64,000 nt of DNA from Pseudomonadales bacterium. GTDB taxonomy: Bacteria > Pseudomonadota > Gammaproteobacteria > Pseudomonadales > Azotimanducaceae. Numbering within the stretch: position 1 is the stretch's first letter; every line of letters begins with the position of its first letter. The DNA lies in assembly GCA_028285415.1 (NCBI GenBank), contig JANQPF010000009.1, forward strand, positions 558,001 through 622,000. Direction: 5' to 3'. Both the position numbers and the translations under genes were made by a program. Positions 1 to 64,000 of this stretch are shown in pieces. The notes beneath the pieces are model-generated. The model saw only the letters and a program-made list of their open reading frames with translations. It was not told the origin of the DNA and made no database searches.

Positions 1-1573
1 CACGAATCGTCCAGCAGACGCCCCCTACCCGCTCAGCCGTACGGCTCTCGTCGTTAAGACGTATCGCGCCCGTACCATAGAGCGACTTCGTATTTTCGAG
101 CGGATTCTCAGGCACGATAACAAGATCTGCCCGCTTACCTCGCTCAACAGTGCCCACTTCGTGCTCTAGTCCCAGGAGCTCAGCCGAGCGCAGCGTTGCG
201 GCACGGATCGCTTCGAGCGGGTGAAAGCCTGCTTCCTGAAGCAGCTCCAATTCTCTGATGAAACCGAATCCGTATAAGTTATAGATAAACCCGGAGTCGC
301 TCCCCGCGCAAACTCGTCCGCCTCGATTTTTGTACTCGCTGATAAACTGCATCCAGCGTTGGTAGTTGCGGCGCCAGTCGTTCTCGTGTTGGGTGGTCCA
401 GTAAAACCAGAATGAACCGTGGGCGTTGCGATTGGGCTGGTAGAACTGCCAGACGCTTGGCCAGGTGTACTCATCGTGCCAGTCCTGCCTGCGCGCGCGC
501 ATTTCATCTCGCGAAGCTTCGTAGATGCCAAAGGTAGGCACGATGCTGAAATCGAGCTCGAGCAGCCGCTCCATCACTTCATTCCATCGTGCGCTGCCGG
601 GTTCAGCGGCCTGCATCCAGAGACGCCCTGCTTCAGCAAACCGATCCTGTTCGTTCTGATAGTTGTACCCCGCGGGGTAGTCCTGCACGGTGCGATCGTC
701 GAACAGCGCCTCCGGCAGGCCATACCAATGCTCCATGCTGTTGAGCCCCCAGCTTGCCGTATGCAGCACGTTCATCCGTGCGACGGACATCTGTGAGTGA
801 TGGCAGCAAGTTCGCAGACCCACTTCCTGAGCGGTTTCAAGGGCCGCTTTCATGGTATCGGGGTGCGTTGCCAGGAATTTGATCCCACACGCGCCTGCTT
901 CAGCCACGTCATGGACCCAGGTTCTGGCTTCTTCGGGCGTTAACGCAATCGCATCCGACAGTGGAAAGAGCGCATAGGCTTCGATACCCGGGGCAGCAAT
1001 CTCTCCAGCAGCGCTTTGGGCTCTTTGCGCGAGCGTCCATTCGAGACCGTTCATGCTGCCGACCTCACGGATTGTGGTGACTCCATGCGCCAACCACAGT
1101 TTGTAGATGTAATCGGCTGGCGCCAGGGGGCCATGTTTGCCCTGCTGCGGGAATCCGATATGAGCATGCGCATCAACAAAACCCGGCAGAACGTACATGC
1201 CCTCGGCGTCAATTTCGTGCTCTCCCGGTTCCGGCCGGCTTCCGGGGTTGATCGCAAGCCCCGGATGCCCGACGGTTCGCACTTCGACGATGCGATCCTG
1301 CTCAACAACGATGTCCATCGGGCCGATTGGGGGCGCGCCCGTGCCGTCGATGACCGTCGCCCCGCGAATCACCAGGCGCTTGTAAGGACCCTGCTTGATG
1401 TCCAGTCTGGAACTGGGTTCAGGAACGGACTTGCCATTGCCTGTCAGGAGCCGGGCCATTTCATTACCCGCGCCCGCTTTCCTGTCAGCTGCGGTGATCA
1501 TCTCCGCAAGATCCGCAGCTGATGCTGACAACGCGCAAGCCGCGCAGCCGGGACACTGGAGGTGATGACTCAT
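1..1573 (-). CDS. Amidohydrolase family protein (3' end beyond window)
   Basis: The reverse strand is open from the ATG at 1573 to the window edge, about 524 codons without a stop. The translation has the layout of imidazolonepropionase-like metal-dependent amidohydrolases: a beta-sandwich start (LVIRGATVIDGTGAPP), the metal motif PGFVDAHAHIG, a histidine in TCCHHSQ, and GSDSG near the end, whose Asp is the usual last metal ligand, then AADLVIV-type C-terminal sequence (KRADLVIVPENPL). The start overlaps the stop of the upstream esterase gene in ATGA, so the two are probably translationally coupled. The N-terminus is odd: about 55 residues precede the domain, with a cysteine cluster (CPGCAAC) at residues 6-12 and no clear signal peptide. 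The substrate cannot be named from sequence. Confidence 0.85.
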   Translation of the reverse strand, partial: MSHHLQCPGCAACALSASAADLAEMITAADRKAGAGNEMARLLTGNGKSVPEPSSRLDIKQGPYKRLVIRGATVIDGTGAPPIGPMDIVVEQDRIVEVRTVGHPGLAINPGSRPEPGEHEIDAEGMYVLPGFVDAHAHIGFPQQGKHGPLAPADYIYKLWLAHGVTTIREVGSMNGLEWTLAQRAQSAAGEIAAPGIEAYALFPLSDAIALTPEEARTWVHDVAEAGACGIKFLATHPDTMKAALETAQEVGLRTCCHHSQMSVARMNVLHTASWGLNSMEHWYGLPEALFDDRTVQDYPAGYNYQNEQDRFAEAGRLWMQAAEPGSARWNEVMERLLELDFSIVPTFGIYEASRDEMRARRQDWHDEYTWPSVWQFYQPNRNAHGSFWFYWTTQHENDWRRNYQRWMQFISEYKNRGGRVCAGSDSGFIYNLYGFGFIRELELLQEAGFHPLEAIRAATLRSAELLGLEHEVGTVERGKRADLVIVPENPLENTKSLYGTGAIRLNDESRTAERVGGVCWTIR

Positions 1574-2538
1574 TTGATGCCCATCCGCTCCGCGAATGTT
1601 CTGGAGTACGTGTGCCCGGTGCCGTACAGGTACAAGAGCCCGTCTTTGATAAACGCCGGAATCATCGTCGTATGTGACTCGCCTTCGTATCTGCGCGTAC
1701 GAACAGATAACCCTAAATCGTCCTCGATGGCACGCAGCAGCTCGGCAGACTCGAACAAATGTTTCGTATTTGACGTCATCGTGTCGCTGGAATCCGCATA
1801 GTAAAGTCGTTTTGCAGGCAGCGCCTCATGCGCCTGCGCTTTGCGGATGAGATCGTCTTCAGTACCGAACAACATAAACGTCCCGGGCTCTCCGATCAGG
1901 TAGCTCCGAAAGGGGAGATCACCTTCCAGCAGCGCCTCCAACGCGAATGCGCCTGCAGCAGAGTGGCCAAACAAACTGAGCCGGGTTTCATCTACCTTAG
2001 CCAGCTTCCTCACCGCTGGTAGCAGCTCTTCATCGAGGAATCGGCGATAACGATCGGAGCCACCAAACGCATCTTCAAGCGCGATGCCACTGGCGTCGAT
2101 CTGTGGAATCACACCCTGGATTGAGGCTTGTTCTCTGAGGTTGTCCACGTGCGCGCTGAAGTCCGGACCCCTGCGAGCGGTGCGCATGGCAAACGCGCCA
2201 TCGGCGGACACCGCGGCGATGATGATGGGCTCCATCTCCCCTGCTGCAGTCAGGAGCCGCGCTGTTTCGATTGCGGTCATACCAAGCAGAAAGCCGTCCA
2301 GGACGACAAGCAGCGGAGCTGGTTCATCGAGCGCCACACCCGGTAGCGACCCGGCAAGAATCACCTCGTAGGGATAACCAAGGTGTTGTGAGTCGATGAC
2401 AAAGCGATGGATGCCACGATCAGGAAGCAACGCTGTTTTGTCTTCACTTGCCATCGCAGAGGGCACCTGCAAGGAGGCCGTAATCAACCACGCGGCGATC
2501 ATCACCCGCATCAATCGGCTTATCCATATGTTGTCCAT
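1570..2538 (-). CDS. Secreted alpha/beta-hydrolase, esterase D/Fes-like
   Basis: About 322 residues, beginning MDNIWISRLM after a GGAGGGA ribosome site; an upstream in-frame ATG at 2604 lacks one. Residues 1-30 form a signal peptide (hydrophobic VMIAAWLITASLQ ending near AMA). The nucleophile elbow is GHSAAG (GxSxxG), and GESHTTMIPAF near the C-terminus supplies the likely catalytic His. This fits the putative esterase family that includes enterochelin esterase-like and S-formylglutathione hydrolase-like enzymes. It is probably periplasmic and cleaves an ester or amide, with product passed to the coupled amidohydrolase downstream. A divergent TetR gene lies 155 bp away. Substrate unknown. Confidence 0.85.
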   Translation of the reverse strand: MDNIWISRLMRVMIAAWLITASLQVPSAMASEDKTALLPDRGIHRFVIDSQHLGYPYEVILAGSLPGVALDEPAPLLVVLDGFLLGMTAIETARLLTAAGEMEPIIIAAVSADGAFAMRTARRGPDFSAHVDNLREQASIQGVIPQIDASGIALEDAFGGSDRYRRFLDEELLPAVRKLAKVDETRLSLFGHSAAGAFALEALLEGDLPFRSYLIGEPGTFMLFGTEDDLIRKAQAHEALPAKRLYYADSSDTMTSNTKHLFESAELLRAIEDDLGLSVRTRRYEGESHTTMIPAFIKDGLLYLYGTGHTYSRTFAERMGIK

Positions 2539-2654
2539 CACGGTTCCCTCCACATTCTGGCGGCCAGCCTCTTGATGCGTCCGGATAAAGAGGTTTCCGA
2601 GCAACGATCTTCAAAGGCAGACTCGCTGGTAACAAATTGCAGTCATCTTCATAA

Positions 2655-2674
2655 TACATTACGTCTGTAATGTA
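2655..2674. promoter_or_regulatory. Inverted repeat, probable TetR operator
   Basis: TACATTAC-GTCT-GTAATGTA is a perfect 8-bp inverted repeat with a 4-bp spacer. It lies between the divergent esterase and TetR genes, 20 bp upstream of the TetR ATG. Position and symmetry suit a TetR-family operator controlling both directions; that role is inferred. Confidence 0.5.
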
Positions 2675-2693
2675 ACATGAATATTTTGGTGCG

Positions 2694-3302
2694 ATGAAAA
2701 AAGAAACCGGCCGAACTCAGGCAGCGAGACGCGCTGAGACCCGTCACGCGCTGCTGCAAGCCGTAGTGGATTGCCTGCTCGAGCACGGCTACCAGAAGAC
2801 CACTTTGGCTGTGATAGCTCGGAAAGCAGGATTGACCACAGGCGCCGTGCAGCACCACTTTCGATCAAGAAGCGAGTTGATGCAGGCAGCGATTGAGGAG
2901 TACTTGTTTACGATTGATCCAATCGATCTCGACGTGCACGTGCAAGACCGTCTCGAGGATCGGTGCCTGTTGCTGGTCAACAACTACTGGCAGTACTTCA
3001 ATAATCCACGCTACATGGCACTCTGGGAAATCATTCTGGCTGCCCGCCACAATGAACAGCTGATGAAGAAGATAAAGGCGTGGCAGGCACGAAGCGTGCG
3101 AAACGCCGAAAAGTTCTTAACTCAACTGTTTCCGGAGTTTGGTCTTTCCGCAGCCCAGGTGAAGAGCATTCAATACTTTGTCACGTCACAGCTCCGGGGG
3201 TTGGCATTGCTTGCCAGCGTTGACGATCGCCGCCCGAACAAACGAGAGCAATTGGCTCTGCTGGCGGACGCGCTCAGGCAAACGTTGGTGCGTGCTCGCT
3301 GA
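2694..3302 (+). CDS. TetR/AcrR family transcriptional regulator
   Basis: 202 residues, the usual TetR length. The N-terminal helix-turn-helix is clear: ALLQAVVDCLLEHGYQKTTL, then IARKAGLTTGAVQHHFRSRSEL at about residues 38-60. The C-terminal ligand-binding part is all-helical and has no recognisable specificity. It is transcribed away from the esterase-amidohydrolase pair, with an inverted repeat in the shared spacer, so it most likely represses that pair and itself. The gene converges with the MFS gene at 3330, leaving 27 bp between them. Confidence 0.9.
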   Translation: MKKETGRTQAARRAETRHALLQAVVDCLLEHGYQKTTLAVIARKAGLTTGAVQHHFRSRSELMQAAIEEYLFTIDPIDLDVHVQDRLEDRCLLLVNNYWQYFNNPRYMALWEIILAARHNEQLMKKIKAWQARSVRNAEKFLTQLFPEFGLSAAQVKSIQYFVTSQLRGLALLASVDDRRPNKREQLALLADALRQTLVRAR

Positions 3303-3329
3303 CGGGGCTGCGGCGGAAAGTAGAACGCT

Positions 3330-4778
3330 CTAGTTCCTGTCCACCATATCCTTGTCCAGCCGACGCCAGGTGAGCAGGAAGAAAAGTGCACTTGCAGCAT
3401 ACAAGATCGCCATGATGATCATTGCCGACTGCAAGCTCTGGGCGTAGACGGCACCGCAGACATCTTGCAGATTTTCGCTCAACGCTCCAACGGCGCGCGG
3501 ATGGCAATCATTACGAGCCAGCTCCTCTGCAGTAACACCGAGTTCTGCCGCACCGCCGACAAAGAAAATGTCGGATGTTAATCCGATGAACAGAGGGCCA
3601 AAGCCGTAGCCAATCAAATTGGCGATGAAAAGCAGCACCGCGATTGCCATTGCGCGCACACGCATGCTGACGACGCCCTGACCGATGGTGTACTGAGCGG
3701 CTATGTAGCCGTACTTCACAAACCCGCCGATGATCAAACCGATGGCTGCAAAGAGTAGAGTCTCTGTCGTGAAGGCAAACACATAGAATGGGATCGACAG
3801 GGCCAGACCCAACGCCGGCACCCAGGCAATGGCGCCCGGATGTGATTTGTAAAGTCTGGTGGCAAGCCACCCGGTGGCAAACGTGCCGACGGCAGCTGAC
3901 AAGGCCACCGGCGTGTTGATCCAGATGGCTGCTTCACCCGTTGTGATTCCGTGAGTGCGAACCAGAAAGATGGACTGAAACGAGGAGATTCCGTAACCGC
4001 AGAAGGCAGCGATTGTGGCTCCTGCCGTCATCAGCCAGAAGGCGGGCTTTGTCATCAGCTCGCGGATCGCCTCACGCAGAGGCACCGGATCACTCGCTTG
4101 CGTCACCTTCGGATCGGTATAGCCGCGAGGCGGCTCTTTCACCGTCAACTTGAACACCAGGGCAATCAACACGCCGGGGAGGCCAACAACAAAAAACGCC
4201 GTTCGCCAGTCGAACGCGTCCGTCACCCAACCACCTATCAGGTTGGCAAACATCCCGCCGAGCGTTACGCCCATGGAGTAGACGCCGAGCGCCTGGGATC
4301 TGTCACGCGGGGCATAGTAGTCTGCAATCAGGGAGTTGGCCGGCGGTGTACAACCGGCTTCGCCAATTCCCACACCGACGCGGCACATTAACAAAACCCA
4401 AAACGCACCGATTGTCACCGAGCCGATAGTGACTTCGGTGGCAAGCCCACACAGCACCGTCATGACAGACCATAAGGCAACGCAGACCGTCATAATCCAC
4501 ACGCGATGGGCCGCATCCGCATACCGCGCCAGAGGAATGCCCACAATGGTGTAGAGAAGAGCAAATCCGAAACCCGTAAGGAGACCGAATTGGGTGTCAG
4601 TCAGACCCAGCTCGGGCACGAGATCAGGACCGACCACGGCAAGCAGGCCGCGATCGACAAAGTTCAATATGTAAATCAGCGTCAGGGCAGAAAGTACATA
4701 GGTTCGGTAACCGTACGTACCGAACCCCACGTTTTGATCGGAAGCTTCACCTTCTTCGGGGGTGGTTACAGCAGTCAT
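3330..4778 (-). CDS. MFS transporter, spinster-like
   Basis: About 482 residues with twelve hydrophobic segments. The MFS signature lies after TM2 (GIPLARYADAAHR). RVGVGIGEAGCTPPANSLIADYY is typical of the spinster-like group common in proteobacterial catabolic clusters. ATG at 4778 is chosen; a TTG eight codons upstream (4802) is an alternative, and neither has a strong ribosome site. It lies downstream of the NhaC-type gene on the same strand with a 162-bp gap that shows no clear element. It probably moves a small organic anion; the substrate is unknown. A close paralogue is at 25520-26794. Confidence 0.87.
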   Translation of the reverse strand: MTAVTTPEEGEASDQNVGFGTYGYRTYVLSALTLIYILNFVDRGLLAVVGPDLVPELGLTDTQFGLLTGFGFALLYTIVGIPLARYADAAHRVWIMTVCVALWSVMTVLCGLATEVTIGSVTIGAFWVLLMCRVGVGIGEAGCTPPANSLIADYYAPRDRSQALGVYSMGVTLGGMFANLIGGWVTDAFDWRTAFFVVGLPGVLIALVFKLTVKEPPRGYTDPKVTQASDPVPLREAIRELMTKPAFWLMTAGATIAAFCGYGISSFQSIFLVRTHGITTGEAAIWINTPVALSAAVGTFATGWLATRLYKSHPGAIAWVPALGLALSIPFYVFAFTTETLLFAAIGLIIGGFVKYGYIAAQYTIGQGVVSMRVRAMAIAVLLFIANLIGYGFGPLFIGLTSDIFFVGGAAELGVTAEELARNDCHPRAVGALSENLQDVCGAVYAQSLQSAMIIMAILYAASALFFLLTWRRLDKDMVDRN

Positions 4779-4940
4779 ATATTCAGCAATGTCTGAGACC
4801 AATCCAGTCTCGGCAAAATGCCTGACCCGGTCAATCGTTGCAGGACAAAGCTCCCGACTTCTTTGGAAAGTGTCTCCAGCATGGAATGGTCGCGACCGCC
4901 GTAGCCGGAGAGGTGTTTTTAATCAACCAATCGACCAACG

Positions 4941-6452
4941 CTAGAGGAACACACCCAGCAGCGTGTAGATCACAGCAGCTAACGCTGCTGCAAACGCAGC
5001 CAAGGGCAACTGTGTACGTACATGCGCCATGACATCAGCACCACAAGCCAGAGACGACAGTATGGTGGTATCCGATATTGGCGAGCACTGGTCGCCAAAT
5101 ACGGCACCGCCTAAGAGTGCACCGAAACACATCAACACAAACGTCGGATCGACAGAGATGGTAAACGCAAGCGGCAGGGCTATCGGAAACATGACCGCGT
5201 ACGTTCCCCAAGAGGAACCGATTGAAAACGCCACCAACATCGAGACTGCCAACAACGCAGCCGGCAGGATAAAAGGCACTTTCCGAAGCAGGTCCGCCGA
5301 CACAGAAATGACGTACTGAGCCGTACCAAGATCTTCAGCGACAGCCGCCAGGGTAACTGCCATGCCGAGCACAATGGCGCCTATAGTCACGCTCTGTATG
5401 CCCTTCACCAAAGCCTGGAAAGCTGTTTGTACCGACATGCCACGGAGGAGAGCAACCGCCATCGCCGTGACCATGGCCAGCCCAAACCCCTCAAACACCA
5501 TGGGACTACGACCAAACAGTATCGGGATGATACACAGACTCATCAGCACCCCCATCGGCAGCAGGAATTCGAGGTGTGAGCTCGAGTACTTGTGGACTCG
5601 TGCCTCTGTATCTGATGAAACCAACGGATGATCGCGCGGATCGTCCAGAGCGCTGGTCTCGCGCACACGTTGCACTGCCTTCGCCATCGGTGTACGCGCG
5701 AGCGGAAGTCGATCAAAGGCAAAAAGCAGCGTCATCGTGACGGCAATCCAGGCATAAAAGTTAAATGGAATCGCCGAATAGAACATCTCCAAAGCAGCCT
5801 GCTCGTCCGGGATCCACTCGCGCAGGGAATCAACCGTAATCAGACCTGCCACGTAGATCGGCCATACGTTAAAGGGAATCAGCGTTGCAATCGGCGATGC
5901 CGTTGAATCCACCACGTAGGTCAGCTCCTCATGAGCCACACCATGTTCGTCTGAGATGGGACGGACTGTGGTGCCAGCCAACACCGTGCTGATGGTACCT
6001 CCCTGATGAAAGAGTACGCCCATTGTCCAGGCGAAGAACTTTGCAGTTCGACGCGACCGAATCATGCGCTGCGCCACTGATTCCGCGAAGTGCCTGGCGC
6101 CGCCAGTCGCGTTCCAGATACCCAACAAGCCACCCAAAGCCCACAGATATACCAGAAGAATCTGAGCATAACTTTCGGAACCCAGGCTCGGAATGAAGTA
6201 GGCATCGATGAGGTTGTACTGACCGCTAATCAAACCGCCCATGACGATACCGAGAAAGAGGGCAAGGAGAACGTTTCTGGTCGCAAAACACACGGCAATC
6301 GTGACTGCTGCCGGAAGGAGCGACCAGGCAGCGTAGTCACCATTCGTAGGGCTGACCCATGCGACAGCCGCGCCGAAGACAATCGCGCCAACGGCAGCGG
6401 CTGCTCTAGTCAGAGGGAACACACTCGCCCCGCGCGAGGATCCGACCACCAT
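4941..6452 (-). CDS. NhaC-type Na+/H+ antiporter family carrier
   Basis: 503 residues with about twelve membrane segments. Motifs match the NhaC/ion-transporter superfamily: FHQGGTISTVLAGTTVRPISDEH, DSTASPIATLIPFNVWP and, near the C-terminus, GALLGGAVFGDQCSPISDTTILSS. Many relatives next to catabolic genes exchange sodium or protons for amino acids or organic acids rather than simple ions. The ATG at 6452 lies inside the end of the upstream deacylase gene (47-bp overlap), so the two are in one transcript. In this setting it is most likely the inner-membrane importer for the amino acid released by the carboxypeptidase and deacylase; that assignment is inference. Confidence 0.85.
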   Translation of the reverse strand: MVVGSSRGASVFPLTRAAAAVGAIVFGAAVAWVSPTNGDYAAWSLLPAAVTIAVCFATRNVLLALFLGIVMGGLISGQYNLIDAYFIPSLGSESYAQILLVYLWALGGLLGIWNATGGARHFAESVAQRMIRSRRTAKFFAWTMGVLFHQGGTISTVLAGTTVRPISDEHGVAHEELTYVVDSTASPIATLIPFNVWPIYVAGLITVDSLREWIPDEQAALEMFYSAIPFNFYAWIAVTMTLLFAFDRLPLARTPMAKAVQRVRETSALDDPRDHPLVSSDTEARVHKYSSSHLEFLLPMGVLMSLCIIPILFGRSPMVFEGFGLAMVTAMAVALLRGMSVQTAFQALVKGIQSVTIGAIVLGMAVTLAAVAEDLGTAQYVISVSADLLRKVPFILPAALLAVSMLVAFSIGSSWGTYAVMFPIALPLAFTISVDPTFVLMCFGALLGGAVFGDQCSPISDTTILSSLACGADVMAHVRTQLPLAAFAAALAAVIYTLLGVFL

Positions 6453-7971
6453 CGCTCGAGTTTAGTTTGCCCTCGGCAATAACTGCTTGGCCATTGACCC
6501 ATAGGTATTCAACGCCGAGCGCCAACTCTTCCGGTTCCTCGTAAGTGGCTGCCGGCCGATAACTCCGTGGATCCCAAACGATTACATCCGCCCGAAAGCC
6601 GGGCTCCAGGCGTCCTCGATCACACAAAGAGAAAATTTCGGCCGTGAGCCCGGAGCTGCGATGGACAAACTCCACACGGTTCAGGATCCGCGCATCCTCG
6701 ACGTACCGTGCGTATTTTTCCGGAAAAGAAGCAAACTTACGCGGATGTCCTTCTGATCCATCCGAACTGGTCACCACCCACGGCTGGCGCATAAATGCCC
6801 GCACATCCTCATCGGCCATCATGAAAGAAGCAACTGCAGGATCTCCGGAACGAACTATGGCAACCGCCATAAGTAGCGGATCTTTACCCGCAGCTCGCGC
6901 CACATCGGCAAGTGTCTGCCCCTGGTACTCCGACTCCCCGGTAATCAGCAACGCGGAAGCCCCACCGCGGCGCTCGAGGTTATTAACCATCTCATCACGT
7001 ATCGATTCAACCAATGACGCGTCAGCAAGGGATTTGTGCATAGCCTCCCTGCCCTCGGACATTAGGCGCCTCGGAAGGAGCGCGTTCGACAACCGCGTGC
7101 CGGAAGCCAACCACGGGTACTGATCTGCAGTCACCGTTAAGCCCTGAAGGCGCGTGCGCTCAACCATGTCAATGACCGCATCACTCATACCATGCACCGC
7201 AGGACCCAGCGCCTTAATGTGAGCAATATGCACGGGTAATTGTGCTGCCGTACCGATGTCGATCGCTTCGCGAATCGCGCCAAGCAATCCTACGGAATAG
7301 TCACTTTCATCGCGTATGTGGGATTCATAAACACCATCGTAGCTCGCTGCAACGTGCGCAAGCTCAATGAGCTCTTGCGTTTTTGCAAAGCTGCCGGGGG
7401 CATAAAAGAGGCCGCTGGACAAACCCAGAGCGCCTGCCTCCATATCTGCAGCAACGAGCTGCTTCATTTCTTCCAATTCATCCTGAGAAGGTGCCCTTGC
7501 CTGCGGTCCCATGGCGATCCGGCGTACAGTACCGTGACCAGACCAAAGCCCCACGTTCGTTCCAATGTCGTGGCGCGACAGTCCCTCCTGCATCTGCACA
7601 ACGGTACGACCGTTCCCGCCATCGTTACCAATAAACACCGTGGTCACGCCCTGCCGCAGATAGGCTTCATTCGCAGCGGAGTCAGGATTGAACAAAATGG
7701 ATTCAGCGTGCGTGTGCGGATCGATGAATCCGGGGGAAACGATCATGCCGGTTGCATCGATCACGTTGCGCGCGTCTCGCTCACGCCCAGGCCCAACGTA
7801 CGCTATCTTGTCACCAACAATCTCGACAACCCGATTGGCCGCACCACCGTCAGGGGTGCCATCTATAACGACCCCTCCAACTATCAGCGTATCAGCCGGA
7901 GGCAAATCACGCACACAGCCGCCTACAAACGCAGTCAGAGTAAGGAACGGGAGGAGCAAATAGCGTTTCAT
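6406..7971 (-). CDS. N-acyl-D-amino-acid deacylase family lipoprotein
   Basis: 521 residues. The N-terminus MKRYLLLPFLTLTAFVGGC is a lipoprotein signal with Cys in the lipobox, so the enzyme is exported and lipid-anchored. Domain order matches D-aminoacylases: DTLIVGGVVIDGTP, the metal motif GFIDPHTHAES, GLSSGLFYAPGS, ESHIRDE, HIAHIKALG and, near the C-terminus, VTSSDGSEGHPR followed by the small beta domain (RADVIVWDPRSY). The family hydrolyses N-acyl-D-amino acids, and some members cleave D-containing dipeptides. The gene starts 6 bp after the M14 carboxypeptidase stop and overlaps the NhaC-type gene. The ATG at 7971 is used; the codon before it is TTG. Confidence 0.9.
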   Translation of the reverse strand: MKRYLLLPFLTLTAFVGGCVRDLPPADTLIVGGVVIDGTPDGGAANRVVEIVGDKIAYVGPGRERDARNVIDATGMIVSPGFIDPHTHAESILFNPDSAANEAYLRQGVTTVFIGNDGGNGRTVVQMQEGLSRHDIGTNVGLWSGHGTVRRIAMGPQARAPSQDELEEMKQLVAADMEAGALGLSSGLFYAPGSFAKTQELIELAHVAASYDGVYESHIRDESDYSVGLLGAIREAIDIGTAAQLPVHIAHIKALGPAVHGMSDAVIDMVERTRLQGLTVTADQYPWLASGTRLSNALLPRRLMSEGREAMHKSLADASLVESIRDEMVNNLERRGGASALLITGESEYQGQTLADVARAAGKDPLLMAVAIVRSGDPAVASFMMADEDVRAFMRQPWVVTSSDGSEGHPRKFASFPEKYARYVEDARILNRVEFVHRSSGLTAEIFSLCDRGRLEPGFRADVIVWDPRSYRPAATYEEPEELALGVEYLWVNGQAVIAEGKLNSSDGGRILARGECVPSD

Positions 7972-7977
7972 CAAGAC

Positions 7978-9153
7978 CTATTGTCTTTGCTTGATTGTTT
8001 CCACCAAGGCATCGGCAAAAACTCGGGCGGAAGACGCAATTTGTTCTCGATCCGTTTCATCGCCGAGCTCGTAGGTAACTGCCGGGATCCCAAAGCGCTC
8101 AAAGAAGTAGTTTTTTGCCGTCGGGCGGCCGAGATTGTGCCGGCGCTGTTGTTCAAAAGGATACACACCCATCGATGCAGCACGTTGCAGCCAGGCGGTG
8201 GTAAAACCCTGTGTTCGGGCTTCTTCCTCTTCTGACTGGGTATACATCAAATTCCGCTGGGTCGAGTGAAAGTCGATCATCATTATCGGTGATGCACCCT
8301 TGGCAATTCGAGACTCGAGCCAATCGCGAACAGCACGGGTTTCAGGTTGACTAAACGGACCCCAGTCCCGGTTGAGATCAATGCTCCCGAGACTGTGCCG
8401 CCAATGCCCCAGCGCGACACCATCCGGATTCAATTGCGGCACCATAATTACCCGATAACGCGCAAGAAACTCAGCATGCTCAGAGACCAGGTGATCCACA
8501 AAATGTCGCATTGCCAAAGCGCCGGTAACCTCCGGCGGATGTGCACGTCCAAGAAGCACCAGCATTTCCTCGGCAGCGACGCCCGTATCCAGCCCTACAA
8601 TCTCGCGTCCACCTTCGGAGCGGCCAATGACTTTGGCCTCAAACGCGCCAGTGCTTTCGAGCTGCTGATACCATTCTTCATACCAGGCGTTGTCGAGAAT
8701 CTCTTGACCCGCAACCCACATCGGAGTGCGAAAGACATCGAGATTGAGTACAACGCTCTTACCGTCATCGAGCTGCTTCACCCGTTCAGCGCTTAGCGGG
8801 ACCCAGCGCACACCATCAAGACTGACTTTTGGCCAATAACGATGAGCGTGCGCCGCATAGTCAATGCGAACCTGCAGTCCACCTTGTCCTTCGGTAACGC
8901 GGAACGCATACCATGGGCTGTGGTTAATGGGCGGTTCGTCTTCGGGGCGGTTGACCAAAACTACCGAGTTTACGTCGAGCGCTGTGCACTGCCCCAAGCG
9001 CGCACCTGCAAAGCTTCCGTCGAGCAAGAAAGCGCCTGCGCGACATGTAGGCTCTGAAGCTTCCGAACCCGGGAGTGATGTGGCTGTACTGCAGCCGGCA
9101 GCGATCCAGACGACCGCTGCCGCAGCAACGCTCTTACAAGCTGACGCGCACAT
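7978..9153 (-). CDS. M14-family zinc carboxypeptidase, lipoprotein
   Basis: 391 residues from ATG 9153. The N-terminus (MCASACKSVAAAAVVWIAAGC) is a lipoprotein signal, so the protein is expected at the periplasmic face of a membrane. The M14 zinc site is visible as HPPE in LGRAHPPEVTG, with the third ligand in MIDFHSTQ; the Glu in AVTYELGDETD is the likely catalytic base. LNPDGVALGHWRHS and DLNRDW are typical of the family. M14 includes both ordinary carboxypeptidases and gamma-D-glutamyl/diaminopimelate peptidases, which matters given the D-amino-acid neighbours. The start overlaps the TonB receptor gene end by 20 bp. A longer frame to 9306 exists but reads through receptor sequence. Confidence 0.88.
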   Translation of the reverse strand: MCASACKSVAAAAVVWIAAGCSTATSLPGSEASEPTCRAGAFLLDGSFAGARLGQCTALDVNSVVLVNRPEDEPPINHSPWYAFRVTEGQGGLQVRIDYAAHAHRYWPKVSLDGVRWVPLSAERVKQLDDGKSVVLNLDVFRTPMWVAGQEILDNAWYEEWYQQLESTGAFEAKVIGRSEGGREIVGLDTGVAAEEMLVLLGRAHPPEVTGALAMRHFVDHLVSEHAEFLARYRVIMVPQLNPDGVALGHWRHSLGSIDLNRDWGPFSQPETRAVRDWLESRIAKGASPIMMIDFHSTQRNLMYTQSEEEEARTQGFTTAWLQRAASMGVYPFEQQRRHNLGRPTAKNYFFERFGIPAVTYELGDETDREQIASSARVFADALVETIKQRQ

Positions 9154-12028
9154 CAAAGTAGAAATAACGACCTCTGTTCGAGTGCAGGCTGCCGAAGTAG
9201 CCAAGCTGTTCGTCGGCAATCGGCGCTTCTTCATCAAACATGTTACGTATGCCGACACGCAGCCGCGTCGATTCGGCAAATGACGTATCAAATTCGTAGT
9301 CAACATAGCCGTTGACGGTCAGATAGTCATCCACCGGTAATCTGGTGCCCGGAGCAGCCGTATCACCGTCGGCAGTTGTGCTCGTATCAACGATATCATC
9401 TACCCAATTGGCAAAGAGCCCCGCGCCCCAGCGATCGTTGCGCCATAAAATCGAACCGGTACCACGCCAGCGCGGGCGGCCGTTTTCTTTAATCAGACTA
9501 CCCGCACCATTCGGCGCAAGGCCGGCATTGATGATGATCTGTTGCTCCGCGCCCGGCGTCTGATCGAACTTCGAGAGGTAAGCGCCATTCAACTTAAAGT
9601 CAAATGAACCAAGATCATTGTCCATTCGGTAAACCACAGAAAAATCGACACCTTCGATCTCGCGTAGCTCCTGATTCTGGAACGTATCGTTGAAAATGAC
9701 TGGCTCGTTGGTCAGAGGATCGCGGATCAGACGGTCAAAGCTGGAACCTTCCGACCGTAGAATGAAGTCCAGCAGCACGGCATTGTCTGCGTTCAGAAGA
9801 CCAACCACACCTTCCTGCTCAATCTCCCAGTAGTCCAACGTAAACGTAAGGTTGTCTGTCGGCATCAAAACGATACCGTAAGTCAGGTTTTCACTTTCTT
9901 CGGGGTCAAGATCTTCATTGCCCTGACGACGCTCCTCTACACCAACCGACGAACCTGTAACGGGATCGCTAACCGTGTTGACGACGGTGATTGCCGGGAT
10001 ATTGGTCTGGGTGAGATTAGGTGCACGAAAGCCTTCCGAGTAGGCTGCCCGAACCTGAAGCCATGACGTTGGATACCAGGACAAGGCAAACTTCGGACGC
10101 GTAATACTGCCGACGTCTGAAAAATCTTCGTGACGAACCGCAACCTGCAGATCCAGACTGTCCGCCAGGACTTCATCTTTGAGAATCGGCAGCCAGAACT
10201 CAGCAAAGAGGGACGTTATGCGTCGCGAGCCGTCCGCATCAGGTGAAGCACTGCTACCGACAATGTCGCTACCATTTAGAAAATCACCGGTTACCAGGTC
10301 GGTGAAACTGATGGTGCCATCGGATCTTGGATCACGGTTTTCATCAAAGTCCTCCTCGCGCCATTCGATGCCCGCGGCCAATCCCACATCGCCTGCAGGC
10401 AATTGGAACAGGGACGCGTTCGAGAGCTTGAAGTCCAACAACGTCAAAGACGTTTCACTTTCCCGTTTAACGCTGATGATGAAGGGATCGATTGAGCTTC
10501 TTGGGTTCGGAGTGGGATCAAACGGACTGGTAGGATCGTTTAGATCAAGGCCATTGAAAATGTTATAGGCATCCGCTTGATCGGAAAGGAGCGCTGTCTG
10601 AAACAGAGTGTGGCTGATACGGTTATCCGTTTTGTCGATCGTTTCTGCTTCGCTGTAGACAAAGCCTGTATCAAAATCCCAGTCACCAAAGCTGCCTTCG
10701 AGACCGGTAACAAAACGGAAGCTCTCGTCTTCCACGTTGACCTGACGGAACCCGGTGTCCAGCGGCGTGAAGTTGCGGATCACAAAGGAAAGCCCTTCGT
10801 CAGGTACGGTTGGATCTCCAGCCGGTGCTACTCTGTTGGGGTTCATACGGCCATCGGCGAACATGACCGGTCCCAGCGGGTTCCAGTAGTAGTCCGCAGG
10901 TACCGTAAATCGACCATTGGAAAGCAGACCCGCCTGCTCTCGCGTACGATCGATCTCAGCTTTGTAGTAACCCAGTTCCGTATACCACTGGTAGCCGTTG
11001 TCGAAATCATGGGTGATATAGCTGAATAGGTTCAATCTGTCGCTGTCTGGTGACAACTGACGGGTGCGGTTTCGATCGGTGCGTAACGCACGGTCGGAAC
11101 CACCCGGATCGAGACACAGCCCACCACTCAATACAAAATCGCAATCCGCAGAGCTGAGCGTAGCGCCATTGTCACGGACCAGATCAGTTGGCCGAACATG
11201 GACCCGGCCTACATCACCCTCGTAAACGAATTCTCCCCATCCAAGGAAAAGGCTAGAGCGGTTGTCCAGGCTCGTATCACCGGCGAAGAGCGGATCACCG
11301 GCAAACTCGCCGCGCAGATCTGAACTGCGCGCGTAGCTGCGATCAGCCGCGTCGAATCCAGTCTTGTCGTAATAGGTGCCAGAGAGCAGAACCCGAGTTG
11401 CGCCCTCGTTGAACGAGAATCCGGTTGCGCCGTTGAAGGTGACTTCATCAAGATCAGTACCTTCGGAGGCACCATAACGGACGTTAAATTCTGTCCCTTC
11501 GTAATCATCCTTAAGGACATAGTTTACAACTCCAGCCACTGCATCCGTCCCGTAGAGTGCAGCCGCGCCGTCACGAAGCACTTCGACCCGCTGCAATCCC
11601 GCTATCGGAAGCGTGTTTGCATTTGTCGTGACAACCGGAATTCGATTTTCCGTCTGGGTCCCGGGATGCAACACCATTCTTCGCCCGTTAATCAACGTCA
11701 GCGTGTTGCCGGTTCCAAGGCCTCTTAAGTTAATGGAATTCACGTCCCCCCGCGCCGCGTTGACACCCGTGGTGACGGACTCGTTAAAACCTACGAAACC
11801 CATTTGCGGAATCGAGCGAAGGAGCTCATCCCCGGAGGCTGCTCCGGTCGCAACAATATCGTCTTCATCCATCACCGAGACGGGGAGCGAACCAGCGATG
11901 TCAGCACCTTTGATCTGTGTGCCAACAACGACAACTTCCTCGATGATTTGATTCGTGGCGTCCTCTGCATAACCAACCTGTACACAGGCTAGTGATGCCA
12001 GGCAGGCAAGAAAGCGAAGTTGGTTCAT
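9134..12028 (-). CDS. TonB-dependent outer-membrane receptor
   Basis: 964 residues. A signal peptide (MNQLRFLACLASLACVQVGYA) is followed by a TonB-box-like EEVVVVGTQ, the plug domain (NSINLRGLGTGNTLTLINGRRMV; RVEVLRDGAAALYGTDAVAGVVNYVLK) and a 22-strand-type barrel with frequent aromatic pairs. It should import a large or scarce substrate across the outer membrane. Ribosome site GAGGGG lies 5 bp before the ATG. It heads the operon receptor, carboxypeptidase, deacylase, NhaC-type carrier, so its ligand is probably a peptide or an acylated or D-amino-acid polymer. A LysR-type dyad lies 85 bp upstream. The C-terminal residue is Leu rather than the usual Phe. Confidence 0.93.
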   Translation of the reverse strand: MNQLRFLACLASLACVQVGYAEDATNQIIEEVVVVGTQIKGADIAGSLPVSVMDEDDIVATGAASGDELLRSIPQMGFVGFNESVTTGVNAARGDVNSINLRGLGTGNTLTLINGRRMVLHPGTQTENRIPVVTTNANTLPIAGLQRVEVLRDGAAALYGTDAVAGVVNYVLKDDYEGTEFNVRYGASEGTDLDEVTFNGATGFSFNEGATRVLLSGTYYDKTGFDAADRSYARSSDLRGEFAGDPLFAGDTSLDNRSSLFLGWGEFVYEGDVGRVHVRPTDLVRDNGATLSSADCDFVLSGGLCLDPGGSDRALRTDRNRTRQLSPDSDRLNLFSYITHDFDNGYQWYTELGYYKAEIDRTREQAGLLSNGRFTVPADYYWNPLGPVMFADGRMNPNRVAPAGDPTVPDEGLSFVIRNFTPLDTGFRQVNVEDESFRFVTGLEGSFGDWDFDTGFVYSEAETIDKTDNRISHTLFQTALLSDQADAYNIFNGLDLNDPTSPFDPTPNPRSSIDPFIISVKRESETSLTLLDFKLSNASLFQLPAGDVGLAAGIEWREEDFDENRDPRSDGTISFTDLVTGDFLNGSDIVGSSASPDADGSRRITSLFAEFWLPILKDEVLADSLDLQVAVRHEDFSDVGSITRPKFALSWYPTSWLQVRAAYSEGFRAPNLTQTNIPAITVVNTVSDPVTGSSVGVEERRQGNEDLDPEESENLTYGIVLMPTDNLTFTLDYWEIEQEGVVGLLNADNAVLLDFILRSEGSSFDRLIRDPLTNEPVIFNDTFQNQELREIEGVDFSVVYRMDNDLGSFDFKLNGAYLSKFDQTPGAEQQIIINAGLAPNGAGSLIKENGRPRWRGTGSILWRNDRWGAGLFANWVDDIVDTSTTADGDTAAPGTRLPVDDYLTVNGYVDYEFDTSFAESTRLRVGIRNMFDEEAPIADEQLGYFGSLHSNRGRYFYFDVRVSL

Positions 12029-12112
12029 GTATTCCCCTCAAAAATCCCGCGGATGATCGCAAAAAGTTAGCGCCTGCGACTGCAAAGTGGAAATGAAGAG
12101 GTATCGGAGGTC

Positions 12113-12129
12113 CATAACTGCAAGTTATG
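12113..12129. promoter_or_regulatory. LysR-type box upstream of the TonB operon
   Basis: CATAACT-GCA-AGTTATG is a perfect 7-bp dyad with a 3-bp spacer and fits the T-N11-A pattern of LysR regulators (T and A of ATAACT...AGTTAT). It is 85 bp upstream of the receptor ATG. A related dyad lies just before the LysR gene at 14134-14150. Confidence 0.55.
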
Positions 12130-12140
12130 TCAGGTATGTA

Positions 12141-14078
12141 TCAAGGTTTGCGAACTTGAATATGGGTCGACGGCGTTCGAAGGACCAGAGCTTCATCAGT
12201 GGGGAGCCATGAGGTACGCCATTCCACCATCAAAACGTCATCCAACTGAAGCTCACAATGGGCTTCCTGCTCAACATCAACAAGGAGGCGCACTCCTTTG
12301 GTGTTGGTACGAGGCAAGTTGAAGTTGTCGAAGATGTTGTGGCGTCCGGATTCAGCAATTTTGTGGCGCCCCAATAATATGCGCTGACCATCCGCTAACG
12401 CATCCCGCCACGCCTGCTCGAGATCCCGGCGTTGCAGCCAGAACTCAACTGTCGCCGTGCACGAGCTCTGTACAATCGCTGAAACGGTTGCCGGCGATGA
12501 ACGCGTAAATTGACGCTCAAATGTACGTAAACCTGTTACAGCACTTCCTTTGACAAGCAGATGGGGATTCTCTCCAGCTATGTGTTTGACACCTTCCGGC
12601 ACAAGCCAGTTACGAGGCTGGGTTTCAAAGGCACCCCAGTATTCAAAGCTGCCGCGTTTGACGAGATCCACTCCGAATCGAACAGGCCGGGTAGTTCCTC
12701 CAAGCAGCAGATGATGCTGAGCTGGTTCAATTCTCCCGGCAAGCTGCTGTGGATACGCCACCGGCAACAAACCTTCTACATTGGCCGCGGCGCGGCTGGT
12801 GTTCGCACCTGGCCTTGCGACAAGATGACCGCCACTCAATTCAAAGCGCAAGCCGTCTGAGAGTTGCACCATCCTCTGTAATATGTCGAATCGGATAGAT
12901 CCAGTTGCGGGTGTGGGTCGATACCCGTTGATGTATATCGGCACAACTTCCGCCCTGTGAAGGGTCTCCCCATCAAGCCATACGTAGAGCAGCTTTGTCA
13001 GTTGGGTGGAATAAATGTATTGGTCGAAAAGGAAGTTGCCCAAGGAGTATGCGATGAGTCGATCGTTGTACCACTCAAGCCCTTGAAGGACGTGCGGATG
13101 ATGAGCCACAACAAGGTCCGCACCCGCATCAACAGCGGCCCGCAATCTTGTCTGTTCGATCATGGTCGGCGTTTCGCTGTATTCAAGCCCACCGTGGTAC
13201 TGAACCAGAGTGGGCCGCTCCTGAGCGGAGATGTCTGCCTGCAATACTGACGTCCTACCCCACGCTGCGCCGCCTTTGTCAGGCCTGGCCACCTGATCTG
13301 CTGCCGGGCTACCGGGCCAACCGACATAACTCAGGAGCGCCCACCCTGAATGCAATGCTGGCCGCCGCGCTTCCTGTTCATCTTCCCCTGCACCCGAATA
13401 TGCAATTCCCGACCGGGACAGCACACTCAGAGTCTGTTGCAGGCCGTCTTGACCATAGTCGAACACGTGGTTGTTGCCCAAGGCCACATAGTCGACCCCG
13501 GCATCGTACAAGACATCAACAATGGCTGGATCGGTGTGAAAGACGACAGACTTTTCCAGCGCGGGCGGTAACTGACCCCTGAGCAGCTGCGTTTCCAAAT
13601 TGACACTCGCAACATCAGCTGGGGCAAAGTACGGGGCCATCAACGTCAGCAGATGACTTATGTCACCATATTCCTGACCTTCTTCGATGAGAGCCGTGTC
13701 ACCCGGGAGGGGCGATAAGTAGCGGCGTCCTGCCATCGCATCCCCCGCCAGCACGAACAGTTTTCGATTTTCGCGGCGTGCAACCAGCGTTACCGTTGGC
13801 GGATCCCGGTCCTGCCATTCATGTCTGCTCAGCGTATGGACTGTGGGGTAGAAGCCTTCAACATGGACCCGAACTGCCAGGTGATCGTTCTCCGCGAAAT
13901 CGAGTTTAAGGCCCCCTTCACGGAAACTATGCACCTCATCGTTGACCCACGCCTGACCCGCAAGGGCCTGCCCACCTTCATCGTGAATAAACAGCGTACG
14001 CAGACTGTTCGATTGGATAGGCGAGGCCAACGCAGGGCAGACAAGTAGACCCAACAACAGATATCTGAACGTCGCCAT
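12141..14078 (-). CDS. CapA-family metallophosphoesterase-fold protein
   Basis: 645 residues from ATG 14078; a longer frame to 14114 lacks support. The N-terminus MATFRYLLLGLLVCPALA is a signal peptide. After a beta-rich N-terminal region comes the CapA/PgsA fold: LAGDAMAGRRYLSPLP, VASVNLETQL, ALGNNHVFDYGQDGLQQTL, YHGGLEYSETPT, and AHHPHVLQGLEWYNDRLIAYSLGNFLFDQ. CapA proteins take part in poly-gamma-glutamate capsule synthesis or export, but many Gram-negative homologues have no known job. The C-terminal 220 residues are beta-rich and unrecognised. It is divergent from LysR with a shared LysR-type box, which suggests co-regulation with the peptide-uptake operon. A role in handling a D-glutamate polymer is possible but unproven. 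Confidence 0.82.
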   Translation of the reverse strand: MATFRYLLLGLLVCPALASPIQSNSLRTLFIHDEGGQALAGQAWVNDEVHSFREGGLKLDFAENDHLAVRVHVEGFYPTVHTLSRHEWQDRDPPTVTLVARRENRKLFVLAGDAMAGRRYLSPLPGDTALIEEGQEYGDISHLLTLMAPYFAPADVASVNLETQLLRGQLPPALEKSVVFHTDPAIVDVLYDAGVDYVALGNNHVFDYGQDGLQQTLSVLSRSGIAYSGAGEDEQEARRPALHSGWALLSYVGWPGSPAADQVARPDKGGAAWGRTSVLQADISAQERPTLVQYHGGLEYSETPTMIEQTRLRAAVDAGADLVVAHHPHVLQGLEWYNDRLIAYSLGNFLFDQYIYSTQLTKLLYVWLDGETLHRAEVVPIYINGYRPTPATGSIRFDILQRMVQLSDGLRFELSGGHLVARPGANTSRAAANVEGLLPVAYPQQLAGRIEPAQHHLLLGGTTRPVRFGVDLVKRGSFEYWGAFETQPRNWLVPEGVKHIAGENPHLLVKGSAVTGLRTFERQFTRSSPATVSAIVQSSCTATVEFWLQRRDLEQAWRDALADGQRILLGRHKIAESGRHNIFDNFNLPRTNTKGVRLLVDVEQEAHCELQLDDVLMVEWRTSWLPTDEALVLRTPSTHIQVRKP

Positions 14079-14133
14079 CACGCTATTAAATCGAAGAAAG
14101 TAGTCTTGGCCCAATGCATTTAATTGGCGCTAT

Positions 14134-14150
14134 CATAACTACGGTTTATG
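14134..14150. promoter_or_regulatory. LysR-type box in the CapA/LysR divergent promoter
   Basis: CATAACT-ACG-GTTTATG matches the dyad at 12113-12129 in the whole first arm and five of seven bases of the second. It ends 12 bp before the LysR ATG and lies 56 bp upstream of the CapA-like gene on the other strand. Autoregulation by LysR is the likely use. Confidence 0.5.
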
Positions 14151-14162
14151 TAGAGGCTGATC

Positions 14163-15053
14163 ATGCGACTCCGCCACATCGAGGTTTTCCACGCAGTTTA
14201 TACGACCGGATCCGTCACTCGAGCAGCCAAACTGCTGAGCGTGTCGCAACCCTCTGTCAGCAAAGTTCTATCTCACGCTGAGATCCAACTAGGTTTCAAA
14301 CTCTTTGAGCGCGGTGGTGGTCGGTTCCTGCCAACCGCCGAAGCTGAACGATTGTTCCACCATGTCAACCCGCTATTCGATCAGATTGGCGCCGTGCGTC
14401 GTGTTGCTGACAATCTACGCAATCTGGGCGAGAACAAGATACGATTGGCTTCTACTCCGGCGATGGGCATTTCTCTCATCCCTGAATTGGTGTCGTCTTT
14501 CATGTCTGCGCATCCAGGCGTGCATTTTGAGCTCGAAACGCTGCACTACACGGAAATTGCTGCAGCCTTAATCGAATCTAGATTGGACGTTGCGCTCGTA
14601 TTCGACCCGCCCTCCCAACCCGACGTTTTGGCAACGCCGATCGCAAGTGGTGAATTTGTCTTCATCAAACCCGCAAACATGAACGCTGTGGCATCACCGG
14701 TCGATCTGCCCAGTATCGGCAACCTACCGTTCGTGCGCCTCAACAATCGCGGACCGCTCGGCCAGCTGCTCGACGCATACCTCGAAAAGTCAGAATCTAC
14801 AATTGATGTGGTAGCTACCACGGAGACATATCACATCGCGCATGCGCTGGTCGCTCGCGGTGTCGGCGTATCCATCGTTGATGCCATTACCGCGCAGGCG
14901 TTAGACGACGCTGCGGTTGAGATCCTACCGCTAAAACACCCGCTGCAGTTCAACGTCGCCGCCGTGGAGTTTGAACACGCCGCTGCCTCGGACATGCGTC
15001 TGCGATTTATTGAGCATGCACGCTCCACAGTACAGACCCTCCTGACGTCATAA
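14163..15053 (+). CDS. LysR family transcriptional regulator
   Basis: 296 residues, a standard LysR length. The N-terminal winged helix-turn-helix is MRLRHIEVFHAVYTTGSVTRAAKLLSVSQPSVSKVLSHAE, followed by the linker helix and a two-lobed effector domain (IRLASTPAMGISLIPEL; GVGVSIVDAITA). It is divergent from the CapA-like gene and is followed after 90 bp by a D-amino-acid dehydrogenase gene on the same strand. LysR regulators usually sense the substrate of the neighbouring pathway, so a D-amino acid or its keto acid is a reasonable guess for the effector. Confidence 0.92.
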   Translation: MRLRHIEVFHAVYTTGSVTRAAKLLSVSQPSVSKVLSHAEIQLGFKLFERGGGRFLPTAEAERLFHHVNPLFDQIGAVRRVADNLRNLGENKIRLASTPAMGISLIPELVSSFMSAHPGVHFELETLHYTEIAAALIESRLDVALVFDPPSQPDVLATPIASGEFVFIKPANMNAVASPVDLPSIGNLPFVRLNNRGPLGQLLDAYLEKSESTIDVVATTETYHIAHALVARGVGVSIVDAITAQALDDAAVEILPLKHPLQFNVAAVEFEHAAASDMRLRFIEHARSTVQTLLTS

Positions 15054-15143
15054 CTCCCAGCTATCGAGTATCGAATAATCGTCATTGGTGCTCTGCTTAC
15101 GTCGGCATCTAGTATGGATGGCCGTCGAACGTAGAAGGATCGC

Positions 15144-16349
15144 ATGCAGGTCGCTGTTATTGGTGCGGGCATTGTTGGGACCCTGACCGCGCACTACCTC
15201 AATACCCTGGGTGCCGAGGTGACCGTTTTAGATCGAAGCAGTCATGCGGGCGCGCTGACGAGTCGTGCCAACGGTGGCCAGCTTTCCTACAGCTTCTGCG
15301 ATGCACTCGCTGACCCTCAGCTACTCCCGAAATTACCCGGCATTCTCTTCGGCATGGATCCGGCCTTTCGGATACGCCCGAAAATCGACCTGGACTTCGT
15401 AAAATGGGGACTGCGGTTTATCAGAGAGTGCACAAAAACGCGGCGTGATCAGAACACGCTCGCGCTGCTGGCTAAGGCTTTGCGTTCCGAGGAACTGATG
15501 CGCCCACTGCTTGAGCGCCTGGGAGAACAATCGGCCTACTCCCGACCTGGCAAACTTGTACTGCTGTCTCGTCCAGGAACCAAGGAACTCGAACGTCGGT
15601 GTGAACTAAAACGAGCATCAGGCGTGAAAATCGATCTCATCACGGCGGCTCAGGCTCTCGACATCGAACCTGCTCTCAACCATTGGCAATGGCAACCTGC
15701 AGCTGCGCTGTATTCTCCGGGTGACGAGGTGGCAGACGCACACCTATTCACTCAATTACTAGCATCTGATCTCAAAACGCGAGGAGTTGCGTTTGAGTAT
15801 GGAACAGCCGTTTCTGAAGTGAACCAGGTTAACGGCGCTACGACGGTTCGAACCCTGGAGCAAGAATTGAAGTTCGACGCCGTCGTGTTGGCCACGGGTC
15901 ATATGGGTCAAAGCATGCTCAGGCAGGCGGGAATACGTGCGCCCATTTTACCGATGGCGGGCTATAGCGTAACCCTGCCTGCAACATCACATAGTATGCA
16001 GACCAGCGTTACGGCATTGGAGCATCGACTCGTGTTCAGCAGATTGGAAAAGCAGGTACGCATTGCCGGGTTTTCTGATGTGAACCCTGCTCCCAGGGAC
16101 CTGGAACACCGCGCTGTCACTTTGCGATCTACCGCCAGAGACCTTGCCCCGTGCGCAGCCGACTACCGTGCAAACGATTCATGTGCATGGCAGGGAATTC
16201 GGGCGATGACACCAAACAGCCGACCGCTCGTCGGTAGAACGAAACAAACAAACATCTTCGTCAACATGGGTCACGGCATGCTCGGCTGGACGCTTGGCGC
16301 CGCCACGGCATCTGAAGTGGCGAACCAGGTTATGACACAGCTCAGTTGA
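15144..16349 (+). CDS. FAD-dependent D-amino-acid dehydrogenase (DadA-like)
   Basis: 401 residues. The N-terminal dinucleotide-binding motif is VIGAGIVGTLTAHYL, with the acidic end of strand 2 at VTVLDR. The C-terminal GHGMLGWTLGAATA and the central MAGYSVTL match DadA-type dehydrogenases, which oxidise D-amino acids to 2-oxo acids and pass electrons to the membrane quinone pool. Ribosome site AAGGA sits 6 bp before the ATG. Placed next to LysR and the deacylase/carboxypeptidase operon, it would complete the use of imported D-amino acids. Other DAO-family amine oxidases remain possible. The gene converges with the membrane protein gene at 16432. Confidence 0.85.
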   Translation: MQVAVIGAGIVGTLTAHYLNTLGAEVTVLDRSSHAGALTSRANGGQLSYSFCDALADPQLLPKLPGILFGMDPAFRIRPKIDLDFVKWGLRFIRECTKTRRDQNTLALLAKALRSEELMRPLLERLGEQSAYSRPGKLVLLSRPGTKELERRCELKRASGVKIDLITAAQALDIEPALNHWQWQPAAALYSPGDEVADAHLFTQLLASDLKTRGVAFEYGTAVSEVNQVNGATTVRTLEQELKFDAVVLATGHMGQSMLRQAGIRAPILPMAGYSVTLPATSHSMQTSVTALEHRLVFSRLEKQVRIAGFSDVNPAPRDLEHRAVTLRSTARDLAPCAADYRANDSCAWQGIRAMTPNSRPLVGRTKQTNIFVNMGHGMLGWTLGAATASEVANQVMTQLS

Positions 16350-16431
16350 GCGACGGCTCCGGACGGCGTGTTAGCTGGACTCAATCTCAGAGCAGTCACA
16401 GCAGGAGCAGGCGTCAATAGTAAGACTGCCT

Positions 16432-17154
16432 TCAGCTGGTACTACCCAGAAGAGCTTCCCGGTCGGTATTCACTGGTCGTCCTGTATCCGCCTGCGATGC
16501 CTTGATATGCCTCTCCAATGCGACATAAGAAAAATAGATAACAAGGTAACCATAACCCCAAACCATCAATGCCATGAAAACGTAGTTGTAGACCAGATTC
16601 GTGGCATCTCCCGGAATCGGGTAGAAGTCCGCGATACTGTGAATGTAGGTAAACAATAGTGAGGTGACGACCATATGCATGCCCAGAGTCTTCTCACCCA
16701 GGGAAAATAGCTCCCAAGCGAGCATCAATAGGAAGGGCAGAAACATGAAATAAACCGCAAAGAAGACATAGGGCCGGAAAGGGTCCAGAAAATCGACGTA
16801 CATCAGCATTGCGGCAAGCACACCGATTCCCACGAAGATGACCACATCTGACAAAACCGAAGGTTTGTAACTGTGGGTCACAGCGAGGAATCCGAAAACA
16901 ACCAGCAGGTTCATACCTGCAACGCGAGAAAATGCATCGAGGTACATGACGAAATCCATCTGCCATTGCCACTGCGTAAAGATCCACATCGTGATGTTCG
17001 ATAGGGAAAGCGTCATTACTCCCCATTCGGCACTCAGAATGAGGTTACCTTTCTGATAAAACTTGACCATGCCAAAGGCCACCGAAAAGAGCATGAATAG
17101 CGTGGAGAGCAGTGAAAGAATTGTTCTAGGGTCTGTTAAGTCTGCTACTACCAT
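16432..17154 (-). CDS. Seven-helix membrane protein of unknown function
   Basis: 240 residues, not recognised. Seven hydrophobic stretches are visible, starting near TILSLLSTLFMLFSVAF and ending near YNYVFMALMVWGYGYLVIYF, with short loops and a charged C-terminal tail. Two ATG codons stand in tandem; the second (17154) is better spaced from the GGGAGG ribosome site. It lies 54 bp downstream of a phytanoyl-CoA dioxygenase-like gene on the same strand and may share its transcript. It could be a sensor, carrier or cofactor-related membrane protein, but nothing visible decides this. Confidence 0.75.
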   Translation of the reverse strand: MVVADLTDPRTILSLLSTLFMLFSVAFGMVKFYQKGNLILSAEWGVMTLSLSNITMWIFTQWQWQMDFVMYLDAFSRVAGMNLLVVFGFLAVTHSYKPSVLSDVVIFVGIGVLAAMLMYVDFLDPFRPYVFFAVYFMFLPFLLMLAWELFSLGEKTLGMHMVVTSLLFTYIHSIADFYPIPGDATNLVYNYVFMALMVWGYGYLVIYFSYVALERHIKASQADTGRPVNTDREALLGSTS

Positions 17155-17208
17155 CATTTCCTCCCGTTTTTGAGATGAGCGATTGCAACTGCTTGCCAGT
17201 GCAACTCT

Positions 17209-18177
17209 TCAAATTTGTCCGCCGGTACCGGGTTTCAGCAGATCATCCTGATCGCGCCCCTTTACCCAACCCAGGTAGCTGCTGCTTCGATAACCAACAA
17301 ATTGCCGGCCGCGATCCGACAGCTTTGCAGCGGCTTCCGGCGGAACGGCGATGTATTGGTTTTCCTCGGAAGCCAGCCAATTTGCAACATAAGAAGCAAA
17401 GTACCCTGTTCGTGGCGTGCCTATTGTGTTTGGAGCCGCACCATGGAGTGTTCTGGACAGCCACAGCACCACGGATCCTTTCGGCATAGTCGCCTGAACC
17501 ACCTCTTCCTGTTTAGTAATCCGTTCCTCAGGCCACTCGTGGCTGCCCGGCACTACCCGTGTAGCGCCATTTTCCGCAGTAAAATCAGACCCGGCCCACA
17601 TCGTGGAGACAAGGAATTCCGGTATGTGCATACGACTGACGAAGGGTTGGTAAATTGCATTCTCGCGGTGCAGAGGTTGCGGAACCTTCATCCCCTCTCC
17701 CACTTCCAACATGGCACCTATCCCGAGCTTGTAGTAGCTACAGCTGGGTGCTGAATCATCGGGAGATCGAAAGACAATCTGTCCGGCTTCCTTGCTGATC
17801 TCTTCGACATTCATGAGGCCCAGCTCCTCAATGTCGGTTCCGGCCGGCGACGTCCCATCGGCAGCCAGCGCCATCGGGCAAGCCGGCTTCAAAACCAGAT
17901 CCATGACCTCCAATACTTTGTTGTGCAGCGCCAGATTCTCCACGTACAAGGAGCTGTGGGTCGGGAGCGCACTGGTCGTTCGATTCCCTTCCGGCCACAA
18001 CATCGAGTCGGAACTGAGTTCTTTTTCAGTTAAACCATTCAGCGTCTGCTGGTAGATCTGGTCCATGATTTCAGGTGAAACCAGCTCTCGAATGATGACG
18101 CCACCGTTTCGCGTCAGCGATTCGGCTATGTCCCACGCTTCTGAAGCGCCGGTGAATTGCTCGATCTCGTAGCTCAT
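17209..18177 (-). CDS. Phytanoyl-CoA dioxygenase (PhyH) family protein
   Basis: 322 residues from ATG 18177, preceded by GAGGAG at good spacing. The family uses Fe(II) and 2-oxoglutarate to hydroxylate lipids, ectoine, halogenated or other small molecules. The core is recognisable: QPLHRENAIYQ, then ENGATRVVPGSHEWPEE, and the distal His in SRTLHGAAPN, with RTGYFASYVANWL as the 2-oxoglutarate side. The usual metal triad is HxD...H; here the second ligand position is Glu (LHRE), a conservative change that needs checking. The gene follows a TonB receptor gene on the same strand after a 174-bp gap that holds one GC-rich palindrome. Confidence 0.88.
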   Translation of the reverse strand: MSYEIEQFTGASEAWDIAESLTRNGGVIIRELVSPEIMDQIYQQTLNGLTEKELSSDSMLWPEGNRTTSALPTHSSLYVENLALHNKVLEVMDLVLKPACPMALAADGTSPAGTDIEELGLMNVEEISKEAGQIVFRSPDDSAPSCSYYKLGIGAMLEVGEGMKVPQPLHRENAIYQPFVSRMHIPEFLVSTMWAGSDFTAENGATRVVPGSHEWPEERITKQEEVVQATMPKGSVVLWLSRTLHGAAPNTIGTPRTGYFASYVANWLASEENQYIAVPPEAAAKLSDRGRQFVGYRSSSYLGWVKGRDQDDLLKPGTGGQI

Positions 18178-18273
18178 AGCCTGCTCCTCGTTGCTATTTG
18201 GGATGAATCTCGAGCGGCTTAGTAACACCGCTACAGTTGTCGCTCGTCTCTGCTGTACTGAACTGCGTCTTGC

Positions 18274-18287
18274 GCGCAGTACTGCGC
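18274..18287. repeat. 14-bp perfect palindrome between TonB and PhyH genes
   Basis: GCGCAGTACTGCGC reads the same on both strands. It lies 97 bp upstream of the PhyH ATG and 65 bp downstream of the receptor stop. It could be an operator or part of a weak hairpin; no T-run follows on either strand. Confidence 0.3.
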
Positions 18288-18351
18288 TGGGGTGAAGGTT
18301 GTAGTTACCCAGAAAGCGATCGCCACCGATCGATCCTCTGGCTGCATGTAG

Positions 18352-20604
18352 CTAGAAGCGGTAGGTTGCTTCAATACCGACGGCTCTTGGCCTGCCGCGA
18401 TGTGCATAGGTGAAGTTGAAGTTTGCGCCAAGGTCTAATCGGTACCTGGTGTATTCCTTGTCAGCCAGATTCTTGGCCCAGATGGCAAAATCAAATCCGG
18501 AGTTTGCAGAATCAAACCCAAGCCTGGCATTGCTGATCCAATATCCTTCCTGTTCAGAGGGTTGGCTGTTGAACGCATCGTAGTACTGGTCGCCGACATA
18601 GACGGTATCCGCACTCAGGTACCAGGAACCTGCTTCGCCCGTAGCAAAGTACCAAGTGGCCATGATGTTGGCGTTGAGGTCTGGCGTAGCAATCAAGTCA
18701 TTACCTGACAAATCAGCGCCTCCAAGAGTGAGCTTGTCGTACTCAGCATCGAGATATCCGATACCAAATCGGAGTTCGAGGTTGTCTACGGGTAGTGCGA
18801 TTACTTCCAACTCTAAACCCTTGACCGTTGCTTCTTCGGCATTAACCAGCTCTTGGAGAAAGTCAGGCCGTACATTGATGAACTGTTGATCTTCATACTT
18901 GTAGTGAAAAACAGCACCGTTCACCCGAAGGGTGTTACCCATCCAGTCTGACTTAAATCCCAATTCCCAGGAATCGACTGTCTCCGGGTCAGCGAAATTC
19001 ACCTCAACGGGTGAATAGAAGGCCTGGCCGTTGAAAGCACTGTTACGAAAACCAGTTGAAAAACTCAGATAGCCGTTGGCATTGTCTGAAAGCACGTAAT
19101 CCAGAACGACGCGATAGGTCGACTCACTATCATCAACGTCCTGACTCACATCAACGATTGTCGGAAACGCGCCGAGAACTTCCTGGCCAGTATCGGTGTC
19201 CAGATAACCTAGAGCGGCATTGTAGTCACTGACTTCCACGTCATCTTTGCTGAAGCGCAAACCCAATGTGAGCTCCAAGCGTTCGGACAGGCCGATGACG
19301 CCTTCGAAGTAAGCGGCCATGCTGTCTTTTTCCTGATCGTAAGAATTCTCGACAGTGCAACCAGTGACAAAATCGTCGAAACAGTCCAGGGCACCATTAC
19401 CATTGCTGTCTCCCGCAAAGGCATGAAAGGTTTTGATCGAAACACCGGCTTCAACTTCTTCACGCTGAACAAAGATTCCAGCCAAGAAATTGAATGCGCT
19501 ATCAAATTGGCTAGCAAGCCGAAACTCTTGGGAAACAGCCGTTACATCTGAGGTGTAGTCCGCTTCCAAGATATTGAATGGCGATCCGTCAGCATCTTCG
19601 AGCGTTAACCACTCCCCGTCATCGTATGCGGTGATAGAGGACAGCGTCAGAGCAGAACTCATGCGGTAATTGATTGCCAAAGACACGGCGTTGTTTTCGA
19701 CGGTTTGCTCTGAGTCCCGATCCAATTCACTTTCAAAAAAATTGAGGCCACTGCGGTCGTAACCGGTGAAAAATCCAACACCACCCGAGCCGACATCATC
19801 GGCGAGGACCTCGTAGCCCGATTCAACGTCGCGGTCCGCAACACTGACCCGCAACGCTGCATCGAACGAATCGCCCGGTTCAAAGAGAAAGGTAACCCTT
19901 GCGGCAAATTCATCATACTTCCCACTATCGTCACGACCGGGGAAGTTGTTATCCACCCACCCATCAGCACTAGAGTAATCAAATGCCGCACGGACCCCAA
20001 AAGCCGCGCCATCAGAAGCGAAATCAACCATACCCTCCGCTTCAATCAAGTCGAACTCACCATACCCAACCTGAATCTCGCCCCGCGCACCGGCCTCCAT
20101 CGTTGGCTTGGCTGTAACAACACTTACCGCTCCACCGGTCGCATTCTTGCCGTAAAGTGTGCCCTGGGGCCCTCTCAGCACTTCGATTCGCTCAAGATCA
20201 AAAAGCTGGAGTGCCTGCAGCGCGCCAAGCCCTTTGTAGACATCATCGACATACATCGCGACCGGGCTCGACTGATTTTGGCTCCAGTCTGACATCGTGA
20301 TGCCTCGAATCGAGAACGACGGTTGAGACTCAGAATAGGCCGTTGCTATCTGGACATTCGGGATTTGAGCGGCGATTTGAGTGACGTCCCGCAACTTCAG
20401 TTTCGCAAGATCATCTGTCGACAACGCTGATACCGAAAGCGGCGCGTCTTGAATCCCCTGCTCACGCTTTTGAGCCGTGACCACAATTTCTTCAATGGTA
20501 CCCGACGGCTGTGAGACGGCTTCGAGAGAGGTTCCCGCGAATCCAAGCGCAGAAATCGCGATAAACAGATTGCGTATGTCACCTACATTTGAGCCTCGAC
20601 TCAT
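18352..20604 (-). CDS. TonB-dependent receptor
   Basis: 750 residues from ATG 20604, with ribosome site GGGGAG. A hydrophobic signal region (LFIAISALGFAGTSLEAVS) precedes the TonB box EEIVVTAQKREQ, the plug (SIRGITMSDW; ERIEVLRGPQGTLYGKNATGGAVSVVT) and the barrel ending ...EATYRF with the usual terminal Phe. The VVTAQKR-type box is common in receptors of marine gammaproteobacteria and sphingomonads that sit in aromatic, terpenoid or steroid catabolic loci. A TetR gene lies immediately upstream on the same strand, and a near-perfect 29-bp dyad overlaps the predicted promoter. Confidence 0.93.
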   Translation of the reverse strand: MSRGSNVGDIRNLFIAISALGFAGTSLEAVSQPSGTIEEIVVTAQKREQGIQDAPLSVSALSTDDLAKLKLRDVTQIAAQIPNVQIATAYSESQPSFSIRGITMSDWSQNQSSPVAMYVDDVYKGLGALQALQLFDLERIEVLRGPQGTLYGKNATGGAVSVVTAKPTMEAGARGEIQVGYGEFDLIEAEGMVDFASDGAAFGVRAAFDYSSADGWVDNNFPGRDDSGKYDEFAARVTFLFEPGDSFDAALRVSVADRDVESGYEVLADDVGSGGVGFFTGYDRSGLNFFESELDRDSEQTVENNAVSLAINYRMSSALTLSSITAYDDGEWLTLEDADGSPFNILEADYTSDVTAVSQEFRLASQFDSAFNFLAGIFVQREEVEAGVSIKTFHAFAGDSNGNGALDCFDDFVTGCTVENSYDQEKDSMAAYFEGVIGLSERLELTLGLRFSKDDVEVSDYNAALGYLDTDTGQEVLGAFPTIVDVSQDVDDSESTYRVVLDYVLSDNANGYLSFSTGFRNSAFNGQAFYSPVEVNFADPETVDSWELGFKSDWMGNTLRVNGAVFHYKYEDQQFINVRPDFLQELVNAEEATVKGLELEVIALPVDNLELRFGIGYLDAEYDKLTLGGADLSGNDLIATPDLNANIMATWYFATGEAGSWYLSADTVYVGDQYYDAFNSQPSEQEGYWISNARLGFDSANSGFDFAIWAKNLADKEYTRYRLDLGANFNFTYAHRGRPRAVGIEATYRF

Positions 20605-20638
20605 GATGGTTCTCCCCAACGTTGTAGCGAAACAATAC

Positions 20639-20667
20639 AAGTCATCGACTTTTAAAGTCAATGACTT
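20639..20667 (-). promoter_or_regulatory. 29-bp dyad over the receptor promoter, likely TetR operator
   Basis: Two 14-bp arms around a single central base match at 13 of 14 positions (left arm AAGTCATCGACTTT, right arm AAAGTCAATGACTT). On the minus strand TTGACT lies in one arm, followed after 18 bp by TATTGT, a fair sigma-70 promoter for the receptor gene. The TetR gene begins its stop 59 bp away, so repression by that protein is the simplest reading. Confidence 0.6.
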
Positions 20668-20725
20668 TTTTTGAGCACCACAAATATTTGAGACCGGACG
20701 ACCGGTGATCAAAGGGAGTTTCTAC

Positions 20726-21346
20726 TTAAGTTTCGTTGACCAGGGTAAGCGCAATTCCCGGCACTTTGGACAAAAAGTCCTTGTCAGGCACGGGCTGGAG
20801 ACTTGCTCCATCCAACAGCGAGGTGACCATCATCGCTTTTCTTTTCACGAGAGGTTTCGAGTCATCTGGGCAAATCTCCCCAATGATGTCGATCAGTGCT
20901 TCATAAAATAGACGGTAGACGATTTCCATTAGCTCCTGAACTTCGTCGTAGTGATGCCTGAAGAACAACATCCCACTCCACACTATTCCCTCATCCCCAC
21001 TCCACCTGGCCAGAACAACTTCACAGAACTTCTTAAGCTTTTCGTCAGGGGGGCCTTTCAGTCCTGCACCAACCGCATCCTCAATATCAGCAGAGATTTC
21101 GTTGGCGACAACGGCTGCAATCAAATCCCGTCGCGTGCGAAAATAGTATTGGATATTGCCGAGCGAAGATCCCATCTCATCAGCAATTTCTCGAAGTACA
21201 ACCGCGTCATAGCCACGATCTATCAGCCGCTGCCTGGCAACAAAAATAATCTCTTCTCGTCGTTTCTGACCTTTTCGCGTCAGTCCCTCTGGATGACTCA
21301 GCTGCCTTACAGTCTGATTCATGGTGGATGGCATCCTGTGACTCAA
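20726..21346 (-). CDS. TetR/AcrR family transcriptional regulator
   Basis: 206 residues. The DNA-binding region is REEIIFVARQRLIDRGYDAVVLREIADEMGSSLGNIQYYFRTRRDL (about residues 30-75), preceded by a basic N-terminal extension. The C-terminal half is helical, with hydrophobic pocket residues and no known specificity. It lies between the zinc-dehydrogenase gene and the TonB receptor gene, all on the minus strand. The strong dyad at 20639-20667 in the next promoter is its probable target. An ATG at 21334 is a possible alternative start. Confidence 0.88.
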   Translation of the reverse strand: MSHRMPSTMNQTVRQLSHPEGLTRKGQKRREEIIFVARQRLIDRGYDAVVLREIADEMGSSLGNIQYYFRTRRDLIAAVVANEISADIEDAVGAGLKGPPDEKLKKFCEVVLARWSGDEGIVWSGMLFFRHHYDEVQELMEIVYRLFYEALIDIIGEICPDDSKPLVKRKAMMVTSLLDGASLQPVPDKDFLSKVPGIALTLVNET

Positions 21347-21385
21347 GTTATGGGAAAACTTCGCCGATTGTATCGCAACTCGCGA

Positions 21386-21529
21386 TTACTCCGGTTTCCC
21401 ACCGGACACATCGGCGTGGTTTATGGCGATGACTCGGATACCCCCCACCAACAAAGTGATGAGAAAGATAAACAGCGCAAACGTTTCTACACTCTGTAGC
21501 GCGCGAATCTCGGCAACACGCAGAACCAC
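21386..21529 (-). CDS. Possible small single-span membrane protein
   Basis: A 47-codon frame with GTG start encodes a hydrophobic segment (TFALFIFLITLLVGGIRVIA) followed by a short polar tail ending GGKPE. It lies 22 bp downstream of the zinc-dehydrogenase stop, in the same direction, and ends 40 bp before the TetR start codon. No convincing ribosome site is present. It may be a real small membrane protein or chance; I know no family for it. Confidence 0.3.
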   Translation of the reverse strand: MVLRVAEIRALQSVETFALFIFLITLLVGGIRVIAINHADVSGGKPE

Positions 21530-21551
21530 CTACTGGCGAAAAACATCGGCA

Positions 21552-22583
21552 CTATTCTGATTGGACAGCATTGAATGAAGGAGTAACCAACATCTTCACG
21601 TGTTGACCATTGGAATTGAGACTTTCGAATGCGTGCGTGACGTTCTCCAAGGAAACCTGTCCGGAGATCCAGGATTGCCAACCAATTTCTCCGGACGCGA
21701 GCATCTGCAAGGCGGTTGCAAACTCATCCTGTTCGTAAAAGCTCACAAAACGAATCGTGACTTCTTTGCTAATGGCGATGGACGGAGTGATTGCCTCCTG
21801 TCCGTGGGAAATCCCCGCAACGACGATTTCAGAACCACGTGGCACAGCCTGGATACAACGCTCGATCATGCCGCTAACACCTGTACAGTCGTATACGGCC
21901 ACGGATATCGATGCATCGACGTGATCAAACGGGGAGTCTTGATTGGCATCCACAGTGACGCTTGCACCGGTACGTGCCGCAAGGTCAGAACGAAACGAAG
22001 ACAGATCGGAAGCGATGATTCGTTGACAACCTTGCGACTTCAGAGCTGCAATCACCGCCAGGCCAATGGGACCGCATCCCAGAACGACAGCCTGCTCGGC
22101 AACGACAGCCGAAGCATTGACCGCGTGCAAACCGATGGCCAGCGGTTCGGTCAACGCGGCTGCTTCGGTTTCCAAACTGTCCGGAATTGATAGTAGGAAC
22201 TCTTCGGACAACAAGAAGTATTCTGCATAAGCGCCATCAACGAACGGTGTCGCACCATGAGGCACGCGGTCCTGGTCGTTCGAGAGAAACGGTATGCTGA
22301 GAACACGCGCTCCGATATCGAGCGTTTGTTGTGTCGCCGGCCCAAACTCGACAATCTCACCTACAAACTCATGCCCCAAGATGATGCCGCGGTCCAGAAT
22401 TTCCTTGGACACTCCCGCAGCAACACCCATGTCGTAGAAACTCTGTGCGTGGCGGTACAGGTGCACATCGGAGCCGCAGATACCGCAGGCGAGCATTCGG
22501 ACCAGAACCTGGCCAGGCCCCGGACGAGGTATCGGACGTTCTTCGACGGACAGACTATCGGGACGCATAACCACCGCACGCAT
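21552..22583 (-). CDS. Zinc-binding medium-chain alcohol dehydrogenase
   Basis: 343 residues. The catalytic zinc region is ACGICGSDVHLY, then GHEFVGEIVEFG; the Rossmann motif is VVLGCGPIGLAVIAALKSQG with Asp (ASDLSS) at the end of strand 2, favouring NAD(H). The four-cysteine structural zinc loop is absent, as in some family members. The ATG overlaps the stop of the cupin gene (TAATG). It lies in the minus-strand series MFS, acyl-CoA ligase, PF10118 protein, cupin, dehydrogenase, and so probably oxidises an alcohol intermediate of that route. Confidence 0.9.
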   Translation of the reverse strand: MRAVVMRPDSLSVEERPIPRPGPGQVLVRMLACGICGSDVHLYRHAQSFYDMGVAAGVSKEILDRGIILGHEFVGEIVEFGPATQQTLDIGARVLSIPFLSNDQDRVPHGATPFVDGAYAEYFLLSEEFLLSIPDSLETEAAALTEPLAIGLHAVNASAVVAEQAVVLGCGPIGLAVIAALKSQGCQRIIASDLSSFRSDLAARTGASVTVDANQDSPFDHVDASISVAVYDCTGVSGMIERCIQAVPRGSEIVVAGISHGQEAITPSIAISKEVTIRFVSFYEQDEFATALQMLASGEIGWQSWISGQVSLENVTHAFESLNSNGQHVKMLVTPSFNAVQSE

Positions 22584-23089
22584 TAGAGAGTCTCACCAAG
22601 AACGACAACCGCATCTGAGGATAGATTTTGCGCCTCGCAGAGCAAGCGATAACCGGCAAGCACGTTGTGGGCGTCCGCTATCGAAACGACAGCGCCTTCC
22701 TCGTCGACGTTGATATTCGTGCCGTTAATCAGGAACCAGACAACGGTTTCACCGGTTTGGTCAGCCGGGATGGTGAGCGTGTGTACCGATCCGGCTGGTT
22801 CGAAAAGGAACGAACCTGACTCGTTCACCGTCTCCGGATATTCCTCGTAATACCAGCGACCCTCAATAGTGAAAGCGTAAACGGGCCCTGTGTGATAGTG
22901 CTTGATCACAGTTGTACCGGGTTGCATTCGATTGCGAGTGATCCAGATATTCTGGGTCAAATCCACCATGAGTAACTGGATGAGTGTGCCGTCGCCAATA
23001 TCAACGAACGGCGCTTCTTCTCCCCCGACATGAAGGGCTTCTGTCAGTCCTTCTGTGGGGACGATGGTTATGGGAGTTGGGTGAGTCAT
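22583..23089 (-). CDS. Cupin protein, 2,4'-dihydroxyacetophenone dioxygenase-like
   Basis: 168 residues with one cupin barrel: KHYHTGPVYAFTIEGRWYYEE supplies the first motif (HxH, then Glu/Gly region) and FEPAGSVHTLTIP the second with its His. The pattern resembles 2,4'-dihydroxyacetophenone dioxygenase and ChrR-type cupins, which bind Fe or Zn. It shares one base with the dehydrogenase start downstream and follows the PF10118 gene by 26 bp, so the three are cotranscribed. A ring- or side-chain-cleaving dioxygenase role is possible; the substrate is unknown. Confidence 0.8.
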   Translation of the reverse strand: MTHPTPITIVPTEGLTEALHVGGEEAPFVDIGDGTLIQLLMVDLTQNIWITRNRMQPGTTVIKHYHTGPVYAFTIEGRWYYEEYPETVNESGSFLFEPAGSVHTLTIPADQTGETVVWFLINGTNINVDEEGAVVSIADAHNVLAGYRLLCEAQNLSSDAVVVLGETL

Positions 23090-23115
23090 TCTTGGAGTCC
23101 CCTGTTAACCAGCAA

Positions 23116-23964
23116 TCAACCGGCAATACTCAATGCGCGGTTGTCGTACTCTTCACGCGCCTCTTCATACATCGGCGGCATATTTAGTTTCCTGGGCGAG
23201 TACCACGGCATGTAGATCCCGATCAGGTTCTTCATCGTCCGCTTGTAATAGACTTTGCGATGACGCTCTCGAACTTGCTTCGATTCCGCATCCTGGTGGG
23301 CCGCGACGAGCTCCGGGAAAGCTTCCAGCATGATGGCCGTGAGCTCCCTACCGAGGCCGATAAAATGTTTTTGTGCCCAGATCCCGTTTCGCAAGCGATA
23401 TAGATAGCCGCGGCCTAGTGCTTCGTATGCATCAAACGCGACTGTCCGGTGCTCCAACTCTTCCATGATGTGCCACAGCATCAGATCGCGAATCGGGTTC
23501 GTCATGTAGTCGAATACTCGCAACTCCATTTGCGTGCGTGCTCCCGCTGCTGTGTACGCTTCAAAGCCTTCCGCATACGCCAGATTCCACGCGAGCGGCT
23601 GCTCCGCACTGAAGGACTTGTACTCCGCCTCAATCTTCTCAAGCAGCGACATCATCTTCTGACGCGACGGCTCCGGCATGATCGACAGAATGATTTCGTT
23701 GGCTTTAGCGTGCTGCTGATAGTGCTGGCCTTCTTGCGAGCAAAACTGCTGCATGTCATGAACCAGATTGGAGTCGCCAAGAGCATCCTGATGTTCGGTC
23801 AGCGCCTTACGCATGGTTCGCATCAAATAGGGTTCAAGGTAAGGAAGTAACATCCATGTACCCAGGAACAAAAACGACAATTCGGGATCGTGTTCGATAA
23901 ACACCAGCTCCATATCGTCACTGAACTCAAACTGCATTTTGCGTACGGTTATTGACTCGTTCAT
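23116..23964 (-). CDS. Metal-dependent hydrolase family PF10118
   Basis: 282 residues. Helix-rich, with paired carboxylate/His motifs: EHDPELSFLFLG near the start, CSQEGQHYQQHAKAN and MEELEHRTVAFDAY, which resemble a ferritin-like di-iron arrangement. Proteins of this family are annotated as predicted metal-dependent hydrolases, but the motif layout also allows an oxygenase; experimental data are scarce. The ATG overlaps the acyl-CoA ligase stop (ATGA), and GAGGT serves as ribosome site. Confidence 0.82.
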   Translation of the reverse strand: MNESITVRKMQFEFSDDMELVFIEHDPELSFLFLGTWMLLPYLEPYLMRTMRKALTEHQDALGDSNLVHDMQQFCSQEGQHYQQHAKANEIILSIMPEPSRQKMMSLLEKIEAEYKSFSAEQPLAWNLAYAEGFEAYTAAGARTQMELRVFDYMTNPIRDLMLWHIMEELEHRTVAFDAYEALGRGYLYRLRNGIWAQKHFIGLGRELTAIMLEAFPELVAAHQDAESKQVRERHRKVYYKRTMKNLIGIYMPWYSPRKLNMPPMYEEAREEYDNRALSIAG

Positions 23965-25517
23965 GCTGACCTCATCTCTTTCAGTTGATCGGCAAGCGTC
24001 ACCTTGTCGACCTTGCCGTTCGGTAGCAGCGGCAACTCATCGGCAATCGTAAAAGTCTTGGGTACTTTGTAGTTGGCGATTCTTGCTTTCAGGAATTCGC
24101 GCAGCTCGCCTTCCGTAACCTCTCTTCCCGGAGGCGGCATGACAAAGGCGTGCCCTACCTCCTGGTAAAGCTCATTGGGAACCGGTAGCACGGCCGCAAG
24201 CAGAACGTCTTCGTGCTCCGCGATGGATTGCTCAATCTCGAGCGGATAGACGTTATAGCCACCGGACTTGAACATCTCTTTGATACGGCCGACAAATACC
24301 AAATTGCCGTCTTCGCGGACGTATCCAACGTCTCCCGTGCGCAAATATCCGTCTTTGGTAAACGCTTCTGCCGTGGCTTCCGGACGATTGAAATAGCCAG
24401 ACATGACATACGGGCCGCGAAACTGTATTTCTCCCGTCTCACCGGTCTTGCAGGGCGTACCGTCTTCACGTGCAACCCGCATCTCACAGCCTGGCAACGC
24501 CTTCCCAATCGTTTCAGCGACATCGTCAAGCGGCGCATCAAGCTCCGTGTACGTAATGATGCCGCAGGTCTCCGTTTGTCCATACACGGATGAAATTGGA
24601 CAGCCCACACCTGACCAGATTTGCAAGATACTCAGCGGTGTCGTCGCACCGCCGCACACAATGAGCCGGGTGTGATCGAGACGTTCAGGATCAAACCCGG
24701 GCAGATTCATCGTCATCATGAATCCGGTCGGCGAGGTGACCAGGTAAGTCGGATGCTCTGCCTCCCGAATCTGACCAAGCGCCTCAACGTCAACTTTGTG
24801 ATGGAAAATAATGTACCCACCCGCGGCGAATACGTTCATACACACGTTGTTCAACGCACCCACGTGATTGGTCGGCGCCGCACAGACGGTACAGCGGAGT
24901 CGATCTCCACCCATCCATGACGCGTTGGCCTTGGCTGAGCTGGTAATCGTACCGTGAGACAACATTGCGCCCTTGGGCTGGCCTGTCGTACCAGAGGTGT
25001 AGACGATCACAGCAGTATCACTGGGATCAACCTGGCCCCTCGCTTCAGCTAACGCAGAATCGGAAACATTATCCGCACGGGCTAAGAATTCACTGGCGGA
25101 AATTGCGGACCCTCGCGGGTCACCGTATGTAACAAACAAACCAACTGCGTTTTCGGTTACCTGTAATTCACTGTCGTAATGTCGGTCATCGAATGGCGAA
25201 ACGCAGAAGACCACCTTGGGTGTGGCATCGTTCAGTAGGTACGCAAACTCCCGATCGCGGTATACGGGATTGATGCCATGCCAGATCGCGCCGATTGATG
25301 TGGCCGCCAGATAAGTCAGCCAAAATTCCATGCCGGGCGGCGACAACGTGGCAACTCTGTCCCCGCGGATCACGTCATGGGCGAGCAGCGCCTTAGCAAT
25401 CAGATCGACTTCGTCTTTCACTTCTTCAAAAGTCATGCGCCGTTCGCCATGAACCGCACATAACGCGCCCGGTGATTTTCTGACGTTTTCCAGGAGAAGA
25501 TCATAAATAGTCTGCAT
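23961..25517 (-). CDS. AMP-dependent acyl-CoA synthetase
   Basis: 518 residues. The adenylate-forming motifs are all present: VYTSGTTGQPKGAMLSH (P-loop), YGQTETCG, YLRTGDVGYVREDGNLVFVGR and the catalytic Lys in PNGKVDKVT. The enzyme activates a carboxylic acid to the acyl-CoA through an acyl-adenylate in the cytoplasm. The ATG lies 2 bp from the MFS stop and the gene overlaps the PF10118 gene by 4 bp, so MFS import and CoA activation are coupled. The chain or ring specificity is not readable. Confidence 0.92.
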   Translation of the reverse strand: MQTIYDLLLENVRKSPGALCAVHGERRMTFEEVKDEVDLIAKALLAHDVIRGDRVATLSPPGMEFWLTYLAATSIGAIWHGINPVYRDREFAYLLNDATPKVVFCVSPFDDRHYDSELQVTENAVGLFVTYGDPRGSAISASEFLARADNVSDSALAEARGQVDPSDTAVIVYTSGTTGQPKGAMLSHGTITSSAKANASWMGGDRLRCTVCAAPTNHVGALNNVCMNVFAAGGYIIFHHKVDVEALGQIREAEHPTYLVTSPTGFMMTMNLPGFDPERLDHTRLIVCGGATTPLSILQIWSGVGCPISSVYGQTETCGIITYTELDAPLDDVAETIGKALPGCEMRVAREDGTPCKTGETGEIQFRGPYVMSGYFNRPEATAEAFTKDGYLRTGDVGYVREDGNLVFVGRIKEMFKSGGYNVYPLEIEQSIAEHEDVLLAAVLPVPNELYQEVGHAFVMPPPGREVTEGELREFLKARIANYKVPKTFTIADELPLLPNGKVDKVTLADQLKEMRSA

Positions 25518-25519
25518 AG

Positions 25520-26794
25520 TTACTCCGGTGCTCGACTCAAGTCGTACTTCAAAGTACGCGCGGATAGGAAGTAATGGACCGCGCACCACAAGTTCGCCAG
25601 CACAACGATCATGAGCGCATAGCGCAGGCTCTCATCGCCCAGCTCAGGTGCTAAGACATCACTGATTAGTCCAGTTGCCCAGGGTCCCAAACCCATGCCT
25701 ACGAGGTTCAGCACCAGAAGCAACACACTCGAAGCAACGGCACGCATGCGACTTCCAACAAGCGCATGAGTCATTGCCAGCATGGGGCCAAGGTAGGTTG
25801 CACCCAGCATGACCGGAAGGATGGAAGTGACGATGGCTGCTTGGAAACCGTCCAGCGTGTATACGGCCAGGGAGAAAGGGACAGATACTAAAATGGCACC
25901 TGCGGGAAACCAGATGTTCCATCTGACATCATGCCTACCGAGTCGGTCTGCGATAAAACCACCGCCCAGTGCCCCAATTGCGCCAGCGAAAGCTGCAATC
26001 GGCGCAATCCACAAAGATAGCTCTGCCGTGCCCACACCATGGGAGCGGATAAAGAACGACGGGGCCCAGTTCCCCGCGCCGTAGCCGACAAACGCGTGTA
26101 GCCCGGCTGCCAGAGCCAGATGACGAAAAGAGGGTCGCTGCCACAGTAAGTTAAGCACTGAACGTATCGACGGCGCATCAACCGATTCCGGGACAGCCAC
26201 ACGCGAGGGCTCTGGGACCGTGAAGCGAACAAGCAATGCAATGAGCACACCGGGTAATCCAACAATCACAAAAGCCAAACGCCATCCAACAATTTCGTTT
26301 AGCCAACCCCCGGCAATGAAACCAACAAGCACTCCAAGATAGACACCAAGGTTGTAGGTGGACATTGCCGTCGCGCGTCGCTCCTGGGGATATAAGTCAG
26401 AGATCATGGAGTGTGCCGGCGGGCTGCATCCGGCTTCACCAACGCCTACGCCCACACGAGCTAAGAACATCTGCCAGAAATTACCCACCGCGCCACAGGC
26501 TGCGGTCATCAGCGACCAGGTGGTGATGGCAAGCGCAATGACGTTGCGACGATTCGCTCTATCGGCGTAGCGCGCGATCGGCACGCCCATGAGCGTATAG
26601 AAAATGGCAAATGCGAATCCCGACAGCAGTCCAAGCTGCCAGTCCGCAAAGCCCAGGTCCTGTTTGATCGCCTCTTGCAGAATCACGATCAACTGGCGAT
26701 CGATGTAGTTGAACGCATACACCACAGCCAACACAGCAACCGTATAGGTCGCATGCCGGGATGGGGCAGATGTCGTTGCGCTCAGTGTGTGCAT
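25520..26794 (-). CDS. MFS transporter, spinster-like
   Basis: 424 residues from ATG 26794; an upstream in-frame start at 26896 would extend into the divergent promoter. Twelve membrane segments, with GVPIARYADRANRRN after TM2 and ARVGVGVGEAGCSPPAHSMISDLYP, shared with the carrier at 3330-4778. It is the first gene of a minus-strand operon with acyl-CoA ligase, PF10118 protein, cupin and zinc dehydrogenase, so it probably imports the carboxylic acid that the ligase activates. It is divergent from the TonB receptor at 26902. Confidence 0.9.
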   Translation of the reverse strand: MHTLSATTSAPSRHATYTVAVLAVVYAFNYIDRQLIVILQEAIKQDLGFADWQLGLLSGFAFAIFYTLMGVPIARYADRANRRNVIALAITTWSLMTAACGAVGNFWQMFLARVGVGVGEAGCSPPAHSMISDLYPQERRATAMSTYNLGVYLGVLVGFIAGGWLNEIVGWRLAFVIVGLPGVLIALLVRFTVPEPSRVAVPESVDAPSIRSVLNLLWQRPSFRHLALAAGLHAFVGYGAGNWAPSFFIRSHGVGTAELSLWIAPIAAFAGAIGALGGGFIADRLGRHDVRWNIWFPAGAILVSVPFSLAVYTLDGFQAAIVTSILPVMLGATYLGPMLAMTHALVGSRMRAVASSVLLLVLNLVGMGLGPWATGLISDVLAPELGDESLRYALMIVVLANLWCAVHYFLSARTLKYDLSRAPE

Positions 26795-26837
26795 AGCTGC
26801 CGTGGGAAAAATCCTGAGATGTACGCCAGAAAATCTG

Positions 26838-26869
26838 AGTATTGCACAAATACTGAACAAGTGTATAGT
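26838..26869 (+). promoter_or_regulatory. Predicted promoter with overlapping dyad
   Basis: TTGCAC (26842-26847) and TATAGT (26864-26869) are separated by 16 bp, a good sigma-70 match 33 bp before the TonB receptor ATG. The dyad AGTATT-GCACA-AATACT (26838-26854) covers the -35 box, so a repressor bound there would block transcription. The TetR gene at 29919 is a candidate. Confidence 0.5.
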
Positions 26870-26901
26870 CTGGCAAATCGAAACGACTGGAGACAATTTC
26901 G

Positions 26902-29043
26902 ATGCTTTTTAGTGAGAATAGCTATGGAATTGGGAGATCGAGGGGAATATTAGCGCTATACATATGTATTGCCGTTTCGTCGCTGTTTGGTGCGCGGGCA
27001 CTCGCCGAAGAGGCTGCGATTGAAGAAATTGTCGTCACCGCCCAAAAACGCGAACAAGCCATCACCGACGTTCCGATGTCAGTACAGGTGTTATCTGGAG
27101 ATGAACTACGTGAAAACGGCATCGATAGCTTGCCGGACGTGGTCAAATTTGTACCAGGCGCATCTGTCGTCTCTGCAACCGCACCCGGTTTCGAAACGAT
27201 CATTTTGCGTGGTATTGCCAGCGGCACGACGGGAGATGCGACCGTTGGCTATTACGTTGACGATGTGGCATTCGGTGTAACAAATCTGCAGATCGCACCG
27301 CCCACAAACATGTATGACCTGGAGCGTATCGAGGTGTTGCGTGGTCCGCAGGGCACCCTCTATGGGCAAGGTTCCATGGGGGGCAGCATCAAGATTATTA
27401 CCCCAAAGCCGGACACCGAAGAATTCAGCGGTCGTTTTCGAGTGGGCGGCCGTGATACCCAAGACGGCGACAGCGGCTACAACATCGACGGTGTGCTCAA
27501 CATCCCCGTGAGCGAGCGTTTCGCAGTTCGAATCTCGGGGGGTATTGATGAACGCCCAGGTTGGGTCGACAGTCCGGAAATCAGCGACGACGACATCAAC
27601 GAGTTTGAAAGCTGGAACCTGCGGCTTAAGGCGCTATACACCGGCGACAACATGGACGTGACGTTCACGCATTGGACGGTGGAAAACGAACTGGACGGAG
27701 CTAACACGTTTTCGAGGCTCGACCCGTTAACCGGCATGGAGTTTGACGAGCCCACGATGGCTGGCATCGGTGGCAATCCAGGTTTTATTGATACAACACT
27801 GGACACAACCTCACTCACGTTCGACGTTGATCTAGACGGCATGAGCTTCATCAGCGCAACTTCCTACACGGAATATGAGCTCGATTTTGTGTTTCCGCTG
27901 TTCACAGCCGGATTCCAGTTCTTCAACGATTCCACCTTTGAAACCGAAGCGCTGACTCAAGAATTCAGACTGGTCTCAACCAACGATAGTCCTGTGCAAT
28001 GGCTTGCAGGCGCTTACTACTCCGACGCCGAGATTACTTCGGATATCGATTTCTTTCTCGATTTCGGCGGCGGCATCACGGTGCCACTGATTGACACGAT
28101 TGGAGACATCGAAACAGAGGCGTGGGCGGTGTTCGGTGAAGTGTCATTCGAACTCTTCGAAGGTCTGGTTGTGCCTTCTATTGGCATCCGCTACTTCGAG
28201 GATGACCGGAAGACTGCCAATGGTTTTGACCGCGCTTTGATGGTGCCTGCTGTGTCTGTTGGCACGACGTATGAAACTGTCAATCCGCGTTTCGCAGTGA
28301 ACTTTACCCCACATGACAACGGCTCGATTTTCGTCAGCGCCGCGAAGGGTTTCAGAAGCGGCACGACGCAAACCGCCGCGCAGGTTGCCTTGGCGGCGAG
28401 CGTCGGCGTGTCTACAGGGACAACCATCGCACCGGACGAAGTCTGGACCTATGAAATTGGTGCAAGGTATCAATTTCTCGATGGTCGCCTGGCCGTCGAA
28501 ACGGCCTACTACTATTCCGACTGGGAGGAGATACAACTCCAGTTCAATGTCCCAGGGACAATCGCGCTGGCCAACGGTGGGGACGCTGAGGTAAAAGGTT
28601 TCGATCTGGCTATCAGCTGGATGCCCATTTCAAATCTGGTCTTGCAAATGTCCGGCAACATCAACGACTCGGAGTTCAAGGACGTAAACACAGCACTAGC
28701 GGCAGCCACAGCCACCGTGCGTGAAGGTGGGCCACTGCCTAACGTCCCCGAGAAGAACCTATCAGTGGGGGGCACTTACGAGTGGTCCCTGAGCAACAAC
28801 TTGCAAGGGTTCGTCAATGCCACATATGCCTATCGCGATAGGCAAGTCGACGCAGGCTCAGGGCTGGAATCGGGCATTTTGAATGTGGCCGATGTGCGCT
28901 TGGGTGTGCGCGCTGATAACTGGACCCTTACGCTGTTCGGCGAGAACATCGGCGAGGAAGAAGAACCCATTGTGCGGACCGGTACAGGCGTTCAGTTCCT
29001 GACGCCACGCACGATTGGTCTGCAGCTGGAGTTTGAGATCTAA
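26902..29043 (+). CDS. TonB-dependent receptor
   Basis: 713 residues. Signal peptide near ILALYICIAVSSLFGARALA, TonB box EEIVVTAQKREQ, plug with LRGIASGTTGDATVGYYVDDV and ERIEVLRGPQGTLYGQGSMGGSIKIITPKP, then the barrel. It opens a plus-strand operon with a MaoC-type hydratase, a TetR regulator and a PhyH oxygenase, and is divergent from the MFS/acyl-CoA-ligase operon. It should carry the outer-membrane step for the same hydrophobic substrate, which is inference from context. Confidence 0.93.
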   Translation: MLFSENSYGIGRSRGILALYICIAVSSLFGARALAEEAAIEEIVVTAQKREQAITDVPMSVQVLSGDELRENGIDSLPDVVKFVPGASVVSATAPGFETIILRGIASGTTGDATVGYYVDDVAFGVTNLQIAPPTNMYDLERIEVLRGPQGTLYGQGSMGGSIKIITPKPDTEEFSGRFRVGGRDTQDGDSGYNIDGVLNIPVSERFAVRISGGIDERPGWVDSPEISDDDINEFESWNLRLKALYTGDNMDVTFTHWTVENELDGANTFSRLDPLTGMEFDEPTMAGIGGNPGFIDTTLDTTSLTFDVDLDGMSFISATSYTEYELDFVFPLFTAGFQFFNDSTFETEALTQEFRLVSTNDSPVQWLAGAYYSDAEITSDIDFFLDFGGGITVPLIDTIGDIETEAWAVFGEVSFELFEGLVVPSIGIRYFEDDRKTANGFDRALMVPAVSVGTTYETVNPRFAVNFTPHDNGSIFVSAAKGFRSGTTQTAAQVALAASVGVSTGTTIAPDEVWTYEIGARYQFLDGRLAVETAYYYSDWEEIQLQFNVPGTIALANGGDAEVKGFDLAISWMPISNLVLQMSGNINDSEFKDVNTALAAATATVREGGPLPNVPEKNLSVGGTYEWSLSNNLQGFVNATYAYRDRQVDAGSGLESGILNVADVRLGVRADNWTLTLFGENIGEEEEPIVRTGTGVQFLTPRTIGLQLEFEI

Positions 29044-29044
29044 G

Positions 29045-29902
29045 ATGCCGTTTAATGCGAAAACAGTGGGTCAGACCACGGCACCAATGACTCAGGATGT
29101 GGATGCCAGGTGGTTGATGGCTTACGCTGCTGGTCTCAACGACTTCAATGAAAGCTACATGGATACCGCAGCGGGTGACGTCATTGCTCATCCGTTGTTT
29201 CCGGTCTGCCTCGAGTGGCCGGTATTGTTGAGTTCGAGAACCCTACCAGGCAATGAAAGTGTCACCTTGGAGGAGTCAGCCCGGGGTGTGCACGCTGCAC
29301 ATGATCTCCACATTTTTCGACCCATAAAGGCCGGTGAGCGACTAACAACAACTGCAACGGTCATAGATTTTTCAGCGATTAAGCCCGGCGCTGCACAGGC
29401 TACTCGTTTGGATACCGTGGACGAGTCCGGCGATCTCGTCTGCCAGACCTATCAGCTCGGTATCAGTCGTGGTGTAGAGATTATCGGGGAAGCTGAAGCA
29501 GTCGATGCAATGCCAACAACACCTGTATCAAAATCGAATGAAGTGCTGCAAGAATGGCCAATCGAAATCGGAGCGGGAGCTGCCCACGTCTACACCGAGT
29601 GCGCGCGCATATTCAACCCGATACACACTGACAAAGCGGTCGCTCTCGCTGCCGGGCTTCCCGATATCATCCTACACGGTACTGCGACACTGGCGCTCGC
29701 TGTTTCGAAGCTGATCGACAACTACCTGGCGGGACAAGCCGAGCGGGTTTCACGTCTGGGTGGACGCTTCACAGCGATGGTCCTCATGCCTTCAACAATC
29801 ACGGTACAAATGAAAGAAGAGTCGTCAGACACCCTCTTCTTTGATGTTCTTACGGAAGATGGACATACCGCGTTCAGTCATGGTTATCTGTGTTTCAAAT
29901 AG
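29045..29902 (+). CDS. MaoC-type double hotdog hydratase
   Basis: 285 residues from ATG 29045, one base after the receptor stop. Two hotdog modules are visible: an N-terminal FAS1-like half with AHPLFPVCLEWP, and a C-terminal half with the active-site motif ECARIFNPIHTDKAVALAAGLPDIILHGTATLALA, which holds the Asp/His-type hydratase residues. Such proteins hydrate enoyl-CoA in lipid or steroid side-chain oxidation. Its close coupling with the receptor gene suggests use on the imported compound after CoA activation. Confidence 0.87.
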   Translation: MPFNAKTVGQTTAPMTQDVDARWLMAYAAGLNDFNESYMDTAAGDVIAHPLFPVCLEWPVLLSSRTLPGNESVTLEESARGVHAAHDLHIFRPIKAGERLTTTATVIDFSAIKPGAAQATRLDTVDESGDLVCQTYQLGISRGVEIIGEAEAVDAMPTTPVSKSNEVLQEWPIEIGAGAAHVYTECARIFNPIHTDKAVALAAGLPDIILHGTATLALAVSKLIDNYLAGQAERVSRLGGRFTAMVLMPSTITVQMKEESSDTLFFDVLTEDGHTAFSHGYLCFK

Positions 29903-29918
29903 CGTTTGACCAACTGAT

Positions 29919-30578
29919 ATGCCTGATCCAGAACTAAACGTCGTCGAGTCTCTATCCGGGAAGGAACGCCTCCTACTTTCTGCCATGAAGCTCTTTGGTG
30001 AGTCTGGATTTGACGGGGTCAGCGTTCGAGACATTGCCAATGACGCAAACGTCTCGATTGGGTTGATCAAACATCACTATGGATCAAAAGAGGGTTTACG
30101 TCAGTCGGTTGACGAGTACTTCATCAAGAAGTTCGAAGCATTTTACGGCGAAGGTGATGAACACGTAGAGGACCTCAGTGGCGAGGAAGTTTTGTCCACC
30201 GTAGATTCATGGGTCGCAAATATCGCAGACGATTGGCCTTTGTTTTCTCGCTACTTCCGCCGTGCACTGCTCGAGGAAACCGAATGGGGCGCTGAGCTGT
30301 TTCGTCGCTACTACGACATCGTCCGCGGGTCTATTGATCGGATGGATGCGCAAGGCCGCATTCGTCCGGAGGTTGACCGACTATGGCTGCCGTTCCTGTT
30401 CATCTTTTTAGAGACGGGAACACTGTTAATGGATCCGTACATTAAAAAGGTCCTCGGGCGCTCAGGCTATGACCCTGATTTGTGGAAACGGCGATACCGT
30501 GGATATAGCGACATGATTTCTCGCGGCGTCATGGTGCATCCCACCAACAATCGACCCGGGAATAAGTCAGATGAGTAA
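29919..30578 (+). CDS. TetR/AcrR family transcriptional regulator
   Basis: 219 residues. Helix-turn-helix region KERLLLSAMKLFGESGFDGVSVRDIANDANVSIGLIKHHYGSKEGL (about residues 15-60); the C-terminal domain is helical (SWVANIADDWPLFSRYFRRAL). It lies 16 bp after the MaoC gene and 9 bp before the PhyH gene, so it is made with the operon it probably regulates. Predicted target: the dyad at 26838-26854. Confidence 0.88.
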   Translation: MPDPELNVVESLSGKERLLLSAMKLFGESGFDGVSVRDIANDANVSIGLIKHHYGSKEGLRQSVDEYFIKKFEAFYGEGDEHVEDLSGEEVLSTVDSWVANIADDWPLFSRYFRRALLEETEWGAELFRRYYDIVRGSIDRMDAQGRIRPEVDRLWLPFLFIFLETGTLLMDPYIKKVLGRSGYDPDLWKRRYRGYSDMISRGVMVHPTNNRPGNKSDE

Positions 30579-30587
30579 CACTCGGTT

Positions 30588-31445
30588 ATGCATGTACTAA
30601 GTGAGGAGGAGCTTAGCTTTTACGAGCGTCATGGCTATCTGATGCTGGATCGCTTCATCGCCAGCGACTGGCTTGAGCGGCTGAATGACGCGGTTGAAGA
30701 ATTCATAGAGGAAAGTCGGCATCTCGATCAATCCAATGCATCAATCCTGGTCGAGCCCAGTCATACGCGATCCACACCCCGCCTGCGTCGGATCCCCCAC
30801 ACTGTAATGCACCATCCTGAATTCGAAGCGTTCGGCCTATGCGGTCCGATCGTTGATCTGGCCGAAGATCTACTCGGGCCGAATGTCCGCTTTCATCATT
30901 CCAAACTCAACTTCAAGTGGGGTGATGGTGGTGAAGAAGTTAAGTGGCATCAGGACATCCAGTTCTGGCCCCATACAAACTATTCTCCTTTGACAATCGG
31001 TGTATATCTACACGACGTCACTGAGCACATGGCACCGATGGGCGTCGTACCGGGTAGTCACAAGAGATCACTTTACAATCTGGCCGATCCTGAAGGTAAC
31101 TGGACCGGGTTCATTAACGACGCTGATCTTGCGACCGTTAACCTCAAAGACGTCGTTTGGTTGAAAGGTCCCGCAGGCTCAGTGACCGTTCATTCTTGTC
31201 GCATGGTCCACGGGTCAGCCCCCAACATATCTCCTGAGATGCGTCCACTTCTGCTCCATACCTACTCCGCAGGCGACGCCAAACCGATCACCAACTTGAT
31301 GGATGGAATTGCGTTCTCTGGCGAGCTGGTCCGCGGTGAAGAACCCTCAGCCTACCGCTATGACGACGAGCCATGCCCGATGCCGCCGGACTTCAAGGGT
31401 AGCTACTCTTCGATTTTTGCGGTTCAGAAGACAGAGGCCGAGTAA
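30588..31445 (+). CDS. Phytanoyl-CoA dioxygenase (PhyH) family protein
   Basis: 285 residues. The Fe(II)/2-oxoglutarate core is complete: WHQDIQFWPHT gives the HxD pair, GVVPGSHKRSLYN is the conserved turn, and SCRMVHGSAPN the distal His, followed by RPLLLHTYSAGDA as the 2-oxoglutarate contact region. Unlike the paralogue at 17209-18177, the HxD motif is canonical. It is the last gene of the receptor-MaoC-TetR operon and probably hydroxylates an imported lipid-like compound or its CoA ester. Confidence 0.9.
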   Translation: MHVLSEEELSFYERHGYLMLDRFIASDWLERLNDAVEEFIEESRHLDQSNASILVEPSHTRSTPRLRRIPHTVMHHPEFEAFGLCGPIVDLAEDLLGPNVRFHHSKLNFKWGDGGEEVKWHQDIQFWPHTNYSPLTIGVYLHDVTEHMAPMGVVPGSHKRSLYNLADPEGNWTGFINDADLATVNLKDVVWLKGPAGSVTVHSCRMVHGSAPNISPEMRPLLLHTYSAGDAKPITNLMDGIAFSGELVRGEEPSAYRYDDEPCPMPPDFKGSYSSIFAVQKTEAE

Positions 31446-31561
31446 ACGGCGCCCTTCCTACCCGACAGAAAAGCGAATAAGCAGGGTCTCACGGTGGCGA
31501 CGCGCTTGCCCATGGAAGCAATCCCTCCGGATGAGCTGATGCCGACAGTGATGGAATCCGT

Positions 31562-32569
31562 CTATATGTACCCTTGAAGCTCCGCAATCATGCTCTTGCG
31601 TTGATCAGGTTCTGCAAAATCGAAGTCCGCGCCGGTCCGATCGATCACATCTCCAAAACGCGATTTGATGCCGCTCACGACATCCTCGGGCTCCGCGACC
31701 ACAGCAAAAGTTTGCACCATCTCATCCGTCACCAGATCAGGCATGGCATCCCACTGACCTTCCTTGGACATACGATTCAGCCGGGGCTGAAGATCGCCCC
31801 ACCCGTGCACACCGAGCACGTTCTTGTAAGCCGGTGTGGAACCATAAAACGAAATCCGCGTCCTGACGGTCTCTTCCATCTTCGCGCGTGTTTCTTCATC
31901 TCCGGACACGATGAACGGCGAGTAAACCAGCTCGAAATCCGCGCGCTTTCGTCCCGATTTCGCCAGCCCACGTTCAACCGCCGGCAGGGTCACTTCCCGG
32001 ATGTACTTCTCATTGCTGAACGGGTGAATGATCAATCCGTCCGCGACTTCCGCGGCAACCTCGGTCATCACCGGGCCCACCGCCGCAAGCGTAATCCGCG
32101 GCGGACCGTAATCTCTGTTTTCAGGCACGAAACCCGGCGTCATCAGCGTATGACGGTAGTACTCCCCATCGAAATGGAGCGGCTCTTCGTCGTACCAGTT
32201 CGCCCAGATCGCCCGCATTGCCAGCACCAGCTCGCGCATCTGCCTAGCCGGAGCACCCCACGGCATGCTGAAGCGTTTCGTGATGTGAGCTCGGATCTGG
32301 CTGCCGAGTCCAATGGTAAGGCGACCCTTCGAGTAGGCGTTCAAATCGTGCCCGATGTTCGCCAGGTTCATGGGATTTCGCGCGAACGCCACGGCAATAC
32401 CTGTGCCGATGCCAATCCGCTCGGAATGTTCAGCAGCGACCATTAGGGGTAGAAAAGGATCATGGTTCGTCTCTACCGTTGTCAGGCCGTCGTAGCCCAT
32501 GGCTTCGAATTCTCGGACCTGACTGGGGATGTACTGCCAGTCGCCCGCTAAACGCGCGTTAACTTTCAT
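31562..32569 (-). CDS. Luciferase-like (LLM class) oxidoreductase
   Basis: 335 residues with the luciferase-like TIM barrel: FEAMGYDGLTTVETNHDPFLPL, ERIGIGTGIAVAFARNPMNLANIGHDLNAYSKGRLTIGLGSQI, and APARQMRELVLAMRAIW. The pattern is closest to the F420-dependent group but FMN use cannot be excluded. It is the third gene of a minus-strand unit (TonB receptor, second luciferase-like gene, this gene), with gaps of 16 and 28 bp. The substrate is unknown. It converges with the PhyH gene; 116 bp between them hold nothing clear. Confidence 0.87.
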   Translation of the reverse strand: MKVNARLAGDWQYIPSQVREFEAMGYDGLTTVETNHDPFLPLMVAAEHSERIGIGTGIAVAFARNPMNLANIGHDLNAYSKGRLTIGLGSQIRAHITKRFSMPWGAPARQMRELVLAMRAIWANWYDEEPLHFDGEYYRHTLMTPGFVPENRDYGPPRITLAAVGPVMTEVAAEVADGLIIHPFSNEKYIREVTLPAVERGLAKSGRKRADFELVYSPFIVSGDEETRAKMEETVRTRISFYGSTPAYKNVLGVHGWGDLQPRLNRMSKEGQWDAMPDLVTDEMVQTFAVVAEPEDVVSGIKSRFGDVIDRTGADFDFAEPDQRKSMIAELQGYI

Positions 32570-32597
32570 CGATGTCTCTCCGGTGGTAAACGGCTGA

Positions 32598-33458
32598 TCA
32601 TAGTTTGGGTTTTAACACCTCGAACAAAGCTTCCAATCGACCAGCAAGCCGATCAGCCGTGGGCGATTCCTCGGGGCAAAGCGAGGCTGTGTCGAGGGAC
32701 AACCAGTTGATGCCTAACGCTTCTAGTTCGAACACTCGCGCGAGCACTCCCTCGGAATCGTTAAGAAAGTTCTCTTGGGGTTCGCTTGCGAACGGCGCCA
32801 ACGGCAACTGAAAATCGATACGCTTGGGATCACGTCCAGCCTCAACTGCATGCTGCCGGATCGTATCCAGAATCATCTTTAAATGCGTAAGACCCTTCGC
32901 CGCTCCTCCTGACCATCCATCCGCATAGCGTCCGGTGATTGTTAACGCGTGCGGGTCTACGCCCTCGACCCAAATCGGTATAGACGCTTCGTTTCCCGTC
33001 ATCCGCAAATCGTCAGCTTGATAGTAAGGACTCTCTAAATCCTGCGTTTCACCCGATAAGTGGCTACGCAGCAGCCCAATGGCCTCTCCCACACGCTCAC
33101 CTCGATGATCGTGGCTTCTTCCGAGCGGGGAACGATCCTCCGTTTGTTCTTCCAAACAGACGCACAGGCGCAAGCGTCCACCGGAAAGCATGTTGATCGT
33201 ATTAGCCTGCTCGGCGACCAAAGAGACATCGCTTTCCGCAAGCATCACTGACGTAGCGCCTAATCCTATGGTTTGCGTTTTGCCGGCAGCGAAGCTCAGC
33301 GTCGTGAGGGCATCTAGCGAGGGCCTTACGTCCTGCGCCGCATGGTCGAGCACATCCAAGTGGTGAAACCCGATGCGCTCGACACTCTCGACAAAGCTCA
33401 TCACGCTCTGCCAGCCTCCTCGGCAGATCGCGCCAGGCAAAACAACAGCAAGCTTCAT
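32598..33458 (-). CDS. Luciferase-like (LLM class) oxidoreductase
   Basis: 286 residues, short for the family. GFHHLDVLDHAAQD, TQTIGLGATSVMLAESDVSLVAEQANTINMLSGGRLRLCV and AIGLLRSHLSGE follow the luciferase-like order. The glycine-rich cofactor loop is weaker than in the neighbour (CVCLEEQT in place of GVGxGW), so activity or cofactor may differ. It lies 16 bp after the TonB receptor stop. The two adjacent luciferase-like proteins might act as a pair, as alpha/beta subunits do in luciferase, but this is only suggested by position. Confidence 0.83.
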   Translation of the reverse strand: MKLAVVLPGAICRGGWQSVMSFVESVERIGFHHLDVLDHAAQDVRPSLDALTTLSFAAGKTQTIGLGATSVMLAESDVSLVAEQANTINMLSGGRLRLCVCLEEQTEDRSPLGRSHDHRGERVGEAIGLLRSHLSGETQDLESPYYQADDLRMTGNEASIPIWVEGVDPHALTITGRYADGWSGGAAKGLTHLKMILDTIRQHAVEAGRDPKRIDFQLPLAPFASEPQENFLNDSEGVLARVFELEALGINWLSLDTASLCPEESPTADRLAGRLEALFEVLKPKL

Positions 33459-33474
33459 CAGCCGTCAAAGCGCG

Positions 33475-35751
33475 TTAGTCGAAAAAGTACCTGAATTCCA
33501 CGCCGATGCGACGGCCCTTAGCCAGACCAGCCAGGTGAGCACCGTCAATCAAACCTAGCTCAGTGCTCTGGGTGTAAATGACGTGATCGGTGAGGTTGCG
33601 TCCGTAGAGAGACGCCTCCCACTTGCCGCTGCTGGGCATCAACGAAAAGTTCACATCAATCGTATCGACGCTGCCCCGATTGGCAAAATTCTCATCGTCA
33701 GTGATGTTGTCTCGATGGGTGAACAACACCTGTGAAGACAGCGTGTATTCGCCAATGCTTGTGTCATGCAGAACACCAAAGTTGTACATGAGGTTGGCCA
33801 AACCGGGCAGGTCTAGATTCTCATCGATCGAGTTGATCTCTCCATCACCATTAATATCGGTATTCACCTCCAGGTACTCACCATCGTTCATACCGATCGC
33901 GTAAGTCAGCGTCAGCGAATCCGTCAGGAACGCACGCCCATCAAGCTCGATACCCGTGAAACGCGCATCCGCGACGTTACCCGTAATTTGGGACAAGTCC
34001 TGGGCCAGCGTGACACGCTGCAAGTCCGTAGCTTCGATCACAAACAACGCCGCGTTCAGGCGGAACCGATCTGTCACGTCCCACTTCAAACCAACTTCGA
34101 ATTGTTCCATTTGCTCTTCGTCTACCGCACCGCGATCATCAGCAACATTGGATCGGCGCAGGCTGAAGCTACCCGCCCGATAGCTGCGCGAGAGGGTGGT
34201 GTACAGCATCGTCGTATCATCGACATCCCATGTCACACCAGCGCGATAGGACACATTACTCCAATCATCTTTCGCGTTGTCGACATCAAGCACACAGGTT
34301 CTGTCTCCGACGACAAACCCGCAGCCGAAAAAGCGTTGGAACCCTTCTATAGCGCGGTTGTTATTCAACGCGTGGCTGGAGGCTGACTTCTCTTCATCGG
34401 TATAGCGCAATCCACCCGAAACGGTCACCGTGTCGGTTACGGCGAAATCCAGATTCGCAAATACACCAAACGTTTCGGATTCCGCAAAACCACCGCCGCT
34501 ACGGTTGATCCATGTTGGCGCACCGCTAATCCGCAGCGACTGATTGGTTTCACTCTCGATTTCAACATCGAGATAATAAATACCGGTCGTGACATCCACA
34601 GCGCCGAAGGTACCGAAGTATCGGATTTCGTTGCTCCAGTGTTCGAGGTTGTTTCCGCCCCACGCGGGGAACGTGGCAAAGGTTGTACCGTCAATATCAC
34701 CCTGTGAGCGGGCTTCTAACTCTCGCCAGCCGTAGATGTTAGTTATCGTGCCATCTCCGAACGGTACGTCGATGGTGGTCGTGAAAGTCACGGAGTCGAC
34801 TCGCTGTTCAAAGAAATGGTCGAGCACATCGCAGCCCGGACCTACTTCGAATCCCACGCAGCTGCCCACCATTTCAGTACCAAAGTCGTGGGAGCCTTTG
34901 TCAAATTGCCCAAGACTGCCGTCCGGTCTCGTAAATTCTCTGCCACTGCCGCGATTGTGAGATTGGTTAACCAGCCCGAATCCTTCTTGATCGAAATACT
35001 CGTATTGAAGCAGCAGATTAATAGTGTCGGTTGCGTCCCAGGACAGCGCACCCCGCAAGATTGTCACCTCGTTGTGCCCAGCATTGTCACCGTTGAATTC
35101 GTTCTCGAACCAGCCGTCATCGTCGTTGCGGTATACCGCCAGCTTTCCCCTGAGACCTTCACTAATCGGACCGGAGATGTTTCCGGTTAAAGTGATGTCT
35201 TCACCCGTGCCTTGCATGCCAGTGTCGGCTCGAATCCGCAGATCAGCCTCGAACTCGTCGGTTGGTTTTTTGGTTGTGATGAGAATAGCGCCGCCAACCA
35301 CGTTGCGACCCTGGAGCACACCCTGAGGCCCCCGGAGGATCTCGATACTCTCGATGTCGAAGTTGTCGAAAACCGTCCCTTGACCGGTGGGGTTGTACAC
35401 ACCGTCCGTGAAAACCCCAACCGATGGGTCGCGTGAAATGATAGAACTGGACGGCGTTACACCTCGAATGCTGAAAAACGCGGTGCCTTGTGTCGTAAGC
35501 GGCTGCAGGTTGGCGTTCGGCGCCAAAAAACCAATGTCCGTCAGATCCTTGAACTTAAGGGCATCCAATTGGCCTTCACCTATTGCAGTAATGGCAATAG
35601 GCACATCCTGCACACCTTCTTCGACACTCTTCTTTGTTGCCGTGACAACTACTTCTTCGATCAAGCGATCACGCGAGGACTCTGCGTAGGCCGCAGACGT
35701 AAGAAACACCAAAACCAGAAATGCAGAAACCCACTCACGAAGTCGAATCAT
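33475..35751 (-). CDS. TonB-dependent receptor
   Basis: 758 residues from ATG 35751, with GGGGAG 8 bp before it. Signal peptide (WVSAFLVLVFLTSAAYA), TonB box EEVVVTATKK, plug (FSIRGVTPSSSIISRDPSVGVFTDGVYN; ESIEILRGPQGVLQGRNVVGGAILITTKKP) and barrel. It leads an operon with two luciferase-like oxidoreductases. Its predicted promoter is TTGCAT-N18-TACTAT, and the 27-bp element at 35809-35835 begins in that -10 box. The same element stands before the acyl-CoA ligase operon, which suggests one regulator for uptake and activation. Confidence 0.93.
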   Translation of the reverse strand: MIRLREWVSAFLVLVFLTSAAYAESSRDRLIEEVVVTATKKSVEEGVQDVPIAITAIGEGQLDALKFKDLTDIGFLAPNANLQPLTTQGTAFFSIRGVTPSSSIISRDPSVGVFTDGVYNPTGQGTVFDNFDIESIEILRGPQGVLQGRNVVGGAILITTKKPTDEFEADLRIRADTGMQGTGEDITLTGNISGPISEGLRGKLAVYRNDDDGWFENEFNGDNAGHNEVTILRGALSWDATDTINLLLQYEYFDQEGFGLVNQSHNRGSGREFTRPDGSLGQFDKGSHDFGTEMVGSCVGFEVGPGCDVLDHFFEQRVDSVTFTTTIDVPFGDGTITNIYGWRELEARSQGDIDGTTFATFPAWGGNNLEHWSNEIRYFGTFGAVDVTTGIYYLDVEIESETNQSLRISGAPTWINRSGGGFAESETFGVFANLDFAVTDTVTVSGGLRYTDEEKSASSHALNNNRAIEGFQRFFGCGFVVGDRTCVLDVDNAKDDWSNVSYRAGVTWDVDDTTMLYTTLSRSYRAGSFSLRRSNVADDRGAVDEEQMEQFEVGLKWDVTDRFRLNAALFVIEATDLQRVTLAQDLSQITGNVADARFTGIELDGRAFLTDSLTLTYAIGMNDGEYLEVNTDINGDGEINSIDENLDLPGLANLMYNFGVLHDTSIGEYTLSSQVLFTHRDNITDDENFANRGSVDTIDVNFSLMPSSGKWEASLYGRNLTDHVIYTQSTELGLIDGAHLAGLAKGRRIGVEFRYFFD

Positions 35752-35808
35752 TTTCCATTCTCCCCTATAGATCAGACTCAAGAACAAACGTGTCTATTTC
35801 GCTGCTCA

Positions 35809-35835
35809 TAAACATGTTGGTTGGCCATATAGTAT
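35809..35835 (-). promoter_or_regulatory. 27-bp shared operator-like element, copy 1
   Basis: This element matches 39311-39337 (opposite strand) at 26 of 27 positions. Read towards the receptor gene it starts ATACTATATGGCCAACC and continues to the TAAAC complement end. It covers the predicted -10 box (TACTAT) and the following 20 bp, the usual place for a repressor site, 58 bp before the receptor ATG. An imperfect dyad (ATATGG...CCAACAT) lies in the middle. Confidence 0.65.
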
Positions 35836-35905
35836 TATCAATGGACTAATCCATGCAAGACCTCACTTCAAGCCTCTACGTCAAAAGTAAAACCAGCAGC
35901 TAGAA

Positions 35906-37093
35906 TTATGTTTCGCTGAAGGCGCTCAGCGCTTGGATATCATCATCACCCCACGCAAGCTCACGCATGACTTCGCGGGTATGCTCGCCAGGAACCGGAG
36001 CATGCATTCTTAATCCTGTATCCAGCGAATCGTATTCGACTGGATCGCGCACCGATCGGTATGGGCCTTCGATGGGGTGATCGCTAACGGACATTAACTG
36101 CACCGCTTCAAGATGAGGATCAACCATAAGGTCATCGAATCCCAGTACCGGGTTGCAGGGAATCGAGCACTGATCGCAGATTGTGATCCAATCCTCGGTC
36201 GTTTTTGAAGGTGCCGCTGTCGCTACGATGCGATACAAGTCTTCCGCATTTTGCATACGGGCACTGTGCGTCGCGTATTTCGGGTCGTCAGCTAACTCAG
36301 GCGAACCGATAATTTCAAAGAAGTCGTGCCAGTTCGAAGCAGAGTAAGGTAGCAGAGCAATCCATCCGTTTGCGCTCCGGTATGGTCGCCGCTCAGGATT
36401 CAACAAGCGTGAGTAACCTGGCGTACCTTTTGGCGGAATGAGTGCTGCACCCCGCAGGTGTTCAACCATGTTGAAGGCAACCATTGTTTCGAACATGGGT
36501 ACGCTAATGGTTTGTCCATCGCCATGTGAATGGCGATGTAGAAGTGCCGCCATTACCGCCTGGACGATGAACAAGCTACACACTTTGTCGGCAATGACAG
36601 AAGGTGCGTATTGCGGCTCACCGCTTATCTTCTCAAACAAGCCCGCAAATCCCGAAAGCGCCTGTATGGCATCGTCATAGGCAGCTCGGGACGCATATGG
36701 ACCATCCTGCCCATACCCATTCGCCAAACAATAAATCAATCGCGGATAACGGGCTCGTATCTCTTCGCTGCCGAAGCCGAGTCTCGATAGCGCTGCGGCT
36801 CGCATATTGGTCACCAAAACATCCGCTGTCGCAATCAGATCCCACATCGCCCGCCGATCCGGATCCGACTTCAAATTCAGCTTGATGCTACGCTTGTTGC
36901 GGTGGATATCGAGCGCAATCCCGCCAATGCCTTCTTCGTCACCCACCACACTCTCTTCCGCAGAGGGCGGCACAACTTGAATGACGTCGGCACCATGATC
37001 AGCCAACATCCTGCACGCTAAAGGCCCCATGAGGATTGTTGTCAGATCGATCACCCTTATACCGGATAAGGCGCCCAAACGAGGTTTGGTCAT
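35906..37093 (-). CDS. CaiB/BaiF family (class III) CoA-transferase
   Basis: 395 residues. Family features: GIRVIDLTTILMGPLACRMLADHGADVIQV at the N-terminus, KLNLKSDP, ADVLVTNMRAAALSRLGFG, YGQDGPYASRAAYDDAIQALSG and PSVIADKVCSLF, whose Asp aligns with the catalytic Asp of the family. It moves CoA between acyl-CoA and a free acid. The ATG overlaps the TetR stop by 4 bp and AGGAGG precedes it. It closes the minus-strand operon DUF35, thiolase-like, TetR, CoA transferase. Confidence 0.92.
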   Translation of the reverse strand: MTKPRLGALSGIRVIDLTTILMGPLACRMLADHGADVIQVVPPSAEESVVGDEEGIGGIALDIHRNKRSIKLNLKSDPDRRAMWDLIATADVLVTNMRAAALSRLGFGSEEIRARYPRLIYCLANGYGQDGPYASRAAYDDAIQALSGFAGLFEKISGEPQYAPSVIADKVCSLFIVQAVMAALLHRHSHGDGQTISVPMFETMVAFNMVEHLRGAALIPPKGTPGYSRLLNPERRPYRSANGWIALLPYSASNWHDFFEIIGSPELADDPKYATHSARMQNAEDLYRIVATAAPSKTTEDWITICDQCSIPCNPVLGFDDLMVDPHLEAVQLMSVSDHPIEGPYRSVRDPVEYDSLDTGLRMHAPVPGEHTREVMRELAWGDDDIQALSAFSET

Positions 37094-37719
37094 TGTCCTC
37101 CTACAGCGACGCTCGCCCGAACCATTGTTATCGCTTGAGGAATCGCTCGTTTCAGGTCCACTCCCGAGCGATTGACCAATCGCTGCTGCACAATGCCCCG
37201 CAGAAGACCCAAGACAAGAACAGCTTGCATCTCTACATCAACGGTCGCCTCAATCTCTTCGTCTTCGATGGCTTCTCGTAAGACGTTTTCAACAGTGCTT
37301 CTAGCCACCGAGTCGTTTTTTGCGGTGATTTTGGTGAGATCAGGCGTAGCGCTGATTGATTCGGCAATCGCGACATAAACCGCCTTTGCACTCGAGTTCC
37401 GGCGGCTCGCGCCTAGCAAATAGGCTTCGCATAACTTGTCCAACGCGGCGAGTCCACGCAGACCTTCGGTCAGCTCCTGGTTGGTGTCTATTGTGTCGTT
37501 CCGAATTTCCTCCAGAACAGCTTTGATACAGTCTTTTTTAGTGCCGAAGTGATAGGTCACCAGGCCATGGCTGGCGCCCGCTTCGCGTCCGATCTCAACC
37601 ATTGTTGTGCCCGCGTATCCTCGAGCGCTAAGCAGTCGCGTAGCCGCGTCGAGCAGCTTACGTCGAGACGCCTCCCTCCTTTCCTCTTGTGTCCGGCGAG
37701 AAGTAACTTTGACATTCAT
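37090..37719 (-). CDS. TetR/AcrR family transcriptional regulator
   Basis: 209 residues from ATG 37719 (MNVKVTSRRTQEERREAS), 14 bp after the thiolase stop; an in-frame ATG at 37743 would overlap that gene. The helix-turn-helix is KLLDAATRLLSARGYAGTTMVEIGREAGASHGLVTYHFGTKKDC. The rest is helical. It overlaps the CoA-transferase start (ATGA). As the only regulator between the two 27-bp elements, it is the best candidate to bind them. Confidence 0.88.
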   Translation of the reverse strand: MNVKVTSRRTQEERREASRRKLLDAATRLLSARGYAGTTMVEIGREAGASHGLVTYHFGTKKDCIKAVLEEIRNDTIDTNQELTEGLRGLAALDKLCEAYLLGASRRNSSAKAVYVAIAESISATPDLTKITAKNDSVARSTVENVLREAIEDEEIEATVDVEMQAVLVLGLLRGIVQQRLVNRSGVDLKRAIPQAITMVRASVAVGGQ

Positions 37720-37733
37720 GCGTTCCAGGATCC

Positions 37734-38882
37734 TCAAGTGCATTGCAGTACATGTACAACACACACTGCCCCAACGCCTACCATATGAGCAAGTCCAATT
37801 CGCGCATCCGGATGCTGACGCTCCCCGGCTTCTCCCCGGATCTGGCGCACAAGTTCACACACTTGTCCGATTCCGGTTGGCCCTATGGGGTGACCCATTG
37901 CCAACAAACCACCCGAAGGACTGATGGCGTGTTTGCCGCCGACGTGGAAGTCACCGCGTTCCAGCCTATCCGCCGCCTCACCTTCACCGCAAAGACCCAT
38001 CGCCTCCGCGTAAAGCAGCTCTTCAATGGAAAACGCATCGTGAAGCTCAATGACATCGACCTCTTCAGGTCCTATACCCGCCGCTGCCAGCGCATCCTCA
38101 GTGGTCTTTTTTGTCAGCACAACGTCAGGATTTTCACCCGGCGTAAATTCTTGCAGGCGAGATGACGATGCCGTTACTCTCACGGCACGCGAGATGTCCA
38201 TACCGTGCCGCTTCATGGCGGCTTCGGAGGCAACAATTGTCGCTGCGCCCCCTTCCCCAACCGGGGTGCATTGTAGACGCGTGAGCGGACCTGCAATAAC
38301 CGGCGGCGACAGCACTTCTTCCAACGTTCTCGCCTTCTGTCTCTGCGCAAACGGGTTCTCAGCGCCGTAACCGTGATTCTTAACCGCAACTTTTGCAATC
38401 TGTTCACGCGTGGCACCCGTATCCGCCATATACTTTTCTGTGAGCATCGCAAAGTGGGTGAAGGGAACCACGAGACCATCCGCGAGAGAGCGTACCTGGG
38501 CATTAACCGGACCACCGCGCCCGGCACCAGATACGGGCTTATCTACGCCGATCGCAATACTGATGTCCGCTAAGCCGGATGCCACATCATGCACCGCTTG
38601 ACGGAAGGCGGTCGATCCGGAAGCGGAGGCATTCTCAACTTGTGCTACGGCTACGTTTGAGGGACCCAGGTAACGCAGCATCGTCGAACCGGCAGCCATG
38701 CCGATGCGGGCGTTACCCACGTAGGCAGTATTAACGCGTGACCATTCAACACCGGCATCATTGAGTGCTTGGCGAACTGCGGTCAGCCCCAGAGTGACAT
38801 AGGGTGTGTCGGATAAATGTTGGTAACGATGCAGACCGATGCCGGTAACGTACACCGCTCGGTCCCTTAGCAAATTTGCCAT
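37734..38882 (-). CDS. Thiolase-like / lipid-transfer-type protein lacking the nucleophile Cys
   Basis: 382 residues from ATG 38882, one base after the DUF35 stop. The fold is of the SCP2/acetyl-CoA acetyltransferase type: VYVTGIGLHRYQ, GVDKPVSG, ELHDAFSIEELLYAEAMGLC and GGLLAMGHPIGPTGIGQ. Where thiolases have the nucleophilic Cys (NNNCATGS-type), this protein reads VENASASGSTAF, so Cys is replaced by Ser. Known thiolase-fold proteins paired with DUF35 partners and without this Cys include Ltp2-type retro-aldolases of steroid side-chain degradation. With the DUF35 gene directly upstream, a C-C lyase or scaffold role is more likely than classical thiolysis. Confidence 0.87.
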   Translation of the reverse strand: MANLLRDRAVYVTGIGLHRYQHLSDTPYVTLGLTAVRQALNDAGVEWSRVNTAYVGNARIGMAAGSTMLRYLGPSNVAVAQVENASASGSTAFRQAVHDVASGLADISIAIGVDKPVSGAGRGGPVNAQVRSLADGLVVPFTHFAMLTEKYMADTGATREQIAKVAVKNHGYGAENPFAQRQKARTLEEVLSPPVIAGPLTRLQCTPVGEGGAATIVASEAAMKRHGMDISRAVRVTASSSRLQEFTPGENPDVVLTKKTTEDALAAAGIGPEEVDVIELHDAFSIEELLYAEAMGLCGEGEAADRLERGDFHVGGKHAISPSGGLLAMGHPIGPTGIGQVCELVRQIRGEAGERQHPDARIGLAHMVGVGAVCVVHVLQCT

Positions 38883-38883
38883 A

Positions 38884-39267
38884 TCAGTTTCCACCCTCCC
38901 GCACGGGTACAAATACGAACCGCGCCTCGCCATCTATATCTCTAATCTCACCTTCCAACATGACACCCGATGTCGCTTCTGAGCACTCCAGACGACCACG
39001 CACAAGTTGACTTGCCTCCGTCTGCACCTCAGCCACCTGAAACGGCGTTTCCAACTTTTGATCGAGATGAACGGTTGTGTAGGTACGAAGGGTTCCCCGG
39101 GAAGAAAACACATGGTCTTCCAACAACGAAGCATCCGCTCCGCACGCCTCACATCCGTAGGGCTGCGGTGGGAACTGCAAGCTTCCGCAAGCCTTGCAGA
39201 GCGTCCCACGCAATAACACTTCATTATCCTGCAGAACCCAGAGACCTGGTTTTTCAGCTTCCGCCAT
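38884..39267 (-). CDS. DUF35 (Zn-ribbon/OB-fold) protein
   Basis: 127 residues from ATG 39267; a longer frame to 39309 starts without a ribosome site. The rubredoxin-like zinc ribbon is CKACG...CEACG (four Cys, about residues 24-43), followed by an OB-fold with TTVHLDQKLETPFQVAEVQTE. DUF35 proteins bind acyl-CoA and act as partners of thiolase-fold enzymes or hydratases. The next gene, one base downstream, is the Cys-less thiolase-like protein, its probable partner. Divergent from the acyl-CoA ligase at 39360. Confidence 0.88.
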   Translation of the reverse strand: MAEAEKPGLWVLQDNEVLLRGTLCKACGSLQFPPQPYGCEACGADASLLEDHVFSSRGTLRTYTTVHLDQKLETPFQVAEVQTEASQLVRGRLECSEATSGVMLEGEIRDIDGEARFVFVPVREGGN

Positions 39268-39310
39268 TCGACATGTCCACCAGTGGGTTGGCATGAGTCT
39301 ATAATTCAAT

Positions 39311-39337
39311 ATACTATATGGTCAACCAACATGTTTA
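39311..39337 (+). promoter_or_regulatory. 27-bp shared operator-like element, copy 2
   Basis: Starts ATACTATATGGTCAACC on the plus strand and differs from copy 1 by a single base. TTGGCA-N16-TATACT gives a plausible promoter whose -10 overlaps the element start. The element ends 22 bp before the GTG start of the acyl-CoA ligase and also lies upstream of the divergent DUF35 gene. An ATG inside it (39318) is in frame with the ligase but has no ribosome site. Confidence 0.65.
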
Positions 39338-39359
39338 CAGCGAAGCGGGAGGGTTGGCT

Positions 39360-40916
39360 GTGGGCAGTACACCTCTTGAAGGCACTCTAGAGTATTGGGC
39401 TGAAAAACGACCCGATGGCATCGGATTGATCGAAGCGGATCGTAACCTGAGCTATGCACAATGGAACGATCAGGCAAACCGCCTTGCCGAAGCTTTGCAT
39501 AACCGCGGCTTAGGCCGCGGCGATATCGTTGCAGTGCGCACGCAAATACGCCTGGAATGGGCCATCGTCAGCGCGGCACTCGCAAAACTGGGATGTGCGC
39601 TACTAGGCACTAACTGGCGCCTGACACCCGCAGAGTTGGCGTACGTGCTGAAAAATTCGGGTGCCACCGCAATTATCTGTGACGACCCAGATCCCGAGTT
39701 ACTCCTGGGCACACTAGACGAACTGTCAGTCACACTCGCCATCACCATGGACACAACCGCCACCGGATTCGTCGCGTTCTCGGATCTGTTAGTCAGCAAC
39801 AGTGTGGCCCGCTATTCCGATGCCGAGCCAGAGTTGATTATATATACGTCCGGCACCACCGGGCTCCCCAAGGGTGTGGCATCACGCTCGGCCTTGCGCG
39901 CTCGTAGCGACGCCGAGGTTGCTGAGTATCTGCAGGACGTCGCCAATTCCCGGTCGACGCCGCAATCCGACAACGCCGTGCTCATTACGCTGCCGATGCA
40001 TCACGCGGCCGGTCCAGCCGCGCTTGCAGGCGCACTACGCCGCGGAGACCTGATCGTGTTGCTGCGTCGCTTCGAAGCGGAAGCCGCGCTGGCTCTGATC
40101 GACCAATACAAAGTCAACGAATGGACCGGTGTGCCGACCATGTTCAAACGCATTGCTGCGCTTCCCGAACTGTCGCTCGCACGCTATGACGTTTCTTCCA
40201 TCCGTCGTCTTGGCGTCGGCGCCGCACCCGTCACACCAGAGCTCAAGGAGTGGATCGAAGGCTATTTTGGTGAAGGATTACTGACCGAGGGTTACGGTTC
40301 GACCGAAACCGGCATGATCACGTTCATGCCACCGGGTAAACACCGCGAAAAACCAGGTTCAAGCGGACAGCCCCACAAGCATGTGGACATCAGCATTCGC
40401 GACGATTCAGGCAGCTCGCTCCCACCCGGCAGCATCGGTGAAATCTGGGTTCGCACACCGGTCACGATCAACGGCTATTTGAATGCCGATCCGCTGGGGC
40501 CGGACGCGCTCGATGCAGACGGATTCTTCCGCACCGGTGACGTCGGCCACATCGACGAAGACGGCTATCTTTTCATCACTGACCGCGCCAAGGACATGAT
40601 CATCTCCGGCGGTGTAAACATCTACCCTGCCGAGATTGAGGCGGCATTGGCGAAGCATGAAGCCATTCAGGATGTCGCCGTGATCGGCATACCTCACGCC
40701 GAGTTCGGTGAAGAGGTGAAAGCCTTCATTGAGCTCAAACCCGGCAGAACGGCAACCGAAGGTGACATCCTCGACCACGCCGCCGGTCTCCTCGCTTCTT
40801 ACAAAAGGCCGCGCACTATCGACGTGGTCGAAGAATTGCCCAGAAACACCATGGGCAAAATCCTGAAACGCGAATTGAGAGAACCCTACTGGCAAGAGAA
40901 GGAACGAAAAGTATGA
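39360..40916 (+). CDS. AMP-dependent acyl-CoA synthetase
   Basis: 518 residues. GTG at 39360 is preferred because GGGAGGG lies 6 bp before it, whereas an in-frame ATG at 39318 falls inside the conserved 27-bp promoter element. Motifs: IYTSGTTGLPKGVASR, TEGYGSTETGM, FFRTGDVGHIDEDGYLFITDRAKDMIISGGVNIYP and the catalytic Lys in TMGKILKREL. It activates a carboxylate to its CoA ester. The stop overlaps the SDR start in ATGA. First gene of the plus-strand operon ligase, SDR, enoyl-CoA hydratase, MFS. Confidence 0.92.
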   Translation: MGSTPLEGTLEYWAEKRPDGIGLIEADRNLSYAQWNDQANRLAEALHNRGLGRGDIVAVRTQIRLEWAIVSAALAKLGCALLGTNWRLTPAELAYVLKNSGATAIICDDPDPELLLGTLDELSVTLAITMDTTATGFVAFSDLLVSNSVARYSDAEPELIIYTSGTTGLPKGVASRSALRARSDAEVAEYLQDVANSRSTPQSDNAVLITLPMHHAAGPAALAGALRRGDLIVLLRRFEAEAALALIDQYKVNEWTGVPTMFKRIAALPELSLARYDVSSIRRLGVGAAPVTPELKEWIEGYFGEGLLTEGYGSTETGMITFMPPGKHREKPGSSGQPHKHVDISIRDDSGSSLPPGSIGEIWVRTPVTINGYLNADPLGPDALDADGFFRTGDVGHIDEDGYLFITDRAKDMIISGGVNIYPAEIEAALAKHEAIQDVAVIGIPHAEFGEEVKAFIELKPGRTATEGDILDHAAGLLASYKRPRTIDVVEELPRNTMGKILKRELREPYWQEKERKV

Positions 40917-41704
40917 CTGACATCCTGGATCTAGCAGGCCGCGTTGCCTTTGTTACCGGCGCAGGTCAAGGCGTCGGAAGACAAATTGCACTGCACTTTG
41001 CACACCACAACGCCGGCGGCGTGGCGGTCAACGATTACTACCTGGAGCGGGCGGAGGCAGTAGCCGAGGAGATACGGGAAGCCGGTGGCAAAGCGTATCC
41101 TGTCCAAGCTGACGTCTCTGACTATGAATCGGTAAAAGCAGCGCACGCCCAAGTTGTCGAAAACCTCGGTCCGGTTGGCGTACTGGTCAACAACGCAGGC
41201 AACGCTGGCGCCAATCCGGACCCGGACTTGCGCAAACCGTTCTGGGAGACCACGCCGGACGTCTGGAAAAGTTACATTGGTGTCAACTTCGACGGTGTCC
41301 TCAACTGTACCAGCCAGGTTGTCCCCAACATGATCGAGGCTGAAGGCGGACGCATCATCACCATCATTTCCGACGCAGGGCGCTGGGGTGACGCTGGAAT
41401 GGCGATGTACGCCGGCGCTAAAGCTGGAGCTGCAGGTTTCATGCGTTCCGTAGCGCGCACGTTGGGCCGCTACAACATTACGGCAAACTGCATTGCGATC
41501 GGCGCTACTGCAACCCCCCCAATTCTGGCAAGGATGGAGTCCGATCCGGACGGCATGAAGCGAGCCTTGAAAAGCTACATCATCCGGCGCCCCGGCGACC
41601 CGGCGGACGTGGCGAACATGGCGCTTTTCCTCGCATCCGAATCCAACAGCTGGATTACGGGACAAACTTATCCCGTCAATGGTGGGTTTACTCTCGCGCT
41701 GTAG
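40913..41704 (+). CDS. Short-chain dehydrogenase/reductase
   Basis: 263 residues. Cofactor motif TGAGQGVG at residues 15-22, LVNNAGNAG, catalytic Ser in ITIISDAGRWGDAG and YAGAK as the YxxxK pair, with the C-terminal WITGQTYPVNGG. It probably oxidises a 3-hydroxyacyl-CoA or a ring alcohol in the same pathway as the ligase and hydratase around it. It overlaps the ligase gene by 4 bp and precedes the hydratase by 12 bp. Confidence 0.92.
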   Translation: MTDILDLAGRVAFVTGAGQGVGRQIALHFAHHNAGGVAVNDYYLERAEAVAEEIREAGGKAYPVQADVSDYESVKAAHAQVVENLGPVGVLVNNAGNAGANPDPDLRKPFWETTPDVWKSYIGVNFDGVLNCTSQVVPNMIEAEGGRIITIISDAGRWGDAGMAMYAGAKAGAAGFMRSVARTLGRYNITANCIAIGATATPPILARMESDPDGMKRALKSYIIRRPGDPADVANMALFLASESNSWITGQTYPVNGGFTLAL

Positions 41705-41716
41705 GAGGAACAACAA

Positions 41717-42487
41717 ATGAGCGAAAGAATTTTGACGGACCGGCGCGGGCCAATTTTGGTGGTCACCGTGAATCGGCCTGAAGCTAAAAATGCTTTTGAC
41801 GATGAATCATCTCACGCGATGTGTGAGGCGATGGACATGCTCGACAACGAAGATGAGCTGTTTGTCGGCATTATCACCGGAGCCGGCGGCAATTTCTCAG
41901 CGGGAGCTGACCTGAAGGCAGCAGCTGCCAGGGGAGACGCACCGCGCAAACGGCCGCATCGAGGCGGTTTCGGCCTCATGCAGCGCCCGCCCCAGAAACC
42001 TTTGATCGCCGCTATTGAGGGGTATGCGGTCGGGGGTGGACTAGAGATGGCGCTATGCTGTGACCTCATCGTCGCGGCCCAAGATGCAAAGATGGGTTTG
42101 CCCGAGGTGCGTCACAATGTCGTCGCGATCGGCGGCGGATTGTTTCGACTACCTCAGAGAATGCCGTACCACATCGCCATGGAGTTGGCACTGTCGGGTC
42201 AGTTCAAAGATGCGGCGTTTTTCGAACGGTATGGATTGGTCAATCGCATTAGTGAGACAGGACACGCGTTGGATGTCGCCGTTGAACTGGCGGAATCTCT
42301 TTTAGTCAACGGACCAACGGCACTGGCTGCAAGCAAAGAAATCATATGGCAATCCCACAATTGGAACGATGAAGAAGGCTGGACTAAGCAGATGCCGATC
42401 GCCCAGAAGGCGCTTGATTCCGAAGACCGACGGGAGGGCTTGAAGGCATTTGCGGAAAAGCGCAAACCTGTCTGGAAAGGCCGCTGA
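41717..42487 (+). CDS. Enoyl-CoA hydratase/isomerase (crotonase) family
   Basis: 256 residues with AGGAGG before the ATG. Oxyanion-hole segments are NFSAGADLKAAAARG and EGYAVGGGLEMALCCDL; the acid/base region is GLPEVRHNVVAIGGGLFRLPQRM. The family hydrates or isomerises enoyl-CoA and includes ring-opening hydrolases. Operon position after ligase and SDR fits beta-oxidation of the activated substrate. Which of the crotonase reactions it performs is open. Confidence 0.92.
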   Translation: MSERILTDRRGPILVVTVNRPEAKNAFDDESSHAMCEAMDMLDNEDELFVGIITGAGGNFSAGADLKAAAARGDAPRKRPHRGGFGLMQRPPQKPLIAAIEGYAVGGGLEMALCCDLIVAAQDAKMGLPEVRHNVVAIGGGLFRLPQRMPYHIAMELALSGQFKDAAFFERYGLVNRISETGHALDVAVELAESLLVNGPTALAASKEIIWQSHNWNDEEGWTKQMPIAQKALDSEDRREGLKAFAEKRKPVWKGR

Positions 42488-42526
42488 TTCAGAGGTCGAA
42501 AACTCACGATCCGCTGGATTCAAAAC

Positions 42527-43813
42527 GTGAAGCTATTTTATGGGTGGTACATCGTCGTTGCAGCCGTTGTCGTCGGTTTCCTGACGACGGGCTTATCAGG
42601 CTATGCCAACGGAATTCTGCTGCCTTCGCTCGCAGACACGCTGGCGGACGGGAGCCGCGGCGAGATCTCGATAGGATTTTCGATCACCACCGTGATGGCA
42701 GCAATCATTGCGCCGATTGCTGGACGCTTGGGAGATAAGTACTCACCCCGAATCATTCTGCTCATCGGCGCCTGTCTCATTGCGCTGGCATACGTCGGTA
42801 TCGCACTCTCACAGAACCTCTGGCAGTTCTATCTTGCTAAAGGGATTGTGTTCGGCATTGGCATCACCATGGCCGGCCCAACCATTCGCAGTCTAATCGT
42901 AGCCCGCTGGTTCGATAGCTGGCGCGGTAGAGCACTAGGTGTTTCCGTGCTTGGCGCTTCCATCGCAGGTGTCTTTCTACCCCTCATTCTGAACGAGATG
43001 GTGACGCTCCTCGGCTGGCGCAATACGGTTTTCGTCTTCGCGTTTGCGGTGACCGTTCTGCTGATTCCAACCATTTGGTTTGTCATGAAGGATCGTCCTG
43101 AAGACATTGGAGAAGTGCGCGACGGTCATGCCGAGGCCAGCAAGAAAACCACGGATATCGTGAGTGATCGAGCCGACGACGATAAGGTGCTCAGCTGGAT
43201 GGAGATGATCAAACAACGCTCGTTCTGGGCTGCAGGTCTGTGTTTCGGACCGATGACATGCGTCTACATTGCCATTTCTGTACATATGTTCGGCCACGCC
43301 ACGAACTCGGGATTGAGCAACGAGCAGGCTGCGCTCGTGCTATCGGCCATCGCGTTAGCCTCCGTCATTGGGAAGCCGATCATGGGCTTCTTGGCAGACA
43401 CGATCGGCGCTCGAGCGACTACCTGGTTGTCTCTAGCACTACAAGGGTCCGCTTTGCTCCTTTTCACCGCCTCAAGTGAGTTCTGGCACTTTCTCGCGAC
43501 TGCGAGCATGCATGGCCTCGGCTACGCGGCATTCTCTCCCATGCGCACGTATGTACTGTCGACAAGCCTTGGGATGGGATCACTGGGTTCATCCGTGGGC
43601 TTACTCAAGTGGATCGAACTGCCGTTTGGTATCGTCGCCTCGCCACTAGCGGGTTTCGTCTACGACGCCACTGGCAGTTACGACTTTGCTTTTACGGTAT
43701 TTGCAGGTTTCATCGCCGTCGGCGCGATCGGTCCGTTCTTCTTTCGCGACGGCCGGATCAAGAAGGTAAAGATCGAGCCGCATGACAAAGCAGCTCCGAC
43801 CTTAGGCGGATAA
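42527..43813 (+). CDS. MFS transporter, monocarboxylate-type
   Basis: 428 residues with twelve membrane segments, GTG start (GTGAAGCTATTT). YGWYIVVAAVVVGFLTTGLSGYANGILLPSL at the N-terminus and ARWFDSWRGRALGVSVLGASIAG are typical of the oxalate/monocarboxylate-type MFS group. It lies 39 bp after the hydratase gene as the last gene of the operon, so it probably imports the acid that the ligase uses. Downstream begins the region of tRNA-derived repeats. Confidence 0.9.
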   Translation: MKLFYGWYIVVAAVVVGFLTTGLSGYANGILLPSLADTLADGSRGEISIGFSITTVMAAIIAPIAGRLGDKYSPRIILLIGACLIALAYVGIALSQNLWQFYLAKGIVFGIGITMAGPTIRSLIVARWFDSWRGRALGVSVLGASIAGVFLPLILNEMVTLLGWRNTVFVFAFAVTVLLIPTIWFVMKDRPEDIGEVRDGHAEASKKTTDIVSDRADDDKVLSWMEMIKQRSFWAAGLCFGPMTCVYIAISVHMFGHATNSGLSNEQAALVLSAIALASVIGKPIMGFLADTIGARATTWLSLALQGSALLLFTASSEFWHFLATASMHGLGYAAFSPMRTYVLSTSLGMGSLGSSVGLLKWIELPFGIVASPLAGFVYDATGSYDFAFTVFAGFIAVGAIGPFFFRDGRIKKVKIEPHDKAAPTLGG

Positions 43814-43882
43814 GGAACGTGGCACTCCGTAATGGCGAGGGTCGACGCACAAATCGGCTACTGGACGTTGGAGGGGCTGAGC

Positions 43883-44078
43883 TGGTCGGGACGGCAGGAT
43901 TTAACCGCCAACCGCGTTGCTGCGACCGGTCGCAGGGAAAGTGGTGCGCGAGGGAAGATACTGAATCAATAATTGGAAATTGGTCGGGACGGCAGGATTT
44001 AACGCGCCGGGCTCCGGCTGCGACCTAGTGGTCGCTTCTGACAACAATTCAGGACATGAAGTAGTTCGAGTAGAGAAA
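43883..44078 (-). repeat. Two degenerate copies of the tRNA-Pro 3' end at 98-bp steps
   Basis: At 43883 and 43981 the same 23 bp occurs, TGGTCGGGACGGCAGGATTT plus AAC, which is the complement of the last 24 nt of tRNA-Pro(GGG), CCA included, minus one base in the T loop. The third copy, at 44079, is the left island repeat; steps are exactly 98 bp and 98 bp. Each of the two units also has GCTGCGACC at the same offset, inside GC-rich dyads (CTGCGACCGGTCGCAG in the first; GCGACC-TAGT-GGTCGC in the second). No gene is seen here. Confidence 0.75.
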
Positions 44079-44123
44079 TGGTCGGGACGGCAGGATTTGA
44101 ACCTGCGACCACTTGACCCCCAG
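44079..44123 (-). repeat. Left attachment-site repeat (attL-like)
   Basis: These 45 bp are identical to 56459-56503, the 3' part of tRNA-Pro from the first base of the anticodon loop to CCA. The bases just before (GTAGAGAAA versus GTAGGGAAATT) are also alike. Such a repeat is the usual product of tyrosine-recombinase integration at a tRNA gene, with crossover in the anticodon loop. The right copy keeps the tRNA intact. Confidence 0.8.
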
Positions 44124-44448
44124 CGTCCAGACCCGATCAAAAGGCCCACATAGATTACGGGCTACAGGGCGACCTCACACACTTCAATTTAGCTGCGGAT
44201 TCCAATCCCACAGAATCTGCACGGTTGGAAGCCATCCTACGCCTACCAATATCCGACCAGTTTGGATTCGATATATCCGATTACCTCAGTTATCGATACC
44301 AGGCATACCGAGGTATTCCCATGTCACGACGACTCCATCATCGCCTGGAGGTTAGACGCTCGACCCCTTTTTGGTTGATCATCTTGATAGCAGACCGAAC
44401 AATTGTCTACCCTTAATGTTCCTATTCAAAGGATCAGATCTTTTTTAA
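44124..44448. other. Island left end without a recognised gene
   Basis: A plus-strand frame is open from 44113 to 44416 but has no ATG near its beginning (first usable start TTG 44225, or ATG further in) and no ribosome site. Its translation (RLPISDQFGFDISDYLSYRYQ) is not one I recognise. It may be the tail of a gene lost at integration, or chance. Confidence 0.4.
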
Positions 44449-44467
44449 CACTGCGGGCTTTGCAGTG
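44449..44467. terminator. Hairpin after the island operon
   Basis: CACTGC-GGGCTTT-GCAGTG forms a 6-bp stem 34 bp downstream of the last operon gene (44501, minus strand). The sequence after it on the minus strand is TTAAAAAA rather than a T-run, so it is not a textbook intrinsic terminator. Confidence 0.3.
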
Positions 44468-44500
44468 GTGGGCTCCGTAGCTGCGCTAATCAGGAGTGGC

Positions 44501-45229
44501 TCAGACATCAAGTTTAGGGAAAACATATTGTCGTAGCGCTTGCCTCAACCCTTCTCTCACCCAAACGGTTCCCGTGGAGCTTTGCTCGCTCACTTCGAAA
44601 CAGGATTCAGATGCTTGCGCACCGGTCATACCATTTTCTAATGCCTTTAGATCATCAGGTACTATTCGGGTATTCATCAGCCCAGGGCAAAACGCATTCA
44701 GTCTGATGTTTCGAGCTTCAAGAACAGGGGCAAAGCTTTGCACCATACCCACAAGAGCATGCTTGGACATTGCGTAATAGGGATCAAATGGAAGTGGTGA
44801 TAGACCTGCGACTGAAGATGTTACAACGATGTCTCCGCCGCCATTTTCAGCCATGCGCATGACGAGTGCTCGCAATCCATAAAGGGCACCATAGACATTG
44901 ACGCCCATGACCCGCTCACAGGACTTTTCGAGCCAGTCAAATGGGTCGTCTTCAATTGGTGCCTCCGGGGGGCGCGACATGATGCCTGCGTTCAAAAACG
45001 CCTTCTGAGGTACGCCGTGATCGGTCACGAAGGTATCGATCGTCGCCTCTATCACGTCTTGATCACTCACATCTACATTGTAGTAGTGAGCTGAAAACTC
45101 CTCAGCCGCTGCCGTTCCAAGCTCATCGTTAATGTCAAAGAGCGCAACCGAATATCCCCTGTTGGCTAGAAGCTCAACCAGTCCCAGGCCAAGTCCAGAT
45201 GCACCCCCTGTCACCAACCCATACCTCAT
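44501..45229 (-). CDS. Short-chain dehydrogenase/reductase
   Basis: 242 residues. TGGASGLGLGL is the cofactor loop, with Asp (ALFDIND) favouring NAD; FLNAGIMS replaces NNAG; catalytic SSVAG and YAMSK (YxxxK) are present. The C-terminus (VREGLRQALRQYVFP) is longer than in minimal SDRs. Last gene of the island operon; its ATG overlaps the stop of the luciferase-like gene (ATGA). It likely oxidises an alcohol made by the P450 or the other oxidoreductases. Confidence 0.9.
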   Translation of the reverse strand: MRYGLVTGGASGLGLGLVELLANRGYSVALFDINDELGTAAAEEFSAHYYNVDVSDQDVIEATIDTFVTDHGVPQKAFLNAGIMSRPPEAPIEDDPFDWLEKSCERVMGVNVYGALYGLRALVMRMAENGGGDIVVTSSVAGLSPLPFDPYYAMSKHALVGMVQSFAPVLEARNIRLNAFCPGLMNTRIVPDDLKALENGMTGAQASESCFEVSEQSSTGTVWVREGLRQALRQYVFPKLDV

Positions 45230-46122
45230 GACCCAACCCCATCACTCAAGTCACCCACTGCTTCCCAGTAGACTTTTAGCGCATCAATGTGGGCTCGCGG
45301 AGAAGAAAGTCCCTCACCAACACCTTGCAGGCGTTGCGCTCGCATGGAGATGAAATCTGCCCCACGATCTACCCACGCTTGTGCCTCAGACCTCCAATTC
45401 TCTGCGCCCGACTGAAAATTCACCAAAGCTTCGTGACCGAACTCGTTTAGAGCTCTACCGGAACCCTCAAGCTCGGTGTTCATCGACTGATGAGCGCGAA
45501 GATTATCCTCATGCCCACCACCATAGATGAAGCCATCCCCCATTCGCGCTGCACGCCGAAACGCGACCGGTGCAAAGCCTCCGAACCAAATAGGAATTTT
45601 TCTTTTAGGTAAGGGATTCAAACCTGCTCGGTCAATCTTGTGATACTGACCTCGATAGTCGACCAGAGATTCAGCCCAAAGCGCACGCAATACTTCAACC
45701 TGTTCCTCCTGGCGTACACCGCGATCGCTAAATGACTCGTTGAGGCTGTCGTATTCGACATAATTCCACCCCGTGCCCACGCCAAGGCGCAGCCGACCTC
45801 TTGATAGAACATCTACTTCTGCAGCTTGTTTTGCAACCAATGCTGTCTGTCGCTGCGGCAGTATGAGGATGCCGGATGCGAGACCTATACGCTGAGTACA
45901 TGCGGCAAAAAACCCGAAGAGCACAAACAGCTCATGAAAAGGATCTTGTTCTGTGTAAGGACCCCAGAGCTCGGGATCTCTACTTTCGTGTGTTGCTCCT
46001 AAAACGTGATCGTAGGCGAGTATATGAGAGTACCCGAGCCCCTCTGCAGCTTGTGCCCAATCTCTAATGACAACTGGGTCATTGCCTATCTCTTGATGCG
46101 GAAAGACAGCACCTATCCTCAT
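45226..46122 (-). CDS. Luciferase-like (LLM class) oxidoreductase
   Basis: 298 residues. LGYSHILAYDHVLGATHESRDPELWGPYTEQDPFHE at the N-terminus, QRIGLASGILILPQRQTALVAKQAAEVDVLSRGRLRLGVGTGWNYVEYDSL and IPIWFGGFAPVAFRRAARMGDGFIY match the F420-dependent branch. Ribosome site AGGAAG precedes the ATG. It sits between P450 and SDR, spaced 8 bp from the former. F420 or FMN as cofactor cannot be settled; the presence of F420 genes elsewhere in this genome would be informative. Confidence 0.88.
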   Translation of the reverse strand: MRIGAVFPHQEIGNDPVVIRDWAQAAEGLGYSHILAYDHVLGATHESRDPELWGPYTEQDPFHELFVLFGFFAACTQRIGLASGILILPQRQTALVAKQAAEVDVLSRGRLRLGVGTGWNYVEYDSLNESFSDRGVRQEEQVEVLRALWAESLVDYRGQYHKIDRAGLNPLPKRKIPIWFGGFAPVAFRRAARMGDGFIYGGGHEDNLRAHQSMNTELEGSGRALNEFGHEALVNFQSGAENWRSEAQAWVDRGADFISMRAQRLQGVGEGLSSPRAHIDALKVYWEAVGDLSDGVGS

Positions 46123-46130
46123 TCGCTTCC

Positions 46131-47372
46131 TCAGACTTTTAAACTCAGCGGCAGGGAGACAATGCCGCGTAGGGCAAAGCTTGGATGGTGCCTTACCTCA
46201 TCGTGCTTGATCGCGAGGTCTATATCAGAAAAACTGGTCAGCATCGCGCCGAACGCGGCCCGCATTTCTGCACGTGCCAGTTCCGATCCGACACAATGGT
46301 GAATGCCGGAGCCAAACGCCACGTGCGCACCCACGTTCGCACGATCTATGTCAAACTCGTCTGATAAAGGAAATTTGCTTTCGTCATGGTTGGCTGCAGC
46401 GTAGACGAGCATCAGTCGCATGCCTTTCGCGATGCGGTGTCCGTCCAGCTCTGTATCTTCGGTGGCCCAACGAAATAGTCCAGTGACTGGCGATTCAAAG
46501 CGCAACACTTCCTCAACAAACTTCTTGATATCCTCCGGACGTTCTCTAAGCCTCTTTTGCAATGCCTTGTCGCGAGTTAAATGAAAGAGACCAGCAGCAA
46601 TTCCGTTGGTTGTCGTTTCGTTTCCGGCTACAAGAATCTGTTCGATGACGGAGAGTATCTCCTGGTCTGTCAGCGATCGACCACCCTCCACTTTAGCGTT
46701 CGCCACATCAGACAGAATGTCATCAAGTGGATCCACCTGCCGTTCACGAGCACGCTCGATGAGATAGTGTTGCATTTCGACCACCAATCGAGCGGCTGCG
46801 ACAATTTCTTCCTCTTCAGGACCTAGCAATCCCAAGCCGATTAACCAGGCATCACACCAAGCTTTGAAGGTGATGTAGTTATCTCTGGGTATACCAATCT
46901 GATCAGCGATTACTTTTAAGGGCACGGGGACCGCTAGATCAGCCACACCATCACACTGCCCTGCTTCTCGAAAACGATCTATCTCGTCGCCAATAACCGT
47001 GTCTATGTAGTCGCCCATTTCGCGTACCCGTTTGGGACGGAACGCAACGTTTACCAGATCACGATACATACTATGGGCTGGTTCATCACAATTCTGCAGA
47101 GAGGGCGTGCTACGTCCGAAGCCTTCTTCCCGGACGATACGATCCGCTTCATCACTCCTGTTAAGTGCGCTTTCGGAACCAGGCGGTGCCATACTGGAAA
47201 ACAACTTTGGTTGGGTGATGACTTCCCGTAACAAATCGTACTTGCTGATAATGTACATGTCTGGTTCCGGCATGCGATAAACCGGTGCATGCTGGTGCAG
47301 CTCTTTGTAATGCGACCAGGGGCAGTGCTGCACCACAGGATCCATCAGGGATTTTTGAATCTCCGCGCTCAC
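46131..47372 (-). CDS. Cytochrome P450
   Basis: 413 residues from GTG 47372, which has AGGAG six bases before it; a TTG at 47390 is the upstream alternative. P450 hallmarks: I-helix VAGNETTTNG, ExxR in EEVLRFES, and heme loop AFGSGIHHCVGSELARAEM with the Cys ligand. Bacterial class I type, soluble, needing a ferredoxin and reductase that are not encoded nearby. Relatives hydroxylate terpenes, steroids or fatty acids. Flanked by nitroreductase and luciferase-like genes of the same operon. Confidence 0.93.
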   Translation of the reverse strand: MSAEIQKSLMDPVVQHCPWSHYKELHQHAPVYRMPEPDMYIISKYDLLREVITQPKLFSSMAPPGSESALNRSDEADRIVREEGFGRSTPSLQNCDEPAHSMYRDLVNVAFRPKRVREMGDYIDTVIGDEIDRFREAGQCDGVADLAVPVPLKVIADQIGIPRDNYITFKAWCDAWLIGLGLLGPEEEEIVAAARLVVEMQHYLIERARERQVDPLDDILSDVANAKVEGGRSLTDQEILSVIEQILVAGNETTTNGIAAGLFHLTRDKALQKRLRERPEDIKKFVEEVLRFESPVTGLFRWATEDTELDGHRIAKGMRLMLVYAAANHDESKFPLSDEFDIDRANVGAHVAFGSGIHHCVGSELARAEMRAAFGAMLTSFSDIDLAIKHDEVRHHPSFALRGIVSLPLSLKV

Positions 47373-47383
47373 TTCATTCTCCT

Positions 47384-48001
47384 TTACCAACCATTGCTGT
47401 GCACAAACGTTTCCACTGGCTTACGAGCTAGCGGTCCAAAACCGATATCCGGCCAACCCATGGGTAAATACGCTCCGATGTAGACATCATCAGGAATATC
47501 TAGCACCTCGCGTATGAACGGCTCCGCCGCTCTCTGGTATGTCGTGAGACACGTTCCTAAACCCAACGCTCGTGCAGCTACGAGAATGTTCTGAGTCGCC
47601 GGGTAAACGGCAGACCAGACGAAACTCTCATCCGGATTGTCGGGCGGATAAACCGCTCTGCCGCAAACAAGTATGTGTACTGGTATTTCTTCCAGACGTT
47701 TGGCGAGATTAAGAGCGCCTTCCAACATGCGTCTTTGCACTTTATCCACTTGCCCTTCAGCACCACCAAACGCCAGTGTGGCTTGTTCAACCACAGGTGC
47801 CATGACCGACGCGATACCTTCACCCAACCGAGATCTCAACTGGGGATCTGTAACAACAACAAAGTCCCAGCCCTGCGTATTGCCCGGGCTGGGTGCCCGA
47901 GTTGCTGCGTAGAGAACCTTGTCGATCAAAGCTTGATCGACTGGATCCGCTTTGAAATAGCGAATGGCTCTGCAGGTTTCCATAGCTTCAAAGACTTCCA
48001 T
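47384..48001 (-). CDS. Nitroreductase family protein
   Basis: 205 residues. The FMN-binding start RAIRYFKADPVDQALIDKVLYAATRAPSPGNTQGWDFVVV is characteristic, as are VWSAVYPATQNILVAARALGLGTCLTTYQ and GYLPMGWP-type C-terminal sequence. The family reduces nitro groups, quinones, enones or flavins with NAD(P)H, using FMN as a homodimer. The gene starts one base after the stop of the small dabb-type gene. In this operon it might supply reduced flavin to the luciferase-like enzyme or reduce a conjugated double bond. Confidence 0.9.
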   Translation of the reverse strand: MEVFEAMETCRAIRYFKADPVDQALIDKVLYAATRAPSPGNTQGWDFVVVTDPQLRSRLGEGIASVMAPVVEQATLAFGGAEGQVDKVQRRMLEGALNLAKRLEEIPVHILVCGRAVYPPDNPDESFVWSAVYPATQNILVAARALGLGTCLTTYQRAAEPFIREVLDIPDDVYIGAYLPMGWPDIGFGPLARKPVETFVHSNGW

Positions 48002-48002
48002 G

Positions 48003-48344
48003 CTATTTTTCCATCAACCGTTCAGTGATTGGTCCATAAACCTGAGCAGCCACGTCATCTAGGCTGATCGCATCGCTTACATTCATCCCGCCACCCGCGA
48101 CGGCTTCGTTTAGTGCCGTAAGGCACGCATCTGGGTCTTCTGTTTCAAGTTCATAAATTGCGAGGTACTTATGTACAGACGCTTCCCCGCGCACCGGATC
48201 ACCAGCCACAGCGAAGCGTTGCGCGGCTACGAATCCGGGCACCTGCAGCACTTCCCCCATGTGGATCTCGTTGTACCACTGGTTGTATTCATGATCCCGT
48301 CCCGCAACGGCATTGCTATATACCGCCATAATGTATTTACTCAT
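48003..48344 (-). CDS. Small EthD/dabb-type protein
   Basis: 113 residues with AGGAG before the ATG. The motif NQWYNEIHMGEVLQVPGFVAAQRF is typical of ferredoxin-like alpha-beta barrel proteins related to EthD and stress-responsive A/B-barrel proteins. Such proteins occur in catabolic operons with P450s and oxygenases and are thought to bind or transform intermediates. No catalytic residue can be named. Confidence 0.78.
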   Translation of the reverse strand: MSKYIMAVYSNAVAGRDHEYNQWYNEIHMGEVLQVPGFVAAQRFAVAGDPVRGEASVHKYLAIYELETEDPDACLTALNEAVAGGGMNVSDAISLDDVAAQVYGPITERLMEK

Positions 48345-48381
48345 TCCGAATCTCCTGTGGTTCCGTATCTCATAACATCAG

Positions 48382-49788
48382 CTACTCATTGCGGCCCGCT
48401 TGAAGTGCTGCCTGCTGACCGGCGATGCGGCCAAAGACAATCGCGTTTGCAATAGAATTGCCGCCACCAATGTAACGCTCGCCGAGCACGTCACCTGTGG
48501 TTTCTCCAGCCGCATAGAGGCCTTCGATAACCTGGCCTCGCGTATCCAGCACTTGCGTTCGTTTGTTTATTCGAAGACCCGTGGACGTGAGGCATACGAT
48601 CGCCGGGAAGATCTCGACGGCATAGTACGGAGGTGTACTGACTGGCTTCATTTCTTCATGCGATTTGAAGAACATGCTATCGCCACCTTCCTCAATGTCC
48701 GCGTTGTACCGGGTTAGCGTCGCGTTTAACGACCCTGGTCGGATTCCGCACTTCTCTTCCAACTCGGCAAAAGAGTCAGCCTGCAAAACTTTGCCTGTTT
48801 TAAGCTGACTGTCGATTTCGTCCGTTACCCAATTGAGCGATATGATTCCTGCAGCGAACGCGTCTTCGTATTGCTTGTTTGGTTTGGCCGTTTTGCGTGC
48901 TTCATCATCAAACACAGCAAAACAGGAACCACCTGTCTGGGCTGCGATAACACCGGACATCACGGCGTACTCCGCCATCTCGTTCACAAACCGACGACCC
49001 TCTCGGTTAATGTAGACAAGCCACCCAGGCACAAAGACTTCGAGCTCTTTCTTGAAGTTCGGCGTCGTGAGCAACAATCCACGGTTGAATCCAACGATGT
49101 CGGCGCCCGCTTGCTCGCCGAGCACCAAGCCGTCACCCAAACAGTGTTCGTTCCCGATATACCAGACTTTCTCAGCCTGTGAGGCTGCGTCAGGGTAGTA
49201 CTTGTTAAGGAAGTAAGGGTTTGCGCCGAAGCCTCCCGTCGCCAAGACTACCGCGTTTGCTGTGATGACAGCATCGCCGGTCTTAATACCGCGTACAGCT
49301 CCAGCTGTGTCTACCACCAGGTCTGTGAGACGTGAATTTAGGACAACATCAACATTGCGCTTACTCACCGTGCGATCTAAGACTTCAGCAATTTCTGCCC
49401 CCCTACCCGCTGCAGGGTGGCCTCTAGGTACACTCTCCACACCTGAGCTGTAGAGTTCCGACGGTGGGAAATTAGCGCCCAGTTCAATGAGCCACTCCAG
49501 ATCTTTTGCCGCGTTTTCACACAGGGTGCGCGCCAGGGACGCGTCGACTCGATACTGATTGAGCGTCATGTAGTACTCAAACATCGCGTCTACCGAATCG
49601 GTGATACCTCTGGCTTCCTGCACACTCGTCCCGGCAGCGTAGTACACGCCACCCGATAGGGCGGTTGATCCACCTAACTTCTCATCTGCCTCAATCAGTG
49701 CAACAGTGGCATGTGCATCCGCCGCCTCAATAGCAGCAGCCATACCAGCACCACCGCCCCCAACAACGATTACGTCATAATCTGCCAT
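48382..49788 (-). CDS. FAD-dependent dehydrogenase, fumarate reductase/ketosteroid dehydrogenase type
   Basis: 468 residues from ATG 49788, AGGAG seven bases before; a frame to 49836 has none. FAD motifs: DVIVVGGGGAGMAAAIEAAD, EKLGGSTALSGGVYYAAGT, VVLATGGFGAN, and C-terminal GLYAAGETTGDVLGERYIGGGNSIANAIVFGRIAG. This is the fumarate reductase/succinate dehydrogenase flavoprotein fold, which includes 3-ketosteroid delta-1-dehydrogenases. It probably introduces or reduces a C=C bond next to a carbonyl. The ring substrate is not readable, but steroid- or terpenoid-like compounds would fit with the P450. Confidence 0.9.
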   Translation of the reverse strand: MADYDVIVVGGGGAGMAAAIEAADAHATVALIEADEKLGGSTALSGGVYYAAGTSVQEARGITDSVDAMFEYYMTLNQYRVDASLARTLCENAAKDLEWLIELGANFPPSELYSSGVESVPRGHPAAGRGAEIAEVLDRTVSKRNVDVVLNSRLTDLVVDTAGAVRGIKTGDAVITANAVVLATGGFGANPYFLNKYYPDAASQAEKVWYIGNEHCLGDGLVLGEQAGADIVGFNRGLLLTTPNFKKELEVFVPGWLVYINREGRRFVNEMAEYAVMSGVIAAQTGGSCFAVFDDEARKTAKPNKQYEDAFAAGIISLNWVTDEIDSQLKTGKVLQADSFAELEEKCGIRPGSLNATLTRYNADIEEGGDSMFFKSHEEMKPVSTPPYYAVEIFPAIVCLTSTGLRINKRTQVLDTRGQVIEGLYAAGETTGDVLGERYIGGGNSIANAIVFGRIAGQQAALQAGRNE

Positions 49789-49810
49789 CAACCCACTCCT
49801 GTTCTTTGTG

Positions 49811-50545
49811 CTAAGCGCCGTGTTGCCAGTCGACATCTCCGTAGAGATCAGCTTTTACCCGGTCGCAGTATTCAACCAGGGACGAATAAGACCGCGCTAT
49901 TTCAACGTGTGGATTTGGTAGAGGGAAATGAATGAATGAAGCCAAAATAGAGTAGAGGCCAGCATCAATCGTTGAAGGCGCATCATCAAAAAGAAAAGGT
50001 TTATCGCCGAGGAAGTGCGCTAAAGCATCCAGCTTATCGCGCAGCGCCTGACGTACAAACTCGATGTCGTATCGGCCTAAACGGTAGCCATGCAGCATGC
50101 CGTTGATGACTCTATCTTTTGCTGCCTCTATCGCCATAGCTATTTGATCCTCTGGAAGATCTCGCATCGCAAAGCGCACAAAGGATTCAGCGTCCCCATC
50201 CACCCAACGTCCATAAATCATGATGTAGAAAAGCTCGTGCTCGCATAGCGTCTTAACTAAAGTGCCAAGCGACTTCTGCGCCACATTCAAACGCTCATCA
50301 TTTAAGGCGTCCCCATGCTTTGCTTTTAGATATTCGATGATGATCGATGAGTCGCCAATGGTCTCGTTATCAACTTCGACGAATGGGATCAGCCCTCGAG
50401 GCGCCTGCGCAGTCAGTTCATTTATTGCGCCAAGCTTGCTCTCGTAACTGATGTCGGCCATGCGCAACCAGGTTTCCAGCCGGTAAATGAACGGACTGAC
50501 ATCCCCTAACGATTCATATCTCCCGGTTCTTGATAGTGTCAGCAT
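49811..50545 (-). CDS. Glutathione S-transferase family protein
   Basis: 244 residues. The thioredoxin-like half carries APRGLIPFVEVDNETIGDSSIIIEYL, with the cis-Pro and the glutathione-contact Asp-Ser, in the style of Fax/metaxin-like GSTs. The all-helical half follows. It starts 3 bp after the TetR stop and is the first enzyme of the island operon. It may conjugate, isomerise or dehalogenate a pathway intermediate. A fragment of a second GST is at 52587-52742. Confidence 0.87.
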   Translation of the reverse strand: MLTLSRTGRYESLGDVSPFIYRLETWLRMADISYESKLGAINELTAQAPRGLIPFVEVDNETIGDSSIIIEYLKAKHGDALNDERLNVAQKSLGTLVKTLCEHELFYIMIYGRWVDGDAESFVRFAMRDLPEDQIAMAIEAAKDRVINGMLHGYRLGRYDIEFVRQALRDKLDALAHFLGDKPFLFDDAPSTIDAGLYSILASFIHFPLPNPHVEIARSYSSLVEYCDRVKADLYGDVDWQHGA

Positions 50546-50548
50546 GTC

Positions 50549-51166
50549 TTAATTCCTGATGATCAAAGCGGTGAAGGCATCAATGAACTGCTCAAATCTA
50601 TTGGTGCCGGAATCTATGAGAACGTTTGCAGCAACGGCATTAGTCTGCATTGCGCGAAGCAATGGACCTGCCACCTTCGGATCTGTGCGTTTGGGCAAAG
50701 TGCCATCAGCTATGGCATCTTCGATGATGGCTTCAAATAACGCGTCCAGCTGACTAATTGCCTTATTGACAGGTTCGAAGCGCAAAGGCTCACGTACGGA
50801 TTCGAGTTGCATTGCGAGCCCTAACCTTTGCATCACGCCATCTTCCCGGTAGAGCTCAATACACGCAGCCGAGATATTGGTTAACCGGTCGCGCCATGAA
50901 CCACCCTGATTCACAGCCGCCTGAAAGCGCACCAAGATCTGTTCGTACATATCGGTAGCTGCTTCGACAAGAATGTCCGTCTTGGAAGGGAAATACCTAT
51001 AGATCGCAGGTGCGGTGAGTCCTGCAGCCTTAGCGATCTCAGAAAGACTTGTATCGGCAACACCCTTTCGCGCAACGAGTTCTGCACCAACGGTAACGAT
51101 GAGCCTTCGCGTTTCCTCGCCAGAAACTCCCTCAGGTCGTCCCGGCTTGCGAGCAAATCCAGCCAT
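50549..51166 (-). CDS. TetR/AcrR family transcriptional regulator
   Basis: 205 residues. Helix-turn-helix: RRLIVTVGAELVARKGVADTSLSEIAKAAGLTAPAIYRYFPSKTDI. The N-terminus is basic (RKPGRPEG), common in this family. It is the first gene of the eight-gene island operon, so it is probably autoregulated through the AT-rich dyad 18 bp upstream of its ATG. Its ligand should be the pathway substrate or an intermediate. Confidence 0.9.
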   Translation of the reverse strand: MAGFARKPGRPEGVSGEETRRLIVTVGAELVARKGVADTSLSEIAKAAGLTAPAIYRYFPSKTDILVEAATDMYEQILVRFQAAVNQGGSWRDRLTNISAACIELYREDGVMQRLGLAMQLESVREPLRFEPVNKAISQLDALFEAIIEDAIADGTLPKRTDPKVAGPLLRAMQTNAVAANVLIDSGTNRFEQFIDAFTALIIRN

Positions 51167-51183
51167 TCATATATCCTCACATC

Positions 51184-51208
51184 AATAAATAAATAATATT
51201 TATTTATT
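51184..51208 (-). promoter_or_regulatory. AT-rich dyad at the head of the island operon
   Basis: AATAAATAAAT-AAT-ATTTATTTATT is a perfect inverted repeat with 11-bp arms, 18-42 bp upstream of the TetR ATG. It may be both operator and -10 region. Simple AT-rich sequence lowers its weight as a specific site. Confidence 0.45.
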
Positions 51209-51272
51209 ATTTCGGGTCAAGTAAAATCTTTGAAGCCTTGGTCGCACTTTTACGAAAGCAATCAATCAATAC

Positions 51273-51294
51273 CTCCCAGTGAGGCAACTGGGAG
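51273..51294. repeat. 8-bp-stem inverted repeat between island gene blocks
   Basis: CTCCCAGT-GAGGCA-ACTGGGAG is a perfect stem of 8 bp with a 6-nt loop, in the 397-bp space between the TetR gene and the luciferase-like gene. No T-run follows. It could be a leftover of an insertion or a recombinase site; its function is unknown. Confidence 0.35.
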
Positions 51295-51357
51295 AGTTCG
51301 GAAAAATCGACGTCTACTTGTTCCGTTTGATCCCACGAGACCGATTACAGGGATTGA

Positions 51358-51549
51358 CCACTCTCGAAAAAAGTTCTTGACCAGGGAGAGCACATTGAGC
51401 TGCAGGACCTTCTGGTGGCGATTAACCAGACGGGTGCCGACGATGAGTTGTTTGTCTTCCCTGGTAAGCGCACCCGTATGGGTCAACGTTTGCGACGCTG
51501 GTGCCCGGGGCTGCTCTGGAAGAACGTACACGATGCTGAAAGATTTTAA
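51358..51549 (+). pseudogene. Possible C-terminal fragment of a tyrosine recombinase
   Basis: 63 codons open between TGA and TAA, without a usable start. The translation begins PLSKKVLDQ, then LFVFPGKRTRMGQRLRRW and NVHDAERF. Order and spacing resemble the central part of phage-type integrases (VPLS...L, LFP, HDxRxxF), but the catalytic Arg after HD and the Tyr are absent. If correct, this is the decayed integrase of the island. The match is by eye only and could be coincidence. Confidence 0.35.
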
Positions 51550-51563
51550 GACAGGAGAAAGAA

Positions 51564-52583
51564 ATGGGTGACCTGAAGATTGGTCTGCAACTGGGGTACT
51601 GGGGCGCGGGTCCCAACCCCAAAATGGTGGAAATGGCACAGGAGGCTGAGAAGCTTGGCTACGATGCTGTCTTTACCGCAGAAGCCTGGGGTTCTGATGT
51701 ATTTACGCCGCTCGCGTGGATTGGAGCGCATACCGAACGCATTCGACTCGGTACCGGCATCGCGCAGTTGTCGGCGCGCGCGCCAACAGCAACAGCCATG
51801 GCCGCGATGACTCTGGATCACCTTTCCGGTGGCCGCGTAATTCTGGGACTGGGTGTATCAGGACCCCAGGTAGTGGAGGGCTGGTATGGTCGACCCTTCG
51901 GTAAACCGCTGGCCCGAACCAGAGAGTATGTGAACATCATTCGCCAGGTGCTGGCACACCAGGAGCCGGTCTCCAATGATGGGGAACATTATCCGTTGCC
52001 TTACACGGGTGAGGGGGCCTGGGGGTTGGGTAAACCACTCAAATCTATCGTTCATCCGCTGCGTGATGATCTGCCGATCTTCCTCGGTGCCGAAGGCCCC
52101 AAAAACGTCACCATGACCGCCGAAATTGCGGATGGCTGGTTGCCGCTATATTACTCGCCGTATCGGCAGGAGGTCTATGCGGATCAGTTGAAAGGCGCAA
52201 AGCCCGGTTTTGAAATCATGCAGGGCATCCCCGTCATCATTAATGATGATATTGAAGAAGCGCTGATTCCGATCAAGCGCAGTCTTGCGCTTTATATTGG
52301 CGGCATGGGTGCGAAAGATCGCAATTTCCACAACGAACTGGTCAAGCGCATGGGCTTCGAACAAGAAGCTGAAACCATTCAAGATCTGTTCCTTAACGGC
52401 AAGAAAGACGAGGCGGCGAAGGCGGTGCCGACGCAACTGGCGGACGAGATTTCCCTCGTGGGCTCTGTTGATCGCATCAAGGATCGTTTGAATGCCTGGC
52501 GTGAGACGCCCGTGACTTCACTACTGGTGGGTACACAGAGCAAAGACGAGCTACGCTCCTTCGCAGAACTTGTGCTCGGTTAA
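51564..52583 (+). CDS. Luciferase-like (LLM class) F420-type oxidoreductase
   Basis: 339 residues, AGGAG six bases before the ATG. LGYDAVFTAEAWGSDVFTPLAWIGAHTERIRLGTGIAQLSARAPTATAMAAMTLDHLSGGRVILGLGVSGPQVVEGWYG is the full luciferase-like core of the F420-dependent group. It is alone on the plus strand, between decayed sequence on both sides, and seems intact. It lies just before the GST fragment, so an older catabolic block may have stood here. Confidence 0.9.
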   Translation: MGDLKIGLQLGYWGAGPNPKMVEMAQEAEKLGYDAVFTAEAWGSDVFTPLAWIGAHTERIRLGTGIAQLSARAPTATAMAAMTLDHLSGGRVILGLGVSGPQVVEGWYGRPFGKPLARTREYVNIIRQVLAHQEPVSNDGEHYPLPYTGEGAWGLGKPLKSIVHPLRDDLPIFLGAEGPKNVTMTAEIADGWLPLYYSPYRQEVYADQLKGAKPGFEIMQGIPVIINDDIEEALIPIKRSLALYIGGMGAKDRNFHNELVKRMGFEQEAETIQDLFLNGKKDEAAKAVPTQLADEISLVGSVDRIKDRLNAWRETPVTSLLVGTQSKDELRSFAELVLG

Positions 52584-52586
52584 TAA

Positions 52587-52742
52587 GTGTCTGCCGCAGC
52601 GCCCGATATCAAGTTATTTGAACTGGGCCCGACTCGATCAGGTCGGGTTCGGTGGGCGCTGCGGGAATCAGGTCTGGAATATGAGTCACTCGGCAAAGAC
52701 ATCATACCGGTAGGTATCCAAGTAATCGTCAGATGTACTTGA
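52587..52742 (+). pseudogene. Truncated glutathione S-transferase (N-terminal fragment)
   Basis: A 51-codon frame with GTG start, 3 bp after the luciferase-like gene, reads IKLFELGPTRSGRVRWALRESGLEYESLGKDI, the first strand-helix-strand of a GST thioredoxin fold, then loses similarity and stops. The remaining 150 or so residues of a GST are missing in all frames nearby. It shows that the gene pair luciferase-like/GST was once longer. Confidence 0.6.
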
Positions 52743-52826
52743 TTCGCCGATTGTTGAAAGGTCACCTGCACGGATTAGGTACGCCGATCATCGACACAGG
52801 GATGAGTGTCAACATAGCCGAGAATT

Positions 52827-52982
52827 CTAGACTCGTTGGTGCATCACCGACTTGTCGTCTGGTGAACGAAGCTCGACGACGATTTGCCACGGCCCTTCTG
52901 AAACCAATTGCCCTTCACCCGCTTTGACCGGCACGTTGCGAAGTGCTGCTTGAGCTCTGGCATTCTCGACCCAGCTGGCCAT
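52827..52982 (-). CDS. Possible small protein, 51 residues
   Basis: ATG at 52982 follows GGAGA at 6-bp spacing. The translation (MASWVENARAQAALRNVPVK...) is polar with an acidic C-terminal part and no membrane segment. I recognise no family. It could be a remnant of a longer gene. Confidence 0.3.
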   Translation of the reverse strand: MASWVENARAQAALRNVPVKAGEGQLVSEGPWQIVVELRSPDDKSVMHQRV

Positions 52983-53220
52983 TCGAAATCTCCATCAAGG
53001 AATCCCGTCCAGCATCCAATCAATTGCTAGCCTGGACAACAAAAAATCGCCACGAAAGGTATACAACAACCTGCTCTATGTACTGCTATACCTCCGGGAA
53101 TCCCACTAACCATGCGTGTTTGCCAGTGACCAAACTGGTCTGTGGTAGAGAAATGTGCAGAGTTCATTTCCGTTCCTTGAGAGATCCTTGGCCATAAATA
53201 CTCGACAAGGAGATAGAGAA

Positions 53221-53439
53221 ATGAAAATGAACAACTACAACAGATTGCTAGATGCACTCGATGGCATCTTCGGTTTCAACGATCAAGTGAAGTCAACATT
53301 CCGCAAAGTTCGTCAGTTCTTTGATGAGCGGACGAACGAGCAAGTCGTGATCATCGAATATCGAGTCAGAAGAGACGAGCTGGCTAAGAGGAAGCTTCTA
53401 CGTCAGGTCCATCATGCCGCGAAGCGTAAGGGTCACTGA
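53221..53439 (+). CDS. Small basic protein of unknown function
   Basis: 72 residues from ATG 53221, with AAGGAG nine bases upstream; a longer frame from 53155 lacks one. The sequence (MKMNNYNRLLDALDGIFGF...) has an amphipathic N-terminal helix, a short beta-like stretch VVIIEYRVRRDELAKRK and a basic C-terminus (HHAAKRKGH), which suggests nucleic-acid contact. Not recognised. It converges with the PHP-ATPase gene 77 bp away. Confidence 0.45.
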   Translation: MKMNNYNRLLDALDGIFGFNDQVKSTFRKVRQFFDERTNEQVVIIEYRVRRDELAKRKLLRQVHHAAKRKGH

Positions 53440-53516
53440 AGCATGTTTCGAGAGGGTACGCTTCGGGTCTCAAATGCCGGGACCCAATCAGATCGCGTAT
53501 GATCCACTACGCCTGT

Positions 53517-56051
53517 TCATAAGTCAGGCTGCGACACATCGCTTGCCTTCCAGATTTGATAGATAGACCTTCGCCTCTCGAATGCTTCTGGTCCGCCTTC
53601 CATTATCTTGATGATCTTTGACTGACACTCTTTTGAATCAACACTTCCAGAAGCGAGCGAGAATACTTCATCTTCCACATGACACGCTGTTACTGATTCA
53701 GCGTCGCCCAACACCGGAAAGTTGGCATTGTGGGTTGCAAAGATGAACTGCCGGTTTGTCTTTATTCGCCTAACTAGCTTAACGACTTCTTCATAGACCG
53801 TCTGTGAATCCAAATCGTCTTCGGGTTGATCAACCAGAAGTAAATCGTTGTCTTCCTGGCTTAGCAGAAACAGCATCATCGCAGAGGCACGTTGGCCTAG
53901 CGAGTGAGATCGAAGAGGTTTTCCGTTGTAAGTTACATCGTAGCGATTTGGCACCTGATACGTTAGAAGCGCTGCAAGATTAGAAACAAAGAAATCAATA
54001 TAGACGTGAGATAGGCTTTTAGCGTTTTCCGATGCTTTGTCGAGATCCTTATAAATGTCGCCGAAATCGGCGTACGCATCGCTTATGGCCCCATAAGCCT
54101 CATGCCGAATGTTGCTGCCACGAAAGGTGTCTTCCATCTTGCCACGAAATTTCTCCTTATCGCCTTTGAAGCCAGCATCGATCTGTAGAGAAGGTTGTGC
54201 AGCGTTGATTTTTCCTAGTTCCGCAGCAATAAACTTGTATTCAGCGTGCCATGAATCATTCAACGCTGCGTAGCTTACATCTACTGCTTTCAGCTTTTCG
54301 GAGCGCTTAGAAGTTCTTCTCTTGAGTTCGGTAATCTCGGCTTCAAGTTCAGACTTTTTCTCAGCTAACCTTATGTAGTCGGTAGGTTCTATCGACGTAA
54401 CACCTTGGCTCGCCAGCGCCTTTACGAGCTCGCGTTCGATTTCGGCGAACTCCTCTTTCAATCCGTCTTTGACGTTCACCAGTTCAGTCTTGAGAGAATC
54501 TAAGTCCTTCACTAGCGATTCTATGCTGGCCACGTTTGCAGAAACCGCCGCCGTCGATTGTTTTAGCTCTTCTAGCTTAGCGTTGTATTTTTGGAACAGC
54601 TCGCCGTTGTATTTCGATTCATGAGCTTCGATTTCCGAGAAACTTTCAATTGCACTTTCGACTGAACTCTCGATGTCGCTCAGCCACGCCTGTGCGGCCT
54701 GCTCAACAGATTCACAGAAGCCAACGTCGTTCCCGAAATCAACCTGCTTGTCCAGTTTCCCCTTAACACCATGCTTATCGAATTGATCTAATCTGAATGT
54801 GACGTCCTTAAGTTCAGACTCAGTAACGGCAAGTTGATCACTATCAGTTTGGACCGCGTTGAGGTTTTCAATCGCATCTTTTAGTGCGGCTTCTTTTTCG
54901 GCTATGTCGTCTCTATATGGCGCTAGTTCATCTCCAACAAGCTTTTCAACAAGATCGCGACCAAACTCTTTACCTGCAGCTGACAGGTCCTTCTGACCAA
55001 AATATAGAGGGCGTCGCACAATCGTCTCAGTGATCGACACACCCGGCTGTAGTTCATCGTTTATGTATACCTCTGGCTGATGGTCCAGAATACGCCTGAT
55101 CTCAAATTGGGTACCCAATCGATCAGTTGCTTCGATTACGATCTTGCCGCCGCTTCTTAGGACAAACGGAATGAGTTCGTCTTTGTAATCTCGATCCTGT
55201 GCCTTTTCGCCAAAATCGATGTTCAGACCGTACCTAAGGCATTCGAGAACGGATGACTTTCCGCTACCCTGGATACCAATGAGGCAGTTTAGATGCGGCG
55301 AAAATGCGACGCGCTTACCATCAAAAACACCGCCTTCAAATCGAATTGCATCAATTCGAGAGTGCTCTGGATGTGGAGAATCGTCAGGACGGACTCGAAA
55401 GTCAGGCTCCGTTAGCGCGTACTTGACGGCATCGAAGCTGAACTCTCCTATCTGTAAGTAACAGGCCTTACCTCTTCCAATCTCATCAAGGTTTTTTGCG
55501 TCACAACCTTCAAGCTCAGCTGGGTAAATGTCCCCCCACCAGCTTTTCACTTTTACTCGGTTGGGTTTGCTCGGTGTATCGTGGGTTCTCACCTTTTGAA
55601 AACCTAAGCAGTACTTCTTGATTAGCTGATGTTGGGCCAGAGCTTCCATTTTACCGCCGGCAACTTCATGCCAGAGTCCACTCGCAGCTTCTACGTGAGC
55701 AAAAACTATGAAGAAATCTCGGTCCATCGCCTCCAGCTTTTGAAGCGTAGTAATCAAATCATGATTACATCGCCCATTCTCATGTTCGTATTGATCGGGG
55801 GTCTTGCCTGCAAACACACTTGTTAGGAAGGGATTGATGTGATCTTGTCCATTCTCAATCCATTCTTCCGAAAACACGACCAGCGTGTGCACCCCGTTGG
55901 CACCATCGTTTACTGACAGTTCCACGCCTGGAAGCAGTCCAATACCTGATTTGCGGGCACGCTTTCTGAGCGCTCGAAACTCCCCGGCATCAAATTTATT
56001 GTGGTTTGTGATAACTCCCAATCCGATTCCGGCAGCTTCGAGGGTGCTCAC
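53517..56051 (-). CDS. PHP-SMC/AAA-type ATPase of the TrlF kind
   Basis: 844 residues from the first canonical start, GTG 56051. The N-terminal 190 residues are a PHP phosphoesterase-like domain (VITNHNKFD, PGVELSVNDG, FFIVFAHVEAASG). Then an SMC/ABC-type ATPase: Walker A LIGIQGSGKSSVLE, a long coiled coil (about residues 380-600), signature region HSLGQRASAMMLFLL, Walker B LLLVDQPEDDLDS and the switch His in IFATHNAN. Such PHP-ATPase fusions are found in genomic islands and are suspected to act on nucleic acids, perhaps in defence or repair. Its position at the tRNA end of the island fits a cargo or maintenance gene. The N-terminus is incomplete; see the next entry. Confidence 0.85.
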   Translation of the reverse strand: MSTLEAAGIGLGVITNHNKFDAGEFRALRKRARKSGIGLLPGVELSVNDGANGVHTLVVFSEEWIENGQDHINPFLTSVFAGKTPDQYEHENGRCNHDLITTLQKLEAMDRDFFIVFAHVEAASGLWHEVAGGKMEALAQHQLIKKYCLGFQKVRTHDTPSKPNRVKVKSWWGDIYPAELEGCDAKNLDEIGRGKACYLQIGEFSFDAVKYALTEPDFRVRPDDSPHPEHSRIDAIRFEGGVFDGKRVAFSPHLNCLIGIQGSGKSSVLECLRYGLNIDFGEKAQDRDYKDELIPFVLRSGGKIVIEATDRLGTQFEIRRILDHQPEVYINDELQPGVSITETIVRRPLYFGQKDLSAAGKEFGRDLVEKLVGDELAPYRDDIAEKEAALKDAIENLNAVQTDSDQLAVTESELKDVTFRLDQFDKHGVKGKLDKQVDFGNDVGFCESVEQAAQAWLSDIESSVESAIESFSEIEAHESKYNGELFQKYNAKLEELKQSTAAVSANVASIESLVKDLDSLKTELVNVKDGLKEEFAEIERELVKALASQGVTSIEPTDYIRLAEKKSELEAEITELKRRTSKRSEKLKAVDVSYAALNDSWHAEYKFIAAELGKINAAQPSLQIDAGFKGDKEKFRGKMEDTFRGSNIRHEAYGAISDAYADFGDIYKDLDKASENAKSLSHVYIDFFVSNLAALLTYQVPNRYDVTYNGKPLRSHSLGQRASAMMLFLLSQEDNDLLLVDQPEDDLDSQTVYEEVVKLVRRIKTNRQFIFATHNANFPVLGDAESVTACHVEDEVFSLASGSVDSKECQSKIIKIMEGGPEAFERRRSIYQIWKASDVSQPDL

Positions 56052-56195
56052 GTAGTCAGAGACGAACGAGTTTTCTTCGCCAGAGTATTGAAATTCTTTG
56101 TCCGCGCGCGTGTGTAGATGAAAATCTGCTCGAACCCAGGAGCTTCCATACTCGAAGGGACTATCCGTGTCTGATTGTTGGGTGCTGGTGTTGAT
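56052..56195 (-). other. In-frame upstream part of the PHP domain without ATG/GTG/TTG start
   Basis: The frame stays open from the GTG at 56051 back to a TGA at 56265-56267. It encodes SPFEYGSSWVRADFHLHTRAD, where FHLH is the first PHP metal motif (HxH) that the domain needs. No ATG, GTG or TTG occurs in these 71 codons. An ATC at 56193-56195, which would give a normal-looking start (xNTSTQQSDTD), and an ATT at 56235-56237 are the only candidates. Either a rare start is used or the original ATG is mutated and the gene is damaged. Confidence 0.6.
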
Positions 56196-56346
56196 GGCCT
56201 TCAGAGCCCCGAGTCTATTGAAAAGGCGGTCCTCAATGCAGAAATGGGGACGAAATGGGCTTTTTCAAGACCAACCAAATGTTGCGATAGGTAGATGCAG
56301 TTCCGAGGCTATGGACCATCGGGTAGGAGTTGAGCCAGATTCCAAA

Positions 56347-56391
56347 CTGGTAGGATTCTGACTAAATCAAAGTCTACCTATATCCTACCAG
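56347..56391. repeat. 10-bp inverted repeat near the tRNA end of the island
   Basis: CTGGTAGGAT (56347-56356) and ATCCTACCAG (56382-56391) are perfect inverted copies 25 bp apart, 68 bp from the right attachment repeat. Related GGTAGG/TACCTA words lie around. This could be an arm-type integrase site, an excisionase site or a promoter element of the PHP-ATPase gene; no gene is seen between 56265 and 56458. Confidence 0.4.
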
Positions 56392-56458
56392 TCGACCAGG
56401 AATAGGAATCAGAGGTACACCGAGCACCATCTAACCGCTTGAATCAAGTAGGGAAATT

Positions 56459-56535
56459 TGGTCGGGACGGCAGGATTTGAACCTGCGACCACTTGACCCC
56501 CAGTCAAGTGCGCTACCAGACTGCGCCACGCCCCG
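56459..56535 (-). tRNA. tRNA-Pro (anticodon GGG)
   Basis: The minus strand folds into a complete cloverleaf: acceptor CGGGGCG/CGTCCCG, D stem GCGC/GCGC, anticodon stem CTTGA/TCAAG with loop CTGGGGG (anticodon GGG), T stem GCAGG/CCTGC with loop TTCAAAT, discriminator A and encoded CCA. 77 nt in all. Its last 45 nt are repeated at 44079-44123 as the left end of the island, so this gene is the integration site and stays whole. Confidence 0.97.
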
Positions 56536-56609
56536 ATCGAGAATCCGATATGAAATCGGACGCGCATGATAGCACCGTAACACCGGGAAGGAAGCCTAAA
56601 TGAAGCCTC

Positions 56610-57593
56610 TCAATCGATACGTCCAAAGACGCTGAATGCTTGAGATGGCAGCCGTCCCTGCCAGACCTCATCCTCCCCTACCGGCTGATACACCACGCGG
56701 AACTGATCACTCCAATCATCAAAGAGCTCACCCAGCTCGCCGTCACGACCTGCAATGTGCACCCGCCATAGCGGCAGGCTCAGATCCACGTTGTAGCCCA
56801 CCTCCTCACCCGGCGCCAATCGACGGACTGAGGTTGAGAATCCGTCAGCGCATCTTCGCGGCGTTGTCAGGGGTGCGAATGAAGGATCGAACGCGGCCAC
56901 CAGCACCAGCTGGCAGAGCTCTTCGGATTCGGCAATGTCCACCGGTTCGCTGGAAACGTTGGCCAGCGTAAACCACAGCTGCGGGCTGAGCGGCGTTTCC
57001 AGGTCCGGAGGATTGCGGTCCGTATCACGCCGGTTGCTGCGCAGCACCTCGAGACGCGCGCCCAACTCGCTCCAACGGTAGTCTTTGACCACGCCCGTGC
57101 CATCGCTGCCGACGGCAACGAGCACCTCCATCGGCACCTGCACCTCACCGCGACGCCCTCGCTTGTCTTCGATGTCTTGCCCACGACCCTGTTGCACAAA
57201 TAGCTGCTCAATGCCGTATTTGACGTCGACGTGCGTATCGCGCCAGAGCTGACGCCCGCTGACCCTGCCTTTTAGGTATGTCCCGCTGGATGGCGGATCG
57301 GGCAGAAGATCGACGAATTCGTAGGTCCCCCGCACCGTTTCGCGCAGCTCAGCGTAGACGACCGCACCTCTGGGAAACTCATCCTGGATCTTCAGGTGCT
57401 CTGGTACCGGCGCTCGGTTGATGGCGTAGCGCAATCTGACGAAGTCACCGCGAAACGGATCGCGCGGGTCGATGGGCGCAGTTGGCAGCCACAGCTCATC
57501 GCCCATGCTGCGGATGTATTCGCGGTTGCCGGCCATGTAGGCGAGCACAGCCACCTGCAACGCAAGGACGAGGTAAAGCGCAACCTTACGCAT
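56610..57593 (-). CDS. GDYXXLXY domain membrane-anchored protein
   Basis: 327 residues from ATG 57593; a longer frame to 57740 runs inside the upstream gene. One N-terminal membrane helix (VALYLVLALQVAVLAYMAG) and the family motif as GDFVRLRY at about residue 53. The rest is beta-rich and probably periplasmic. Proteins with this motif are regularly encoded next to DUF2157 membrane proteins, as here with an 8-bp overlap. Function unknown. The C-terminal half contains an extra domain (SEELCQLVLVAAFDPSFAP). Confidence 0.85.
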   Translation of the reverse strand: MRKVALYLVLALQVAVLAYMAGNREYIRSMGDELWLPTAPIDPRDPFRGDFVRLRYAINRAPVPEHLKIQDEFPRGAVVYAELRETVRGTYEFVDLLPDPPSSGTYLKGRVSGRQLWRDTHVDVKYGIEQLFVQQGRGQDIEDKRGRRGEVQVPMEVLVAVGSDGTGVVKDYRWSELGARLEVLRSNRRDTDRNPPDLETPLSPQLWFTLANVSSEPVDIAESEELCQLVLVAAFDPSFAPLTTPRRCADGFSTSVRRLAPGEEVGYNVDLSLPLWRVHIAGRDGELGELFDDWSDQFRVVYQPVGEDEVWQGRLPSQAFSVFGRID

Positions 57594-58881
57594 GGCTTTC
57601 AACCTCCCGCTGCCGCTGCTTGCGGCGGCTGAATAGCTGCCCGACGACAAACAGTCCCACGCCAACCGCAACAAAGACCGCAGACCGGGCCAGCAGACTG
57701 TCGAATAGATCCATGAAGCGCGCAAACACAAAGACGGCAAGCATCAGCGTGCCAAACGACGTCAAGCCCCATCGCACCTCATTGAGGCCCCGGCTGAGCG
57801 TGATCGCACCAAACAGCAGGAACGCCAGATTGAAAACGGCCCAGGCAAGACCCTCGACGCCCGCACTGAAGTTGACGATCAGGAGGACCGTCATGACAAC
57901 GACAATGGTCGCCGACTCTCCCTTTTGGACCAGGCTCGGACCGCTGACGCCGCGGACATACACCCAGGCCCACGCGGCTACGGCAAGGAGTACAGGACCC
58001 GCCCAATACAGCCAGCCCCAGAGGTCCAAGGGCAGATCGTTCATGTCGCCAAAGTCAGCGTCCATGAAGGTGCCGATGAAGACGACAACCACCCAGACGA
58101 CAAGCCCCAGACGGCGCAGAATCACCTCGGGCTGAAAGCCATCGGCAGCACCCCCCTCAAGAAGCTTTGCCCCGGCTAGCATTGCGGAGCCGAGCATCAA
58201 CATGGACGTGAACACCAGGTCTTCGTCGAGGTTAATCAGACTGAAGGCATGCAGGAGTAAAAAGGCGAGCACGGCAAAGAAGGCCAGTACGTTCGACCTC
58301 ATCCATGCCGCTAGGGGGATCGTGCCGAGTGCAACCAGCCAGGAGGCGGGGTGCTGAGCGCTGTTGAAATCGAATACTTCAAAGCAGCCCCACAGGAACA
58401 CCAGCGCCACGGCAAGCAGCCCGTGGGAGACCGATGGCAGCGTCCACGCGACGGCAAGTGCTGCCAGACTCCAGATCAGAAACGCGTTCGGATAGTGCTC
58501 GTCGATGTGGTAGATCTGCGCAACCAGCCAGATACCTGCGCCGAACATCATCGTGCCCGCCAGATGCAGGCTGTCGCTCAAGAACCGGCTGCCCGCCCGT
58601 CGCCCGTAGACAATACCCGCCCCATGCAGACCCACGAGACCCGCTCCGATGAAAGCGAGCTTGACGAAACGGTGCATGCCGTCCCAGTTGTAGGCAAAAA
58701 ACAGCACTACGCCCAAACCGAAAATGACGGCCCCCGCCGCCATCGGCACGATGCGGCTCCATTCCCGCGCCTCACCTTCCGGATAGCGCAGCCGTAGCGC
58801 ATCAGCCTGCGCGTCAGTGATCAGACCTTCCTGCTGCCACTGACCAATTTCCCTGCGGATCTGCCGTTCCAGTTTGCTCAC
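57586..58881 (-). CDS. DUF2157 domain integral membrane protein
   Basis: 431 residues, GTG start (SKLERQIRREIGQWQQEGLITDAQADALRLRYPE, a soluble DUF2157 head), followed by about twelve hydrophobic segments. It overlaps the GDYXXLXY gene start, and the two form the usual pair in proteobacteria, possibly a membrane complex. No enzymatic motif is visible. Function unknown. Confidence 0.87.
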   Translation of the reverse strand: MSKLERQIRREIGQWQQEGLITDAQADALRLRYPEGEAREWSRIVPMAAGAVIFGLGVVLFFAYNWDGMHRFVKLAFIGAGLVGLHGAGIVYGRRAGSRFLSDSLHLAGTMMFGAGIWLVAQIYHIDEHYPNAFLIWSLAALAVAWTLPSVSHGLLAVALVFLWGCFEVFDFNSAQHPASWLVALGTIPLAAWMRSNVLAFFAVLAFLLLHAFSLINLDEDLVFTSMLMLGSAMLAGAKLLEGGAADGFQPEVILRRLGLVVWVVVVFIGTFMDADFGDMNDLPLDLWGWLYWAGPVLLAVAAWAWVYVRGVSGPSLVQKGESATIVVVMTVLLIVNFSAGVEGLAWAVFNLAFLLFGAITLSRGLNEVRWGLTSFGTLMLAVFVFARFMDLFDSLLARSAVFVAVGVGLFVVGQLFSRRKQRQREVESHA

Positions 58882-58965
58882 GGGGCGTGCCTTGTCGGCG
58901 GTGCCGCTGTCTGCATGCGCCTTATGCTACTCCACTGCACTCGAACAATCGACGCGTGCAATCAA

Positions 58966-60507
58966 CTACTCATCAACCGGAATCAATCTCCCCCGCGCGG
59001 GCACGCGGACCACGTCCCGTGCTGCAAAGTAGGCTTCCAGCACCTGCGCAAACGGCCGCTCGAGATATTCCCGGGATTCGACGTCGTTGAACTGCGTGTA
59101 CGCATCACCCCCCTGGGCGAGGATCTCGAGCGTCGCGATCCGATACATCGCGTCAGCCTGCAACGGTCGTTCGCCGACGCGCACGTTCACCAGGCGTTGC
59201 CCCGACGGTTGCGCCGGATCGTATTCCGCAACCAGTCCCGATACCTGCAGCATGCCGCGCTCGAGGGACAGGCCCTGCTCGAGGATCGCACGAAGCAGAG
59301 TGCCGGAAACCTCTACCACGGCAATGTCGTCCTCGAACGGAAACGCATCCAGGAGGTCGACGCGCCGTACCTGACCGAGCGGAAGGTCTTTACGCAACGC
59401 ACCGGACGGCACGAACGCGATGTCCGCCCCGGTTTCCGTGCGCAGAATGTCCGCAAAGAGATTGCCGAGATCAGACTCCTCGTAGTAGCGGCGGCTGAGA
59501 TAGGCCGCGCTGTAACCAACCGTCTCGTAGATGTCGGGATGTGCTGCCCGGTAGCGGGCAAGCTTCGCCATCACCGTCGGATCGGGCGCCAGGCCGTCAC
59601 TGACAACCGGCAGAAGATCGCCGTCGTAGCTGACCCGCTGTCCGGACTCGTCCAGCACCAGTTCGAGCACGCCCAGGTGCTGGCCCTGTCCGTAGGTCTG
59701 CATCACGAGCGTGCCCGTCTCCGGGTGCACCAGCGGTTCGCGGGTACCCGCATCGGTATGCCCCGCGAGAATCACGTCAATCCCCGCGACTGCGCCGGCG
59801 AGGGCAAAGTTCTCCTCGTTGCCGCGCTGTACGTTGGGATCCGCTTCGTCATCAGTCTGCATGGGGGCCGTCGCACCCTGGTGAGTGAGAACAACAACGA
59901 GATCTACCGATTCACGCAGATATTCAACGTGTTCGCGCACAATCGGCAGCGGATCGCGGACGTCGACACCGGCGATATTGGAGGGGATAAGCGCGGTACC
60001 GGCGTCCTGCCCCAGAACGCCGATTACTCCAACCCGGATGCCGTTGCGCTCGACAATGGCGTACGGCTGGGCGTACGGGTGGTCCGTGCCACGGTAAAAG
60101 AGATTGGCCCCGAGGACCGGAAAGGCAACGCGGTTTTTCTGACGTGCGAGCTCCTCCCAACCATACTCGAACTCGTGATTGCCGATCGCCATGGCGTCGT
60201 AGCCCATGCTCATCAGGAGCTCGAACGACAGTTCGCCCTTGGTACGCTTGGCAAGTGTGCCGGTGAAGATGTCTCCGGCATCGAAGAGAAAGACGTTTTC
60301 CGCCGTTGCCCGGTAGCGTTTGATCAGCGCCGCGAGTTCGCCAATGCCACCGATGTTTTCGATGTCGTCACGCCAGTACGCAGGCACCGGGTCGTAAGCG
60401 CTCTCAAAATCGTTCGTGAACAGCAACGTGACGGTGCGTTCGGCGCCATATCCGGATGCCGCCACGAGCACAATGGCGAATGCCATCCACCACTTGAGTA
60501 TCCGCAC
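58966..60507 (-). CDS. 5'-nucleotidase/2',3'-cyclic phosphodiesterase family (UshA-like)
   Basis: 513 residues. Signal peptide (MAFAIVLVAASGYG), then the metallophosphatase domain: LLFTNDFESAYDP, FLFDAGDIFTGT, AMAIGNHEFEYG, VVLTHQGAT and ILAGHTDAGTREP, and the C-terminal nucleotidase domain with SGALRKDLP and GGDAYTQF. It should release nucleosides or phosphate in the periplasm. In most relatives the first motif is D-x-H (NDxHG); here it is NDFES, so one metal ligand position is Glu. The rest of the site looks intact. Confidence 0.9.
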   Translation of the reverse strand: MRILKWWMAFAIVLVAASGYGAERTVTLLFTNDFESAYDPVPAYWRDDIENIGGIGELAALIKRYRATAENVFLFDAGDIFTGTLAKRTKGELSFELLMSMGYDAMAIGNHEFEYGWEELARQKNRVAFPVLGANLFYRGTDHPYAQPYAIVERNGIRVGVIGVLGQDAGTALIPSNIAGVDVRDPLPIVREHVEYLRESVDLVVVLTHQGATAPMQTDDEADPNVQRGNEENFALAGAVAGIDVILAGHTDAGTREPLVHPETGTLVMQTYGQGQHLGVLELVLDESGQRVSYDGDLLPVVSDGLAPDPTVMAKLARYRAAHPDIYETVGYSAAYLSRRYYEESDLGNLFADILRTETGADIAFVPSGALRKDLPLGQVRRVDLLDAFPFEDDIAVVEVSGTLLRAILEQGLSLERGMLQVSGLVAEYDPAQPSGQRLVNVRVGERPLQADAMYRIATLEILAQGGDAYTQFNDVESREYLERPFAQVLEAYFAARDVVRVPARGRLIPVDE

Positions 60508-60587
60508 TTACGCCCCATGGTCTTTCGTTCGCCGCAAGCTTAACACCGCGAGGGGAGCGTCGGGCGCGTTTGCGCCCGGACTTAGGA

Positions 60588-61919
60588 TCAGTCGACTTCC
60601 GCGGAGATGAAGCTCGCGGCAAAGCAATCACCATCCTGCTGGCCGTACGCCTCGATCTCCACGCCATCACCGACGAGGTCTGCGAGCTCAGCCAGCGTAA
60701 TCGTCATCGTCTCGGCATCGGTGCCGAATCCCGAAAGCAGCTGGATTTCCGTGTCGTTGTCCGTCGAAATAGAAACTTCGCCGGCATCGGTATCGACCGT
60801 GATCACGTCGCCCTCGACCGTCAGCAGGTCGCCTGCAATGGCGTCCTCATCGCGCGGATCACGCGCCTGCACCAGAAACGCGGGGAACACACCCGCACCC
60901 GCCAGATCGAGCACCGTCTGCTGCGCCCAGGCTTCCGCTTCCTGCCCGGCAGTAACACCACCAACCAGCGGATCCCCGAGCTCGTCGAGCACCTTGGCAC
61001 CGTCGACGAGATTCACCGTGATTGTTGGTCCACCTTCTTCTTCAACCAGATCGAAGGTGCCGCTCGCCTGGTCCAAGGTCGCATCGCCGTTGATTTGCGC
61101 CACGGACAGCGCGTCACCCATAGCGATCACGGTGGTCTCAAACAGCTGGGCCCCGCCCTGCACGATCACGAAGTGACCGAATGCGTTTGCAACGGCGCCG
61201 CGTTCCAGGTTATCCAACTCATCCACCGTGCCGTCCGCCTGCAGAATGAGCGCATCCGCGTCCAGATCCAGGTCGTAGCAGATCGCCGCGTCGTCGACGT
61301 TACAGAGATCGATGTCCGAGGGTTCACTTGCCGGATCATCGTCTTCGACAGTCCCGACAAGACGCGTCAGACGCAGTTCGTTCAACACATCTATGAAGAC
61401 AACCGGGCGGAAACGATAGCGGCTGTTGCCCGTCTGCACGAGGTGCAGCGAACGTTCGAGGTCAAAGTCAATCTGCAGGATGAGGTGTTGATCGGCAGAG
61501 ATCTCGAACGGTCCCTGGGGATTCAGGTCGATTTTGCCGTTCGCGGGCAGCTGCGCGTCTTCTCTGTCGCCGTCGCTTTCGACAATTTCCAGACTGTTGA
61601 TGAACAACCGGATCTTCGAGTACTGGCGCGCCGGCAACTCACCCAACGCCAGCACCTGGGTGACGTTGCGCAAATCGAGGAGGTTAATGACGCCGATATC
61701 GCTGCCCGCAACCTCTTCTTGTCCGCCGGCACCAATCAGCACCACGCTCTCGATGTCGATATTGACTTCGTCTATACCGTCGAGGGACATGTCACCAGCG
61801 AGCAGAGTGAAGCCGCCGGTCTCGAGCGGCGCGGTTGTCACGCGATTTCCACTGGAACCGCCACCGCCGCACGCGGTCAGCAACAGCATGGTGGAAAATG
61901 CGAAGGTGAGTATTCTCAT
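60588..61919 (-). CDS. DUF4382-type lipoprotein
   Basis: 443 residues from ATG 61919, AGGGGG five bases before it; a frame reaching 62105 overlaps the divergent gene. MRILTFAFSTMLLLTACGGGGSSG is a lipoprotein signal with Cys in the lipobox and a Gly/Ser tether. The mature protein is acidic and beta-rich; LLAGDMSLDGIDEVNIDIESVVLI and LLDLRN...LALGELPARQYSKIRLFI fit DUF4382. The C-terminal part (LLTVEGDVITVDTDAGEVSIST) resembles DUF5666-type repeats. Cell-surface or periplasmic; function unknown. Confidence 0.83.
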   Translation of the reverse strand: MRILTFAFSTMLLLTACGGGGSSGNRVTTAPLETGGFTLLAGDMSLDGIDEVNIDIESVVLIGAGGQEEVAGSDIGVINLLDLRNVTQVLALGELPARQYSKIRLFINSLEIVESDGDREDAQLPANGKIDLNPQGPFEISADQHLILQIDFDLERSLHLVQTGNSRYRFRPVVFIDVLNELRLTRLVGTVEDDDPASEPSDIDLCNVDDAAICYDLDLDADALILQADGTVDELDNLERGAVANAFGHFVIVQGGAQLFETTVIAMGDALSVAQINGDATLDQASGTFDLVEEEGGPTITVNLVDGAKVLDELGDPLVGGVTAGQEAEAWAQQTVLDLAGAGVFPAFLVQARDPRDEDAIAGDLLTVEGDVITVDTDAGEVSISTDNDTEIQLLSGFGTDAETMTITLAELADLVGDGVEIEAYGQQDGDCFAASFISAEVD

Positions 61920-62089
61920 GTTGACCCCCTGACGATTCCGTAACACCGACAACCCGGGCTGAAGGAGATCCATTTCACAGCCCGCAAATACTAACAGATA
62001 CCGGCGCATCGCGGTTACGGACTGCCGCACAATTGCTTCCGGGGGGCATTGGTGTGAAGCTTCTGCAAGCTGGACTGGAGGGGGGAATT

Positions 62090-63247
62090 GTGGATAGCGC
62101 TGCAATCAAAGCCAACGTGGCCGCACTGGCGGAGGAGATTCGCGAGCGCGATCTGGCACCCGAGTTCGATGCGCTGCGCATGCTCCCGCAGGACGTCGTC
62201 GAAAAGCTTCGTGCCGCCGGCGTCTTTCGGATGAACATGCCCAGATCCTGGGGCGGTCCGGAAATGACGGCGATGGATCAGGTAGAGGTCATCGAGACGC
62301 TGTGCCGCGCGGACGGCTCGGTCGGCTGGTGCTCGTTCATCTGGACGGATTCAGGCATCTATTCCGGCTATCTCGAAGACGACGTTGCGCGGGAGATGTA
62401 CCCCAAGCTCGACATGGCGCAATCCGGCTGGGTATACCCCGCCGTTCCGGCGGAGAAGGTCGACGGCGGCTACAACGTATCCGGTCGCTGGATCTTCGGC
62501 TCGGGTTGCAATCACTGCGATCGGCTGGCTGCGGGGGTGGTCGTCGTCGAAGACGGCAAACCCGTACTCCGCGACAACGGCCGGCCCGAATGGCGCATCC
62601 TGCTGGCAAAGCCCGAGCAGTTCGAGATTCAGGACACATGGTACACCATGGGCTTACGTGGCACGGGCAGCAACGACTACGTCGTTGAGGATCTTTTTGT
62701 GCCGGAGGAACACTCTTTCAACTTCGCTGACAAGGCGCCCCGGGAAGGCACGATCTGGTCCCGGCCCGATCATCTGCTGCGCAAAATGAGCGGTGTGCCC
62801 CTCGGGATCGCCCGCGACGCGCTGGATCGCGCCATTGATATGCTGAAAGATAAAGTAGACCGCCGCACCGGTGCTGCGTACCGCGACGGCGAGATTGTGC
62901 AGCGTACCATTGGTGAGTGCGAGGCCATGCTCGGCGCAGCACGAGCTTACGTGTTCAACTCCCTGGAAGCTCAGTGGGAGAAGCTCGAGACCGGCCAACC
63001 CATGACGGAACGGGAACGCGCAGCCACCATGCTCTCGCGGCAGCACGCCTTCCAGACGGGACGGCAGATTGTCCAGTCGCTCTTCGACCTCATTGGCGGT
63101 GAAGCGGTTTACGCCCGCAACCCTTTCGAACGGCAGCTGCGTGATATGAACACCGCCTGCCAGCACATTGTCGCGCAGCAGAAAACGCTGCAGGCTCCAG
63201 GTGCACTCCTGCTGGGCGCTGACACCTCCATGGAAATCATGCTCTAG
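62090..63247 (+). CDS. Acyl-CoA dehydrogenase-fold flavoprotein (HsaA/HpaB-type oxygenase group)
   Basis: 385 residues from GTG 62090, which has GGAGGGGGG just upstream; ATG 62033 is an alternative without one. Features: FDALRMLPQDVVEKLRAAGVFRMNMPRSWGG, SVGWCSFIWTDSG, SGRWIFGSGCNHCDRLAAG, TWYTMGLRGTGSNDYVVEDLFVPEEHSF and FQTGRQIVQSLFDLIGGEAVY. This arrangement is that of acyl-CoA-dehydrogenase-like flavin monooxygenases such as HsaA, rather than true dehydrogenases with a Glu base. These need reduced flavin from a separate reductase. Divergent from the lipoprotein gene. Confidence 0.85.
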   Translation: MDSAAIKANVAALAEEIRERDLAPEFDALRMLPQDVVEKLRAAGVFRMNMPRSWGGPEMTAMDQVEVIETLCRADGSVGWCSFIWTDSGIYSGYLEDDVAREMYPKLDMAQSGWVYPAVPAEKVDGGYNVSGRWIFGSGCNHCDRLAAGVVVVEDGKPVLRDNGRPEWRILLAKPEQFEIQDTWYTMGLRGTGSNDYVVEDLFVPEEHSFNFADKAPREGTIWSRPDHLLRKMSGVPLGIARDALDRAIDMLKDKVDRRTGAAYRDGEIVQRTIGECEAMLGAARAYVFNSLEAQWEKLETGQPMTERERAATMLSRQHAFQTGRQIVQSLFDLIGGEAVYARNPFERQLRDMNTACQHIVAQQKTLQAPGALLLGADTSMEIML

Positions 63248-63375
63248 CCCGACGCATCGTTCCCACCTGATCCTTTATCGCGATCTGCAGCCGGTTCTGC
63301 TCTTGACGAGCATCACACCCTGAGCCGCATTTAACAATTCCTCTACGCCGAAGTGCGCTCAATCACAGAAAGCGG

Positions 63376-63398
63376 GCGCGTACTTTTCTACCGTACGC
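63376..63398. promoter_or_regulatory. Inverted repeat upstream of the Pro-rich protein gene
   Basis: CGCGTAC-TTTTCTACC-GTACGCG has perfect 7-bp arms and a 9-nt loop, 27 bp before the ATG at 63426. It may be an operator or a leader hairpin. The 178 bp between the flavoprotein stop and this gene hold nothing else clear. Confidence 0.35.
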
Positions 63399-63425
63399 GT
63401 GGGACAAATTGAGAGAGACACTAGC

Positions 63426-64000
<575 letters not shown>

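Follow-up and report, generated by a model that had tools for sequence, protein, structure and literature searches.

The locus raises the question of how 12.4 kb of DNA carrying probable degradation genes and a probable phage-defence gene came to be inserted at a proline tRNA gene, and of which enzyme could have placed it there. The window referred to below is the whole 64-kb stretch of DNA that was analysed.

A tRNA-derived direct repeat bounds the island

ARAGORN identified a single tRNA gene in the window, a tRNA-Pro(ggg) on the minus strand. Its positions 33-77, from the anticodon loop to CCA, recur at the other end of the block as an exact 45-bp direct repeat, as the initial annotation had proposed: all 45 bases are identical, the repeat is not extendable in either direction, and the chance expectation for exact 45-mer pairs in 64 kb is 2.7e-18. 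The arrangement is that of a tRNA-targeted island, the tRNA 3' part forming the far border as a direct repeat and the tRNA gene itself being intact.

56459..56535, minus strand: tRNA-Pro(GGG), target gene, intact (ARAGORN)
56459..56503, minus strand: attL, tRNA 3' part from anticodon loop to CCA (45/45 identical to 44079-44123)
44079..44123, minus strand: attR, displaced tRNA 3' part (exact repeat comparison)

A crossover at the anticodon loop, also part of the original claim, is supported by the right ends of several genomes, in which similarity to the tRNA begins at CTGGGGGTCAAG. The G+C content is 0.479 at 52850-56458 and 0.520 at 44124-52849, and 0.612 to the right of the tRNA; since it is low to the left of the island as well (0.546 at 1-43882), composition cannot delimit the element.

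Comparison with relatives supports acquisition at tRNA-Pro. Presence of the island beside this gene in all relatives had been named as the observation that would speak against it, and the fetched tRNA-Pro loci contained none of the island genes, beyond paralogues at 24-33% identity. No empty site was found in a close strain; the nearest evidence is indirect and comes from other species, namely G010, G029 and the G004/G029 pair. Directly behind tRNA-Pro, G029 and G010 carry tRNA-3'-end units that weakly resemble the window sequence from 44078 downwards (z = 3.0 for G029 and 5.8 for G010, of which G010 alone exceeded all 200 shuffles).

Two modified copies of the tRNA 3' end, absent from the initial annotation, follow beyond attR, in exact 98-bp steps that also lead to 44079.

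43981..44078, minus strand: 98-bp unit 2, tRNA 3' end with hairpin insert CCGG-AGC-CCGG (repeat and hairpin alignment)
43883..43980, minus strand: 98-bp unit 3, tRNA 3' end with hairpin insert CAAC-GCG-GTTG (repeat and hairpin alignment)

Over its last 45 bp, unit 3 matches a G018 repeat exactly, and the whole unit has a homologue in G061. The hairpin in the secondary repeats covaries, in an alignment that excludes variant repeats of length other than 45 (G018 27119-27165, G018 ~40583-40613, G025 892-930 and G063 C2 15776-15835). Units 2 and 3 are probably remnants of earlier events.

Cargo of the island

The genes between the repeats comprise a catabolic part, a TrlF-family ATPase and two small open reading frames (ORFs).

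53517..56177, minus strand: TrlF-family PHP-ATPase (NF045780; exact start uncertain, listed ORF from 56051)
53221..53439, plus strand: small ORF 1, 72 aa, backbone remnant common to G066 (sequence comparison with G066)
52827..52982, minus strand: small ORF 2, 51 aa, common to G066 (sequence comparison with G066)
51564..52583, plus strand: luciferase-like monooxygenase (PF00296)
50549..51166, minus strand: TetR regulator (PF00440)
49811..50545, minus strand: glutathione S-transferase-like protein (PF17172/PF17171)
48382..49836, minus strand: FAD-dependent oxidoreductase (PF00890)
48003..48344, minus strand: 113-aa protein, no match in Pfam or NCBIfam
47384..48001, minus strand: nitroreductase (PF00881)
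46131..47390, minus strand: cytochrome P450 (PF00067)
45226..46122, minus strand: luciferase-like monooxygenase (PF00296)
44501..45229, minus strand: short-chain dehydrogenase, SDR (PF00106)

The combination of P450 catabolic genes with a TrlF-like ATPase was thereby confirmed at the level of protein families. The listed 844-aa ORF scored 520 bits against the TrlF-family profile (cut-off 350), and extension of the frame upstream to 56177 gave 569 bits with NF045780, covering profile positions 2-944 of 944, so that the protein exceeds the curated cut-off along the full length of the profile. Because the upstream extension has no ATG, GTG or TTG start, the true start is probably another codon. 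The profile of the anti-phage protein Ppl gave 166 bits, below its NCBIfam cut-off of 1000 bits. TrlF was found in one of 46 genomes, the one carrying the island. For the last 71 residues of small ORF 1 no family match was obtained in NCBIfam, PADLOC, PHROGs or Pfam, and the protein had no relatives in the viral contigs or plasmids searched. The catabolic genes would oxidize a substrate and TrlF may act in phage defence. The mixture, initially described as unusual, is less odd than claimed: in P. aeruginosa this site has already been described as a hotspot for islands and defence systems, and related elements at it have metabolic or defence cargo.

Conserved ends carry an arm-like motif

Immediately inside both repeats lie sequences that are conserved between genomes.

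56336..56458, minus strand: conserved left end (L-end), ~123 bp, directly behind the tRNA (74-79% identity to the G018 and G006 L-ends)
56373..56391, minus strand: arm-like motif CTGGTMGGATATWGGTAGG in the L-end, one mismatch here (core at position 68 after CCA)
56347..56357, plus strand: inverted copy of the arm-like core (in 7/9 L-ends at <=2 mismatches)
44124..44292, minus strand: conserved right end (R-end), ~169 bp (79% identity to the G018 and G006 R-ends over 169 bp)
44242..44261, minus strand: arm-like motif in the R-end, exact (motif search)

The L-end was also found behind tRNA-Pro in G061, G066 and G064. All nine full L-ends have the core motif at position 68 after CCA, and 17 of 19 R-ends contain it; the two without it at <=2 mismatches, among them that of the third G018 element, count against the element model developed below. 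With at most one mismatch, ACTGGTMGGATAYNGGTAGR occurred 11 times in five of 58 genomes, including the genome of the window (reversed-pattern control, 2 matches), each time inside an L- or R-end already aligned by blastn. Within the 5.97 Mb of the window's own genome it occurred twice, both times at the island element (control, 1 match). On this sequence evidence, the arm-like motifs of both ends are likely binding sites of the recombinase.

A phage or plasmid vehicle was rejected. With the R-end as query, matches were obtained in 59 phage and 17 plasmid records, none of them over as much as 80% of the query length, and in the best five of the 59 phages and best five of the 17 plasmids only the tRNA half matched, plus a few bases at most; no stretch with the arm-like motif was present in the viral contigs. 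The Novosphingobium locus L118, with just 27 bp of R-end similarity, was dropped as a family member. Locus L122, from a bin labelled Anaerolineae, is excluded from the argument; its R-end similarity suggests a misplaced contig.

The ends define a family of stacking elements

Both ends are found again in other genomes around different cargo, as single elements or as tandem series behind tRNA-Pro. In G018, three L-to-R elements lie within 41 kb behind the tRNA gene, all in the same orientation, and G006 shows an R-end joined to an L-end with just a tRNA repeat between them. A 4.6-kb block that lies directly behind tRNA-Pro in G029 is found ~4 kb further out in G004, at 92% identity, where it is preceded by other DNA and an R-end. 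The cargo of the five delimited elements is mostly metabolic.

The distribution is uneven, which counts against the element model: where at least 60 bp of sequence follows tRNA-Pro, the L-end was present in three of 16 genomes from the genus and in none of 11 at order level. Behind tRNA-Pro, two genomes without it (G007, G024) have fragments of another integrase type (Arm-DNA-bind_3, Phage_int_M). G066 has an L-end of the same family and, further along that contig, two tyrosine-integrase genes. This contig also has a two-ORF module homologous to window 52827-53439 and, between L-end and module, a pAgo pair in the place held by TrlF in the window. It ends before any R-end, and the integrases may belong to a different element.

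No recombinase is recognised within the elements

The reported lack of a full integrase was upheld: none was found in a Pfam scan of 10 island proteins, and although the genome has nine PF00589 matches, none lies on contig C2, which carries the island. With att sites on both sides and neither integrase nor transfer genes in a Pfam-level search, the element has the make-up of a cis-mobilizable element (CIME). Nor was any recombinase recognised among the proteins scanned from the five delimited elements, and PF00589 had no match on the array contigs of G000, G025, G006 and G004, or near the array on the large contig of G018.

Searches with the integrases of G066 and of contig C21 of the window's own genome identified no cognate enzyme. 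The former was rejected as a family-wide enzyme, being found in one of 46 genomes, G066 itself, and the latter had homologues in two of 40 genomes, its own included. Relatives of the G066 integrase occurred at three loci in viral contigs, at 28-31% identity.

Origin of the island

In our view 44079-56503 probably represents an integrated element without an integrase, one member of a stacking, tRNA-Pro(GGG)-specific family, CIME-like and served by a recombinase in trans. Integration by a tyrosine recombinase at the anticodon loop is the most likely route. A circular form would carry an attP composed of R-end, tRNA-Pro 3' half and L-end, and crossover in the anticodon loop would let the incoming 3' half complete the tRNA and displace the resident half to the far end, as attR. 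The recombinase would be supplied by an autonomous relative, newcomers would push older elements away from the tRNA, and the elements may still be mobile. Weighing against this model are the failure to identify a cognate integrase or a strain with an empty site, the end of the G066 contig ahead of any R-end, the two R-ends without the core motif, the restricted distribution of the L-end, the restriction of phage and plasmid matches to the tRNA half, and the low G+C to the left of the island.

Compatible with this model, and a tentative possibility somewhat short of even odds, are two acquisitions, a defence element (L-end, TrlF and two-ORF module) having been joined, or replaced in its distal half, by a later catabolic segment. 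The TrlF and catabolic halves differ in G+C (0.479 vs 0.520) with the backbone remnant between them, and G066 has its pAgo pair where TrlF stands in the window, between L-end and module; however, neither a tRNA repeat nor an element end was found separating the halves. It is rather unlikely that the island is the decayed, immobile relic of an autonomous island or satellite that lost integrases like those of G066. The two-ORF module common to the integrase-bearing contig and the absence of an integrase from the island would fit such decay, but attL and attR are still identical and both ends retain the arm-like motif. Moreover, four further complete elements that differ in cargo likewise gave no recognisable recombinase, a pattern easier to reconcile with a non-autonomous lifestyle than with recent decay on several occasions.

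An integron-like cassette array, with sites recognised by an integron integrase encoded elsewhere, is very improbable. The genome does encode such an enzyme (TIGR02249, 460 bits), the G018 elements are tandem and co-oriented, and the two secondary units of the window hold a hairpin and a GTTRRRY box. However, a RYYYAAC box was present in none of four window stretches tested and attR has no GTTRRRY, so that an array or CALIN with both attC boxes was rejected; the sites are tRNA halves, and the elements measure 4-13 kb, far above the usual size of integron cassettes. Tandem duplication or tRNA-trailer repeats beside ancestral cargo, suggested by the resemblance of the 98-bp units to repeats behind tRNA genes such as E. 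coli tyrT, is a possible origin of those units alone but is refuted for the 12.4-kb block, the cargo being absent beside tRNA-Pro in the relatives examined and the ends recurring with unrelated cargo.

Relation to known systems

Islands at tRNA genes are a known kind of element; the element family, its ends and the covarying hairpin of the secondary repeats are new, and no description of the family was found in the portions of open-licence PMC literature available. According to the accessible parts of the report, P. aeruginosa tRNA-Pro(ggg) islands of the PAGI-97A type have a 49-bp perfect repeat of the tRNA 3' end and a P4-type integrase, IntG, at the 3' border (PMC8373256). The window island shares with them the tRNA, the tRNA-3'-end repeat and diverse cargo at one site, but contig C2 has no integrase match.

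The counterpart of the locus in P. aeruginosa is the core defence hotspot cDHS1, whose neighbourhood, in the text available, comprises pheS, pheT, ihfA, a MerR regulator and a proline tRNA (PMC10250203). On the window's contig, pheT, ihfA and a gene whose matches to the MerR family stay below cut-off lie at 67.8-71.1 kb (window coordinates), and a TrlF ATPase related to Ppl is among the island's cargo. Catabolic blocks with conserved ends are present at this site in addition, unlike in cDHS1 as there described.

Among the ssrA-specific islands of Dehalococcoides, 15 lack an integration module and are suggested to be cis-mobilizable (PMC3146451, as far as available). They too are tandem, bounded by repeats of the 3' end of an RNA gene and catabolic in cargo, but their target is tmRNA and their enzyme a serine recombinase. 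Additive flexible genomic islands and tycheposons are likewise tRNA-gene cassettes marked by tRNA-3'-end repeats (PMC10872708, PMC7771536, PMC5217437); the accessible text of these papers describes no long conserved ends with arm-like motifs, and tycheposons carry a tyrosine recombinase (PMC10872708), which was not found here.

A bolder extension, unlikely in our view, is that tRNA-Pro(GGG) anchors a cassette system analogous to integrons, in which catabolic and defence cassettes that lack an integrase but share standard ends would enter at the tRNA, stack one way and leave secondary att sites, a structure-conserving hairpin in the T-arm setting these apart from the functional tRNA half and thereby steering new cassettes or preventing array collapse.

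Recognisable ends allow a cargo block to be delimited without an integrase and offer a route to catabolic and defence genes that may move in trans in these gammaproteobacteria. The family extends the P. aeruginosa defence-hotspot locus to another lineage and to metabolic cargo, and provides a test case for the continued movement of islands that lack an enzyme of their own.

The island and its tRNA target

The window covers C2:558001-622000 in a genome of 5.97 Mb. The 12.4-kb island (44079-56503) lies behind a tRNA-Pro(GGG) gene, with the following features in window coordinates:

43883-43980, unit 3, 98 bp, ending in a hairpin-bearing tRNA 3' end
43981-44078, unit 2, 98 bp, ending in a hairpin-bearing tRNA 3' end
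44079-44123, attR
52827-52982, minus strand, small ORF 2 of a two-ORF module
53221-53439, plus strand, small ORF 1 of the same module
56459-56503, attL
56459-56535, minus strand, tRNA-Pro(GGG)

The initial annotation had claimed an exact 45-bp repeat equal to the 3' part of the tRNA, and this was borne out: 45 of 45 bases are identical between 44079-44123 and 56459-56503, and the block runs from tRNA position 33 through CCA (2.7e-18 pairs of 45-mers expected by chance in the window). Two further copies of the tRNA 3' end start at 43981 and 43883, in steps of exactly 98 bp. In the rest of the own genome the tRNA query gave only weak matches (best E 0.001).

In eight of the aligned stretches, the similarity of the conserved right end to the tRNA starts at CTGGGGGTCAAG. 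A compared genome, G063, has a tRNA-Pro with a differing 3' half, and the same differing half occurs in two repeats on another contig. Neither conserved end of the window's element family was detected on that contig, and its repeats thus inform on the site, not on the element family. Judged from these sequences, the right-end start and the G063 halves are compatible with a crossover in the anticodon loop by which the resident half would be displaced. Separately, contig C20 of G032 carries two tRNA-Pro-like 3' ends 16.5 kb apart (L062:671-718 and 17220-17273), of different sequence (CCGGGGGT...CAGCCCGACCA) and with the next 16 bases the same in both, perhaps marking another tRNA-anchored island.

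Conserved ends define an element family

The ~123 bp directly behind the tRNA (L-end) align with genomes G018 and G006, where the genes next to them are unrelated, and the ~169 bp before attR (R-end) show 79% identity to G018. The motif shared by the two ends was sought across 58 genomes, with a reversed pattern as control; it gave 11 matches in five genomes, all 11 within blastn-aligned L- or R-ends, compared with two matches for the control. All nine full L-ends have the motif core at position 68 past CCA, seven of them with the inverted partner, and 17 of 19 R-ends also contain it. One of three partial L-ends has the exact core; the other two match only with 2 mismatches, and the background at ≤2 mismatches amounts to 28 matches per 100 kb. 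Public genome contigs scanned for the motif yielded 11 stretches, ten of them with R-end or L-end similarity; a Novosphingobium stretch was rejected as a family member, its end similarity being no longer than 27 bp. In a count requiring at least 60 bp behind tRNA-Pro, outside which five genus genomes with 0-52 bp fell, the L-end was found in 3/16 genus genomes (own, G018, G006), 0/11 order-level genomes and 3/4 genomes found via the motif.

In G018 these ends form an array, in which modified tRNA repeats adjoin L- and R-ends.

Element ends behind tRNA-Pro (second-type positions in tRNA sense)
G018, first pair: L 1-125, R 4712-4884
G018, second pair, further out: L 20397-20512, R 26924-27088
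G018, third pair: L 27919-28025, R 40365-40530
G018, second right-end type (CTTGTTGTG-like): 5855-5996, 20201-20352, 27768-27873
G025, second right-end type (CTTGTTGTG-like): 736-890, 6558-6715

R-end, repeat and L-end abut on G006 contig C105, a contig not joined to the G006 tRNA in this analysis. G061, reached through the motif scan like G066 and G064, bears a complete element of 4.4 kb at its tRNA-Pro; next to it comes a 98-bp unit with homology to unit 3. In G066 and G064 an L-end lies directly behind tRNA-Pro. Of the five second-type right ends, all but G018 5855-5996 pass without a gap into a tRNA repeat with hairpin; this type is a second element subfamily using the same tRNA-Pro site.

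Integrases at the site

Behind tRNA-Pro and the L-end, G066 encodes, in order, a short-pAgo pair (PADLOC pAgo_I 600 bits, partner 542 bits), a small two-ORF module, a DUF3644 protein, a pair of tyrosine integrases that match the PHROG integrase family at 189 and 218 bits and, last before the contig end, a helicase-like gene with below-cut-off matches only. A homologous module lies between TrlF and the catabolic genes of the window (52827-53439; 81% over 273 bp and 73% over 382 bp), and this shared module ties the island to an integrase-bearing neighbour, but the G066 integrase chosen as query was present in one of 46 genomes. Fragments of another integrase type lie behind tRNA-Pro in two genus genomes lacking the L-end (PF13356 in G007; PF22022 and a broken PF00589 match in G024), so more than one kind of element uses tRNA-Pro. 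Away from this site, the own genome encodes an integron integrase near a contig end (G000:C24, about 419395-420375; L162:1896-2876; TIGR02249, 460 bits), as does G025 (L168).

A hairpin in the distal repeats

A 14-nt insert interrupts the T-arm at one and the same position in ten distal repeats, all equally long, drawn from six genomes. In their alignment of eight distinct rows, from which at least four variants differing in length were left out, the 4-bp hairpin is paired in 96.9% of cells and both sides change in three of four pairs. For hairpin plus T-stem, a structure picked from the same aligned sequences, pairing dropped to 6-58% when the partner was slid and the observed pairing or covariation score was reached by 0/500 shuffles; the number of two-sided pairs was reached in 25/500 and that of further pair types in 286/500. 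Independent palindromic insertions could mimic this covariation signal. When five repeats were folded as single strands, only unit 2 was unusually stable (z -2.7; others -0.1 to -1.1). G029 and G010 also have tandem units behind tRNA-Pro (L064 1-4981 and L031), each roughly 110-135 bp long and closing with a tRNA 3' end; one unit in each genome contains a palindrome (GATGATCC-GGATCATC or GCTGATCC-GGATCAGC), a layout resembling that of the window's 98-bp units.

Variable flanks and the empty-site comparison

A conserved gene block precedes tRNA-Pro in genus relatives. In the own genome it lies beyond the window, at 67-71 kb in window coordinates, and comprises pheT, ihfA, a MerR-like gene (MerR-family matches below cut-off) and a 239-aa gene without family. 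The tblastn match of the latter stops no more than about 200 bp from the tRNA in four relatives (L052, L053, L056, L059); in the own genome ~10 kb of other genes separate this core gene (67.1 kb) from tRNA-Pro. These genes (56536-67000) are missing at the same place in several relatives, and homologues of two of them (56610-57740, 57586-58881) sit 30 kb behind the tRNA in G025; the upstream side is therefore variable too. Left of the island, 5000-43880 is a lower-G+C stretch (roughly 0.51-0.59 per kb, averaging close to 0.54) with many metabolic-looking genes, judged from raw ORFs; no element end or tRNA fragment was found there apart from the 98-bp units, and it is possibly older accreted cargo.

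Gene content behind tRNA-Pro differs among nearly all genomes compared, and no strain-level empty site was found among them. G004 and G029 have a common 4.6-kb block (92% identity), which starts within 122 bp behind tRNA-Pro in G029 and lies about 4.1 kb out in G004, beyond other DNA and an R-end. In comparisons with stretches that include tRNA-derived bases, the sequence left of attR aligned strongly with the G061 unit behind that genome's own attR (z 18), and moderately in G010 (z 5.8) and weakly in G029 (z 3.0) with the stretch directly behind tRNA-Pro; it did not align to the first 200 bp behind tRNA-Pro in other genomes.

Cargo

Five elements are delimited at both ends: the own (12.4 kb), three in G018 (4.9, 6.8 and 12.7 kb) and one in G061 (4.4 kb). 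The Pfam scan covered ten proteins and small ORF 1 of the own element, leaving out an overlapping 125-aa ORF (51262-51639), and, for ORFs of at least 120 aa, 4/4, 6/6 and 11/12 in G018 (in the 12.7-kb element, one ORF straddled two loci) and 5/5 in G061. The cargo comprises oxidoreductases, hydrolases, GST, PhyH, cupins, glutamine synthetase-like and aminotransferase-like proteins, TetR and sigma-54 regulators and several proteins without family; no recombinase, phage or transfer families were found among the scanned proteins. G066 encodes a 71% relative of the island's FAD oxidoreductase, on a contig of 6.7 kb that lacks the rest of the island genes. The own element additionally carries a TrlF ATPase, for which a search of 45 other genomes gave no match. 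Its best PADLOC model is Ppl (102 bits) and the NCBIfam Ppl cut-off was not reached, for which reason a role in defence is rated as likely only.

Relation to known systems

Published systems cover the general kind of element: islands at tRNA-Pro(ggg) of P. aeruginosa, which have a P4 integrase and a repeat of 49 bp (PMC8373256); cDHS1, a defence hotspot located at pheT-ihfA-MerR-proline tRNA (PMC10250203); integrase-less islands in tandem at Dehalococcoides ssrA (PMC3146451); and additive cassette islands (PMC7771536, PMC10872708). The literature searched gave no account of this family, in which the ends are conserved and the secondary sites bear hairpins.
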